Source of the DNA: Bolinopsis microptera
Lineage: Eukaryota; Ctenophora; Tentaculata; Lobata; Bolinopsidae
Reading direction: 5' to 3'
DNA length: 64,000 nucleotides
NCBI RefSeq assembly: GCF_026151205.1
Contig: NC_087079.1
Location: 6,234,169-6,298,168, forward strand
The position numbers and the translations under genes are program-made. The notes under the pieces were generated by a model. That model saw only the letters and a list, made by a program, of their open reading frames with translations, made no database searches and had not been told where the DNA came from. Below are positions 1 to 64,000 of this stretch, piece after piece; position 1 is the stretch's first letter; each line of letters begins with the position of its first letter.

Positions 1-955
1 GGAGTGGCTACTTGTTAAGGGGGATGGGGGTTGTTTGGCTGCTATCCACCTAACCAGTGTGTCATTCGCCAAATTTACAAATTTATGTTTCTAGTACTTA
101 GATTGATTGGAGGCTTTACTAATCTCTGATCCAGTCCCGTGGCCGGGTCTCGTAGTTCTTGCAAACTACGAGATAGTACTTAGTTCCACAGAGGTTGGAG
201 TTCTCAATCATTATGAATTATATGGATTAAACAAGTTTTTTCAACGTTTAGTCATCAATAAGGAAAATTCTTTTTGATGTCCTGTAATCAAGAAATTGCA
301 TGGAAGCTTGGGTTAATCAATAGTTAAGAGTTACTTAGCTTGTTTAGAACAAAATGTTGTTATCATTAATCTTCTCAGATAGGCAAAAAACTAAGTCTTC
401 TCGTTAGATTATTATCTCACGTGCTAAATCATATCAGTAATCAGAGAGGTCCAGATCATTTCTCCAGTATCCAATGCAAGTATTGACCATTGAATAGATT
501 AATACTTGTAATAATGTTATATACTTGTTATATGTTTTGTTATATGTTTTGTAAGGCTTATAAAGTTAAGCTTTGTAATTAACATGGTGGCTTATAATTT
601 TGAAGCCGTGTCGTTAGGCTTTGTATCAAAGAACTTTTGTTAAGTATATGTTCTTTATGGTTGGAGAGGATGTTACTCTATGGTATGGGAGGAGGTAAGT
701 GTTGCGGGTCTGAAGAAGTAGACATGGAATTGAATGAGTAGCTGGAGGGTTTATTGTTATATTTTCCTTTTTTTTAGACAGCTTTTGTAAGTGATGAGAC
801 TAACGACGCACCAGGGTTTGGAGCTTTAGTGAACCCTTGAAAAAGAGTAACATAACTCATTCTCTTTTTTGTTGAGGAGTCTTTATACGATCTGTTATTG
901 TCTAAATGATCTGACAATATTATGACGTCCGTACCGCTCGGTTGTTAGTTTTTAA
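1..955. other. Intergenic DNA, no gene recognised
   Basis: AT-rich sequence with no open frame of recognisable protein. The only local structure I can support is a perfect 10-bp hairpin with a 6-nt loop at 148-173. I see no tRNA, no coding exon with conserved motifs and no transposon end in this stretch. Confidence 0.5.
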
Positions 956-1650
956 GATAAGATAAGATAAGATAAGATGAGATGAGATAAGATGAGATGA
1001 GATGAGATGAGATGAGATGAGATGAGATGAGATGAGATGAGATGAGATGAGATGAGATGAGATGAGATGAGATGAGATGAGATGAGATGAGATGAGATGA
1101 GATGAGATGAGATGAGATGAGATGAGATGAGATGAGATGAGATGAGATGAGATGAGATGAGATGAGATGAGATGAGATGAGATGAGATGAGATGAGATGA
1201 GATGAGATGAGATGAGATGAGATGAGATGAGATGAGATGAGACGAGACGAGACGAGACGAGACGAGACGAGACGAGACGAGACGAGACGAGACGAGACGA
1301 GACGAGACGAGACGAGACGAGACGAGACGAGACGAGACGAGACGAGACGAGACGAGACGAGACGAGACGAGACGAGACGAGACGAGACGAGACGAGACGA
1401 GACGAGACGAGACGAGACGAGACGAGACGAGACGAGACGAGACGAGACGAGACGAGACGAGACGAGACGAGACGAGACGAGACGAGACGAGACGAGACGA
1501 GACGAGACGAGACGAGACGAGACGAGACGAGACGAGACGAGACGAGACAAGACAAGACAAGACAAGACAAGACAAGACAAGACAAGACAAGACAAGACAA
1601 GACAAGACAAGACAAGACAAGACAAGACAAGACAAGATAAGATAAGATAA
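956..1650. repeat. Pentanucleotide microsatellite in four ordered variant blocks
   Basis: About 139 tandem 5-bp units. The order on the plus strand is a few GATAA, then GATGA (about 50 units, to 1240), GACGA (1241-1545, 61 units), GACAA (1546-1635, 18 units), then three GATAA. Blocks are almost pure with sharp borders. GACGA holds a CpG. GATGA and GACAA are its two possible CpG-deamination products and GATAA is the double product. Because 5 is not a multiple of 3, several frames stay open through the array and give low-complexity peptides; these are not genes. Confidence 0.98.
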
Positions 1651-1703
1651 GAATGGCTCCCCGCTCCATCTACACTTTCACCGGGACACTCAGTATTAAT
1701 ATA

Positions 1704-2474
1704 CAGGGTGGGCCAAAAGTCAGTACCCATACGTTGGCCTTTATAGCTCAGTCACTGAGTGCCCAATTTAAATACTTCTTTCTGGTATGACTTAGTACCA
1801 CCACTGGTTCGAGGAATTTGTCAACTCGAAAAATATTCGCGTTCATTTTTTTCAAATAGAGGTTCATTTTCACATTTATTTGATAGTTTGGATAGTCGGA
1901 TCAAGCTAAATGTTATTGAATTGTGTTTGGCCATTCGAATTACGTTTGTCCTGAAAGAATTAGAACTGTAGCTTCTCAGATGACCGAGATATGAAGCATA
2001 ACGAGTTTATTCATTACGTGTGATCAGGTGATTGGTTTACCTAATCACGTGATAGGGTGACCCCGTTAACTACCCCGTTAAACATTATGGGAATTGTTAA
2101 GGGTGCCCAATTAAGGTGTCGTGTCACGGTGTCACATAATCACCCAGTCAATTTTGTTAACGAGATACAGAACATGCTTGATAACTTCGTCATTTCTAAT
2201 CCGTTTTGCCTCATGTTTTCAGATCATATGCAACATTTGACAATCTACCGTCTCTGAAAAAATTAGGCGTTCAGCATGTTCAGAGAAAACAATATAGGTG
2301 TTTTAATATTGAATGGGCGTGGTCTAAAATATTCGAATTTTCAAATTTTGACGACGGAATCCTCGAACCAGTAAGTACAGTATGCCATCTGCAAAGCAAC
2401 AGCTCTCAAATATAAAACACGGCGGAGCTATTAAGGCCAACGTATGGGTACCTACTGACTTTTGGCCCACCCTG
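1704..2474. mobile_element. Non-autonomous mariner-like TIR element, 771 bp
   Basis: The ends are inverted copies starting CAGGGTGGGCCAAAAGTCAG; the right TIR has a 4-nt insertion before the shared CCCATACGTTGGCCTT segment. The element is flanked by TA (1702-1703 and 2475-2476), the target duplication of the Tc1/mariner superfamily, and the CAGGGTGG start is common in mariner-type elements. The interior has only short frames with no DDE transposase motifs, so it is probably a MITE or decayed copy mobilised in trans. Confidence 0.85.
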
Positions 2475-3960
2475 TATCAATGCATTAATATATTAATGTA
2501 TTATTATATTAATGTATTATTATATTAATGTATAATTATATTAATGTATTATCCACATAATGAGCAGACGTTTGTCGGCACCCATTTGACATGACCCTGG
2601 TACTGCGTATTATGACGTTGCTGGCTCCTGTCCCCGAACCCGTGTACAGTAGATCCACGCCTTAAATTGTCTATTGTACTAAAATACCTCATAATGGTAG
2701 CTGCGGAGGGACAGCAGAAATTAGCCTAGGTTCGAGGTTCTTCGTGCCTCCGTGAGATATTATTCGTTAATAAATGCTTCGTGTTGATAGGAGCATCTTG
2801 ATCCCAAATGATCTGATCTCTTCTGCCATTTTAATATAAGTTGAAGAAAGCAGGCTTCTTGATAAACGTTATAGTTAGATTCCGTAGCTTAACATTAGTC
2901 GCACAATAGATATAGGTGACATGATCATCGCAGATATAAGCCCTGGTTTAGAGCTCCCCGTCCTGCTTATAGAGATATTATTCGTGAATAATGAATAATT
3001 CGTTGATCGTAGCATGATGATCCAAAAGATCCGATTTCTTGAACATGTAGGCTACTTGATGATAACCATATTATGGTTATAATATTAATATATATATATT
3101 AATATATTATATAGATTATACTAATAAGTAGTAAGTTTTAGTAAAGCAGAAAAATCCAGGCTCTGATTCCACCGAAAAACTGATAGTTCTGACTAAGCTT
3201 AATCGTCTGAATCTGGTCAGTGTGTTACAATCGTCAACATTTTTTCAAATATAAAACCTCTTTTGTTGTCCTCAGACTGAACCCCAATTATCAAGATTGT
3301 TCGATTATCAAGATTGTTCGATATTTACAGCACCCATTCCGATATGATTACAAATGACTCTGAATCACGCTGTGTCTGTATCTACCACTAGCACACTAGC
3401 GGTGATAGCTGATTCTAGACATGCGATGAATCTCATCCGTTCAGTTTATGATCTATCAGATTGCAAGAGTAGCGTTGGTCAGCATGATATTGTGCGAGCT
3501 CATTGCGAAAAGCAAGGTATGATTCACAAAGCCGAGGTATGATTCATATATTCACGGGTTCTTTACAAAATACCGATTGTTGAAATACGATATAATATCT
3601 AGCTGCTAGCGCTATACTTAGCGCTTTTTGCGATAATTTCTAGGATTTTTGTGTACTTATTGAGGGGTCGTTCACATATTGCCTAGGTATGATTCCTAGA
3701 TCAAAAGTGTGATCCATAAAGCAAGGTAGTAAGGTATAATCTATAGAAAAGGCTGACCACTCATCACCTCATGGTCCAACTTTCTGGTTCTAGCAAGTCC
3801 GTCCTCCACTTTCATATTTGAGCGGTTAATTTATAAATGCAAATAATTGCTAACTATTACTAAATGATAACCACTAGATCAATAATAGCTCTGATTCGTG
3901 TTTATGACAGACTTAATCAATAATTACTAATCAGGTACTTTAATAATCTGCTTTAATTAT
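2475..3960. other. Intergenic AT-rich DNA with short simple repeats
   Basis: Contains a 16-bp TTAATGTATTATTATA-type repeat at about 2487-2550, an AT-rich stretch at 3085-3125, and a 17-bp duplication at 3286-3319. At 3664-3680 there is a 17-bp fragment matching the TIR of the MITE at 5819-5968, apparently a solo end. No gene is recognised. Confidence 0.5.
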
Positions 3961-3971
3961 GTATGTACCGT

Positions 3972-4141
3972 ACATGACATAAACGTGACATAAACATGAC
4001 ATAAACATGACATAAACATGACATAAACATGACATAAACATGACATAAACATGACATAAACATGACATAAACATGACATGAACATGAAATAAACATGACA
4101 GAAACATGACAGAAACATGACAGAAACATGACATAAACATG
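3972..4141. repeat. 12-bp tandem repeat (ACATGACATAAA)
   Basis: About 14 copies of a 12-bp unit, nearly perfect, with a few variant units (CAGAAA, GAACATG) near the right end. Because 12 is a multiple of 3 the minus strand stays open as a Cys/His/Val/Met-rich repeat peptide, a by-product rather than a supported gene. Confidence 0.95.
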
Positions 4142-5818
4142 TCCATCATCCCATCAGACGTGCTAATCTCCGTGAATTTGGAAATTTTCACTTGTTTTAT
4201 ATCCGCCTGCACTGTAGGGCCTTATAATAAACCCCCTAGGAACAACGAACACGGGCTACATGCTAATAACAACCTAAGATCAGGTAAGACAATACTTGTA
4301 ACATCACGTGGTCCACCGCTGCACTCAGCCTTACGTGTGTGACCAATAATTGATTGATCGGCCAAGCAATCGTCTGATTAGAGCCTGTAACTGACAGGAG
4401 GGTGTCAAGATATATGGAGTAAGATGCTGCCGCTCCCTGTTATTTGAGGATATTAGTTCACCCTTGTCCCGGAGATGTGGGGATCCAGTTGTTGTCCAGG
4501 ATGGTTTGTTAAAGTAGTATCGTACTCTGGTATAACATTTGGAGAGCATTAACAACTGCAGATGTGCATAGGAACTGTGAGTAGGAACTGTGAGTAGGAA
4601 CTGTTGCATTAATTCCTTCCTTGTTCTCCTAATTTACAGCCACTCTCCGATCTGAACTGTTTTAGCGTTTTAATCGACGGACGTCGAACAAGACTTAGCA
4701 CGTTTCAATAACTGAGAATAATTGGACGGTACAATTATAATTTTGTATGATATGTTAAGTTAGACTGCATATAGGTAGAAACTAGAAGCTTCGGAAGTTA
4801 TTATGGTCAATTACTGTCCAAGACGTGGTATATATTTAATTAAAATAGTACCTACTATACATGCTATTGATGCCTCTTATCTGCTTTACTCTTTATTCGT
4901 TGCAAAGTTTAAAGGTGAGCACGGGTCTATCTAACGATAGAGGGGTAACTCTCATTATAATGATGGACTGAAAGTTGCTCCGGTTACATAGATGGGAGGC
5001 CGACTTAGAGGGCGCTTCTTTGCTGTTTTGCATAATTTTGCCATCTTTCTTATCTAGCGGGCGATTTTGGACGGTCGGATATATTATAATGATATGAATA
5101 ATTATAATTATATGAATAACTATTATGTTAAACACCCCAAAAATCACATCGCTTGCTCGGTAGCCTACTTATTGACGCCAGAAATCGTTTACTATCCAGG
5201 ATCTACGTGCTGATTTGACGCCTATCGCAAAGCCACAAAGAAATAAGCTCTTAAAGTTGCGATCCTATTATTGGGGCTTGTCTCCTTCATGTCTTCACCA
5301 CAACTTTGAACTTAAACTCAGTTTGCAACTCTGCAGATAATGAGATGATGCACAATCTCATCATCGTCATGAGATTCAGAGATTAGGGTAATGGGTATCA
5401 ACATTTTGAGGGTCAAATAGTCGACTCTAGCGTCATTTTATCTACTACCCCAATATTAAGTCGTAGCACATTACCACAACACGAATTTAATTGTATATTA
5501 TCTCGTCCCCTTTCTTCTGTTTCTTTGTGGCAGCCACTCTACCTCCGTCTAGGCTACGTCCATTAGACTTATAACTCTATTCATTTCGTTTTATCGCAGC
5601 TTTAAAGCGTTAAGAGCCGCACATACATTATTGAGGATGACACAATTTCTAAGACTTTATAATTCGTTGCAAACTGCAAATATGTGCATGGGTCAAGGAA
5701 ACTAGAGTTGAGAAAACTAAAGTTGAAACTACAGATCAGCTGTTAGTTTCCAATTTACAAAATCATCATTCATTTAAAATGCAGACTCCTTTGCTTTTCA
5801 AAATGTATATTCTAATAT
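4142..5818. other. Intergenic DNA, no gene recognised
   Basis: Only short open frames without recognisable motifs. No transposon ends or long repeats seen. Confidence 0.45.
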
Positions 5819-5968
5819 GGGGTCGTTCACATATTACGGAATCACTGAGGTGGGGGGGGGGGGGGGGTTTACAACTGATTACGATAGTGTAATTTTAACA
5901 TAATAGCTATGGAGGGGGGGGGGTAAAAATTGGCCCAAATAATTATCACGTAATATGGGAACGACCCC
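5819..5968. mobile_element. 150-bp MITE with TIR GGGGTCGTTC
   Basis: Inverted ends of about 20 bp (left GGGGTCGTTCACATATTACG, right complement with CC for AC) are flanked by ATAT on both sides (5815-5818 and 5969-5972), a likely 4-bp target duplication although TA or TAT fit equally. Two poly-G runs lie inside. No coding capacity. A solo end of the same family is at 3664-3680. Confidence 0.8.
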
Positions 5969-8900
5969 ATATGAGCTTCATTTTGTAATCGTTTCTATTT
6001 CACACTTTCTCAGATTAAAAAAAGGTCCATAAATTGTCAGTAAAATGGAGTCCTTCTTTGATGATAATGAAATTGGGTCTCAGCAATCCGTTATAAAAAC
6101 AAAAACCCTAGTTTTGACATATTTTCAGTTTGTCGACGTCTGCAATGGCCATCTGGTGGAGTTACATCTATTCGAATCTCGTTCTCATTATGATGCGTTT
6201 CTACTATACTGCCATGTTTTTGTCTAACTTTTATCAAGGCTAGAAATGATCAGTAAGTCTAGTACAACCCATTATTTTGTTATGTTTAAGAATCCTAATG
6301 AGTAAAGGTGTCGAAGGACCTTAACTCAGACAGTTTATACAGACTTGGATACTTCAGCTCATCTCTCATAATTTTTATTGAAAATCTTTTCTAAATAGTA
6401 CATACATCAATGTAATTGCATGAAAATAACACGGTCAAAAAGTGATTTCTATGTACTATAATGACGGGAAACCAGAACGTAGTTCGTGCAAAAATTACAC
6501 CTACAAAATATGGTCCCTTGAAAAAACATTTCATACAATCAACACATATAAATTTAAGATATATTGTAATAGAGATGATTGTGCAATAATAAAATACAGC
6601 GTGCATAAAATATCATAATGTTAATAATTTGTTAACTTGTTAATGAAATAGATTTTATCATACAATACTTTTAAAAACACAACCCAACCCACCCCTAACC
6701 CCTTAAATAGTTTGGATCGGTTATTTTAGATCAGAGAATTGGCATTGGGAGAAATGAGATGCATCTAATCATTATCAGACAGGTAGAATTCAGCGTGACT
6801 ATCGTTTGGATCTGTGGGTAGCATTTCCGACCATATGTTAAACATTTTTTAAAAGTCCTCAAATCTGCCAACCCTACAGTTTAGGTGCTCGTTAGGAGTT
6901 AGACGTGTATAAAGTTTATAAACACGTGTATAAAGTTTATAAACACGTGTATAAAGTTTATAAACACGTGTATATTTTAAACATCCATAGATGTGTTATG
7001 TAACCTATAATATCAGTAGTCAATAACTACACAGGGGTATTGTAGTGAAAATGAAATGATGGCGTCTGGACTTCAGACCAGCTCGCATTACATCAATGCT
7101 CTCTGGTTACCATCAAGCTAGTTAAATAAATGAATATGTTAGGTAAAACGAACCGAGAAATAAATTAAAATAAAATCAGAAATCGTACTGTGCTAACATA
7201 AAGAATTTATATATATATAAACCTATATATAAACCTATATATAAACCTATATATATAAACCTATATATAAACCTATATATACCTTTATATATAAATCTAC
7301 ATTTAAACCTATATATAAACCTACATATAAACTTATATAATATATATAAACCTATATATAAACCTATATATAAACCTATATACATACAAACCTATATAGT
7401 ATTATATATATAAGCATCTATACTACTTCAATTTAATTTCAGTAGTTCATATCGTACCGTTTAATCTGATATTTACTTTATTTCGCAACTCTCGTCTCGT
7501 GACAACTTGCTCTTGGGAGTTACTTGTTGGATTGACAGTTTGATGGTTGACCTACATGTGCAATTCACGGTCGATATCCAAACCACTGAACCAACCTCAA
7601 TGTCAAATTAGTCTCCGATCTAGTAGTGGTTATAGTGGTTATAACCGTACTGCGTGACCAAAAACCTCCCCGCAATTAATATCTACTATCAACGGTTATT
7701 TCTTATTGGGTAGAAACATTTCTCAGTCTCTCACCATTTATAAACAAATTTACTGACAAATTACTGAATTTACGAAATGTCTTCCTCTTTATACTGTTAC
7801 TTAAAAGGACCAGGTTTGCATACTATTATACCACTCCCACTATATCGGTCTCAAACTAGATGATCTTAAATCTCATTACGATTATGATTACTTCGCTTGG
7901 AATGTCAAAGCAGACATTTCAATAATGGAGTTCCTCGCCTATCTTTATTCATCACCTAACTCCTAAATTCCTAAATATTTTATGTCTGAACGGTATAACG
8001 TTCTTTAACGATATATCGATATATTCGAGGTTATTAAATTGAATGCTGTTTTGCTCTTTATTTGCTTTAACTTTCAGCAAAGAAGTTAGGTCATTCGAAA
8101 GCAATCTCTCAAGATTATATACTATTAAAATTTTAATAGGATATTTTGTCGTTATGTTAGGATATGCGTAGTGTTCATAACGCCACATGGTTAATGGGAT
8201 TTGAGATCTTATTCGCCGAAACGTTATAAAGGTTTTAACTCGATCCTCACTTACATATTACAATCCACAACTTCTAAAAGCCAATGCAAAATTGAATGGT
8301 GCAGGGTGCTAGAAAATCTTGGTCTGCTATAAATGGGCTACAGAGACTGAGAAACGTGATTCAATTCGAGGAACAAACCTCCAATCTGTCAAAATTCCAG
8401 GTTTTTATTGTTAGTGATAGGATCCGTAAAGAGTTAGTGTATGACACTGCGTTGTTTGGGTCGGGATCATACATGCTGTTATCCAGAAGAAACAAACTAG
8501 GGCGAGAGGGTGGGAAGGGAGGCGAGTTAAAAGTCGCCATTTATATTAGTTTCTGACGAAAGTAGGGCTCGCGAAACGGCATCAAATCACCCGCAGCTAT
8601 GATGCCAATATCCACATATTTTATTGCATAACTCACTCATAATTCTTCATACTATAGAATAGATAGTTGTTCCCATCTCTATTGTATCCTATTATGTCGT
8701 ATTATCGTTACTTCGCATTGTTGATCTACAGGATATCGTGCTATACTTCTTAAAATAGAAACAAACATCTTCTAATATTCGCCGCTCATGCTCGATGTAC
8801 TTCATCAAAGTTAACCTGGTTCGTTGGTCCAGACAGTAGTAATCATTAAAGATGCTCACTGCTCAACCAGCAACCTGTCTTTTAATCACTATCGTCAGAC

Positions 8901-9640
8901 ATTAAGACACGTGTCCTCATTGTAGTTTTACATTATAAAACCGTAATAAAACCGTTATAATACTGGTACTTCTTTGACAACCAGCATTTCATAAAATATA
9001 TTTCATGAAATATATAGTTGCGCAATTTAGTGCTGGATCTCGATCCTCTGCAAGTCGCTTAGTGAATTGTTTTTGGCACTTTGCTGGATCGTGATATTAT
9101 GTGTTTGTAAATGTAAACTAGGAAAGTTTTAGCCCAGCCCTAAGCTATTCATATTTTGTCTAACAAAGTTATGATAAGTACTGAAACGTAAATGTTTTTT
9201 CTCAATCTAAAAATTAATTAAATTAATTTATTGCGCTGTAAGTGTAACGAGGGACCGCCGAATCACCCCTCTTCTTCAGTCCTACGTTCCAATCTGAGAC
9301 GATCTGATAGCCTGCCTCGACTCCCTCTGAGATGTTATGGTCCACATGACGCACAATCTAATCAGAGACATTATCTTTTTTAGGTTTTACGATATATAAA
9401 AGTATAAATCATCTGGCACTTCTTAATTGACAGCCAGTATTTCATAAAAGATGCTCATCATTAAGTTCCGGTGTTGACCGAGTACCAGGACCACATAGAA
9501 GAAACGCTTCTTTTCAAATGGCAATTCTGTGCTGCTACTCAAACACATTATAGGACATCAATTCATGTTGCATTGTTACAACATTGCTTCGTAAAAGGAT
9601 TCAGCACGGGTCACTGATTAGAATAACCACACAGATTGGT
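5969..9640. other. Intergenic DNA with short tandem repeats
   Basis: Contains a 21-bp repeat of about 3.5 units at 6903-6973 (ACACGTGTATAAAGTTTATAA type) and a 10-12-bp TATATAAACC-type array at 7203-7395. An 86-codon frame at 8296-8556 (plus) has no family resemblance I can name. No gene is supported. Confidence 0.45.
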
Positions 9641-9641
9641 G

Positions 9642-9806
9642 CAGTTTCCAACTGGTGGAGCACAGCTAGTCAGGTAGGTCATATTGCCCCCCCCCCCCGC
9701 CGCTCAGTTTCCAACTGGTAGAGCACAGCTAGTCAGATAGGTCATATTGCCCCCCCCCCCCCCCTCCCGCTCCCCCGCCGCTCCCCCCCCCCCCCCCCCC
9801 CCCCGC
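9642..9806. repeat. 63-bp duplication plus poly-C tracts
   Basis: A 63-bp unit starting CAGTTTCCAACTGGT occurs at 9642 and again at 9705, each ending in a poly-C run. The second run grows into a C-rich tract to about 9804 with interspersed GCCGCT, giving a low-complexity poly-Pro frame that is not a gene. Confidence 0.85.
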
Positions 9807-10345
9807 CGCTCGGTTTCTTTGTTTTACAACGGTCGTTATCCTCCTGCTCCAAAAACTAATCAAATATCAATTGTAAAACATGTTTTAATGTGGCGGAAAG
9901 AGCCACCGCCCACCATACATAACGCACTACTTCTCTTGTTGTATCGGGGCTCATCTTACATATCAACTGTCAACTTTTAAATGGCACTAGTTTTGTATCA
10001 ACGACCAGGTGAGCAATTCAGGTTGGAGATAATCGAGCACGTTGTGGGCCCACTAAATCTTGATTAATGATACTATGTTATACTATGGTCTATGTTATAT
10101 TATGTTATACTATGTTATATATTACGTTATATTAATGTTATATTATTATAAGTCATTATCGTTGATATTTCTGAGATTGGCACCGCCTTTTCTGAGATTG
10201 GCACCGCCTTCACCTAACCACTGCAAGCGCAAGGGCTCTGGATAGAGCAAGCAACGCCCACAGTATATATACTGAATTTATACTGTACGGTACTATTATC
10301 GTCTGTAGTTTAATTGCAGTTCCATTCTGTTAACATATAATAAAC

Positions 10346-10421
10346 TATATTAAAGTATATTAAAGTATATCCCCGGGTAAAAATCGGAAAAAATCCTACA
10401 TTTTAATATACTTTAATATAC
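10346..10421. repeat. Foldback AT repeat, left copy of a direct pair
   Basis: A 76-bp block with TATTAAAGTATAT at its left and the inverse at its right, around CCCCGGGT. A near-identical block lies at 10932-11005 in the same orientation. The two bracket the decayed transposon fragment between them, as expected if a foldback element was duplicated or inserted twice. Confidence 0.75.
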
Positions 10422-10429
10422 CTACAATT

Positions 10430-10905
10430 AGAAGATTTATATTCTTCGTTAAGATTTACATGATGAACTATATTTTTTACTCAGATTCGCAAGATAAGCC
10501 TGTTTTAGGACTAGTACATGAATTTCCATCCAGATTAGTCAAAAATTTGCTGAGCTATGAGCTTTAAAAAATATGCCCATATTTAGGCATACGCTTTTGC
10601 CCAAATTCGCTTTTACCCAAATTCGATAAAATTTCAATATTTTTTAATGAGACTAACTCTATGTGAAAGATATAATTCAGTGTTTGTTGAATATAGTGGA
10701 TACTAAGTAAAAAGACCTCCATGAACAAAATTGGGAAAATTGCACATAATATCTCGGTTCGGAATACTAGCCAAAATGACTTCATTAATATTGAAATAAC
10801 TCCATCAGTTTTCAATATTTTTTCAAGAACTTTTTGGAATCGATTAAGAATTGCATTTCAAGCTTATTTTGGGCAACAATTTTTGATGTAGGCCTCCAGG
10901 GAGAT
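10430..10905. mobile_element. Decayed relative of the Mutator-like element interior
   Basis: Several stretches resemble the interior of the element at 24206-34455 in the same order: a segment near 10515-10620 matches about 25045-25150 (ATGAATTTCCATCCAGATTAGTC versus the ATGAATTTTCATCAAGATTGG type, then a GGCATACGC stretch), and TTCAATATTTTTTCA at about 10812 matches 31893. At the point where the 3.26-kb dimer sits in the younger element, this relative is uninterrupted (CAAAATGACTTC near 10773). It is strongly diverged and has no open frame of interest. Confidence 0.55.
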
Positions 10906-10931
10906 AGGGATATATTAAAGTATATTGTAGG

Positions 10932-11005
10932 TATATTAAAGTATATTAAAGTATATCCCCGGGTCAAAATCGGGAAAAATCCTACATTTTAATATACTTT
11001 AATAT
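10932..11005. repeat. Foldback AT repeat, right copy of a direct pair
   Basis: Direct repeat of 10346-10421 with a few substitutions (GGGTCAAAATCGGG versus GGGTAAAAATCGGA) and an extra partial unit to its left at 10908-10930. It ends against a short poly-C run at 11010-11021. Confidence 0.75.
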
Positions 11006-11021
11006 GGTTGCCCCCCCCCCC

Positions 11022-12031
11022 CAATAAAAGGTTGGATTGATTCCAGCTGCAGTGATTGCCTGTCGAGGTTTCCTACGATCTTTAAGCCGTATATTATCCG
11101 TTAAATTGATCGCTCAGTGATTAGGTAATTAATCAATTAATTAAGTAATTTAGTGGGTATTTATGTGTAGTTAATTAGTTAACATATTGTCATATCTTTG
11201 TAATATGCAGTTATATCAGGAAACGTTTAGCTATAGTTTGACTGGCTAACCACCAATCTGAAGCTGCCAGTAGCAGCCACTCCCATGACGGAGAGTAGGA
11301 TTGGTATAGATTATAGAAGTATGATTGGTATGAGAAGTGAGAACCACTACCTGACTACCAGTCCTAAAGATGGTTGTATGGAAGACTGTATGACATGTTT
11401 AGATTCTAATCGTTATTTCACCATGACCGTGTTGTTAATGTTAATAATTATATCGTTTTAACGCCGATATAACCTGGAATTGCAACCTCATTAAAACCTC
11501 AGCCCGGAAGTTGGTCACGTGTTCTTTAACAGTGGAAGTGTTGTGGTACCACCACCTCATCAGATTAACCTTTTTGTTGTCGACAGTTTTGGACTTCCGG
11601 CTCTGCATTTGTTTGTATTGAACGGCACCATTTTTGTTTGCACTCATCTTGCAGTGGTTGTCTTCTGCAGGTGTAGCATGTGTTCTCTCATAGTTGTGGA
11701 TAATTAGGATACTAATTAATGATTACCAGTGAAACAGTTTATCTAGTTTGAGATGTGTAAGACCTGAAGCCTCATGATAATGAACATCTTGTCACTATGT
11801 GTTGCATGAAATTTTCAGTTTGCCCCCAATTTTTCAACGACTGTTTAAACTGCCGAATTCTCCCCGTTTTAGGCAGTTGATAAATAATAATGTATTGTTA
11901 ATTGTTGAGTTAATTTTGGTGAAATTCAATTTATTCTGGCCTCCATCCCGGCCCGAGTGTACAAACCTATTTGTGGATAGAATGGCACAAATTTGACTTG
12001 TTTTTGTTGATTGCCTTTATGTCAGAGCATT
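11022..12031. other. Intergenic DNA, no gene recognised
   Basis: Short overlapping frames on both strands (for example 11519-11707 plus and 11441-11647 minus) have no recognisable motif. The stretch ends at the left border of the segmental duplication. Confidence 0.4.
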
Positions 12032-15000
12032 ATAGATCGACAGTGACTAATAAGTGCAATACTGTTTCTCATTTAATCAAATCTTCCAAATTTTCAGGTA
12101 GCCGTAGAGCTAATTTACCCTGATATTTCGATTACTGTCTTTGTATCGTAAAACTCGCCCAAAAATCTGAGATTAATCTAAATCGCCATGGATATACAGT
12201 CTCAAGCATTGTGGTGTTGCCATGGTCACTATTTTATAAGAAATTAGCTGAAATTCTCCGTTATAGAGCGAGATAACCTTGAGCTCATGCTTTACCGAGA
12301 CTCACTTTAACCAACTCTGTTGCTTCGTTTAACTGATCAGGCAAACCTGCGTCACAAACAAAATGTTTTTAATATAAACGATAATATAAACGTTTCTGGC
12401 AAACGCGATCTTTTCATTTACCCAATTAAATGTTCTGCAAAATGGGTAGATTTTATTTCTTGAAGAGCTTTATTATAGGGAGCAGCTTAAACTGATGTTT
12501 AAAGGTCACATACTACACCATCATATACTACACCATCACATACTACATCATCACTGACTATATTGATCAAGGAGTATTATACATGATATACCACAACCAC
12601 TACCTTATAGATAGCACAGATTGTTAACTGCAAATTAAAATGAAGTCCCCGTAATACTAATTGAATTGTGACTTTTCTGCTACTCTAAAAAGAGGTTCTC
12701 AACCTTTTTATCACGCGCCTGGTAGGTGTTACTATGCAAAAATCAAGAATGCAGTAGTTTAAATATGGTACAGCTTGAGCTGCACTGTACCGGTATAAGT
12801 TGCAGCTTCTAAAGAGCATACTCGCCAGTCTGGATTTTTATTGATATGCCAACAAAGGCGGAAATTTTAGATGCTTGTATTTGCAAGTTTATTTAAGGTT
12901 CTATGATTTATTCATGATTGATGTGATTTGATCTAAACTTTCACAAATATTTCATTTTTGTCGTTGTTCTCGCTCCTTACCCATTGGCCATTGCTACAGC
13001 GGGACCGCGCAGCCCGCAAGTAAAAGGCCCGATATTTCTCAGCCCGCTGATGATACAGCCCACGAGCAAATGACATACATTTCAGCCCGCCGGGCTATAT
13101 GACATAATATAGCTCGCGAGAACGAGATACAATCTACCAACGTGTAGCATCTTAAACTGTCGTTAAACGAACAAACACGCTACAAACTATACAAACATAC
13201 AAATTTCCACACAGATGAAGGTCAAATTTTACGGCTTGAAAGTTAAAACTAATAGATAATGAACTATACAAGGCACAACAGTTGGCACGTGTACCATATG
13301 CATATTTATGATGATTGATACACGGCGGCTACAGCAGTATCCTCATATTATTCCACACTACACTTTAATAATTCCCACGGCAATAGTAATACAAAGAATG
13401 TATCAGCTCACCTCCTATCCCCTACCTTAGGGCCAATAAATTTGGTTAACAATAATTTTGGTTACCATAATTTTAGTCACAAATTTCGCAAATCTTTAGT
13501 CTACAACAATTTTAGTCACATTTTTTCGACTTTTTGAGACCATTTTCCATTCCATTTATTAGATTTTTCCATTTTTTCCCCCGATTTCGCATATAAAGTC
13601 ATACTTTATAGTTTAACGTTAGGCATGTTGATTAAATTATTTGTTGCAATAAAGAAATAAAACAAATAATTTGTAAAATAAAATGCTAACCATTAATTCA
13701 GCATGAATGAGCACCCGTCTGAGCATTACAGATTAAGCTGCAATGCATTACTCAGGAATTTCAATAACATCAGATCCAGAGTCTGTGACTCTGTATCACT
13801 AAGTTCTTCAGTACGCTGTTCGGTTTCTTTTTCACCCTTTTTCGAAGCTTTACCATTTCAGTCGGTACGAGTAGTTTATGTCTATATGATCCTTCAGCCG
13901 GTCCAACTGAACATATAGGGATGGATCGATTAAAGATGTAATGTCCAAGAGGAGCTCTAGAACGCATTAAGTGCAATAGGACTTTGGTACGGTTTTGTGC
14001 TTCGTAGTTTCACAACGGTCTTTCCTCACAACAAAGTTGTTCAGCAGTAGGAACGGTGATGTCATTATATTAATTATAAACAATGTAAGCTCAATAATAT
14101 TCATGTCATATATGATCTACTGAAATTTTGGTCTCCTTTAAAATTGGTCGCCTAAAAAATTAGTCTCATGAAATTTGGTTTACAACAATTTTAGTCTAAA
14201 GTTTGACTAAATTTACGGTGGACTAAATTTGTCGTTCTTAAGGTATATCACGCAGCTGGTGCATGATTGGCTCATATTGATCACGTGACATACTGTTACT
14301 ATGGTTACAAAATTCGTGGCGACCTAAATTTAAAGTCTGAGTCTCTAATCTCTATTAGTATTATTAACTGTTTTGTGTTTATCATTTCTATATAAATTGC
14401 TCACTATTTCAGTTGATAAACATTGAAATTTTAGGCCAACATTTTTCGTGTCACTCTATTGTGTTCCCGAAACATATTTTGCCCTGTTAAAAAAAACTAC
14501 CACTAACATTTATGTTATGAATTTGATCTTTTACTCTCATATTCAATGTCCATGATCAGACTGTGATCTCGAGCTCTCTGGGTTACTATTGTAAGCCATT
14601 ATAATAAGTCTACTCCTTTTGATGGTATAACCTGTAAGCTGAATTAGTTTTTTATATTCAGGCCGGGTTTTACTCGTAAATATATTGTGTACCGAATAGA
14701 AAATTGCCCTGTTTTGACATCGCCAGTAAAATGATTTTTTTGCGAATTTTACGTTCTACTCTCACGTTTTCTCCGTTTCAAACTCTCCTGGTAACTTTAG
14801 TCGTAGATTATTCACCTACTTCTAGGGTGTGGCAAAACTACTTGGAGAGGGTTCCAGGTATATCAGTGTAGAGAATAGAAGGTTAATGAATTCGCAGACA
14901 AGGTTTAGTCGATGTACTGTTAGATAGTTTTGACGCTGAAACTCTAGCCAAGAGCCAGGGTTGCCACATCTAGTTGTTACAACTTGAGCTAAAGATTGAT

Positions 15001-15470
15001 GTCTACACAGATCAGTTTCTGTCTAGAGTATAAGGTTTGGGAGGTTTACATGTAGAATATCATGTCATTTTACTTTCGCCGCATTTCCCCGACGTATACC
15101 GACAATATGTCTTCCCTGTTCTCATTACTTATATTCTAAATATTGGTTTACTTTTAGTTTTATGGATATTTATATCGTAGTTTGTATATTTAGTTTTCCG
15201 TGACTATCATTATCAATGTTACTATCTTTACTGTTACAACTTAAAAACTTGGACTCAAATACAAGGTATCTCGCATCAAATAAATAGTGCCAGGATTTGG
15301 TACTACTCATTACCCTGCCCTCATTATCTGTCGCCTGATCAGTGATCAAAACATTGTAAATTTCCGTATAAATCACAACGTTTTTTAAATAAATACGCAA
15401 AAACCTGTTAAATAAACGTAAAAACGCTCCAATTCAAAAAAACTTAAAACACGTATTTTACAACCTTGCT

Positions 15471-15479
15471 GATCACCAT
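15471..15479. other. Empty target site (GATCACCAT) of the Mutator-like element
   Basis: In copy 1 the 9-bp GATCACCAT is present once and continues directly into GTTGCATAGCATTTTAAAAT. In copy 2 the same 9 bp stand on both sides of the insertion (24197-24205 and 34456-34464). This is the pre-insertion allele and fixes the element's ends. Confidence 0.93.
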
Positions 15480-15962
15480 GTTGCATAGCATTTTAAAATG
15501 CACTTGAGAATTTCTTTCATTTGTTAAATTGTTCAATAATTCAAGCTGCCAGTTTTAGAGTGGGTTAAGAAAATATCGTGCGTCATCTCGGGGCGGAGCA
15601 GCAGTTTATTTGGTACAAGTTAAAGTGCACAACTCAGTTAAATCAAATTACTTGATTCTGGGGAACAATTTGTAGTGTTCCCGTTTATTGCACCAATGAT
15701 AAAGCTCCTATCAGGATAAATACTAACCATATTTAGGTAAACATTCCCAATCATTTGTACCTCAAAAGCGTCGTTCGTGTAATTAACATACCCCCAAGTG
15801 AAGCACATGACATGTTCATGATCCTAGGTCTTTATTGTTGGGGTGAGTTTCACAATCCGGAAGTTGCTGAGATACCCTCACAATAAAACGCTGAATATAC
15901 GACAGGTAAAGTGAGTATCATGTGATCTGCCCTGGTATATAGTCCACCTTTTAGGAAAGTAC

Positions 15963-16231
15963 CGCCCTTGTGCCCTCCGCCCTTGTGCCCTCCGTTCTCG
16001 TGTCCTCCGTTCTTGTGCCCTCCCCCCTCGTGTCCTCCGTTCTTGTGTCCTCCGTTCTTGTGCCCCCTGCCCTTGTGCCCTCCGCACTCGTGTCCTCCGT
16101 TCTTGTGCCCTCCTCCCTCGTGTCCTCCGTTCTTGTGTCCTCCGTTCTTGTGCCCTCTACCCTTGTGCCCTCCGTTCTTGTGCCCTCTGCCCTCGTGTCC
16201 TCCGCCCTTGTGCCCTCCGTTCTTGTGTCCA
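15963..16231. repeat. 15-bp GC-rich minisatellite, copy 1
   Basis: About 18 units of a TCCGTTCTTGTGCCC-type 15-mer. On the minus strand (frame 15850-16239, 129 codons) it reads as Gly-Gly-His-Lys/Glu-Asn/Gly repeats. The plus-strand frames are open too, as expected from a repeat whose length is a multiple of 3. The matching array in copy 2 (34952-35143) is about five units shorter. I do not call a gene here. Confidence 0.92.
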
Positions 16232-16905
16232 GTTTCCAAAAAGCTTTCTTAACCCCTCATAAATTATGGATATTATGAGTCATTATATTCACAATTCACA
16301 TTGTTTTCAGGTCTCTAGAAACGTTTAGCTCTGTTGAACCTATTATTTGTACGCAGTATTGTGCAGCGGTTGGCGAGGTGGGGAGACAGTCTAAAAAGTC
16401 AATTAATTTAGATGTTATCAATAGTGGACACGATAAAGTTCATTCGTATCACCTGAGATTGATTCCTCACGTTATCTTATCACTAGCAATGTAGCAATGT
16501 TCTGCTCCTGCAAAAAATAAAATCCCTACACGACAACTCATCATGACTGGTTGTTTGTTTTCCGATAAAAAGTTCCAGCAGCGAGATTAATAAATATTGC
16601 TGGATATTGCCTCTGTTCCCCCTACTCATAACTTCTAACCGTGCTGCCACCGCACAAACTTAACAAATGGCCCGAAATCAGTAACTTTCCGCCTAATTCA
16701 CCTTCATTTCTGTTTCATCTCCCCGCTCAGGGGTCTGGGAAATGAGGAAACCCTCTCCGACAGCTCCGGTTCTCTTGTTAGTCCGGGTTATTTCCCCTGT
16801 GGGAAGATGATGTTCGTCTGCTTGTGAAGAGGATTTAGTGCTGGGTGGTCGGATAATACTTTGTTAGATGTTAGTGTCCGAGCTTGGAAGCTCTCTTCTT
16901 GTAAC

Positions 16906-16983
16906 ACCTTGTAATACCTTGTAACACCTTGTAACACCTTGTAACACCTTGTAACACCTTGCAACACCTTTATATACCTTGTA
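16906..16983. repeat. 10-bp tandem repeat (ACCTTGTAAC)
   Basis: About seven units of a 10-mer. The equivalent site in copy 2 (35813-35862) has about four to five units, so the array has changed length since duplication. Confidence 0.85.
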
Positions 16984-17152
16984 GTTGTTACTTATTATAC
17001 AACGTTTTCTCCTTTCTAATTCCTTGCAACATATTTTAACTTATCTTAGCCTATTGAGCTTAAATATTCATGTTACAAGCCGATAAAAGAATTTAGATTT
17101 TTGCCGTTATTTAAAAATTATTTTTCCATAATCGTAATCACTATCAGCTTAT

Positions 17153-17230
17153 CAGCTTGGCGAGACAAAACCTTTAGTACCAAATTTATGATATTCAAAT
17201 ATCATAAATTTGGTACTAAAAGTTTTGTCT
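17153..17230. repeat. Foldback element, one arm truncated (copy 1)
   Basis: Left arm CAGCTTGGCGAGACAAAAC followed by a 22-bp inverted segment around a short loop. The right arm stops at GTTTTGTCT and runs into a poly-T stretch. In copy 2 the full 88-bp foldback with both arms is kept at 36027-36114. Confidence 0.85.
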
Positions 17231-17426
17231 TTTTTTTTAAACGACTAACTTATCTCTCGTTTTTGTTAATCGTTTAATTATCATTCAACTCGTACACCCC
17301 TTCTCTTTTAAAAGACTCTTCCATTTACAACTACAACTCTGCCAGTGCCATCCCTTTGAATATATTCTGCAGGAACATCAACCTGCCGTATAAATTACAA
17401 GTTTCCAGAACCCGGTCACCGCTACA

Positions 17427-18463
17427 GCTCTTGACGTTCCAGCTTGACGTTCAGCGGTTCAGTTAATGTCCGGACTACTCCAGCTTGACGTGCAGCGGTT
17501 CAGTTAATGTCCGGACTACTCCAGCTTGACGTTTAGCGGTTCAGTTAATGTCCGGACTACTCCAGCTTGACGTTCAGCGGTTCAGTTAATGTCCGGACTA
17601 CTCCAGCTTGGCGTTCAGCGGTTCAGTTAATGTCCGGACTACTCCAGCTTGGCGTTCAGCGGTTCAGTTAATGTCCGGACTACTCCAGCTTGGCGTTCAG
17701 CGGTTCAGTTAATGTCTGGACTACTCCAGCTTGGCGTTCAGCGGTTCAGTTAATGTCCGGACTACTCCAGCTTGACGTTCAGCGGTTCAGTTAATGTCCG
17801 GACTACTCCGGCTTGACGTCCAGCGGTTCAGTTAATGTCAGGACTACTCCGGCTTGGCGTTCAGCGGTTCAGTTAAAGTCCGGACTACTCCAGCTTGACG
17901 TTCAGCGGTTCAGTTAATGTCCGGACTACTCCAGCTTGACGTTCAGCGGTTCAGTTAATGTCCGGACTACTCCAGCTTGACGTCCAGCGGTTCAGTTAAT
18001 GTCCGGACTACTCCAGCTTGACGTTCAGCGGTTCAGTTAATGTCCAGACTACTTCAGCTTGGCGTTCAGCGGTTCAGTTAATGTCCGGACTACTTCAGCT
18101 TGGCGTTCAGCGGTTCAGTTAATGTCCGGACTTCTCCAGCTTGACGTTCAGCGGTTCAGTTAATGTCCGGACTACTTCAGCTTGACGTCCAGCGGTTCAG
18201 TTAATGTCCGGACTACTCCAGCTTGACGTTCAGCGGTTCAGTTAATGTCCGGACTACTCCAGCTTGACGTTCAGCGGTTCAGTTAATGTCCGGACTACTC
18301 CAGTTTGACGTGCAGCGGTTCAGTTAATGTCCGGACTACTCCAGCTTGACGTTCAGCGGTTCAGTTAATGTCCGGACTACTCCAGCTTGACGTTCAGCGG
18401 TTCAGTTAATGTCCGGACTACTCCAGCTTGACGTTCAGCGGTTCAGTTAATGTCCAGACTACT
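17427..18463. repeat. 41-bp minisatellite, copy 1 (about 25 units)
   Basis: Unit CCAGCTTGACGTTCAGCGGT followed by TCAGTTAATGTCCGGACTACT. About 25 head-to-tail units with scattered substitutions (GACG/GGCG, GTTCAG/GTGCAG/GTCCAG). It contains the 8-bp palindrome GTCCGGAC in each unit. There are no unique spacers, so it is not a CRISPR array. Confidence 0.97.
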
Positions 18464-18745
18464 TTACATTGATTTGTTCCGATACTGTCATCGTCAACAT
18501 AGCTCCATAAACGGAATAAATAGGTAACTTTTAATTTAAATCCTAGTATTTTACTATTTAAATGTCAGTCCATACTTACCAATATTCGTTGGGTATCGCT
18601 ATTGAAACGGCATTTAAACGGTTCGATCGGACTATAAATTTAATTGTCAGTCGCATATTCGTGGTATTCTTTTGTTGGGAGTTCGATTGTAGCAAGAGTG
18701 GAATTTGATCATGAAACTTAAAGTTTTTGTAATTTACTAACTTAG

Positions 18746-20097
18746 TGTAGCGTGTAATCAGTGTAGCTTGTGTTGCAAATATCGAGCTCTCTTATCTTTT
18801 GTAAATTTGCAATAAGTTCAGTTTGCTGCTACCGCGTAGTTAACCTTTGCGTGTGTACTTGTACATTACTATACAAGTACACTATGGGGGATGACCCAAC
18901 TTTGACCCGATCCCAGGAGTTGATTAAGGAGTTCAACTATGATCAACAGGAAGGCTGTGTTGCACGCTGGTCCGATCAGTTAGAAAAAGACCTGCATATT
19001 GACTACCGTGACATTGACTACGAAAGTCGTGAAAAGATCAAGACTAAGGATAAACAGACTCTGTCTGGCTGGATTGTGGATGCAGTGGACCTTGTTCGTC
19101 GGCAGAGTAGTCAGATGTATCTATTGAAGGAGATCATCGAGTGCTTCAAGACGGAAGCACTAGCAGACAAAGAAAAGGTGATCAGACTGCAGGGCCAGCT
19201 GCTGATGCAGAAGGACGAACAACTACAGTTGCTTAAGACGTCTGTTGAGGAAACAGTCCAGTCAGGGATTCAGAACTATAGTGCAGCAGTTCAGCAGAAC
19301 AGTGCAAGTGGTACGGTCTGCAACAGTAAAATCCTGAAGAAGGTGATGAAGAGTGTGGCTGCAGAGGAGGACAGGAGCAAGAACCTGATCGTGTTTGGAC
19401 TGAAAGAAGAGGAGGAAGAACAGCTTCCAGCGCTAGTTACTGCAGTTTTGGAGGAGATCGGGGAGAAACCTCACTTCGAAGCGACTAGAGTCGGTTGGAA
19501 GAGGCCAGGTAGTACGGCTATCCGACCAGTCAAGATCACCGTCCCTAGCTCAACAGCGGTTCATCAGATTCTGATGGAAACAGGGAGACTGAGGGAGACG
19601 CACAAAGATGTATGGATATGTCCAGACAGATCCAGCGAAGAACGAGCAACAAGGAAGCATCTGGTCACTGACCTGAAGAAGAAGAGGGCGGAACAGACTC
19701 ATCTCGACCACTACATCCGGTACGGGAAGGTATGTAGCCGTGATAAGAAGTCACCATGAGTTACACTCTCGGACACTGATCAGTATATGAAGGAGTGATG
19801 ATTATTTTAAGAATTTTCAGACGTTATCTGTATTTAAGAGACAACTATATATTTTGAATATTTTATTATTTGATTGTTTCACACTTTTCATATTTCATAA
19901 TTTTATTACTAGGTGGAGGTGATGTTATTGAGACTTTGGGCGGCCATAAAACTCCTGTTTTGATAGTTGTCCTCTGTACTTGTTTCACTGACCCACGCTT
20001 TATAGCATTTATACATTTCGGCCCATTTTATATGTTTGTTCGACTTGCTGTACATTTGTATATTTGCTATTTTGTAAAAGTTTCAAATCAAAATCAA
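18746..20097 (+). mobile_element. ORF1-only LINE copy (CR1/L2-like) without reverse transcriptase
   Basis: The insert is present in copy 1 and absent from the matching place in copy 2 (about 39340-39345). It has a 5' leader, an intact ORF1 (18884-19759) and about 340 bp of 3' UTR ending in an A-rich TCAAATCAAAATCAA tail of microsatellite type, typical of CR1/L2-clade LINEs. TTAG flanks both ends (18742-18745 and 20098-20101), a possible short target duplication. There is no endonuclease or reverse-transcriptase sequence between ORF1 and the 3' UTR. A 5'-truncated relative of the same 3' end is at 63163-63405 on the minus strand. Confidence 0.78.
18884..19759 (+). CDS. LINE ORF1 protein, coiled-coil plus RRM-like nucleic-acid chaperone
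   Basis: A 291-residue open frame. The frame is open further upstream but only through non-ATG codons, so I choose the first ATG at 18884, just after a short hairpin. Residues about 60-150 (QSSQMYLLKEIIECFKTEAL, then KEKVIRLQGQLLMQKDEQLQ) are heptad-like and probably form a coiled coil. From about residue 170 the segment EEDRSKNLIVFGLKEEEEEQ followed by TRVGWKRPG, RPVKITVP and VWICPDRSSEER matches the RRM-like core of LINE ORF1 proteins (RSKN-hydrophobic-FGL start, later basic R/K-rich C-end). Such proteins bind the element RNA. The final codons overlap AAGGTATGT, a splice-donor-like sequence. The absence of ORF2 makes this copy dependent on another LINE. Confidence 0.75.
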   Translation: MGDDPTLTRSQELIKEFNYDQQEGCVARWSDQLEKDLHIDYRDIDYESREKIKTKDKQTLSGWIVDAVDLVRRQSSQMYLLKEIIECFKTEALADKEKVIRLQGQLLMQKDEQLQLLKTSVEETVQSGIQNYSAAVQQNSASGTVCNSKILKKVMKSVAAEEDRSKNLIVFGLKEEEEEQLPALVTAVLEEIGEKPHFEATRVGWKRPGSTAIRPVKITVPSSTAVHQILMETGRLRETHKDVWICPDRSSEERATRKHLVTDLKKKRAEQTHLDHYIRYGKVCSRDKKSP

Positions 20098-20228
20098 TTA
20101 GTAGTAACTACAAAAATTGATTATGAATTATGATATCAGCCCCACACAGAGATATAATAGTTATTATTGAAGAAATAACAACAAAAGAAGTATTAAAATA
20201 ACCTCTGAACACACCCTACTTGGTGTGG

Positions 20229-20230
20229 TA
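20229..20230. other. Empty TA target site of the 677-bp mariner-like MITE
   Basis: GTGTGGTAGTACAG here is uninterrupted, while in copy 2 the TA is duplicated around the insertion at 39479-40155. Confidence 0.9.
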
Positions 20231-23200
20231 GTACAGAAGCCTAGTTCTTGTTGATCCTCTCAATACCTGACAGGAATTACCAGACCAATGATCCGTTGTA
20301 CTTAATAACAACTTCCTGTGTACAACTCTAGTAACAACCTCCCATAGTCAGCTCCAGTCTGTGAACTAAGATCTTAGCAGGGTCCTGTCTATATGGTATT
20401 TGGTTGCTTGTAGCGACGTCTCCGCTAGTATAATTAATTAATTAATTAACTGATGTATTAGTTATAAGATGACACGTTTAGCTTGTAGCGACGTCTCCTC
20501 TTGTATTATGTATAATTAATTAACATATATATTTGTTATTAGATTACACGTGTGGTAGTACAGAAACCTTCTTGTAGTTCTTAACTTTGTCAAGTTTCGT
20601 CGGTTATTTGATATTTTTAATTACTTAAAATTTAGATACTGTTAATCGAAACACTCTAAATAATAATTGGTCAGCCTTATAAATTATTAATCACTCTTTA
20701 AGTGCTCCAAATAGTCCTCATTCATATTGCGATTTATATGTCACGATTTATATGTCACGAATACTGTTAAGCTATCTTAGTCCTAACGAGTTATCAAGCA
20801 GTATACTAGTCCCTCAGTATTTGCATCAAGTACGATTATCATTAGATATAATACTTAATATACAGAATATATTTGTCTGTCTTAATATTACTATTCATCA
20901 ACTTTACAATTTGTGTCTTGATGTCATATGTCCCTTACTTTTATACTACTGAATATTTTAGCACTAAATTATAAATATGTAGCCCATTCATTTTCCTTGA
21001 TCTTAACTTTAAATATTTGCAATGTGATATATTAACTAATAAGATCTATTAAATAGATCGACAGTGACTAATAAGTGCAATACTGTTTCTCATTTAATCA
21101 AATCTTTCAAATTTTCAGGTAGCCGTAGAGCTAATTTACCCTGATATTTCGATTACTGTCTTTGTATCGTAAAACTCGCCCAAAAATCTGAGATTAATCT
21201 AAATCGCCATGGATATACAGTCTCAAGCATTGTGGTGTTGCCATGGTCACTATTTTATAAGAAATTAGCTGAAATTCTCCGTTATAGAGCGAGATAACCT
21301 TGAGCTCATGCTTTACCGAGACTCACTTTAACCAACTCTGTTGCTTCGTTTAACTGATCAGGCAAACCTGCGTCACAAACAAAATGTTTTTAATATAAAC
21401 GTTAATATAAACGTTTCTGGCAAACGCGATCTTTTCATTTACCCAATTAAATGTTCTGCAAAATGGGTAGATTTTATTTCTTGAAGAGCTTTATTATAGG
21501 GAGCAGCTTAAACTGATGTTTAAAGGTCACATACTACACCATCATATACTACACCATCACATACTACATCATCACTGACTATATTGATCAAGGAGTATTA
21601 TACATGATATACCACAACCACTACCTTATAGATAGCACAGATTGTTAACTGCAAATTAAAATGAAGTCCCCGTAATACTAATTGAATTGTGACTTTTCTG
21701 CTACTCTAAAAAGAGGTTCTCAACCTTTTTATCACGCGCCTGGTAGGTGTTACTATGCAAAAATCAAGAATGCAGTAGCCGCTGCAATTAAAGTTTAAAT
21801 ATGGAACAGCTTGAGCTGCACTGTACCGGTATAAGTTGCAGCTTCTAAAGAGCTTACTCGCCAGTCTGGATTTTTTATTGATATGCCAAGTGCCAACAAA
21901 GTCGGAAATTTTAGATGCTTGTATTTGCAAGCTTATTTAAGGTTCTATGATTTATTCATGATTGATGTGATTTGATCTAAACTTTCACAAATATTATATT
22001 TATCATGCAGTGATTATTGAAAGTAAAGTCAACATTTATTATTTCTTGTCGTGATTTAATATTTGTAAGTGACGTCCTCTCCATTTTTTTATAGACTTCG
22101 TAACTTTTTACACGTGGGTCGTGGAAGGTATTGATTCATTTGTGTGAAACTGGACACCAGAACAAATATGACGAATGACAAGGTTGCTCACTCCTTGTTC
22201 TCGCTCCTTACTCATTTCCCCTTTTTGCTGGCTCCTTGCTTCTCACTTCTTGCTCCTTGATCCGTAGTAATTGGGTTCATCTCAACTGCAGCTATTATCA
22301 GCGGGTGGTCTGGGAACATTCCACAGTGAGCATATATTAGATGAGAGACTGTAATAAATAACAAAAAAAATAAAATAATTTGTAACATAAAATGCTATCT
22401 ATTAATTCGGCAATGAGCACCCGTCTGAGCATAACAGATTAAGCTGCAATGCATTACTCAGGAATTTCATTAACATCAGATCCTGAGTAGCTGTGACTCT
22501 GTATCACTAAGTTCTTCAGTACGCTGTTCGGTTTCTTTTTCACCCTTTTTCGACTTTACCATTTCAGTCGGTACGAGTAGTTTATGTCTATATGATCCTT
22601 CAGCCGGTCCAACTGAACATGTAGGGATGGATCGATTTAAGATGTAATGTACAAGAGGAGCTCTAGAACACTTTAAGTGCAATAGGACTTTGGTACGGTT
22701 TTGTGCTTCTTAGTTTCACAACGGTCTTTCCTCCCAAAAAAGTTGTTCAGCAGTAGGAACGGTGATGTCATTATATTATTTATAAACAATGTAAGCTCAA
22801 TGATATTCATGTCATATATGCTTTACTGAAATTTTGGTCTCCTTTAAAATTGGTCGCCGAAAAAATTAGTCTCATGAAATTTGGTTTACAACAATTTTAG
22901 TCAAAAGTTTGACTAAATTTATGGTAGACTAAATTTGTCGTTCTTAAGGTATATCACGCAGATGGTGCATGATTGGCTCATATTGAACACGTGACATACT
23001 GTTACTATGGTTACAAAATTCGTGGCGACCTAAATTTAAAGTCTGAGTCTCTAAAGTCTAATCTCTATTAGTATTAATAAATGTTTTGTGTTTATCATTT
23101 CTATATAAATTGCTCACTATTTCAGTTGATAAACATTGAAATTTTAGGCCGAAATTTTTCGTGTAATTCTATTGTGTTCCCGAAACATATTTTGCCCTGT

Positions 23201-24744
23201 TTAAAAAAAACTACCACTAACATTTATGTTATGTCATGAATTTAATCTTTTACTCTCATATTCAATGTCCATGATCAGACTGTGATCTCGAGCTCTCTGG
23301 GTTACTATTGTAAGCCATTATAGTAAGTTTACTCCTTTTGATGGTATAACCTGTAAGCTGAATTAGTTTTTTATATTCAGGCCGGGTTTTACTCGTAAAT
23401 ATATTGTGTACCGAATAGAAAATTGCCCTGTTTTGACATCGCCAGTAAAATGATTTTTTTGCGAATTTTACGTTCTACTCTCACGTTTTCTCCGTTTCAA
23501 ACTCTCCTGGTAACTTTAGTCGTAGATTATTCACCTACTTCTAGGGTGTGGCAAAACTACTTGGAGAGGGTTCCAGGTATATCAGTGTAGAGAATAGAAG
23601 GTTAATGAATTCGCAGACAAGGTTTAGTCGATGTACTGTTAGATAGTTTTGACGCTGAAACTCTAGCCAAGAGCCAGGGTTGCCACATCTAGTTGTTACA
23701 ACTTGAGCTAAAGATTGATGTCTACACAGATCAGTTTCTGTCTAGAGTATAAGGTTTGGGAGGTTTACATGTAGAATATCATGTCATTTTACTTTCGCCG
23801 CATTTCCCCGACGTATACCGACAATATGTCTTCCCTGTTCTCATTACTTATATTCTAAATAATAAATATTGGTTTACTTTTAGTTTTATGGATATTTATA
23901 TCGTAGTTTGTATATTTAGTTTTCCGAGACTATCATTATCAATGTTACTATCTTTACTGTTACAACTTAAAAACTTGGACTCAAATACAAGGTATCTCGC
24001 ATAAAATAAATAATGCCAGGATTTGGTACTACTCAATACCCTGCCCTCATTATCTATCACCTGATCAGTGATCAAAACATTGTAAATTTCCGTATAAATC
24101 ACAACGTTTTTTAAATAAATACGCAAAAACCTGTTAAATAAACTTAAAAACGCTCCAATTCAAAAAAACTTAAAACACGTATTTTACAACCTTGCTGATC
24201 ACCATTAGGGCCTGTCGTGATATCATGGATCGCTTAGGTTCCACCAGGATCTGGTAGTCCTCATAATTCTGCGGCCTCTATGTGTCGTCATCTCGCACAA
24301 CTCCGAAAAACCGTTGTGAGTTTGGCATGTGAAAATTTGCAGCCCTCCAGACATCGATTGGGTTAACGAGTTGTCGTACGTCACCTCAAGATCGGGTGAC
24401 AGGGGGCTGAACAGGCCAGAACCCAATTGATTGGGTCTGAGGTCACGTGATTATGAGCCTGAGGTCACGTGACTATGACGTCACCAGAGCTCGTTCTCCG
24501 TTTCCCGCTCTTTGGACCAGGTGAGCTTGCATGCTTGTGAAAGTGGGTGTAAGTACAGCTGTACTGTAGTTACATCCAATTACCCCTAATAGAATGAAGA
24601 TTTATTTTCTGACAGAAAGCTAGAAATTTACCAAAATATCGACTTTGTTCAAAATTTATTTTGATGATCACTCCTAACCTAAAATTGCACGAGAAATCGA
24701 TTAAACTTGGTTTCAGAACTCAACAATGCTTCCTTATGCCTAAA

Positions 24745-24826
<82 letters not shown>
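24745..24826. repeat. Poly-G homopolymer of 82
   Basis: An uninterrupted run of 82 G at the inner border of the left TIR. The right TIR has no such run at the equivalent place (about 33450). Length of such runs is unreliable in sequencing; the flanking frames reading poly-Gly or poly-Pro are artefacts. Confidence 0.9.
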
Positions 24827-24828
<2 letters not shown>

Positions 24829-25600
24829 CACTCTGATTTTTTTGTGAAACTTAGTTTCGAAATAGCAGTTAACCAACAAACTAGGACCGGTGACCGAACT
24901 TTTGAGGGGGTCCCGGACCCCAACCGCCAAACGGTGCCCGCGGGGCAGCCACGCCCATATTTGGTCCAAATCAGGCCCAATTTAGCCAAATACCCTGAAC
25001 ATGCCCTAAACCCAAATTTTAGGTGCTCTTTTTGTAGCTAGTGGTCCCCTGAACTCGTATATGAATTTTCATCAAGATTGGACAAAAAATGACGTAGTTA
25101 TGAGCCAAAAACCATATGACCGTATTTGGGCATACGCACCAAATTTGATCGATTTTGGCCCATAAATTGGTCAAATATCAATATTTTTGAATGAAACCAA
25201 CTTTATATGGAAGGTAAGCCTATACTACACATTCTCTATGATTATCAGCTCAATATCTACCTAACTGTGGATTCTGTGTTCAAATAGTTGCAAAAAATGA
25301 ACAAAATCGCCCATATATTAGTTCGCGATATTTGCAAAACTGGGGGGGGTGTAACCCAAAAAAACCCAACTCCTACCCAAGAAAAGGTAATACTGGGATT
25401 GGGTTTTTTTGGGTTTTTTTGGGTTTTTTAAACAAAATTTAAACAAAATTCTAGCCATTTCATTAATTGTATTGAATGTGAATTATTTCCCACTGAGTCT
25501 TACCTACGTGTTGTTCTCATGTCTTAACTTAATAGATAGTTTACATAGTATTATATGAGTGTGTTTATATTGATAGTATGTTATCACGATAGCAAACAGG

Positions 25601-25732
25601 ATGTCTCGATCATCGAGATATAATCCATATGAATGCACAAAGTGGAAATGTGCCAAATGTGGCAAATGTGTTCTCCTGTCATGGAAGGAGGCTATGACGA
25701 AGGTCAAGGGCAAGTCAAAGCACATGACTTAA
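25601..25732 (+). CDS. Small Cys-rich ORF, possible zinc-ribbon remnant (unit A)
   Basis: A 43-codon ATG frame with C-x4-C-x2-C-x2-C (CTKWKCAKCGKC) and a basic C-end (KVKGKSKHMT). The cysteine spacing suggests metal binding, but the frame is short and I cannot assign a family. It may be the end of a longer decayed gene of the 3.26-kb element. An identical copy is in unit B. Confidence 0.25.
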   Translation: MSRSSRYNPYECTKWKCAKCGKCVLLSWKEAMTKVKGKSKHMT

Positions 25733-25857
25733 ATTACTTGACTTAAGGCGGCTTCAGAGTCCGAGTCTCAATGATGTGTGCTTTCTCAATGATGTGTGCT
25801 TTCTGTCCGCCATAAGCTCCTTAATCTCCCCAGTGTTCTTGAGTACGGTGTCACTTA

Positions 25858-26993
25858 TTAGGTTATCGACGAAAGTGAGCGGTGGTCTGCCCCTCCCTCT
25901 GGTCCCATGGCTAGGTTCCCGAAGGAGAAGTTGGTGTACTGCCAGGTCATCATATCGCTGGATCTCTGGATGTGCCCAGCCGACCTCATTCTTCTGGCCT
26001 GTATCTTCGAACTAACTCTTGGGAGTGATTTAAAGACCTCTTTGTTGGTGCGATGTTCTCTCCAGTCCACGTTTAGGGCCATCCAAAGCATTTTACTGTA
26101 ACATCCGTCTATTATTTTCAAAGATTCTGTCATTGTCCACGTTTCCGTTCCATACAGGAAGATTGATTCAACTGTAGCCTTGAAACAGACGGATCTTTAA
26201 ATCTCGGCGCAAATTGGACCTCCATATAGCCTTCATTTTGTGGTAGGCAGCCCATGCCTTGGCCTTGGGTACCCTTAAGTCGTGCTCTGTTGTACTTATC
26301 CAGGCTCCTGGGTAGAAAAAATCCTCAACTTCCTCTAAGGCATGTCCGTCCTTAGAAGTTATTGTGTGTGGCTCCTCTTCTACTAAATTAACAGTAAGAT
26401 GCTTGGTTTTAGACAAAAGAGATTTTCTGCCTCCTCATCAGATGAGGCTTCTGTAGGACTGTAGCATGTGATGACAGTGAGCCTGCGCTTTCCATTGAAA
26501 GGCATGGTGAGGATCCTTGCGCTGTAAGATTTCATAAGACTTAAATAGCCTCATATGCTGTCCTCGTCAAGATGATTCCTACTCTCCCATTAGAAGCGCC
26601 AGCTGCGTTTTTCCACGCAGATGAGGTCACTAGATGAATCCCTTTGTTCATCTTTTCTATCCTGGTAGGCTCAGAATGCTCTACATGATGTTCTTGCAGG
26701 CCAAGGATGTGCAGTTTGATTCGAGAAAATAGTTCTGCAAGTTCGATGCGTTTGTGCTGTTCTCTGGCTGTTCTTATGTTAAATGTGCTAACCTTAGCAG
26801 TCCTTTTACATGATACAATACAATTGATGTTCATATTTTTTTGATGTTTTCTTGTTTGACTTTCTGTAGAAATAGGTTGTCGTGTTGTGGAGACCGAGTT
26901 ATCAGCTTCTGTAATAGCAGCGTAATTACCCCGGCAACCACTTCCACTAGAAAAATAAGGGGCTTTAACCCTTAAGCTGTTGATAAAATTCAT
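25858..26993 (-). pseudogene. Internally deleted RTE-like LINE: endonuclease start joined to post-RT tail (unit A)
   Basis: Read on the minus strand. From 26993 the first part carries apurinic-endonuclease motifs: VSTFNIRT (metal-binding Asn), LHILGLQEHH (catalytic Glu) and, in a shifted frame near 26480-26430, a YSPT-type motif. At about 26416 it passes straight into the C-terminal region that follows the reverse-transcriptase palm in this family (EEVEDFFYPGAWIS, WRSNLRRDLKIRLFQ, then from 26133 LNVDWREHRTNKEVF and QARRMRSAGHIQR). The whole RT palm with its YADD-type box is missing, and the frame shifts at least twice. GC-rich sequence up to about 27620 looks like this LINE's 5' UTR. It cannot make an active enzyme. 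Confidence 0.75.
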
Positions 26994-27836
26994 CTTGACT
27001 TTTCAGTTGGCTCACAATCCTGTGCAGTCCCCTGTACATTGGCAGTGGATTGTGTTCGTAACTCTTGCGCCACTAAAAGAGTAAAAGGTTAAGGCAATCC
27101 GCTTGAACAAAAGCCATCTTTAACTCTCACCATAATATCTTGGGTATCTTGAGCATGTAATTGCACGAACATATGCTATACAAGACAAATGTGACACTTC
27201 CTTTTTCTACCAAACAGCATCAGTTGTAATCCTTACCCAATCGTCACCTGCTCCAGTGTGGGACTTTCCGATTTTATCCCAAAGCATAAGGAGGTTAGAG
27301 TGAGAACAGAGCTACACTTTAGCGGGGACTAACCCTTCCCCTGACTACCTCGTTACCCGGTACCCCGGGCATAGGGAGCCGTATCCTGACTACCAGAGTG
27401 TGGTCCAGTCTAGCTGGGTCATAGTAGACTAGGTTGAACAGGGTAACAGCCAACACCTCTTTAGCTACTGTGCAATCCACAGTAAAGATTTACGAGTCTC
27501 AAAGCCTCTTGTAGACCAAGAGTTAAGGAGTCAATAGATCAAATTATTGAACTTCCGGGGCTCAATGTCTCCCGTCGACCGTCCTGCCTTTAGCCTGGAC
27601 CCCCTGTTCAGTATCCAGTCTTCACCACGTGGAGGTAGTGGCTTTCATCATGCTGTCCGATGAGTGTCTGGAAGAGGGCACCAGCAGAATACCCCTTTTC
27701 AAAGTTCTGGGAGCCTCACATCAGACCAGGGCTTCCACCCAACTTCTATCCAGCGGTGACGCCTTGGGCCACCTAAGCTTCACACAACCATTGAAAGACC
27801 ACCTGCCTACTTGTAAAAATTTTGATGATGCGATAA

Positions 27837-28403
27837 GAACACTGTAACTTTGAAGGAGAGGCTTTCCAACCATCTTCTGACGGAGCAGAGAGTGACGAAG
27901 CGGAAACAGATGATGAAGAAGAGGAAGTGGAGGATATTGACTCATCAGAGGAATGGGCGAAAATAGTAACTGTGTATGGTGATGCTCTGCATCATGATAC
28001 GGCTGTTGAGGTTTGCCTCAATGGAGGGCGAGATCGAATGCCATCCCAGTCAAGATTTTAGCGACTCCGGGGCCATAAACAAGCGAAGATATCACTTAAT
28101 ATCACATGTGATCACGCAGCTGATGGTAACTGCAAGATTCTTTCAGTTGGAGATAGAGCATGGTTTCTCGTTAAGCGGATGATCAGGAAAACGGAAACAG
28201 AGATCGTGAAGGTGAGAAGAAAGGCTTTATTCCTCTCGTACCGGTTGCGGTCAGGGTTGGGGTCATCAGTGAGTTGCGTCCCTACTAACTTAATTTGCCA
28301 TGGCCATCGAAGTGAGCATTACATATGGCTGATATCATATCTGGATGGCCAACTTCTTCTGAGCACATCAGTGAATAAAATACTGCTTTTGGGTGATATT
28401 TAA
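27837..28403 (+). pseudogene. Acidic ORF remnant of unknown function with one internal TAG (unit A)
   Basis: One reading frame runs 188 codons with a single TAG at 28059-28061. The first part is strongly acidic (DEAETDDEEEEVEDIDSSEE), the second is basic with KRMIRKTETEIVKVRRK. I recognise no domain. It lies between the LINE fragment and the right end and may be what is left of the element's own gene. The frame is identical in unit B (31097-31663). Confidence 0.35.
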
Positions 28404-28860
28404 GCGATTATATCTATTGTGATGTTGTAGTGATGAACAACAACAGTGATGTTGTACTGATAATTGTTTTGCTAGGTGCCTACATGATTTTATTTCCTTC
28501 AAATGAAAAATTTGTAAAAAACCCAAAAAAACCCAAAAAAACCCAACTCCTACCCTGAAAAAGGTCATACTGGGATTGGGTTTTTTTGGGTTACACCCCC
28601 CCCGGGGGTGTAACCCAAAAAAACCCAACTCCTACCCAAGAAAAGGTAATACTGGGATTGGGTTTTTTTGGGTTTTTTTGGGTTTTTTTAAACAAAATTT
28701 AAACAAAATTCTAGCCATTTCATTAATTGTATTGAATGTGAATTATTTCCCACTGAGTCTTACCTACGTGTTGTTCTCATGTCTTAACTTAATAGATAGT
28801 TTACATAGTATTATATGAGTGTGTTTATATTGATAGTATGTTATCACGATAGCAAACAGG

Positions 28861-28992
28861 ATGTCTCGATCATCGAGATATAATCCATATGAATGCACAA
28901 AGTGGAAATGTGCCAAATGTGGCAAATGTGTTCTCCTGTCATGGAAGGAGGCTATGACGAAGGTCAAGGGCAAGTCAAAGCACATGACTTAA
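28861..28992 (+). CDS. Small Cys-rich ORF (unit B)
   Basis: Same 43-codon frame as at 25601-25732, with C-x4-C-x2-C-x2-C. Function unknown; listed because it is part of the duplicated unit. Confidence 0.25.
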   Translation: MSRSSRYNPYECTKWKCAKCGKCVLLSWKEAMTKVKGKSKHMT

Positions 28993-29117
28993 ATTACTTG
29001 ACTTAAGGCGGCTTCAGAGTCCGAGTCTCAATGATGTGTGCTTTCTCAATGATGTGTGCTTTCTGTCCGCCATAAGCTCCTTAATCTCCCCAGTGTTCTT
29101 GAGTACGGTGTCACTTA

Positions 29118-30253
29118 TTAGGTTATCGACGAAAGTGAGCGGTGGTCTGCCCCTCCCTCTGGTCCCATGGCTAGGTTCCCGAAGGAGAAGTTGGTGTACT
29201 GCCAGGTCATCATATCGCTGGATCTCTGGATGTGCCCAGCCGACCTCATTCTTCTGGCCTGTATCTTCGAACTAACTCTTGGGAGTGATTTAAAGACCTC
29301 TTTGTTGGTGCGATGTTCTCTCCAGTCCACGTTTAGGGCCATCCAAAGCATTTTACTGTAACATCCGTCTATTATTTTCAAAGATTCTGTCATTGTCCAC
29401 GTTTCCGTTCCATACAGGAAGATTGATTCAACTGTAGCCTTGAAACAGACGGATCTTTAAATCTCGGCGCAAATTGGACCTCCATATAGCCTTCATTTTG
29501 TGGTAGGCAGCCCATGCCTTGGCCTTGGGTACCCTTAAGTCGTGCTCTGTTGTACTTATCCAGGCTCCTGGGTAGAAAAAATCCTCAACTTCCTCTAAGG
29601 CATGTCCGTCCTTAGAAGTTATTGTGTGTGGCTCCTCTTCTACTAAATTAACAGTAAGATGCTTGGTTTTAGACAAAAGAGATTTTCTGCCTCCTCATCA
29701 GATGAGGCTTCTGTAGGACTGTAGCATGTGATGACAGTGAGCCTGCGCTTTCCATTGAAAGGCATGGTGAGGATCCTTGCGCTGTAAGATTTCATAAGAC
29801 TTAAATAGCCTCATATGCTGTCCTCGTCAAGATGATTCCTACTCTCCCATTAGAAGCGCCAGCTGCGTTTTTCCACGCAGATGAGGTCACTAGATGAATC
29901 CCTTTGTTCATCTTTTCTATCCTGGTAGGCTCAGAATGCTCTACATGATGTTCTTGCAGGCCAAGGATGTGCAGTTTGATTCGAGAAAATAGTTCTGCAA
30001 GTTCGATGCGTTTGTGCTGTTCTCTGGCTGTTCTTATGTTAAATGTGCTAACCTTAGCAGTCCTTTTACATGATACAATACAATTGATGTTCATATTTTT
30101 TTGATGTTTTCTTGTTTGACTTTCTGTAGAAATAGGTTGTCGTGTTGTGGAGACCGAGTTATCAGCTTCTGTAATAGCAGCGTAATTACCCCGGCAACCA
30201 CTTCCACTAGAAAAATAAGGGGCTTTAACCCTTAAGCTGTTGATAAAATTCAT
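29118..30253 (-). pseudogene. Internally deleted RTE-like LINE (unit B)
   Basis: Identical in all frames to 25858-26993: endonuclease N-terminal part, then post-RT tail, with the catalytic palm missing. The shared deletion shows the LINE was already broken before the unit was duplicated. Confidence 0.75.
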
Positions 30254-31096
30254 CTTGACTTTTCAGTTGGCTCACAATCCTGTGCAGTCCCCTGTACATT
30301 GGCAGTGGATTGTGTTCGTAACTCTTGCGCCACTAAAAGAGTAAAAGGTTAAGGCAATCCGCTTGAACAAAAGCCATCTTTAACTCTCACCATAATATCT
30401 TGGGTATCTTGAGCATGTAATTGCACGAACATATGCTATACAAGACAAATGTGACACTTCCTTTTTCTACCAAACAGCATCAGTTGTAATCCTTACCCAA
30501 TCGTCACCTGCTCCAGTGTGGGACTTTCCGATTTTATCCCAAAGCATAAGGAGGTTAGAGTGAGAACAGAGCTACACTTTAGCGGGGACTAACCCTTCCC
30601 CTGACTACCTCGTTACCCGGTACCCCGGGCATAGGGAGCCGTATCCTGACTACCAGAGTGTGGTCCAGTCTAGCTGGGTCATAGTAGACTAGGTTGAACA
30701 GGGTAACAGCCAACACCTCTTTAGCTACTGTGCAATCCACAGTAAAGATTTACGAGTCTCAAAGCCTCTTGTAGACCAAGAGTTAAGGAGTCAATAGATC
30801 AAATTATTGAACTTCCGGGGCTCAATGTCTCCCGTCGACCGTCCTGCCTTTAGCCTGGACCCCCTGTTCAGTATCCAGTCTTCACCACGTGGAGGTAGTG
30901 GCTTTCATCATGCTGTCCGATGAGTGTCTGGAAGAGGGCACCAGCAGAATACCCCTTTTCAAAGTTCTGGGAGCCTCACATCAGACCAGGGCTTCCACCC
31001 AACTTCTATCCAGCGGTGACGCCTTGGGCCACCTAAGCTTCACACAACCATTGAAAGACCACCTGCCTACTTGTAAAAATTTTGATGATGCGATAA

Positions 31097-31663
31097 GAAC
31101 ACTGTAACTTTGAAGGAGAGGCTTTCCAACCATCTTCTGACGGAGCAGAGAGTGACGAAGCGGAAACAGATGATGAAGAAGAGGAAGTGGAGGATATTGA
31201 CTCATCAGAGGAATGGGCGAAAATAGTAACTGTGTATGGTGATGCTCTGCATCATGATACGGCTGTTGAGGTTTGCCTCAATGGAGGGCGAGATCGAATG
31301 CCATCCCAGTCAAGATTTTAGCGACTCCGGGGCCATAAACAAGCGAAGATATCACTTAATATCACATGTGATCACGCAGCTGATGGTAACTGCAAGATTC
31401 TTTCAGTTGGAGATAGAGCATGGTTTCTCGTTAAGCGGATGATCAGGAAAACGGAAACAGAGATCGTGAAGGTGAGAAGAAAGGCTTTATTCCTCTCGTA
31501 CCGGTTGCGGTCAGGGTTGGGGTCATCAGTGAGTTGCGTCCCTACTAACTTAATTTGCCATGGCCATCGAAGTGAGCATTACATATGGCTGATATCATAT
31601 CTGGATGGCCAACTTCTTCTGAGCACATCAGTGAATAAAATACTGCTTTTGGGTGATATTTAA
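31097..31663 (+). pseudogene. Acidic ORF remnant with one internal TAG (unit B)
   Basis: Same frame and same TAG (31319-31321) as in unit A at 27837-28403. No recognised domain. Confidence 0.35.
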
Positions 31664-32013
31664 GCGATTATATCTATTGTGATGTTGTAGTGATGAACAA
31701 CAACAGTGATGTTGTACTGATAATTGTTTTGCTAGGTGCCTACATGATTTTATTTCCTTCAAATGAAAAATTTGTAAAAAACCCAAAAAAACCCAAAAAA
31801 ACCCAACTCCTACCCTGAAAAAGGTCATACTGGGATTGGGTTTTTTTGGGTTACACCCCCCCCAAAACTGACTTCGCTCAAAACAATAGGGTTTCAATAT
31901 TTTTTCATGAAATTTTCAGAATCGACGTAGAATCGCCTCATGACCTTAAGTTTTGTATTAGAATTTTGAGTTAGGCCTTTAAAAAAATTTGGCGGCCAAA
32001 TTCTGAAAAATGC

Positions 32014-32149
32014 CCGATATTCTTCAACGGTTGAAAAATTCCGAATCTTATGGTTAAGTAAGAATTTTTATTGTGTCTTATCGAAAGTGAATGAGAGAAA
32101 CACTTGTGACAATTTTATTTACTGGTCCTCATATTTGTAAAGCTATCCT
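32014..32149. repeat. 136-bp direct repeat inside the Mutator-like element (copy a)
   Basis: Matches 33027-33162 with only a few differences (for example CTCATATTTG versus CTCTTATTTG). The intervening 0.9 kb has no recognisable gene; the 61-codon minus frame at 32539-32724 has no motif. The pair may come from an internal duplication in the element. Confidence 0.85.
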
Positions 32150-33026
32150 GAAGCTCTGCGCTCTTTTCCTTCTCTCATCCTGCCAGCTCTTCTACACAGC
32201 AGTTATTGGGAGAATTACGACGTGGCTGCGTTTGTTGTCCAGCAAGTAAGTTTAAAGTTATGGTTGTTAAATTTCCTTGAACTTCTATGTCCTATGATCT
32301 TGCCAAAGGCGTAGATATAGCGCGCATACGCCTACCGTATGATCAGCTGTTTGTCGAGACCTCAAAAAGAAATAACAGTCAACCAAATCTGACTAAGAAA
32401 AACTCGACTACATAGAGCAACTGCAAGGGTGGTGTCTAATTGGTGCGCGTTGGTAGTAATGAAGTTTTGACACATGTCCCTAAAGCGATTTCATTTAATG
32501 AAGTTTTGATCGAAAGCAAGTCGACCACAAAGAATTAATTAACTCAGGCATGAAGCAATTCGTAACTCAAACTGAGAAATATGCCCGCACGTGCCACGTT
32601 TGTATACTGACCAGTCCACCACAAATGAACACATAAAAGGTGATCTGAAATTGAAACTAGTTTGATTTGCAATCTCTCGGTTCAACAGAAATGGCGGTCT
32701 CGTGATATAAGTTGTTCCGTGCAAAGCACAATTGAACTGCTTCCCGAATCCAACTATAATGAAGTATTTAAACTTGGTCCGTAGTCTTTGTGGAATTTGG
32801 ATAGATCTTTATAATTCAATTCGTGGTGGTCCCGTGACCTGTCAAAATGGGTTAGACGGGTTCCTGCTAGTAGACTTGAACCTGTCGACAATATTTCAGG
32901 AATGATTCCCGCAAGAAATTATATTCCTTCGTTTTGCTCTGATCCCTACTCTGGAACTAACTGCTGATGGAATTTCATACGATTCGTTGATTTTTTGTAA
33001 AAATTGAACATACATTTTATAAAATT

Positions 33027-33162
33027 CCGATATTCTTCAAGGGTTGAAAAATTCCGAATCTTATGGTTAAGTAAGAATTTTCATTGTGTCTTATCGAAAG
33101 TGAATGAGAGAAACACTTGTGACAATTTTATTTACTGGTCCTCTTATTTGTAAAGCTATCCT
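33027..33162. repeat. 136-bp direct repeat inside the Mutator-like element (copy b)
   Basis: Second copy of 32014-32149; it lies about 290 bp before the inner edge of the right TIR. Confidence 0.85.
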
Positions 33163-33745
33163 CAATACATTCAATGACAAAGTGTGATAACCGTTAAAAC
33201 AGGGGTCGAATTCACAAAAATAACGTAAACCGTTGATTTAAAGCAATCGCCGCTACTGTCTCTTGATTGCTGATGATGATCAGGAACGCATGACGTATAA
33301 ATATCATCACGACGATTATTGGTCACTCGAAATTAAATCGACCCGTTAAGAATGCAATGTAAGTGCGATGGTTTTTTGTGTGCATTTGTTACCTGTTACT
33401 AATTAATCCACAGGATCAAAATGTTTATTGTATCGATAAAAATGGATTTTAAGGCATAAGGAAGCATTGTTGAGTTCTGAAACCAAGTTTAATCGATTTC
33501 TCGTGCAATTTTAGGTCAGGAGTGGTCATCAAAATAAATTTTGAACTAAGTCGATATTTTGGTAAATTTCTAGCTTTCTGCCAGAAAATAAATTTTCGGT
33601 TTCTATAGGGGTTAATTAGGTATAAACTACAGTACAGCTGTACTTACACCCACATTCACAAGCATGCAAGCTCACCTGGTCCAATGAGCGGGAAACGGAG
33701 AACAAGGTCTGGTGACGTCATAGTCACGTGACCTCAGGCTCATAA

Positions 33746-34072
33746 CAGTGGCGTAACTTTGCCTGTTGGCGCCCCCCGCTCAGTGACGAAAAGCGCCCCC
33801 CTAAAATTTTTTGTCCCTAAAAAAAAAAAAAAAAAAAAAAAAAAAGGTCGGGTACTTTTTTTCTCGCCCCCCTACAGCTTTTTGCGCCCCCTGAAGCAAG
33901 AAAGGGTACCCCAAATATTTTTTTCGCGTCGACCGAACGCTAAATTGGACAGGGAAATACACAAACAAGGCGTTTTTTCAGTGAAAGGGCCTAAAATTCA
34001 GGAAAATTGCGCCCCCCTTATACGGCGCCCCCCCGCACAGCGGGGTCTGCGGGGCCCTAAGTTACGCCACTG
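33746..34072. mobile_element. hAT MITE, 327 bp, nested in the right TIR
   Basis: Ends CAGTGGCGTAACTT and AAGTTACGCCACTG, flanked by the 8-bp duplication GCTCATAA (33738-33745, 34073-34080). An 8-bp duplication plus a CAG start is typical of hAT elements. The left TIR of the host element has the empty site, TTATGAGC, at 24451-24458. The interior is GC-rich with a poly-A run and no transposase; the 109-codon frame across it is spurious. Confidence 0.88.
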
Positions 34073-34101
34073 GCTCATAATCACGTGACCTCAGACCCAA
34101 T

Positions 34102-34222
34102 TTGACGGATGTTACTCGTCTAAATTTCTTCGAAGTAGCGCGCGCCGCTTTCTTCTCGAAATGGCCCGATGGCAAGTGCTACGAAGTAGCGCGCGCCGGG
34201 CCAGATCATTAACAATGGTCAA
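34102..34222. mobile_element. 121-bp insertion with 9-bp duplication in the right TIR
   Basis: Absent from the left TIR. Flanked by AGACCCAAT on both sides (34093-34101, 34223-34231). Ends are weakly inverted (TTGAC...GTCAA). It contains two copies of CGAAGTAGCGCGCGCCG. It may be a very small Mutator-type MITE. Confidence 0.7.
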
Positions 34223-34951
34223 AGACCCAATCAATTGGGTTCTGGCCTGTTCAGCCCCCTGTCACCCGATCTTGAGGTGACGTACGACAACTCGTTAACC
34301 CAATCGATGTCTGGAGGGCTGCAAATTTTCACATGCCAAACTCACAACGGTTTTTCGGAGTTGTGCGAGATGACGACACATAGAGGCCGCAGAATTATGA
34401 GGACTACCAGATCCTGGTGGAACCTAAGCGATCCATGATATCACGACAGGCCCTAGATCACCATGTTGCATAGCATTTTAAAATGCACTTGAGAATTTCT
34501 TTCAATTGTTAAATTGTTCAACAATTCAAGCTGCCAGTTTTAGAGTGGGTTAAGAAAATATCGTGCGTCATCTCGGGGCGGAGCAGCAGTTTATTTGGTA
34601 CAAGTTAAAGTGCACAACTCAGTTAAATCAAATTACTTGATTCTGGGGAACAATTTGTAGTGTTCCCGTTTATTGCGCCGACGATAAGTCTCCTATCAGG
34701 ATAAATACTAACCATATTTAGTAAACATTCCCAATCATTTGTACCTCAATGACGTCGCGTTCGTGTAATTAACATACCCCCAAGTGAAGCACATGACATG
34801 TTCATAATCCTAGGTCTTTATTGTTGGGGTGAGTTTCACAATCCGGAAGTTGCTGAGATACCATCATAATAAAACACTGAATATAGGACAGGTAAAGTGA
34901 GTATCATGTGATCTGCCCTGGTATATAGTCCACCTTTTAGGAAAGTACCGC

Positions 34952-35143
34952 CCTTGTGCCCTCCGCCCTTGTGCCCTCCGTTCTCGTGTCCTCCGTTCTT
35001 GTGCCCTCCCCCCTCGTGTCCTCCGTTCTTGTGTCCTCCGTTCTTGTGCCCCCTGCCCTTGTGCCCTCCGCACTCGTGTCCTCCGTTCTTGTGCCCTCCT
35101 CCCTCGTGTCCTCCGTTCTTGTGCCCTCCGTCCTTGTGTCCAG
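34952..35143. repeat. 15-bp GC-rich minisatellite, copy 2
   Basis: About 13 units of the same 15-mer as 15963-16231. The minus-strand Gly-His-rich frame (34836-35150) stays open because the loss was a whole number of units. Confidence 0.9.
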
Positions 35144-36026
35144 TTTCCAAAAAGCTTTCTTAACCCCTCATAAATTATGAATATTATGAGTCATTTTAAT
35201 CACAATTCACATTGTTTTCAGTTCTCTAGAAACGTTCAGCTCTGTTGAACCTATTATTTGTACGCAGCATTATGCAGCGGTTGGCGAGGTGGGGAGACAT
35301 TTTTCAAAGTCAATTAATTTAGATGTTATCAGTATTGGACACGATAAAGTTCATTCGTATCACCTGAGATTGATTCCTCACGTTATCTTATCACTAGCAA
35401 TGTAGCAATGTTCTGCTCCTGCAAAAAATAAAATCCCTACACGACAACTCATCATGACTGGTTGTTTGTTTTCCGATAAAAAGTTCCAGCAGCGAGATTA
35501 ATCAATATTGCTGGATATTGCCTCTGTTCCCCCTACTCATAACTTCTAACCGTGCTGCCACCGCACAAACTTAACAAATGGCCCGAAATCAGTAACTTTC
35601 CGCCTAATTCACCTTCATTTCTGTTTCATCTCCCCGCTCAGGGGTCTGGGAAATGAGGAAACCCTCTCCGACAGCTCCGGTTCTCTTGTTAGTCCGGGTT
35701 ATTTCCCCTGTGGGAAGATGATGTTCGTCTGCTTGTGAGGAGGATTCAGTGCTGGGTGGTCGGATAATACTTTGTTAGACGTTAGTGTCCGAGCTTGGAA
35801 GCTCTGTTCTTGTAACACCTTGTAACACCTTGTAACACCTTGTAACACCTTTAAATACCTTGTAGTTGTTACTTATTATACAACGTTTTCTCCTTTCTAA
35901 TTCCTTGCAACATATTTTAACTTATCTTAGCCTATTGAGCTTAAATATTCATGTTACAAGCCGATAAAAGAATTTAGATTTTTTACCGTTATTAAAACAT
36001 TATTTTTCCATAATCGTAATCACTAT

Positions 36027-36114
36027 CAGCTTGGCGAGACAAAACCTTTAGTACCAAATTTATGATATACAAATATCATAAATTTGGTACTAAAAGTTTT
36101 GTCTCGCCAAGCTG
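36027..36114. repeat. Intact foldback element, 88 bp (copy 2)
   Basis: Near-perfect inverted repeat with arms of about 42 bp (CAGCTTGGCGAGACAAAAC outermost) around ACAA. About 95 bp of sequence to its right, absent from copy 1, restores homology near TTATCTCTCGTTTTTG. Confidence 0.9.
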
Positions 36115-36393
36115 AAAACAATCCAGTAAAAATATTTCCGAAATTTATTACGATCCTGTAAATAAAAATCCTGTACAGATATTTTGTCATGACGTTACTT
36201 CATCGTTCTTATCTCCACTTATCTCTCGTTTTTGTTAGTCGTTTAATTATCATTCAACTCGTACTCCCCTTCTCTTTTAAAAGACTCTTCCATTTACAAC
36301 TACAACTCTGCCAGTGCCATCCCTTTGAATATCTTCTGCAGGAACATCAACCTGCCGTATAAATTACAAGTTTCCAGAACCCGGTCACCGCTA

Positions 36394-39062
36394 CAGCTGG
36401 ACGTTCAGCGGTTCAGTTGATGTCCGGACTACTCCAGCTGGACGTTCAGCGGTTCAGTTAATGTCCGGACTACTCCAGCTTGACGTTCAGCGGTTCAGTT
36501 AATGTCCGGACTACTCCAGCTTGACGTGCAGCGGTTCAGTTAATGTCCGGACTACTCCAGCTTGGCGTTCAGCGGTTCAGTTAATGTCCGGACTACTCCA
36601 ACTTGACGTTCAGCAGTTCAGTTAATGTCCGGACTACTCCAGCTTGACGTTCAGCGGTTCAGTTAATGTCCGGACTACTCCAGCTTGACGTTCAGCGGTT
36701 CAGTTAATGTCCGGACTACTCCAGCTTGACGTTCAGCGGTTCAGTTAATGTACGGACTACTCCAGCTTGACGTTCAGCGGTTCAGTTAATGTCCGGACTA
36801 CTCCAGCTTGACGTTCAGCGGTTCAGTTAATGTCCGGACTACTTCAGCTTGACGTTCAGCGGTTCAGTTAATGTCCGGACTACTCCAGCTTGACGTTTAG
36901 CGGTTCAGTTAATGTCCGGACTACTCCAACTTGACGTTCAGCGGTTCAGTTAATGTCCGGACTACTCCAGCTTGACGTTCAGCGGTTCAGTTAATGTCCG
37001 GACTACTCCAGCTTGACGTTCAGTGGTTCAGTTAATGTCCGGACTACTCCAGCTTGACGTTCAGCGGTTCAGTTAATGTACGGACTACTCCAGCTTGACG
37101 TTCAGCGGTTCAGTTAATGTCCGGACTACTTCAGCTTGACGTTCAGCGGTTCAGTTAATGTCCGGACTACTCCAGCTTGACGTTTAGCGGTTCAGTTAAT
37201 GTCCGGACTACTCCAACTTGACGTTCAGCGGTTCAGTTAATGTCCGGACTACTCCAGCTTGACGTTCAGCGGTTCAGTTAATGTCTGGACTACTCCAGCT
37301 TGACGTTTAGCGGTTCAGTTAATGTCCAGACTACTCCAGCTTGACGTTCAGCGGTTCAGTTAATGTCCGGACTACTCCAGCTTGACGTTCAGCGGTTCAG
37401 TTAATGTCCGGACTACTCCAGCTTGACGTGCAGCGGTTCAGTCAATGTCCAGACTACTCCAGCTTGACGTGCAGCGGTTCAGTCAAAGTCCGGACTACTC
37501 CAGCTTGACGTGCAGCGGTTCAGTCAAAGTCGGACTACTCCAGCTTGACGTGCAGCGGTTCAGTTAATGTCCAGACTACTCCAGCTTGACGTGCAGCGGT
37601 TCAGTCAAAGTCTGGACTACTCCAGCTTGACGTTCAGCGGTTCAGTTAATGTCCGGACTACTCCAGCTTGACGTGCAGCGGTCCGGTTAAGTTAATGTCC
37701 GGACTACTCCAGCTTGACGTTCAGCGGTTCAGTTAATGTTCGGACTACTCCAGCTTGGCGTTCAGCGGTTCAGTTAATGTCCGGACTACTCCAGCTTGAC
37801 GTGCAGCGGTTCAGTCAATGTCCGGACTACTCCAGCTTGACGTTCAGCGGTTCAGTCAATGTCCGGACTACTCCAGCTTGACGTTCAGCGGTTCAGTTAA
37901 TGTCCGGACTACTCCAGCTTGACGTTCAGCGGTTCAGTTAATGTCCGGACTACTCCAGCTTGACGTTCAGCGGTTCAGTTAATGTCCGGACTACTCCAGC
38001 TTGACGTTCAGCGGTTCAGTTAATGTCCAGACTACTCCAGCTTGACGTTCAGCGGTTCAGTTAATGTCCGGACTACTCCAGCTTGACGTGCAGCGGTTCA
38101 GTCAATGTCCGAACTACTCCAGCTTGATGTTCATCGGTTCATTCAATGTCCGGACTACTCCAGGTTGGCGTTCAGCGGTTCAGTTAATGTCCGGACTACT
38201 TCAGCTTGACTTTTAGCGGTTCAGTTAATGTCCAGACTACTCCAGCTTGACGTTCAGCGGTTCAGTTAATGTCCGGACTACTCCAGCTTGACGTTCAGCG
38301 GTTCAGTTAATGTCTGGACTACTCCAGCTTGACGTTCAGCGGTTCAGTTAATGTCCGGACTACTCCAGCTTGACGTGCAGCGGTTCAGTTAATGTCCGGA
38401 CTACTCCAGCTTGGCGTTCAGCGGTTCAGTTAATGTCCGGACTACTCCAGCTTGACGTTCAGCGGTTCAGTTAATGTCCGGACTACTCCAGCTTGACGTG
38501 CAGCGGTTCAGTTAATGTCCGGACTACTCCAGCTTGACGTGCAGCGGTTCAGTTAATGTCCGGACTACTTCAGCTTGACGTGCAGCGGTTCAGTTAATGT
38601 CCGGACTACTCCAGCTTGACGTTCAGCGGTTCAGTTAATGTCCAGACTACTCCAGCTTGACGTTCAGCGGTTCAGTTAATGTCCGGACTACTCCAGCTTG
38701 ACGTTCAGCGGTTCAGTTAATGTCCAGACTACTCCAGCTTGACGTTCAGCGGTTCAGTTAATGTCCGGACTACTCCAGCTTGACGTTCAGCGGTTCAGTT
38801 AATGTCCGGACTACTCCAGCTTGACGTTCAGCGGTTCAGTTAATGTCCGGACTACTCCAGCTTGACGTGCAGCGGTTCAGTTAATGTCCGGACTACTCCA
38901 ACTTGACGTTCAGCGGTTCAGTTAATGTCCGGACCACTCCAGCTTGACGTTCAGCGGTTCAGTTAATGTCCGGACTACTCCAGCTTGACGTTCAGCGGTT
39001 CAGTTAATGTCCGGACTACTTCAACTTGACGTTCAGCGGTTCAGTTAACGTCCGGACGACTT
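36394..39062. repeat. 41-bp minisatellite, copy 2 (about 65 units)
   Basis: Same unit as 17427-18463, expanded about 2.6-fold. Runs of units repeat as blocks (for example the series around 36730-36960 recurs around 37070-37260), pointing to multi-unit duplications. A few units carry small indels, such as GCGGTCCGGTTAAGTTAATG near 37678. Confidence 0.97.
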
Positions 39063-39478
39063 CACATTAATTTGTACCGATACTGTCATCGTCAACATAG
39101 CTCCATAAACGGAATAAATAGGTAACTTTTAATTTAAATCCTAGTATTTTACTATTAAATGTCAGTCCATACTTACCAATATTCATTCGGTATCGCTATT
39201 CAAACGGCATTTAAACGGTTCGATCGGACTATAAATTTAATTGTCAGTCGCATATTCGTGGTATTCTTTTGTTGGGAGTTCGATTGTAGCAAGAGTGGAA
39301 TTCGATCATGAAACTTAATTTTTTTGTAATTTACCAACTTAAGTAGTAGTAACTACAAAAATTTATTATGAATTATGATATCAGCCCCACACAGAGATAT
39401 AATAGTTATTATTATTAAAGAAATAACAACAAAAGAAGTATTAAAATAACCTCTGAACACACCCTACTTGGTGTGGTA

Positions 39479-40155
39479 CAGCAGGGTGTCATAATTATTG
39501 GCGCGTAGACAATTTTGCGTAAAATTCTAGCTTACCCAAGCTTTTAGAAACGATCATAACTTGACTTCTGAGGGTCAGTTTCCTATGATGTCTTGATCAT
39601 TCGAGAAATAATCCTTCATACTACAATTCAGTCTAAAAAAGAAGTCCGAAAGAAGTTAAATTTTGTCGATAATCACGACGAAAGAGAAAAATTTGGATTA
39701 TTGAACTTGAAGCCTTTGGCTGCTTCCCCTGAATTCCGGGATGAGTCCGCCTGACTATATTTTATTGCGTCAGTTAGAGGAGAAAGAGAGCTTTTATAAA
39801 ATCTATAGTTTTCTATATGTTTCGCTATTGCCTGAAGAGCTGTGCACTTTAGTCTAAAGAATAATTTCAGAAAAAATTCACCGAAAAAAAATTACACATA
39901 AATCCCTTACTCCTTCGTAAATCTAACCAAGTATGGAATCGACCCTTTAGATAACGGCCTAAATTATGGGTTTTGAGGTACATCAACACAAAATTCTTAA
40001 ATTAAGAAAAAGTTCAGACGATTGTCTACAGACTGGTTTTTGAATTTTGTAATTCCGATATTCAGAAGTAAAGTTATGACCCGTCGAAAAATATTGATTT
40101 CATCATAAAATACACATAAAATTTCAAACACGCCAATAATTCTGACACCCTGCTG
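39479..40155. mobile_element. 677-bp mariner-like MITE in copy 2
   Basis: TIR CAGCAGGGTGTCATAATTAT and its near-exact inverse, flanked by TA (39477-39478, 40156-40157). Absent from copy 1, where TA is single. No transposase frame in the interior. TA duplication and CAG-type ends suggest Tc1/mariner mobilisation in trans. Confidence 0.88.
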
Positions 40156-40464
40156 TAGTACAGAAGCCTAGTTCTTGTTGATTCCTCTCAATATCTGACA
40201 GGAATTACCAGACCAATGATCCGTTGTACTTAATAACAACTTCCTGTGTACAACTCTAGTAACAACCTCCCATAGTCAGCTCCAGTCTGTGAACTAAGAT
40301 CTTAGCAGGGTCCTGTCTATATGGTATTTGGTTGCTTGTAGCGACGTCTCCGCTAGTATAATTAATTAATTAATTAACTGATGTATTAGTTATAAGATGA
40401 CACGTTTAGCTTGTAGCGACGCCTCCTCTTGTATTATGTATAATTAATTAACATATATATTTTT

Positions 40465-40515
40465 ATTAGATTACACGTGTGGTAGTACAGAAACCTACCA
40501 CACGTGTAATCTAAT
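40465..40515. repeat. 21-bp palindrome replacing about 180 bp of copy 1 sequence
   Basis: ATTAGATTACACGTGTGGTAG, a 9-nt loop, then its exact inverse. Copy 1 has only the left arm and continues with about 180 bp that copy 2 lacks. See findings. Confidence 0.9.
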
Positions 40516-40797
40516 ACCTATTAAGCTATCTTAGTCCTAACGAGTTATCAAGCAGTATACTAGTCCCTCAGTATTTGCATCAAGTACGATTATCATTAGA
40601 TATAATACTTAATATACAGAATATATTTGTCTGTCTTAATATTACTATTCATCAACTTTACAATTTGTGTCTTGATGTCATATGTCCCTTACTTTTATAC
40701 TACTGAATATTTTAGCACTAAATTATAAATATGTAGCCCATTCATTTTCCTTGATCTTAACTTTAAATATTTGCAATGTGATATATTAACTAATAAA

Positions 40798-41736
40798 GTT
40801 TAAGGTTATAATATTCATTATGCAGGCTATCTTTATGCGAATAATTTGTCCTTGGTCTCAGGAATTGGCTAAATTAGCACTAAATGGACTATTCAAGTCA
40901 TTTGATTTCCCGTTTTATGATGACCACCAATGTTTAGTTAAAAGGATGAAAATTGTATCTTTAAATTTAAAGTAACCCCTGCGCCTTCAGATTCGCAATT
41001 AAAGAAAATTTTCTGAGGTTACTTCTTTGGTTCTCCTATAATGCACTTGTTTTATATGATCTATTGAAAAATATGACGTTAATCATCTAACAAAGGCACG
41101 AAATGACAATTAACATCAATTTACTCCTTTATAATCTAAATTGTCCCCCACATTCACTATTTGAATCTAGCAGATAGTATCTTTAAAGAGAACAGCACCA
41201 GCTGCACTGTTTAGTATCCCAGTCCCTCGGGTCCGCACTTAGCATGTCAAACTAGACATAGCACGTCAACTTTTGTCTACCTCATCCTCCTCTAACATTA
41301 GCATTACTTTGGCCCGCATTGACAGTGACTTTTTCGTCGTTAAATGTTATAATCGATATGGATAAACCGGTGCTAAAGAATCATATAATATAAACTAATT
41401 AAACAGAAAAATTTCGTCATTTTTCAAATTTTTTAATAAACGATTATACGACTAACAATAAAATGTATTATAAACCCATTCTTGATGAGTTATATGATAC
41501 TTGATATTGGAGAAACTCCTAACAGTACCTTAAACCACGATCTGTGACTGTCTCCAATTATCAGTCATGTGGGATCATGATTTCTCTTTATTCTATAATT
41601 TCTAATATACTCCAGCTTGGCATATGAGCATATCTACACTGTGCCAGCGTATTTAGCGTGGAATTGTGAGATTTATATCATAAATCAATGTTGTGGACAT
41701 AGCCGCATTATTATTATTTAAGGTTCGAATCATAAA
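40798..41736. other. Unique intergenic DNA left of the Polinton-like element
   Basis: No gene, repeat or transposon end recognised between the segmental duplication and the 6-bp target duplication CATAAA (41731-41736). Confidence 0.45.
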
Positions 41737-41864
41737 AGTAGTATGACTATGCCGGGCCAGACTCATTTCGAGAACAGTGGATTTCAGGCGGAAATAGGGC
41801 GGTTTGAAAATCTGACATATAAATTTGTGTGTAAAAAAGGGTGTAATTAGTTTCCGGGTTAACC

Positions 41865-42355
41865 CTAGGTAGCTGGATTGAGTGAGCTTTCCGGGTGTGG
41901 TAACCCTAGTCAACCCTAGCTAGAATGGGAATGTATATTCTCAAAATATTTGCTGTATAGTTCCGGGTTATATAGGATATGTGCAGGAAGTGTGGCCTTG
42001 AAATTTATACTAGGTAGCTGGATTGAGTGAGCTTTCCGGGTGTAGTAACCCTAGTCAACCCTAGCTAGAATGGGAAAGTATATTCTCAAAATATTTGCTG
42101 TATAGTTCCGGGTTATATAGGATATATGCAGGAAGTGTGGCCTTGAAATTTATACTAGGTAGCTGGATTGAGTGAGCTGTCCGGGTGTAGTAACCCTAGT
42201 CAACCCTAGCTAGAATGGGAAAGTATATTCTCAAAATATTTGCTGTATAGTTCCGGGTTATATAGGATATATGCAGGAAGTGTGGCCTTGAAATTTATAC
42301 TAGGTAGCTGGATTGAGTGAGCTGTCCGGGTGTAGTAACCCTAGCAAACTTTAGC
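41865..42355. repeat. 145-bp subterminal repeats, left arm
   Basis: Three full units and a partial one starting CTAGGTAGCTGGATTGAGTG at 41865, 42010, 42155 and 42300, 128 bp inside the element end. Mirrored at 55075-55565. Subterminal arrays often bind transposition or replication proteins; that role is inference here. Confidence 0.93.
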
Positions 42356-42731
42356 TGTGTGCAATTATATTCCTAATAATGTCTGTGCTGTGCTCTAGAT
42401 AAGTAAAATAGTTTCACTTGAAGATATGACTGGCAGTCTGACAAGCCAATCAGGAAGACTAGTCGATATTTTTTCACTCTGGCCCCGGAACTAATTACAT
42501 GAGGACATGACCGGTAGTCTGACAAGCCGATCGGGATATCAATTAACACTTCAATTAACATCCGTGCAGGGTGTTAATTGATACTGGATATTCGGTGCTG
42601 ATAGAGGATGTGTTATATAAACCAAAAATTTTGCAGTTGACATTATCTATTTGCTAATTTGATTGAATTCGCTGCTTGAATTATCAAATCTTGAAACAAC
42701 CGATTGTCAGATTATTTCCCCTTTGGTCGCT

Positions 42732-43430
42732 ATGACAAAGAGCCCTTGTCATTTCGGTCCTTCTACGGACTTTAAGTTCAGTGGTGAATATGATTCAGCC
42801 CTTGCGGAGGTTTCCAAGTCTATTTGGCGTGCTCGGGATAACTATCCTATTAAAGCACTTTTGACTGTGACTGCCTCGAATGGTAACCGCTATGTGTCCA
42901 GTCCCTTGTACGTTCATCAGTTTAAACAGGAGATGATTGATCTTACCTTGAGGAGTAGTATTGATGCTCAACTGGAGCTTGCCGTGATGGATGCGGCATG
43001 TGTAGGCGTGTTCGATAGAATAGATACTACCTCTTATTATTTAAACCTCAGACAGATAAGGGATCCAGGTCATCAGTGCCCGGTGTGTCAGAAATGGTAT
43101 GTACGGAATTTTAAGAGACATGTGGAAGCATGTGGTAAGGGTAAGTGGTTTACAGTTTGCCTTACTCATCCTGATGATTTGGTGACTCATCGTTTGGTAT
43201 GTGAGGGGGATCTTTTCCCATGTCGGGTATGTAGTTTGTTTTTCCAGAGTCGGGAGCTTAGATTGGAGCATGAGACGATCTGCAGAAGACCTGATAGTAG
43301 CGCGACAGCCAGGAACGTGAGACCTAGAGTGGAGACAAGTGAGACAGCTGAAGAGAGTTCCTTGGGAAACCAGACGGTAACCAGTATCACGGCCATAGAT
43401 GGATTATTTCGTACGGAATATTTTAACTGA
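42732..43430 (+). CDS. Zinc-finger protein of the Polinton-like element, left arm
   Basis: A 232-residue frame from the ATG at 42732 (the frame is open 69 nt further up without ATG). It has two C2H2/C2HC-type fingers, C-x2-C-x10-H-x3-C (CPVCQKWYVRNFKRHVEAC) and C-x2-C-x12-H-x3-C (CRVCSLFFQSRELRLEHETI then C), with a degenerate His/Cys pair between them and an acidic tail. It is the longest intact frame in the element. It lies upstream of the polymerase on the same strand, so it could be a separate DNA-binding protein or the severed N-terminal part of the polymerase, which in some family members carries fingers. Function is not established. Confidence 0.6.
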   Translation: MTKSPCHFGPSTDFKFSGEYDSALAEVSKSIWRARDNYPIKALLTVTASNGNRYVSSPLYVHQFKQEMIDLTLRSSIDAQLELAVMDAACVGVFDRIDTTSYYLNLRQIRDPGHQCPVCQKWYVRNFKRHVEACGKGKWFTVCLTHPDDLVTHRLVCEGDLFPCRVCSLFFQSRELRLEHETICRRPDSSATARNVRPRVETSETAEESSLGNQTVTSITAIDGLFRTEYFN

Positions 43431-44400
43431 TAAATTAATTCCGCCGGAATAATTAAAGGTAATTGTGACCATTTTAAAAATCGCACGGAATATTTTAACT
43501 GATAAATTAATTCCGCCGGAATATTTTATCTGATAAATTATTTCCGCCGGAATATTTTAACTGATAAATTAATTCCGCCGGAATATTTTATCTGATAAAT
43601 TAATTCCGCCGGAATATTTTATCTGATAAATTAATTCCGTCGGAATAAACAAAGGTAAATACGATCAGTTAAGAATATTTTATCTAATAAATTATTTCCA
43701 CAGGAATAATTAAAGGCAATTGTGAACATTTTAAAATCGCAGAGAATAAAATATAAACAAATTAAAAGTTAAACTGATGCAGTTTTTAAACAAATAAGTT
43801 AATCAACAATCACAAAGCATAACATCTTAAAACTTAAACAAATTCAATATCAAGGAGCTTTGAAGAAATCGTTTCCCAGATTGACTGATATTATTGAATA
43901 TAATCATGGAACTGGTATAAAGTTCAATTTGGAATTGAAAGTAAACCTCAGCAAGATGGTCACCGGAGACATCGTAGCTAAAACGTTTGATAGCGAGATG
44001 ATACCATTAGAGATGGGAATGGATAATATTTTATCTAATAAATTATTTCCACAGGAATAATTAAAGGCAATTGTGAACCTTTTAAAAATCGCTCGGAATA
44101 TTTTAACTGATAAATTAATTCCGCCGGAATAAATAAAGGTAAATGCGAATAGTTGAGAATACTTTATCTAATAAATTAATTCCACAGGAATAATTAAAGG
44201 CAATTGTGAACATTTTAAAAATCGCACGGAATATTTTATCTGACAAATTAATTCCGCCAGAATATTTTATTTGATAAATTAATTCCGCCGGAATATTTTA
44301 TCTGATAAATTAATTCCGCCGGAATATTTTATTTGATAAATTAATTCCGCCGGAATATTTTATCTGATAAATTAATTCCGCCGGAATTAATAAAGGAAAA
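43430..44400. repeat. Array of 31-bp near-palindromic repeats upstream of polymerase, left arm
   Basis: Units CCGCCGGAATATTTTATCTG followed by ATAAATTAATT at 31-bp spacing (for example 44285 and 44316), mixed with a longer composite unit containing AATTAAAGGCAATTGTGAAC. Each unit is an imperfect inverted repeat centred on TATCTGATA. The short frame 43860-44060 (plus) lies between two sub-arrays; its opposite strand next to 43850 ends in a peptide like the polymerase C-end, so its coding strand is unclear. Mirrored at about 53030-54000. Confidence 0.85.
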
Positions 44401-44429
44401 TGCGAATAGTTAAGATTATCGCTAATCCA

Positions 44430-46626
44430 AATTGTGTTATTTGCAAATGTAAACTTATTAAAGATAAACATCTCGATCACTGTCACTACACTGTAAAGTT
44501 TTAGGTTACACTCATCCACCATGCAACCTAGAACGTCAAACACCAAAGTATTTACCCATTTTCTTTCACAATCTTAAAGGATACGACTCACACATGGTTA
44601 TTGGAGGTATTGCAGATCGTGTTGATGATCCTAGGGATATCTATGTTATCGCCAAGGCTATGGAAACATATACAGCATTCAGCACTAAAAAGTTCAGATT
44701 CATTGACTCATGTGCTCACCTCAACTCCTCTCTAGAGAAACTTGTGTCTAATCTTCATTCGTCAGGACCTGTCGAAGACTTCCTTCAGCAGAAGTTTGGT
44801 TCTGTGGAGCCTGAGAAACTGGAGCTTCTTCTTCGCAAAGGGGTGTACTCATACTCCTACTTCAAGACCTTCGAGACCCTTGAGGAGTCTGAACTAACTC
44901 CTATTACGGCTTTCTTCAATGACCTGAACGATGAACCCTGCTCGGAGGAGGACTATGCTCATGTGCAGAAAGTCTGGGAGGTGTTTGGTTTGGAGAGTCT
45001 CGAGGATCTGGTATATCTCTACATAGCCTCTGATGTCCTACTCCTCGACTCAGTGCTACAACAGTATAGGACAGAGTGTATAAATTCTTATGATCTTGAT
45101 CCTGTTCATTATTACACTGCACCAGGTCTAACATGAGATGCAGGATTAAAGTATACTGAGGTAGAGCTAGAATGATTGGATGATCAGGAAATGTATAATT
45201 TTATCGAGCAGGCTATCCGTGGTGGCATTAGCAACATTACTCATCGCTATGCTAAGGCTAACAATCATAATCTTCCAGACTTTGATCCTTCTAAACCTGA
45301 AAGCTACTTTTCCTATATAGACGCAAACAACGTGTACGGATGGGATATGTGTCATGAGAAGCTTCCTATATCGGGCTACAAGTGGCAGAAACCGGGTAAA
45401 CTTCTCACCATCGACGACATCATGGCTTGGGATCCGAATGGTGACGTGGCTTACTTTTTCAAGTGTAATTATTTACAGATATGAAACCCGAGGATCACGA
45501 AAAAATCCAACGATCTACCTCTATTCCCTGAATCTCTGGTGGTACAGGATAGTATGGTATCAAATGCAACTCGTAAGGCAATGGAGAGGAGAGGGGGTAA
45601 ACTCCGTTGATCCTTCTAAGAAGCTTGCTCCAAACCTCTTTCCTAAGATTAAGCATAAGATTCATGTACGTAGCAGCATTGCAGTATTACATTTCAATCA
45701 GCGGTGTTTCTACCAAGATTCATAGAGTTATAGAATTTAAGCGGTCTGATTGGTTAAGGAAGTACATTGCATTTAACGCCAAAAAACGACAGGAGTCTAC
45801 TTCAGAGTTTGGTAAAGCTTTCTTCAAACTACTGAACAATGCCTTCTTCGGGAAGAGTATGGAGTCGGTGAGACTTAGAGTGAACATCAGACTGATACGG
45901 AACGGCAGGCAACATCGCTTTCAGACTAGTAAACCTGGATTCAAGAGGTTTTGCATTTTCTCTGATAAACTGGTTGGACTAGAACTTGTAAAGCCTGTTA
46001 TCGTGTTAGATAAGCCGATTTATTTAGGAGCAGCTATTTTAAACTTGTCAAAATTGTTAATGTATAGATTCTGGTACGATGCCCTCAAGGTTAAATATAG
46101 TAACATTAAATTATGTATTACGGATACAGATAGTTTCTTATATTGGGTTGAAACTGCCGATCTGCATAAAGACTATCAGGATATGGCCAGTCATTTCGGC
46201 ACTAGTATTTACCCTACTGAGCACCCCCTATTTGATTTAACTAACAAGGCAGTACCGGGCTTAGTGAAAGATGAATTTGCGGGTAAGTTTGCCTCTGAGT
46301 TTTGTGGATTAAGAAGTAAATTATATAACTGTAAAGATCATGAAGCTGATGGTAAGATGGCCACAGCAGGGGTTAAACATAAAGTAGCTAGGCGTCACTT
46401 ATTACATGAGAAATATAAAAGTGTTTTGTTCGGTGGAGAGGAAGTGAGGGTTAACCAAACCGCACTAAGAAGTTAAAATCATACAATGTATACTATTAAG
46501 CAGAGGAAATGTACACTTTCTGCCATTGATAATAAGAGATATATTTTACCAGACTTAGTCACCACTAGAGCTTTAAGACATTGCCTTAACCAGCCTGAAC
46601 TAGACTGTGACATTGATTTTGTTTAA
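44430..46626 (+). pseudogene. polB: Family-B DNA polymerase (Polinton type), broken, left arm
   Basis: Motifs in order: a Cys/His endonuclease-VII-like knot (CVICKC...DHCH) near 44433-44490; Exo II FHNLKGYDSH just before 44594; YSYSYFKTFETL; Exo III YIASDVLLLDSV; motif A DANNVYGWDM near 45320; motif B KLLNNAFFGKSME near 45825; motif C ITDTDSFLYW near 46120; a Lys-rich thumb. Exo I is not seen. Breaks: frame change near 44500, TGA at 45134-45136 and 45173-45175, frame changes between about 45470 and 45680, TAA at 46474-46476, with coding-like sequence continuing to TAA 46624-46626. The catalytic palm residues are kept, but no full enzyme can be made. Pol B of this class copies linear elements by protein priming. 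Confidence 0.88.
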
Positions 46627-46789
46627 GTTTTAAGATGTTATGCTTTGTGATTGTTGATTAACTTATTTGTTTGTTTTTTTAAATTGTAAAATTTCATAAT
46701 TTTATTAGATTGTATATCATTTCAGCTTTATTTATATGATTTTTAAATTGCATCAGTTTAACTTTTAATTTGTTTATATTTTATTCTCT

Positions 46790-47270
46790 GCGATTTTGAT
46801 ATGTTCACAATTGCCTTGAATTATTCCTATGGAATTAATTTGTTAGATTAAATATTCTCAACTATTCGCATTTACCTAAGTTATTTATTCCGGCGGAATT
46901 AATCTATCAGATAAAATATTCCGGCGGAATTAATTTATCAGATAAAATATTCCGGCGGAATTAATTTATCAGAAAAAATATTCCGGCGGAATTAATTTAT
47001 CAGATAAAATATTCCGTGCGATTTTCAAAATGTTCACAAATACCTTTAATTATTCCTGTGGAATTAATTTATTAGATAAAATATTTTCAACTATTCACAT
47101 TTACCTTTATTTCTTCCGGCGGAATTAATTTATCAGATAAAATATTCCGTGCGATTTTTTAAATGATCACAATTGCCTTTAATTATTCCTGTAGAATTAA
47201 TTTATTAGATAAAATATTTTCAACTATTCAAATTTACCTTTAATTATTCCCGTGAAATTTATTTAACTTA
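46790..47270. repeat. Inverted 31-bp repeat array downstream of polymerase, left arm
   Basis: Same repeat family as 43430-44400 but in the opposite orientation (GGAATTAATTTATCAGATAA). Together with 46627-46800, which inverts 43735-43850, this makes a second level of inverted repeats around the polymerase inside each arm. Mirrored at about 50160-50640. Confidence 0.85.
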
Positions 47271-47463
47271 TTTCGAGATTTTACTTTAGATTATTTGCAT
47301 AAGGGAGTTAACTAGGAAATTTCCAAACTGTTTCTTTTAAAAACGGTTCTAGACATTGTTGTTTTATTGTATAACAAGAAATACAAATTTTAAGATAATT
47401 GAAAATCAAAATATATAACATCATAAATATTAACGGCAACTAAAAAATATCACATATCAGTCT

Positions 47464-47739
47464 CTAGTACATTGTGTATAAAGTTGACAATGTTCCACAA
47501 CTTTGCCAGGCTGCAATATCGGGGTTATGTGAGATGCCGCACCATGCTGTCGGGAGCTGTTTGGGGAAAGCGTGGCAGGAGATCTCCTGGATGTTATAAA
47601 TGTCCGCATAGGGAAGGATCGTTGTTAGGAATTTGTATGCGACGTGTCCTGCGCAAAATATCTTATAGTTTGCCAGGGAGTAAATGATGCCAATGTGAGA
47701 GTAGTAGTCTAGAGAACCATCTACTAAAAGCGATCTCAC
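47464..47739 (-). CDS. 91-codon ORF of unknown function near the inner end of the left arm
   Basis: Open frame starting MRSLLVDGSLDYYSHIGIIY; the predicted peptide is rich in Tyr, Ile and Cys and has no recognised motif. A 71-codon frame overlaps on the other strand. The identical frame is mirrored at 49693-49968. It may be a remnant of a lost Polinton gene or chance. Confidence 0.25.
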   Translation of the reverse strand: MRSLLVDGSLDYYSHIGIIYSLANYKIFCAGHVAYKFLTTILPYADIYNIQEISCHAFPKQLPTAWCGISHNPDIAAWQSCGTLSTLYTMY

Positions 47740-47880
47740 TCTAGTTCAGAATAGGATGGGAACATAGCTGGAAGAGAGACAAAACGCTTACGTACGGGAG
47801 CCAAATCCCAGACAGATAAGTGACGATGTAGCACATATTGGAAAAAGTTAAATAGACTTCAGAATAGGAAATTTAACGAG

Positions 47881-48707
47881 AGAGAAAAGTTTGGTGAAGC
47901 TTTCTTCAAACTTCTGAACAATGCTCTCTTCGGGAAGAGTATGGAGTCGGTGAGGCTTAGAGTGAACATCAGACTGATACGGAACGGTAGGCAACATCGC
48001 TTTCAGACTAGTAAACCTGGAATCAAGAGGATTTGCATTTTCTCTGATAAACTGGTTGGACTAGAACTTGTTAAGCCTGTTATCGTGTTAGATAAACCGA
48101 TTTATTTAGGAGCAGCTATTTAGACTTGACCAAATTGTTAATGTATAGGTTCTGGTACGATGTCCTCAAGGTTAAATATAGTAGCATTAAACTATGTTTT
48201 ACGGATACAGATGGTTTCTTATATTGGGTTGAAACTGCCGATCTGCATAAAGACTATCAGGATATGGCCACTCATTTTGACATTAGTAGTTACCCTACTG
48301 ATCACCCTCTATTTGATTTAACTAACAAGACAGTACCGCGTTTAATGAAAGATGAATTTGCAGGTAAATTTGCCTCTGAGTTTGTAGGATTAAGAAGTAA
48401 ATTATATAGCTGTAAAGTTCATGAAGCTGTTGGTATGATGGCCGCAGCAGGGGTTAAATATAGAGTAGCTAGACGTCACTTATTACATGAGAAATATAAA
48501 AGTGTTTTGTTCGGTGGAGAGGAAGTGAGGGTTAACCAAACCGCACTTAGAAGTTAAAATCATACAATGTATACTATTAAGCAGAGGAAATGTGCACTTT
48601 CTGCCATTGATAATAAGAGATATATTTTGCCAGATTTAGTTACCACTAGAGCTTTAAGACATTGCCTTAACCAGCCTGAACTAGACTGTGACATTGATTT
48701 TGTTTAA
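47881..48707 (+). pseudogene. polB: Third, divergent polymerase fragment in the spacer
   Basis: Covers motif B (KLLNNALFGKSME) to the C-end, in the same orientation as the left-arm copy and beginning exactly at the arm border. It differs from the arm copies at many positions. Motif C reads FTDTDGFLYW, with Gly where the arms have Ser. A stop and frame change at 48121-48125 split it, and TAA at 48555-48557 is at the same place as the arms' TAA. It comes from a related but separate polymerase lineage. Confidence 0.82.
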
Positions 48708-49070
48708 GTTTTAAGATGTTATGCTTTGTGATTGTTGATTAACTTATTTGTTTGTTTTTTAAATTGTAAAATTTCATAATTTTATTACATTGTATATCAT
48801 TTCAGCTTTATTTATAAGATTTTTAAACTGCATCAGTTTATCCTTTAATTTGTTTATATTTTATTCTCTGCGATTTTGAAATGTTCACAATTGCTTTTAA
48901 TTATTCCTGTGGAATTACTTTATTAGATTAAATATTCTCAACTATTCGTATTTACCTTTATTTATTCCTGTGGAATTAATTTATCAGATAAAATATTCCG
49001 TGCGATTTTTTAAAATGATCACAATTGCCTTTAATTATTCCTGTAGAATTAATTTATTAGATAAAATATT

Positions 49071-49224
49071 CTCAACTATTCCACAAAGAATCATTGATAA
49101 TGTCAAATAAATGCAAGAAACTTGATTTGTTTCGTTTAATATAAATTCTCAACTATTCCACAAAGAATCATTGATAATGTCAAATAAATGCAAGAAACTT
49201 AATTTGTTTCGTTTAATATAAATC
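49071..49224. repeat. 77-bp direct duplication in the spacer
   Basis: Two copies beginning CTCAACTATTCCACAAAGAA at 49071 and 49148, overlapping the 3' end of the minus-strand ORF. The left copy abuts a 31-bp repeat unit. Confidence 0.9.
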
Positions 49225-49538
49225 CTAACCTTATTTACAAGTGACTTAACCATAGTGCGTTCATCCTCTGATAAAGCTATGCGTTGAGGTTGTGTGATTG
49301 GAATAACCCCATAAGTTAATTCTAGAAATAGACGCCGTAAATCATCAATATGTTTTCTGTTGGAAAGTATCCTTGAAAGTTTTCCATCTTCAATCAGAGT
49401 CCTAATCTCATTAAACTGAGTGATAGTTACACTGTTGATAACTGCCTGATTTATTTTGGTCATAGCTACATCTCCATCAACGGTCAAATCATTAAGCTGT
49501 TCCTCTATTTTTGAAAACATGTCAAACTGTTTTTTCAT
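49149..49538 (-). CDS. 129-codon ORF in the spacer, function unknown
   Basis: Starts at ATG 49538, two bases inside the right-arm border, and reads MKKQFDMFSKIEEQLNDLTV at its N-end. It is mostly charged and probably helical, with KSLVNKVRIYIKRNKLSFLH and a LFDIINDSL stretch at the C-end. It is the only apparently intact frame unique to the spacer. I do not recognise the family. Because the start touches the inversion border, the frame may be cut at its 5' end. Codon use does not look random, but I give no function. Confidence 0.45.
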   Translation of the reverse strand: MKKQFDMFSKIEEQLNDLTVDGDVAMTKINQAVINSVTITQFNEIRTLIEDGKLSRILSNRKHIDDLRRLFLELTYGVIPITQPQRIALSEDERTMVKSLVNKVRIYIKRNKLSFLHLFDIINDSLWNS

Positions 49539-49692
49539 AAAACTTTTCCCTCTCGTTAAATTTCCTATTCTGAAGTCTATTTAACTTTTTCCAATATGTG
49601 CTACTTCGTCACTTATCTGTCTGGGATTTGGCTCCCGTACGTAAGCGTTTTGTCTCTCTTCCAGCTATGTTCCCATCCTATTCTGAACTAGA

Positions 49693-49968
49693 GTGAGATC
49701 GCTTTTAGTAGATGGTTCTCTAGACTACTACTCTCACATTGGCATCATTTACTCCCTGGCAAACTATAAGATATTTTGCGCAGGACACGTCGCATACAAA
49801 TTCCTAACAACGATCCTTCCCTATGCGGACATTTATAACATCCAGGAGATCTCCTGCCACGCTTTCCCCAAACAGCTCCCGACAGCATGGTGCGGCATCT
49901 CACATAACCCCGATATTGCAGCCTGGCAAAGTTGTGGAACATTGTCAACTTTATACACAATGTACTAG
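49693..49968 (+). CDS. 91-codon ORF of unknown function, right arm
   Basis: Mirror copy of 47464-47739 with identical translation. No recognised motif. Confidence 0.25.
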   Translation: MRSLLVDGSLDYYSHIGIIYSLANYKIFCAGHVAYKFLTTILPYADIYNIQEISCHAFPKQLPTAWCGISHNPDIAAWQSCGTLSTLYTMY

Positions 49969-50159
49969 AGACTGATATGTGATATTTTTTAGTTGCCGTT
50001 AATATTTATGATGTTATATATTTTGATTTTCAATTATCTTAAAATTTGTATTTCTTGTTATACAATAAAACAACAATGTCTAGAACCGTTTTTAAAAGAA
50101 ACAGTTTGGAAATTTCCTAGTTAACTCCCTTATGCAAATAATCTAAAGTAAAATCTCGA

Positions 50160-50640
50160 AATAAGTTAAATAAATTTCACGGGAATAATTAAAGGTAAAT
50201 GTGAATAGTTGAAAATATTTTATCTAATAAATTAATTCTACAGGAATAATTAAAGGCAATTGTGATCATTTAAAAAATCGCACGGAATATTTTATCTGAT
50301 AAATTAATTCCGCCGGAAGAAATAAAGGTAAATGTGAATAGTTGAAAATATTTTATCTAATAAATTAATTCCACAGGAATAATTAAAGGTATTTGTGAAC
50401 ATTTTGAAAATCGCACGGAATATTTTATCTGATAAATTAATTCCGCCGGAATATTTTTTCTGATAAATTAATTCCGCCGGAATATTTTATCTGATAAATT
50501 AATTCCGCCGGAATATTTTATCTGATAGATTAATTCCGCCGGAATAAATAACTTAGGTAAATGCGAATAGTTGAGAATATTTAATCTAACAAATTAATTC
50601 CATAGGAATAATTCAAGGCAATTGTGAACATATCAAAATC
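50160..50640. repeat. 31-bp repeat array downstream of the right-arm polymerase
   Basis: Mirror of 46790-47270; units at 31-bp spacing around 50417-50540. Confidence 0.85.
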
Positions 50641-50804
50641 GCAGAGAATAAAATATAAACAAATTAAAAGTTAAACTGATGCAATTTAAAAATCATATAA
50701 ATAAAGCTGAAATGATATACAATCTAATAAAATTATGAAATTTTACAATTTAAAAAACAAACAAATAAGTTAATCAACAATCACAAAGCATAACATCTTA
50801 AAAC

Positions 50805-53000
50805 TTAAACAAAATCAATGTCACAGTCTAGTTCAGGCTGGTTAAGGCAATGTCTTAAAGCTCTAGTGGTGACTAAGTCTGGTAAAATATATCTCTTATT
50901 ATCAATGGCAGAAAGTGTACATTTCCTCTGCTTAATAGTATACATTGTATGATTTTAACTTCTTAGTGCGGTTTGGTTAACCCTCACTTCCTCTCCACCG
51001 AACAAAACACTTTTATATTTCTCATGTAATAAGTGACGCCTAGCTACTTTATGTTTAACCCCTGCTGTGGCCATCTTACCATCAGCTTCATGATCTTTAC
51101 AGTTATATAATTTACTTCTTAATCCACAAAACTCAGAGGCAAACTTACCCGCAAATTCATCTTTCACTAAGCCCGGTACTGCCTTGTTAGTTAAATCAAA
51201 TAGGGGGTGCTCAGTAGGGTAAATACTAGTGCCGAAATGACTGGCCATATCCTGATAGTCTTTATGCAGATCGGCAGTTTCAACCCAATATAAGAAACTA
51301 TCTGTATCCGTAATACATAATTTAATGTTACTATATTTAACCTTGAGGGCATCGTACCAGAATCTATACATTAACAATTTTGACAAGTTTAAAATAGCTG
51401 CTCCTAAATAAATCGGCTTATCTAACACGATAACAGGCTTTACAAGTTCTAGTCCAACCAGTTTATCAGAGAAAATGCAAAACCTCTTGAATCCAGGTTT
51501 ACTAGTCTGAAAGCGATGTTGCCTGCCGTTCCGTATCAGTCTGATGTTCACTCTAAGTCTCACCGACTCCATACTCTTCCCGAAGAAGGCATTGTTCAGT
51601 AGTTTGAAGAAAGCTTTACCAAACTCTGAAGTAGACTCCTGTCGTTTTTTGGCGTTAAATGCAATGTACTTCCTTAACCAATCAGACCGCTTAAATTCTA
51701 TAACTCTATGAATCTTGGTAGAAACACCGCTGATTGAAATGTAATACTGCAATGCTGCTACGTACATGAATCTTATGCTTAATCTTAGGAAAGAGGTTTG
51801 GAGCAAGCTTCTTAGAAGGATCAACGGAGTTTACCCCCTCTCCTCTCCATTGCCTTACGAGTTGCATTTGATACCATACTATCCTGTACCACCAGAGATT
51901 CAGGGAATAGAGGTAGATCGTTGAATTTTTTCGTGATCCTCGGGTTTCATATCTGTAATAATTACACTTGAAAAAGTAAGCCACGTCACCATTCGGATCC
52001 CAAGCCATGATGTCGTCGATGGTGAGAAGTTTACCCGGTTTCTGCCACTTGTAGCCCGATATAGGAAGCTTCTCATGACACATATCCCATCCGTACACGT
52101 TGTTTGCGTCTATATAGGAAAAGTAGCTTTCAGGTTTAGAAGGATCAAAGTCTGGAAGATTATGATTGTTAGCCTTAGCATAGCGATGAGTAATGTTGCT
52201 AATGCCACCACGGATAGCCTGCTCGATAAAATTATACATTTCCTGATCATCCAATCATTCTAGCTCTACCTCAGTATACTTTAATCCTGCATCTCATGTT
52301 AGACCTGGTGCAGTGTAATAATGAACAGGATCAAGATCATAAGAATTTATACACTCTGTCCTATACTGTTGTAGCACTGAGTCGAGGAGTAGGACATCAG
52401 AGGCTATGTAGAGATATACCAGATCCTCGAGACTCTCCAAACCAAACACCTCCCAGACTTTCTGCACATGAGCATAGTCCTCCTCCGAGCAGGGTTCATC
52501 GTTCAGGTCATTGAAGAAAGCCGTAATAGGAGTTAGTTCAGACTCCTCAAGGGTCTCGAAGGTCTTGAAGTAGGAGTATGAGTACACCCCTTTGCGAAGA
52601 AGAAGCTCCAGTTTCTCAGGCTCCACAGAACCAAACTTCTGCTGAAGGAAGTCTTCGACAGGTCCTGACGAATGAAGATTAGACACAAGTTTCTCTAGAG
52701 AGGAGTTGAGGTGAGCACATGAGTCAATGAATCTGAACTTTTTAGTGCTGAATGCTGTATATGTTTCCATAGCCTTGGCGATAACATAGATATCCCTAGG
52801 ATCATCAACACGATCTGCAATACCTCCAATAACCATGTGTGAGTCGTATCCTTTAAGATTGTGAAAGAAAATGGGTAAATACTTTGGTGTTTGACGTTCT
52901 AGGTTGCATGGTGGATGAGTGTAACCTAAAACTTTACAGTGTAGTGACAGTGATCGAGATGTTTATCTTTAATAAGTTTACATTTGCAAATAACACAATT
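50805..53000 (-). pseudogene. polB: Family-B DNA polymerase (Polinton type), broken, right arm
   Basis: Mirror of 44430-46626. It has the same premature stops (at 52294-52296, 52255-52257 and 50955-50957) and the same intact motifs A, B and C. It lacks one T present in the left arm near 45472, so a 182-codon frame (51706-52254) runs where the left arm has two shorter ones. One further substitution changes Pro to Ser nearby. As both arms share the major lesions, neither can supply the enzyme. Confidence 0.88.
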
Positions 53001-53029
53001 TGGATTAGCGATAATCTTAACTATTCGCA

Positions 53030-54000
53030 TTTTCCTTTATTAATTCCGGCGGAATTAATTTATCAGATAAAATATTCCGGCGGAATTAATTTATCAAATA
53101 AAATATTCCGGCGGAATTAATTTATCAGATAAAATATTCCGGCGGAATTAATTTATCAAATAAAATATTCTGGCGGAATTAATTTGTCAGATAAAATATT
53201 CCGTGCGATTTTTAAAATGTTCACAATTGCCTTTAATTATTCCTGTGGAATTAATTTATTAGATAAAGTATTCTCAACTATTCGCATTTACCTTTATTTA
53301 TTCCGGCGGAATTAATTTATCAGTTAAAATATTCCGAGCGATTTTTAAAAGGTTCACAATTGCCTTTAATTATTCCTGTGGAAATAATTTATTAGATAAA
53401 ATATTATCCATTCCCATCTCTAATGGTATCATCTCGCTATCAAACGTTTTAGCTACGATGTCTCCGGTGACCATCTTGCTGAGGTTTACTTTCAATTCCA
53501 AATTGAACTTTATACCAGTTCCATGATTATATTCAATAATATCAGTCAATCTGGGAAACGATTTCTTCAAAGCTCCTTGATATTGAATTTGTTTAAGTTT
53601 TAAGATGTTATGCTTTGTGATTGTTGATTAACTTATTTGTTTAAAAACTGCATCAGTTTAACTTTTAATTTGTTTATATTTTATTCTCTGCGATTTTAAA
53701 ATGTTCACAATTGCCTTTAATTATTCCTGTGGAAATAATTTATTAGATAAAATATTCTTAACTGATCGTATTTACCTTTGTTTATTCCGACGGAATTAAT
53801 TTATCAGATAAAATATTCCGGCGGAATTAATTTATCAGATAAAATATTCCGGCGGAATTAATTTATCAGTTAAAATATTCCGGCGGAAATAATTTATCAG
53901 ATAAAATATTCCGGCGGAATTAATTTATCAGTTAAAATATTCCGTGCGATTTTTAAAATGGTCACAATTACCTTTAATTATTCCGGCGGAATTAATTTAT
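53030..54000. repeat. 31-bp repeat array upstream of the right-arm polymerase
   Basis: Mirror of 43430-44400, including the 66-codon frame (53370-53570, minus). Confidence 0.85.
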
Positions 54001-54698
54001 CAGTTAAAATATTCCGTACGAAATAATCCATCTATGGCCGTGATACTGGTTACCGTCTGGTTTCCCAAGGAACTCTCTTCAGCTGTCTCACTTGTCTCCA
54101 CTCTAGGTCTCACGTTCCTGGCTGTCGCGCTACTATCAGGTCTTCTGCAGATCGTCTCATGCTCCAATCTAAGCTCCCGACTCTGGAAAAACAAACTACA
54201 TACCCGACATGGGAAAAGATCCCCCTCACATACCAAACGATGAGTCACCAAATCATCAGGATGAGTAAGGCAAACTGTAAACCACTTACCCTTACCACAT
54301 GCTTCCACATGTCTCTTAAAATTCCGTACATACCATTTCTGACACACCGGGCACTGATGACCTGGATCCCTTATCTGTCTGAGGTTTAAATAATAAGAGG
54401 TAGTATCTATTCTATCGAACACGCCTACACATGCCGCATCCATCACGGCAAGCTCCAGTTGAGCATCAATACTACTCCTCAAGGTAAGATCAATCATCTC
54501 CTGTTTAAACTGATGAACGTACAAGGGACTGGACACATAGCGGTTACCATTCGAGGCAGTCACAGTCAAAAGTGCTTTAATAGGATAGTTATCCCGAGCA
54601 CGCCAAATAGACTTGGAAACCTCCGCAAGGGCTGAATCATATTCACCACTGAACTTAAAGTCCGTAGAAGGACCGAAATGACAAGGGCTCTTTGTCAT
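54000..54698 (-). CDS. Zinc-finger protein of the Polinton-like element, right arm
   Basis: Mirror of 42732-43430 with an identical predicted protein of 232 residues and the same two Cys/His fingers. Its stop codon lies next to the first 31-bp repeat units. That this frame is intact in both arms while the polymerase is broken is notable. Confidence 0.6.
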   Translation of the reverse strand: MTKSPCHFGPSTDFKFSGEYDSALAEVSKSIWRARDNYPIKALLTVTASNGNRYVSSPLYVHQFKQEMIDLTLRSSIDAQLELAVMDAACVGVFDRIDTTSYYLNLRQIRDPGHQCPVCQKWYVRNFKRHVEACGKGKWFTVCLTHPDDLVTHRLVCEGDLFPCRVCSLFFQSRELRLEHETICRRPDSSATARNVRPRVETSETAEESSLGNQTVTSITAIDGLFRTEYFN

Positions 54699-55074
54699 AG
54701 CGACCAAAGGGGAAATAATCTGACAATCGGTTGTTTCAAGATTTGATAATTCAAGCAGCGAATTCAATCAAATTAGCAAATAGATAATGTCAACTGCAAA
54801 ATTTTTGGTTTATATAACACATCCTCTATCAGCACCGAATATCCAGTATCAATTAACACCCTGCACGGATGTTAATTGAAGTGTTAATTGATATCCCGAT
54901 CGGCTTGTCAGACTACCGGTCATGTCCTCATGTAATTAGTTCCGGGGCCAGAGTGAAAAAATATCGACTAGTCTTCCTGATTGGCTTGTCAGACTGCCAG
55001 TCATATCTTCAAGTGAAACTATTTTACTTATCTAGAGCACAGCACAGACATTATTAGGAATATAATTGCACACA

Positions 55075-55565
55075 GCTAAAGTTTGCTAGGGTTACTACAC
55101 CCGGACAGCTCACTCAATCCAGCTACCTAGTATAAATTTCAAGGCCACACTTCCTGCATATATCCTATATAACCCGGAACTATACAGCAAATATTTTGAG
55201 AATATACTTTCCCATTCTAGCTAGGGTTGACTAGGGTTACTACACCCGGACAGCTCACTCAATCCAGCTACCTAGTATAAATTTCAAGGCCACACTTCCT
55301 GCATATATCCTATATAACCCGGAACTATACAGCAAATATTTTGAGAATATACTTTCCCATTCTAGCTAGGGTTGACTAGGGTTACTACACCCGGAAAGCT
55401 CACTCAATCCAGCTACCTAGTATAAATTTCAAGGCCACACTTCCTGCACATATCCTATATAACCCGGAACTATACAGCAAATATTTTGAGAATATACATT
55501 CCCATTCTAGCTAGGGTTGACTAGGGTTACCACACCCGGAAAGCTCACTCAATCCAGCTACCTAG
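55075..55565. repeat. 145-bp subterminal repeats, right arm
   Basis: Mirror of 41865-42355; three full units plus a partial one. Confidence 0.93.
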
Positions 55566-55699
55566 GGTTAACCAGGAAACTAATTACACCCTTTTTTACA
55601 CACAAATTTATATGTCAGATTTTCAAACCGCCCTATTTCCGCCTGAAATCCACTGTTCTCGAAATGAGTCTGGCCCGGCATAGTCATACTACTCATAAA

Positions 55700-57541
55700 G
55701 TTCACAAATGCTATAATACTAAGTTTGAATAAATTACTTATATTTATTATCGATTATCACTACGCACTAAAGATAAGATGACACTGCATATAATTATTGC
55801 TGAGAGTAACGTAGCCCGGTAGCCTGTTGCACCTGTGCCACGAGATCCTTTCACTAAGATGCAGACTGTGGTTCCTTCAACAAATTCTTCGCAGCACATT
55901 TTTGTGCCAACGGTTATTTTTCAGTGCCAAGAATCGCTGGAATTGCCAGCATATTGTTATGGCACCTGGCTCCAAGAAAAGTGAAATGTTTGGGTTCAAG
56001 AAAAGTGAAATGTTTGGGTTCAAGAAAAGTGAAATGTTTCCCTCACAACTCACGAACTGTTCATCTAGAATTGTTTTTAATTCTCCATATTATTATCTTA
56101 TTATGGAGCCACCGGCTACACCTGGTTAAAACTTAAAACGCTTCCATCCCATTACATAATACTGGATATTACAATTCCCTCCAGCCTCTCTAGGGTTGTT
56201 AGATGTACTTTATCCAGATATTCACTAACATTGGTCACATCCTTCATTGCAACAGGTAGTTGATACGGCCAGTTGCTGGTTGGTGGTACCAAATTAGGGT
56301 TTTAAAAACCGCTGCAGCGATTATTATTAGTGATAGATGTGCAATATCCGATGACGTCATGATTTAACGTGACGTCAGAATTTAACGTGACGTCAGAATT
56401 TAACGTCAGTTCAACCGTCACGCTTGTAAATCGTAACAGATGTTGAATGAAGCGTCTTTGAAGTTACCAGACCCATTGTTCAACTTGCCAATTAGTTTTG
56501 TAGGCGAGGTATTAGGCTCATCTCTACGAATATGACGGTTTAAGCCCCAAATTCAATTGCTTTTGAAGCTTTAGAGTTTCCAAATTTGAGTCGTTCTACA
56601 GCTAGGTTCTGTATTTGTTGTTCTCGTCTCTTCCGTTTTAGTAAAACTGGAATTTTTCATGATTTTGGGTCATGACTCCATCATTGTTTGGAATTAAGAT
56701 TTTGTTGAAGGTATGTCTTACTCTCTCAGCTATAAAGGATCACTTATGCCTAATGACTATGGTCATTAATGGTCACTTATGGTACTATTAAGGTACGAAC
56801 GTCTAGTCTCATCGTGTATTTTCGTACCATTTTGACACTCAAATATTGGAACATGTTCATCATATATTGCATATTGTTTTTTCATGTTTCAATCAACGAA
56901 CAAACTAAAAAATGCACTAGATTAGGAATATGGCTGCTTTAAACGAGATACAATTGCAATATGATGCCACGGAATGGTTAGTTAAAGGCATAAGTGTCTG
57001 AAATAAAGGTTAAGCGTTTAAGAAATAACCTTCTCTGTTTAATGTTTAAGTGACTCACCTCCTTACTCAGTTTATTTGTCTAAAAAGCGCCATTTTTTGC
57101 CTAATATAGCCAACATATAACATGACGAGCAAGTAGGATGACGTCACAACACATGCCCAAATATGGGCATCAAAAGCTCTTCGTACAGGAGAGTTCCAAT
57201 GTTGCTGACAGTTACCAATTGTTTCTATTCATGATTATCCGGCTAGTTTTCTAAACAGTTCACAGCTGGCACCAAGAGCTGTTTAACTTTAACATCCAGG
57301 TGCTTCTAATATGTTATACTTAACCGTTTTTATCTCGCAGTCACATCTAATAGCTTTCCTTTGTTACTCCTAGGAACAGTTTGTTTTGGTGTTGGGGACG
57401 TCGATCACAAGAAAGTAAGAAAAAACAATGAAATTTGAAAAGCACGCACAACATTTCCTCATTTCCAAAGTAGTACTTTAGTGTGCCGACTAATAAAGTA
57501 GTTAGGTTGTGTTGCTGTATTTAGTATAAGTAGAGGGCTCC
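55700..57541. other. Unique intergenic DNA right of the Polinton-like element
   Basis: Small repeats only: an 18-bp AAGAAAAGTGAAATGTTTGG-type triplication (about 55973-56040) that keeps frames of 70 and 100 codons open, and a GACGTCAGAATTTAAC-type repeat at about 56368-56405. No gene recognised. Confidence 0.45.
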
Positions 57542-58628
57542 GGGCCATGCTGAGGGGTTGCCTGATCATTCCTGACTCCTAGCCTTCTCCTTTGGGCCAT
57601 GCTGAGGGGTTGCCTGATAATTCCTGACTCCTAGCCTTCTCCTTTGGGCCATGCTGAGGGGTTGCCTGATCATTCCTGACTCCAAGCCTTTTCCTTTGGG
57701 CCATGCTGAGGGGTTGCCTGATCATTCCTGACTCATAGCCTTTTCCTGTGGGCCATGCTGAGGGGTTGCCTGATCATTCCTGACTCCTAGCCTTTTCCTG
57801 TGGGCCATGTTGAGGGGTTGCCTGATCATTCCTGACTCCTAGCCTTCTCCTTCGGGCCATGCTGAGGGGTTGCCTGATCATTCCTGACTCCTAGCCCTTT
57901 CCTTCGGGCCATACTGAGGGGTTGCCTGATCATTCCTGACTCCTAGCCTTCTCCTTTGGGCCATGCTGAGGGGTTGCCTGATAATTCCTGACTCCTAGCC
58001 TTCTCCTTTGGGCCATGCTGAGGGGTTGCCTGATCATTCCTGACTCCTAGCATTCTCCTTCGGGCCATGTTGAGGGGTTGCCTGATCATTCCTGACTCCT
58101 AGCCTTTTCCTTCGGGCCATGCTGAGGGGTTGCCTGATCATTCCTGACTCCTAGCATTCTCCTTCGGGCCATGCTGAGGGGTTGCCTGATCATTCCTGAC
58201 TCCTAGCCTTCTCCTTCGGGCCATGCTGAGGGGTTGCCTGATCATTCCTGACTCCTAGCCTTTTCCTTCGGGCCATACTGAGGGGTTGCCTGATCATTCC
58301 TGACTCCTAGCCTTCTCCTTCGGGCCATGTTGAGGGGTTGCCTGATCATTCCTGACTCCTAGCCTTCTCCTTCGGGCCATGCTGAGGGGTTGCCTGATCA
58401 TTCCTGACTCCTAGCCTTCTCCTTCGGGCCATGCTGAGGGGTTGCCTGATCATTCCTGACTCCTAGCCTTTTCCTTCGGGCCATGCTGAGGGGTTGCCTG
58501 ATCATTCCTGACTCCTAGCATTCTCCTTCGGGCCATGCTGAGGGGTTGCCTGATAATTCCTGACTCCTAGCCTTCTCCTTCGGGCCATGCTGAGGGGTTG
58601 CCTGATCATTCCTGACTCCTAGCATTCT
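57542..58628. repeat. 52-bp minisatellite (about 21 units)
   Basis: Unit GGGCCATGCTGAGGGGTTGC followed by CTGATCATTCCTGACTCCTA and GCCTTCTCCTTC. Units differ at a few positions (CATGC/CATGT/CATAC, GATCATT/GATAATT). Head-to-tail with no spacers. Confidence 0.97.
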
Positions 58629-61600
58629 TCCTCCTGTCCTCTACGTGACATGAGGAAATGCTGTGAGGATATTATGTAGGGTGGCTCACTGAATCCCACA
58701 CGGAACATAGGAATATCTCACATAATTCTTGTCAGAATTTGGATAAATTGTGTGGGCGTTTCATAACGTTTTTACCGATAACAGTGGAACTGGAAGTAGC
58801 CATAATCGTATGTCAACAACTCCATCAGTTCACATGAAACTTCGTCTCAAGGAACTTCCTTTCTCGTTTAAACTCGTCCAGCATCCTTGTCATGTACAAC
58901 TACTTAGAGTCAACAGATAACAATTCATTTAAGTCATTGGTCATCCCCATTAACGAGCTTTTAAAAATGACCGTTACAGTACATTGGTTACCATAATTGG
59001 TTACTAATGGCATTAGTTACCATTAGTAACCATTGGTTACCAGTACGTTGCAGGGTGTAACTGCGGGTAACATTTCAGTCACCAATTTTCATGCTAACTA
59101 TAAAACGCTACAGACCATATTGGTAGCTACATTTGAAATTAACAGAACCCCTTAGAACCCCTTGTAGTTACAAGGTTGTTGCAATATATGCTACTTAACG
59201 TCGAGAGCTTCCGTAAAACTTGTCGTGTTCCTTAGTCCGTGAGGGGTGGAGCACTGGTAGCGATATCAGTGGTCAGAACATTGATCACATTGTCATTTAT
59301 CATTGCCACATTGTCATTTATCATTGCATCGTTATATAGCTGTCAATAGGTTAGGGTAGGTTTCATGTTTACGCGATGTAACTAGAAATGGTATATACTT
59401 GACTTTAAACATGACTCAATGTTTTTTATCTGTGTTATCTCCGTAGGTTAGCTTATGACAAGAGACGTTGGCAGCGATTAAAGTGAAATTTGTATTTTTG
59501 AGTCCCCTGTCCCGGACCCCTGCAAATGGCATAAACGTAACTATAAATCTTTTAAAAGTAGTTCGATGATCTACATTCTGCCACTGAGCAATCTGACTTC
59601 AATTTGGGCTAGAAAAATTCTTAAGATTGAACCGACTTGGTTGATTTTTAACACTCTTTAACATCATATTCGATGACCAGCAGAAAACCGTATCCAAGAA
59701 AACTGTCTCCTTGAAAAGAGGCGAGCACAATATGTCTATTGTGATTTGTCGACACCCAAACTTAGACAAACTTCTGTATCATAGCAGATCTCAGGACTCA
59801 GTTCCTTTTGTTACGGACTTTTAAGTTACGGAGTTTATATTAACAGGAAGTGGTGTGACAGAGTCGATATATATTTTAATGTTGCCATGGGGTGGCAAGT
59901 CCCCTATCATCGCAGCCCGATAGTTTTACTGTCTCTCAATATGGAGGATATACCCTGTTAATTTGTAATTTAGAACGATTTACCCCTCATGGGGTTTACT
60001 GTTCAGGGGCAGTTCCGAGTGGTAATTGAATGTTTTACAGTTCACAGATGATATCATATTATCTTAGTCTCACTTAGCAGCTTGCCAACCAACATGGTCG
60101 TATAGATTAACCCAATAATCATTACTCGCCATTCAATTATCATTATTCGGCATTGACTTTGATCGTGCACTTTTTGTCCTCGTGAACCAACTCTTCACGA
60201 CCTTCCTCATCGCCCTGTGTTGCAACAATTGAACAAGTTTCTGGAACCTTCACTGCAGCTAATCAAGCGTAGTCGAGCGTAGTCGAGCGTGGGGCGTGAT
60301 TTCTATTCTTCTCCAACATTTAACCTGGATTGTCCGAGCGCCGTCAGCTGCACTTTCAGGTGACATGAACCGTTCTGAGCGTTATATTGCCAGGTGTCCG
60401 CTAGGTCAGGGACTTTGAAATGAAACACTTTCGCATACCTATTATATCTAGATTATACAGTTTGGGACTCAGCGCTTCAAGCTTTTCTTTACCTTTTCTT
60501 TACCTTTTCAGCCATAGATTGGATTTTTTGTTAGTGTTCACTGTTCAGCCTATTTAGATTGTGAATAGCGAAAAATGTTACCCGTTTTTGAGTCGTCAAA
60601 CATAATATTATCCGATTATCCGATGTTCCACTTGGTGGATGAGCTTATTCTTATCACACTGCGTGCGTAAATCCACTTTACATATTTCAGCCGACGGTAC
60701 CGACGGTCATATTAATAAACATCTGTTGATATGGTTTGAATTTAAATCTCTAGCTCATGCTAACGATCCCCCATTACTCGCTTAGAACATAAAATAACAT
60801 TGTCGTAATTATTCATAACAGGAGGCAGCAGGCACCAGATATAAATTAACATTTGCACGAGGTCACCCTTACTTTCATGATCCTGCCGAAAATAAGGGTC
60901 CTAATTCTCTACAGCTAACGACCAATCACAGCTTCAAATGTTTAAATACCAACTGCTCGAACCAGGGCCATCAGTTCGCAGCCATGAAATTAGAGCCTGG
61001 TCCTTCCCACACCGTGAGAGGACCAAGTCTAGTAGTCACGTTACTCCTTATATGGACATCACGTGGCATCTAAAGATCTTGACAACCAGCACGTGGGCTT
61101 TATTAGCTTTTAATATCACCTTGTCCTCCTCGGGTGGTCGCTGTTTTTCCATCAGCAGCAGGGCGTTTTGCTAATATACCTTGAATCACTTCTCATATCT
61201 TAACCCTGGTTCAGATCGATTTCAGGGGAGGGGGGTAGCAACGGATAGTGTGATCTGATGATACACGTTTATTACCGTATTAAAACTGGCCGCTGTTTCT
61301 ATCTTGTTAACATTTATCTCCTGTTCTGTTAATAAGTCAGATAACGACTATTTGTTCACTTTACTGCAGACTGTTCCTGCTCACATATGCTACCTGGCTA
61401 CCTCTATAAATGTATCTTGTGTTTTTGGATCATGTACGTTGGGGAGACGTGTTACGCTTGAAACTGCCTCGAAGTTACCGATAATGTAATGACGTTGTTG
61501 TTTAGATGTTCCATCCGGTAGTAATTGTTACCAGATAATTAGATAATTATCAGATAATTGGATTATCTGTAATGGATTCTCATCAAAATGTCACGGCTGT

Positions 61601-62248
61601 TTGGTCGAACTAATTTAGCGAGCTGGAGCAGTAGGTCGGAGTACAGGTAGAACATTACTGATGAAGCTTCCATACGCTGGGTTTATTTTATCTACAAGTA
61701 TTTGATTGAGCCAGCAATTCTCCGCCATAATTTTCTAGTTCTACTGAAGCATTGTTTACAAAACAACCTTTGTTTTCCTTACAGAGTTTCAACAAACATC
61801 CCGCTAAGTTAACTGTGAACGTTCGCTCATTATTTCTCCAATATTATTTGTTGCTAAGCTCAATCTCACCACGCTAATTTTTTTCTGTGACCTATTTTAT
61901 TTTTAGTTACTCTTGAATAGTGCAGAAAAAAACAATTAATATTATCCTTGATCTGTTTTGACGCAAATTTTTTGGTTTTCGTGACTTATTATATCAAACA
62001 ATAATCATTAATCATGCATAATCGGATCACACTGTTTACTGGTTCCCCATTCATAAACTTTCACAACAAATACTGCTAAACAAGTACTGACTAAATTAAT
62101 TTTCAGGAATTTGTCTGCTAACTATGCGCATTTTATTTTGTGTCATGATCAGATATCATACGAACTAGTTGAGCTATTCAGTTGCTTTTAAAATTCTGTT
62201 TCATTGTCAATTTCCTGGTTAATTAACAATATTATTTTAGCCTATTAC
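58629..62248. other. Intergenic DNA, no gene recognised
   Basis: A cluster of GGTTACCA-type inverted motifs lies at 58984-59042. Frames at 60938-61174 and 61304-61489 (plus) have no recognisable motif. Nothing else supported. Confidence 0.4.
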
Positions 62249-62613
62249 ATTCTAATATGAATTTTTACTAACCCATTTTCAGTTATAAACGTATTTATAT
62301 TTACAAATAAGCAAAATGTTCAGGACTTGACTTATTCAATGCTGTGAAATTCGCACTGAACGTATTATTCGAACTAAATTCGCATACGATTTTTTCTCTA
62401 AAAATTGCCGTATTTAAAAAAATATAGTAGTTGTTTCACGATAGTTCATAGTTGGTTTTGTATGGTGAAATATTGATAAAACACATAACATGTACTTCCC
62501 GCAACATGTTCGTGGTTACTGGTTAGCGATCAAGATCGCAAGGGGTTAAATTTAGCTCATAGTCATACCGGAATTGAAGACATTATGGAGTAATAAACTT
62601 GAAATCACTTAAT
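62249..62613. repeat. Direct repeat, left copy (at least 365 bp)
   Basis: Matches 63636-64000 at an offset of 1387 with no difference that I noticed. The second copy reaches the window edge, so the full length is unknown. The left limit is ATTCTAATATGAATTT. Confidence 0.92.
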
Positions 62614-63162
62614 TTCCTCCACAGTCTACTTGTCGAGATTTGTAAGTTCGAGACTTGAAGTATAACGTCACATATCCAACTAGATTATAGATTATAGACT
62701 CTAGAATGCTGCAATGCTGCGCGTTCCCACAGCCGCATTTTTACCGAATTTTCTGCGCATTTCTTGGCGAATGTAACAGCCCTAAAAATTAAAACTTGAA
62801 GTAGTAAATTGGCGAATTATTCGCGTTTTTTTTGAGAAATCTAAATGCGCCGTATTTTTTGACGAATATTTGTCGAATTTAACAGCCTTAGACTTATTAT
62901 TTTATCTTCAATTTTTATTCCATTAATTTGAACTGAAAAGATGTTATTTTATTTTCAAATTTTACTAAGGAATGATCAATGTCCTCCTCACGGCAGTATC
63001 GTATTTTCTTCTACAGCAGGCTGCCGCAATAAAGACAATCAGTAAGTACCTTATTTAATACGTTATTTTGTTTTTAACGACTTTTAAGTTACAACACATT
63101 TTAATTTACAAGTGAGACAGAGCCTACATGTTATACTTATATAACTAGTTCTGTAGACCTGG

Positions 63163-63405
63163 TTGATTTGATTTGATTTGAAACTTTTACAAAATAGCAA
63201 GTATACAAATGTACAGCAATTCGAACAAACATAATATAAAATGGGCCGAAATGTATAAATGCTAAAAAGCGTGGGTCAGTGAAACAAGTACAGAGGACAA
63301 CTTTCAGAACAGGAGTTTTTTGGCCGCCCAAAGTCTCAATAACATCACCTCCACCTAGTAATAAAATTATGAAACGTGAAAAGTGTGAAACAATCAAATA
63401 ATAAA
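63163..63405 (-). mobile_element. 5'-truncated LINE 3' end (CR1/L2-like)
   Basis: On the minus strand this matches the 3' UTR of the LINE at 18746-20097 from about 19870 to its end (shared GTTTCACACTTTTC, GGTGGAGGTGATGTTATTGA, AAAAGTTTCAAATCA). The tail is (TCAAA)n, here about four units, at 63163-63180. The conserved UTR stays open as an 86-codon frame, as in the longer copy (87 codons), but that is probably a shared non-coding sequence. Confidence 0.8.
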
Positions 63406-63406
63406 T

Positions 63407-63456
63407 AATAGGTTATGGGATGGGAAGGTTAAAACCTTCCCATCCCATAACCTATT
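63407..63456. repeat. 24-bp palindrome with 2-bp centre
   Basis: AATAGGTTATGGGATGGGAA then GGTT, an AA centre, and the exact inverse. It directly abuts the 5' truncation point of the LINE fragment. Confidence 0.93.
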
Positions 63457-63635
63457 ATATTTAATAAATTTAAGAGTGTTTATGTAGTGTTGTAATTAGT
63501 TTTATTTAATTAATTGTAATCAGTTTTATCTGAAACGTAAGGTGACCTGCATGTTTAAAATCTTTCTTTTCCTCCTTTAAATGAAGTACCAAATAAGTTT
63601 CTCTGAAATAATTTACTCCTCACCATACTAATCTA

Positions 63636-64000
63636 ATTCTAATATGAATTTTTACTAACCCATTTTCAGTTATAAACGTATTTATATTTACAAATAAGCA
63701 AAATGTTCAGGACTTGACTTATTCAATGCTGTGAAATTCGCACTGAACGTATTATTCGAACTAAATTCGCATACGATTTTTTCTCTAAAAATTGCCGTAT
63801 TTAAAAAAATATAGTAGTTGTTTCACGATAGTTCATAGTTGGTTTTGTATGGTGAAATATTGATAAAACACATAACATGTACTTCCCGCAACATGTTCGT
63901 GGTTACTGGTTAGCGATCAAGATCGCAAGGGGTTAAATTTAGCTCATAGTCATACCGGAATTGAAGACATTATGGAGTAATAAACTTGAAATCACTTAAT
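63636..64000. repeat. Direct repeat, right copy (cut by window end)
   Basis: Second copy of 62249-62613. The LINE fragment and palindrome lie between the two copies. Confidence 0.92.

Follow-up and report, generated by a model that had tools for sequence, protein, structure and literature searches.

Structure of the palindromic element

The window, the whole 64,000-nucleotide stretch of Bolinopsis microptera DNA that was analyzed, contains a 13,957-bp unit (copy A) with exact bounds at 41737-55693. Its ends read AGTAGTATG and are flanked by a perfect target-site duplication, CATAAA, on the left (41731-41736, + strand) and on the right (55694-55699, + strand). The ends are of the Maverick type, opening with AG and the (AGT)2 motif, and the 6-bp length of the duplication is that of Polinton/Maverick elements. 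The 1-kb flanks beyond are unrelated to each other, the sole match between them being 14 bp (E 0.43). Two inverted arms make up 88% of the unit: a left arm of 6,162 bp that starts with AGTAGTATG (41737-47898, + strand) and a right arm of 6,160 bp (49534-55693, - strand). A single-copy spacer of 1,635 bp (47899-49533) separates them. When 41737-47898 was aligned with 55693-49534, the arms were 99.85% identical over 6,162 columns with 2 gap openings; an ungapped match fades after about 3 kb because of small indels only. An earlier note on this DNA had described a 13,957-bp mobile unit bounded by CATAAA, with 88% of its length in two inverted arms, and both descriptions were borne out.

From its outer end inward, the left arm (+ strand) holds 3.3 copies of a 145-bp tandem repeat (41865-42344), a 255-aa zinc-finger ORF (42663-43430) that seems to form the N-terminus of the PolB gene, a 31-bp repeat array interrupting that gene (43486-43647), another 31-bp array at the site of a missing PolB part (44227-44387), the broken body of PolB (44489-46623), 31-bp and 133-bp repeat arrays (46886-47265), and, innermost, a piece of ORF2 (47728-47898). 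On the right arm (- strand) lie 3.3 copies of the 145-bp repeat (55086-55565), the 255-aa ORF of the apparent zinc-finger part (54000-54767), the broken PolB body (50808-52941), the 31-bp and 133-bp arrays (50167-50546), and the inner ORF2 piece (49534-49704). The spacer contains another PolB fragment (47899-48704, + strand), which differs from the arms by about 8%, and the C-terminal part of ORF2 (49084-49532, - strand).

Polymerase and other genes

The earlier note had assigned a polymerase, a zinc-finger ORF, and repeat arrays to each arm. The arrays were found; however, the zinc-finger ORF appears to belong to the polymerase gene as its N-terminal part, because the NCBI gene model P0006 joins both. 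The polymerase gene is broken: internal 31-bp arrays and stops disrupt PolB in each arm of copy A, and a PolB stretch present in the linear relative described below was not found in these arms. The gene is also broken in the second palindrome, copy B, and the pieces from both copies score below the cut-off for PF03175, the protein-primed family B polymerase domain. The family-1 linear relative (L019) matched this domain above the cut-off (E 4.6e-11). The PolB of a second family had no PF03175 match and was 34% identical to that of L019 over 996 columns. In this second family, PolB is carried by elements C9a, C9b, C7, and C13, and the palindromes contain 7 uninterrupted PolB frames of 1,261 aa. 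The left-arm copies of C9a and C7 differ at 10 synonymous and 3 nonsynonymous sites. No solved structure matched PolB. Another region, ORF316, is carried by C11 and, by DNA match, by C12 and C5. The ORF316 protein is conserved.

Among the 150 rve candidates scored out of 394, none lay inside copy A, copy B, or the seven family-2 elements, and no RVE integrase encoded in the element was found within that set. None of the integrase-start matches listed fell inside these palindromes, nor did any fall in the outermost 1.06 kb of C12 and C5. The host has integrase-like proteins of 356-363 aa. The linear relative possesses a 42-aa stretch, which we take to resemble the start of an integrase, followed by a 100-N gap. 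At E < 0.001, this stretch matched only 4 further places, and none of the rve matches scored (150 of 394 candidates) was located at the places found. The ORFs scanned in A, C9a, and C11 gave no Pfam match to a capsid, ATPase, or protease. Since the polymerase is broken in copy A and the palindromes yielded no integrase among the candidates scored, mobility was probably supplied in trans.

Related palindromes and linear relatives

A second palindromic copy (copy B) is present on C1 and has the same junctions as copy A. Its left end reads TGTAGTATG, and no clean target duplication of 6 bp was found there. These two palindromes share their end, PolB, and ORF2 with the family-1 linear relative, and compared to that relative, the mirrored part of A and B is the polymerase end. 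Copies A and B are, therefore, inverted duplications of one genome end, as in the defective mirror genomes that protein-primed replicons give rise to.

Two linear relatives, at C9:2024566-2037359 and C6:9801400-9813296, are full of other insertions, and no clean duplication was seen at either one. Partial end matches at C11:16816001, C6:18514095, C9:2104848, C8:196442, and C10:18117265 were viewed as fragments only. C2:11336166 was excluded, as it consists of one 275-bp end next to an unrelated 84% inverted duplication. No relatives were found in viral contigs.

A related family, family 2, shares the AGTAGTATG start and comprises seven elements with paired ends. Every exact family-2 end found belongs to a pair (14 ends), and all 14 have the AG-type start with the (AGT)2 motif. 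Inverted inner arms were present in 6 of the 7 elements, and a shorter fold-back in the remaining one; C7, C9b, C12, and C5 were mapped from matched segments. Across the palindromes, the arms range from 2.2 to 7 kb. In the five family-2 elements with flanks read, flanking DNA was unrelated across the two ends, apart from a short 28-39 bp repeat shared by the flanks of C9a. Perfect 6-bp duplications were found in all five, which shows that the palindromes went in already in this form, and more than once. The fold-back site of C13 differs from the others, so palindromes also originated more than once. Within the scored list, PolB at 98-100% identity occurred only in palindromes, and relatives at about 80% and about 58% identity were single and not paired.

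The earlier note had proposed insertion of the element in palindromic form and its mobilization in trans. The junctions of copy B, the seven family-2 elements, the duplications in 5 of 5 of them read, and the broken PolB of A and B all favor that proposal. Its expectation that homologues with AGTAGTATG ends would also be flanked by duplications held for those five elements but not for copy B.

Concerted evolution of the arms

In both families, an arm is closer to its partner in the same element than to the arms of other elements. Both A arms were set apart from both B arms by 28 substitutions and 154 gap columns, and only 3 sites across A and B were inherited by arm, all of them adjoining the junction. 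At the 18 sites that could be polarized, the derived state was in both A arms at 7 and in both B arms at 11. The arms of copy B differ at 39 of 5,988 columns, and many of these differences may be sequence errors. Arms grouped by element in all four PolB palindromes, with 4, 15, 0, and 2 differences within elements over 1,976 columns compared to 6-34 between elements. The pairing of the C13 arms is narrow because they differ from C7 and C9b by 17-20, little more than the 15 differences between them.

Origin of the palindromes

The window element is best read as derived from a ctenophore Polinton, in a defective and palindromic form. Its 6.16-kb arms, each with PolB, indicate a derivative and not a full Polinton; the short single TIRs with single-copy genes of an ordinary Polinton were not what was found, and that explanation was rejected, as was a chance inverted repeat. 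We consider it fairly probable that the palindromes are fold-back Polinton derivatives produced by protein-primed strand-displacement replication and homogenized by arm-to-arm copying, with polymerase and integrase supplied as follows. A strand would fold back during such replication, so that one end is re-copied in inverted orientation and the other half of the Polinton is lost. In A, B, and C13, the turning point may have been a short homology; in most of family 2, a central inverted repeat may have played this part. Inverted pairs of a 199-bp segment lie on C4, C6, C11, C13, and C21, and a TIR transposon is a candidate for the pivot. Because two good ends are kept, a Polinton polymerase should be able to replicate the palindrome, and this would be its own in family 2 and a foreign one for A and B. 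Displaced strands could pair arm to arm, so mutations would be copied across and spread between arms before insertion, and a Polinton integrase from elsewhere would then insert the palindrome. The snap-back mechanism suggested in the earlier note is compatible with the data.

Alternatively, fold-back could have been rare and the unit mobile, with the arms kept alike by chromosomal gene conversion between inverted repeats and not by replication of the element. Long inverted repeats convert, and the concerted changes are silent on when the copying happened. However, arms have diverged after insertion in some copies, namely C13 (15 of 1,976 columns) and B (39 of 5,988, many of which may be sequence errors), and we regard conversion as possible but rather unlikely. 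A separate PolB transposon lineage, with the palindrome as its normal genome and no Polinton ancestry, seems doubtful to us. Ends beginning AGTAGT with a 6-bp duplication, as in the vertebrate Mavericks of PMC8097293, speak against it, as do the end, PolB, and ORF2 that family-1 palindromes share with a linear element, the separate fold-back event of C13, and the single-occurrence PolB relatives at about 80% and about 58% identity. Such a lineage would nevertheless agree with the exact ends of family 2 being all paired (14 ends, 7 elements), with a family-2 PolB that is under selection and, at 98-100% identity, confined to palindromes in the scored list, and with the lack of rve matches inside palindromes among the 150 scored of 394 candidates. 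A split Polinton is about equally improbable: PolB (C9a, C9b, C7, C13) and ORF316 (C11, C12, C5) would sit on separate palindromes with common ends and centre, and the integrase on other elements, so that palindromic segments, each a mirror dimer of itself, would complement one another as a set. False palindromes can result from inverted chimeric reads, yet an assembly artefact from fold-back reads, or a duplication after insertion of a single arm, is scarcely credible given the unrelated flanks and perfect duplication at both ends in A and 5 of 5 relatives read (the C9a flanks sharing a 28-39 bp repeat), the single-base differences between arms, and the same junctions at two sites (A and B).

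Comparison with known systems

In defective symmetric adenovirus genomes such as Ad12 SYREC, and in the palindrome or hairpin derivatives of the yeast plasmid pGKL1, one end of a linear genome with protein-primed replication is present as a mirror dimer. The comb jelly palindromes have this mirror-dimer form in common with them; however, those derivatives are free replicons in culture, whereas the palindromes are integrated, with target duplications, and have diversified into families. Polintons are commonly put close to the root of many eukaryotic DNA viruses. If the fold-back origin is true, Polintons yield heritable fold-back genomes resembling defective adenovirus genomes, which can go on to form a separate mobile family whose polymerase is under selection. 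The two arm copies of each element are a built-in record that can separate changes before insertion from those after it, and the extrachromosomal replication of such elements, a hidden step, becomes testable in a living animal. No description of palindromic Polintons was found in the literature surveyed by titles and abstract openings.

Polinton/Maverick elements are described as having a family B polymerase, a 6-bp duplication, and an (AGT)2 end motif (PMC8097293, PMC4028283), and the palindromes are alike in all three. According to PMC8097293, the TIRs of intact vertebrate Mavericks are 46-1,447 bp long, and integrase and capsid are among their seven or eight single-copy genes. In contrast, the arms of the palindromes are 2.2-7 kb long, and the 150 scored of 394 rve candidates revealed no integrase inside them. 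For Galileo, PMC3573991 gives a longest TIR of about 1.26 kb and non-autonomous long-TIR copies without a transposase ORF. Galileo/Foldback elements thus resemble the palindromes in having long, internally repetitive TIRs on non-autonomous copies, but the arms described here reach about 7 kb and carry PolB, and the enzymes differ.

Structure of element A and its linear relative

In the 264.65-Mb, 232-contig Bolinopsis microptera assembly, where the window spans C8:6234169-6298168, we verified the palindromic Polinton-like element A at 41737-55693 of the window. An earlier note had described this element with a CATAAA duplication, AGTAGTATG ends and long inverted arms, and the description was borne out. 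The arms (6,162 and 6,160 bp) are 99.85% identical and enclose a 1,635-bp spacer, and the target-site duplication is perfect on both sides. When the two 1-kb flanks were compared with each other, no likeness was found. The ends and target-site duplication of the palindromes are like those described for Mavericks (PMC8097293). No report of palindromic Polintons was found in the literature searched (titles and the starts of abstracts). We consider the palindromic structure robust.

From the end inward, each arm of A contains 145-bp repeats, the N-terminal, zinc-finger-bearing portion of a family B polymerase (PolB) gene, the polymerase proper with 31-bp arrays inside it, and a short piece of a further gene, ORF2. 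The spacer adds further ORF2 sequence and another PolB fragment that has diverged by about 8%. PolB is broken, with stops, in both arms of A and both arms of its second copy, B, and one and the same stretch of a linear relative's PolB gene was not found in A or B. This relative, at C11:19579946 (L017/L018), has an end matching that of A at 95.7% over 185 bp, an uninterrupted PolB frame of 859 codons, and ORF2 facing PolB. A near-identical PolB copy (L019) had DNA_pol_B_2 and Endonuclease_7 matches above cut-off. Past ORF2, in the opposite direction, the relative has a 42-aa open stretch that, to our eye, looks like the beginning of a Polinton integrase; a 100-N gap comes next. Taken together, the gene orders of A and its relative make A look like an L017/L018-like Polinton that has lost its far side and has its polymerase end mirrored about ORF2.

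Other linear relatives had features of their own. The one on C6 contains a piggyBac-type transposase (L013:4762-6600; DDE_Tnp_1_7, E 5.8e-44), and the one on C9 contains what by its look is presumably a Penelope-like retroelement, which forms a separate inverted repeat of roughly 2.4 kb (99.9%; L011:5820-7500 and L012:1-3518). In the C2:11336166 region, a lone 275-bp element end adjoins an unrelated inverted duplication (84%, about 5 kb; L015:856-5832 and L016:4998-3), in which one open frame looks to us like a cytochrome P450.

Second copy and arm-to-arm copying

Copy B (C1:3701454-3715105) lies in the opposite orientation to A, has arms 98.8% alike, and has the same arm/spacer junctions. Next to the junction, both copies have inherited the same three bases that tell the arms apart (arm positions 6147, 6157 and 6158), which indicates that this palindrome formed once. 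In the rest of the arms, both A arms differ from both B arms by 28 substitutions and 154 gap columns, and the A/B arm alignment held no substitution inherited on one arm side only beyond those three. Linear relatives served as outgroup and allowed 18 of these 28 substitutions to be polarised (they gave no cover at the other 10): 7 changes occurred in both A arms and 11 in both B arms. Changes common to both arms of one copy indicate that mutations after the A/B split were passed from arm to arm. Private substitutions numbered 3 and 1 in the arms of A, and 3 and 33 in those of B; the 33 are clustered, coincide with numerous single-base gaps, and are possibly sequence errors. The flanks of B showed no clean target-site duplication, and its left end starts with T, not A.

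A second family of palindromic elements

A PolB search (53 matches, with 47 of 266 candidates scored) brought up a second family of inverted pairs. In one member, C9a (C9:662254-674315), the arms measure about 5.9 kb (99.4% over 4,775 columns and 100% over 1,122) and flank a 303-bp spacer, and each arm bears an uninterrupted, outward-directed PolB frame of 1,261 aa. The family end pattern, 27 bases with one position free, had 14 exact matches, forming seven plus/minus pairs, and 2 further unpaired matches with 3 mismatches. The paired exact ends bound C5 (10,312 bp), C7 (15,260 bp), C9a (12,062 bp), C9b (14,367 bp), C11 (7,669 bp), C12 (8,468 bp) and C13 (8,205 bp), named by contig. Target-site duplications (GACGTC, TCTTAG, TACTTG, CTTGTT and GACAAC) were perfect in all five elements whose flanks were read, a set made up of C7, C9a, C9b, C11 and C13. 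The inner arm segment forms an inverted pair in 6 of the 7, interrupted in C5. It is single in C13, where the right arm folds back at a different point and arms of about 2.2 kb enclose about 3.8 kb of single-copy DNA. Among the 29 PolB matches listed (37 of 232 candidates scored), the 8 at 98-100% identity (7 of them full-length) all lay in the four PolB palindromes, and relatives at about 80% and 58% were single.

The eight PolB arms were compared over their outer 2.1 kb (1,976 columns). Arms of one element differed at 4, 15, 0 or 2 columns, compared to 6-34 between elements; the 15 belong to C13, barely less than C13 against C7 and C9b (17-20). Of 51 variable columns, 30 had states common to both arms of an element or element group, 17 were single-arm changes, and 4 fitted neither class. 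Across 462 C-terminal PolB codons, C9a_L and C7_L differed by 10 synonymous and 3 nonsynonymous changes (binomial P 2e-5), and C9a_R and C7 by 8 and 2 (P 1e-4), these being two of 28 compared arm pairs that have a common history; without selection, nonsynonymous changes would be nearly four times commoner than synonymous. The synonymous excess suggests that PolB probably stayed functional while the elements were already palindromes.

C11 has no PolB; each arm carries ORF316, an open frame of 309-316 aa whose start is C2H2-like and which has the look of a coiled coil, and the arms are 99.0% alike over 1,662 columns. The 1.4-kb ORF316 region also occurs in inverted pairs in C12 and C5 (97-98%). 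The collection searched contained 37 ORF316 relatives, and the N-terminal finger weakly resembled that of ORF2 (hhalign probability 25.5). ORF316 and PolB palindromes have common ends and a common centre; on the boldest reading, they may help each other. More inverted pairs of the ORF316 region lie at C89:5111-8113, C7:1340102-1342895, C12:13097596-13102210 and C6:20559748-20561110. Some have centres of just 25-105 bp or so, and all of these pairs are candidates for further fold-backs.

Proposed mechanism and integrase source

The mirror form is like that of defective adenovirus genomes and pGKL1 derivatives. During protein-primed replication, a displaced strand probably folded back and was copied, which would yield a mirror dimer that has a usable end on each side. 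The turning points of A/B and C13 have little homology. In C7, C9b, C11, C12 and partly C5, the centre contains the 303-bp segment twice, in inverted copies. The inner 148-199 bases of this segment recur elsewhere as inverted pairs (at least seven, spanning 3.6-11.4 kb); judging by coordinates only, the fold-back pivot in these elements may therefore have been a TIR transposon that had inserted there. Once formed, the long arms could pair inside a single strand, and one arm could then serve as template for correcting its partner, a process known from adenovirus terminal repeats.

Insertion would require an integrase supplied from elsewhere. A search with the 42-aa integrase-like start gave 19 matches with E no higher than 1, counting the start itself, and only 4 others were below 0.001; 12 of the 19 lay in uninterrupted 356-363-aa frames (2 of them below 0.001), and none lay inside a palindrome. 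Among 150 scored places of 394 candidates for the integrase domain rve, none was inside a palindrome and none overlapped an integrase-start match. With so few strong matches and no such overlap, an integrase source elsewhere is a guess with some support. Four weak integrase-start matches (E 0.08-0.16; C9:8362673, C11:20204109, C10:2226385 and C3:10438664) each have a doubled copy of the inner arm segment of the palindromes 7-16 kb away, with no PolB match nearby among those listed.

Other repeats in the window

Two 3.26-kb units lie head to tail at 25345-31863, 99.97% identical and each with inverted GGGGGGGGTGTAACCC-type ends; these are either a tandem TIR element or an assembly duplication. 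A diverged direct duplication (90-96%) joins 15471-18744 and 34456-39341; the 41-bp satellite within it has 25 copies at one site and 65 at the second. Direct repeat pairs at 13648-15479/22357-24205 and 12032-12957/21053-22001, about 96-97% identical, are perhaps one older segmental duplication. The window also contains an AGACG array of about 133 copies (975-1637), a run of 82 G (24745-24826), and a 52-bp array of 21 copies (57541-58628).
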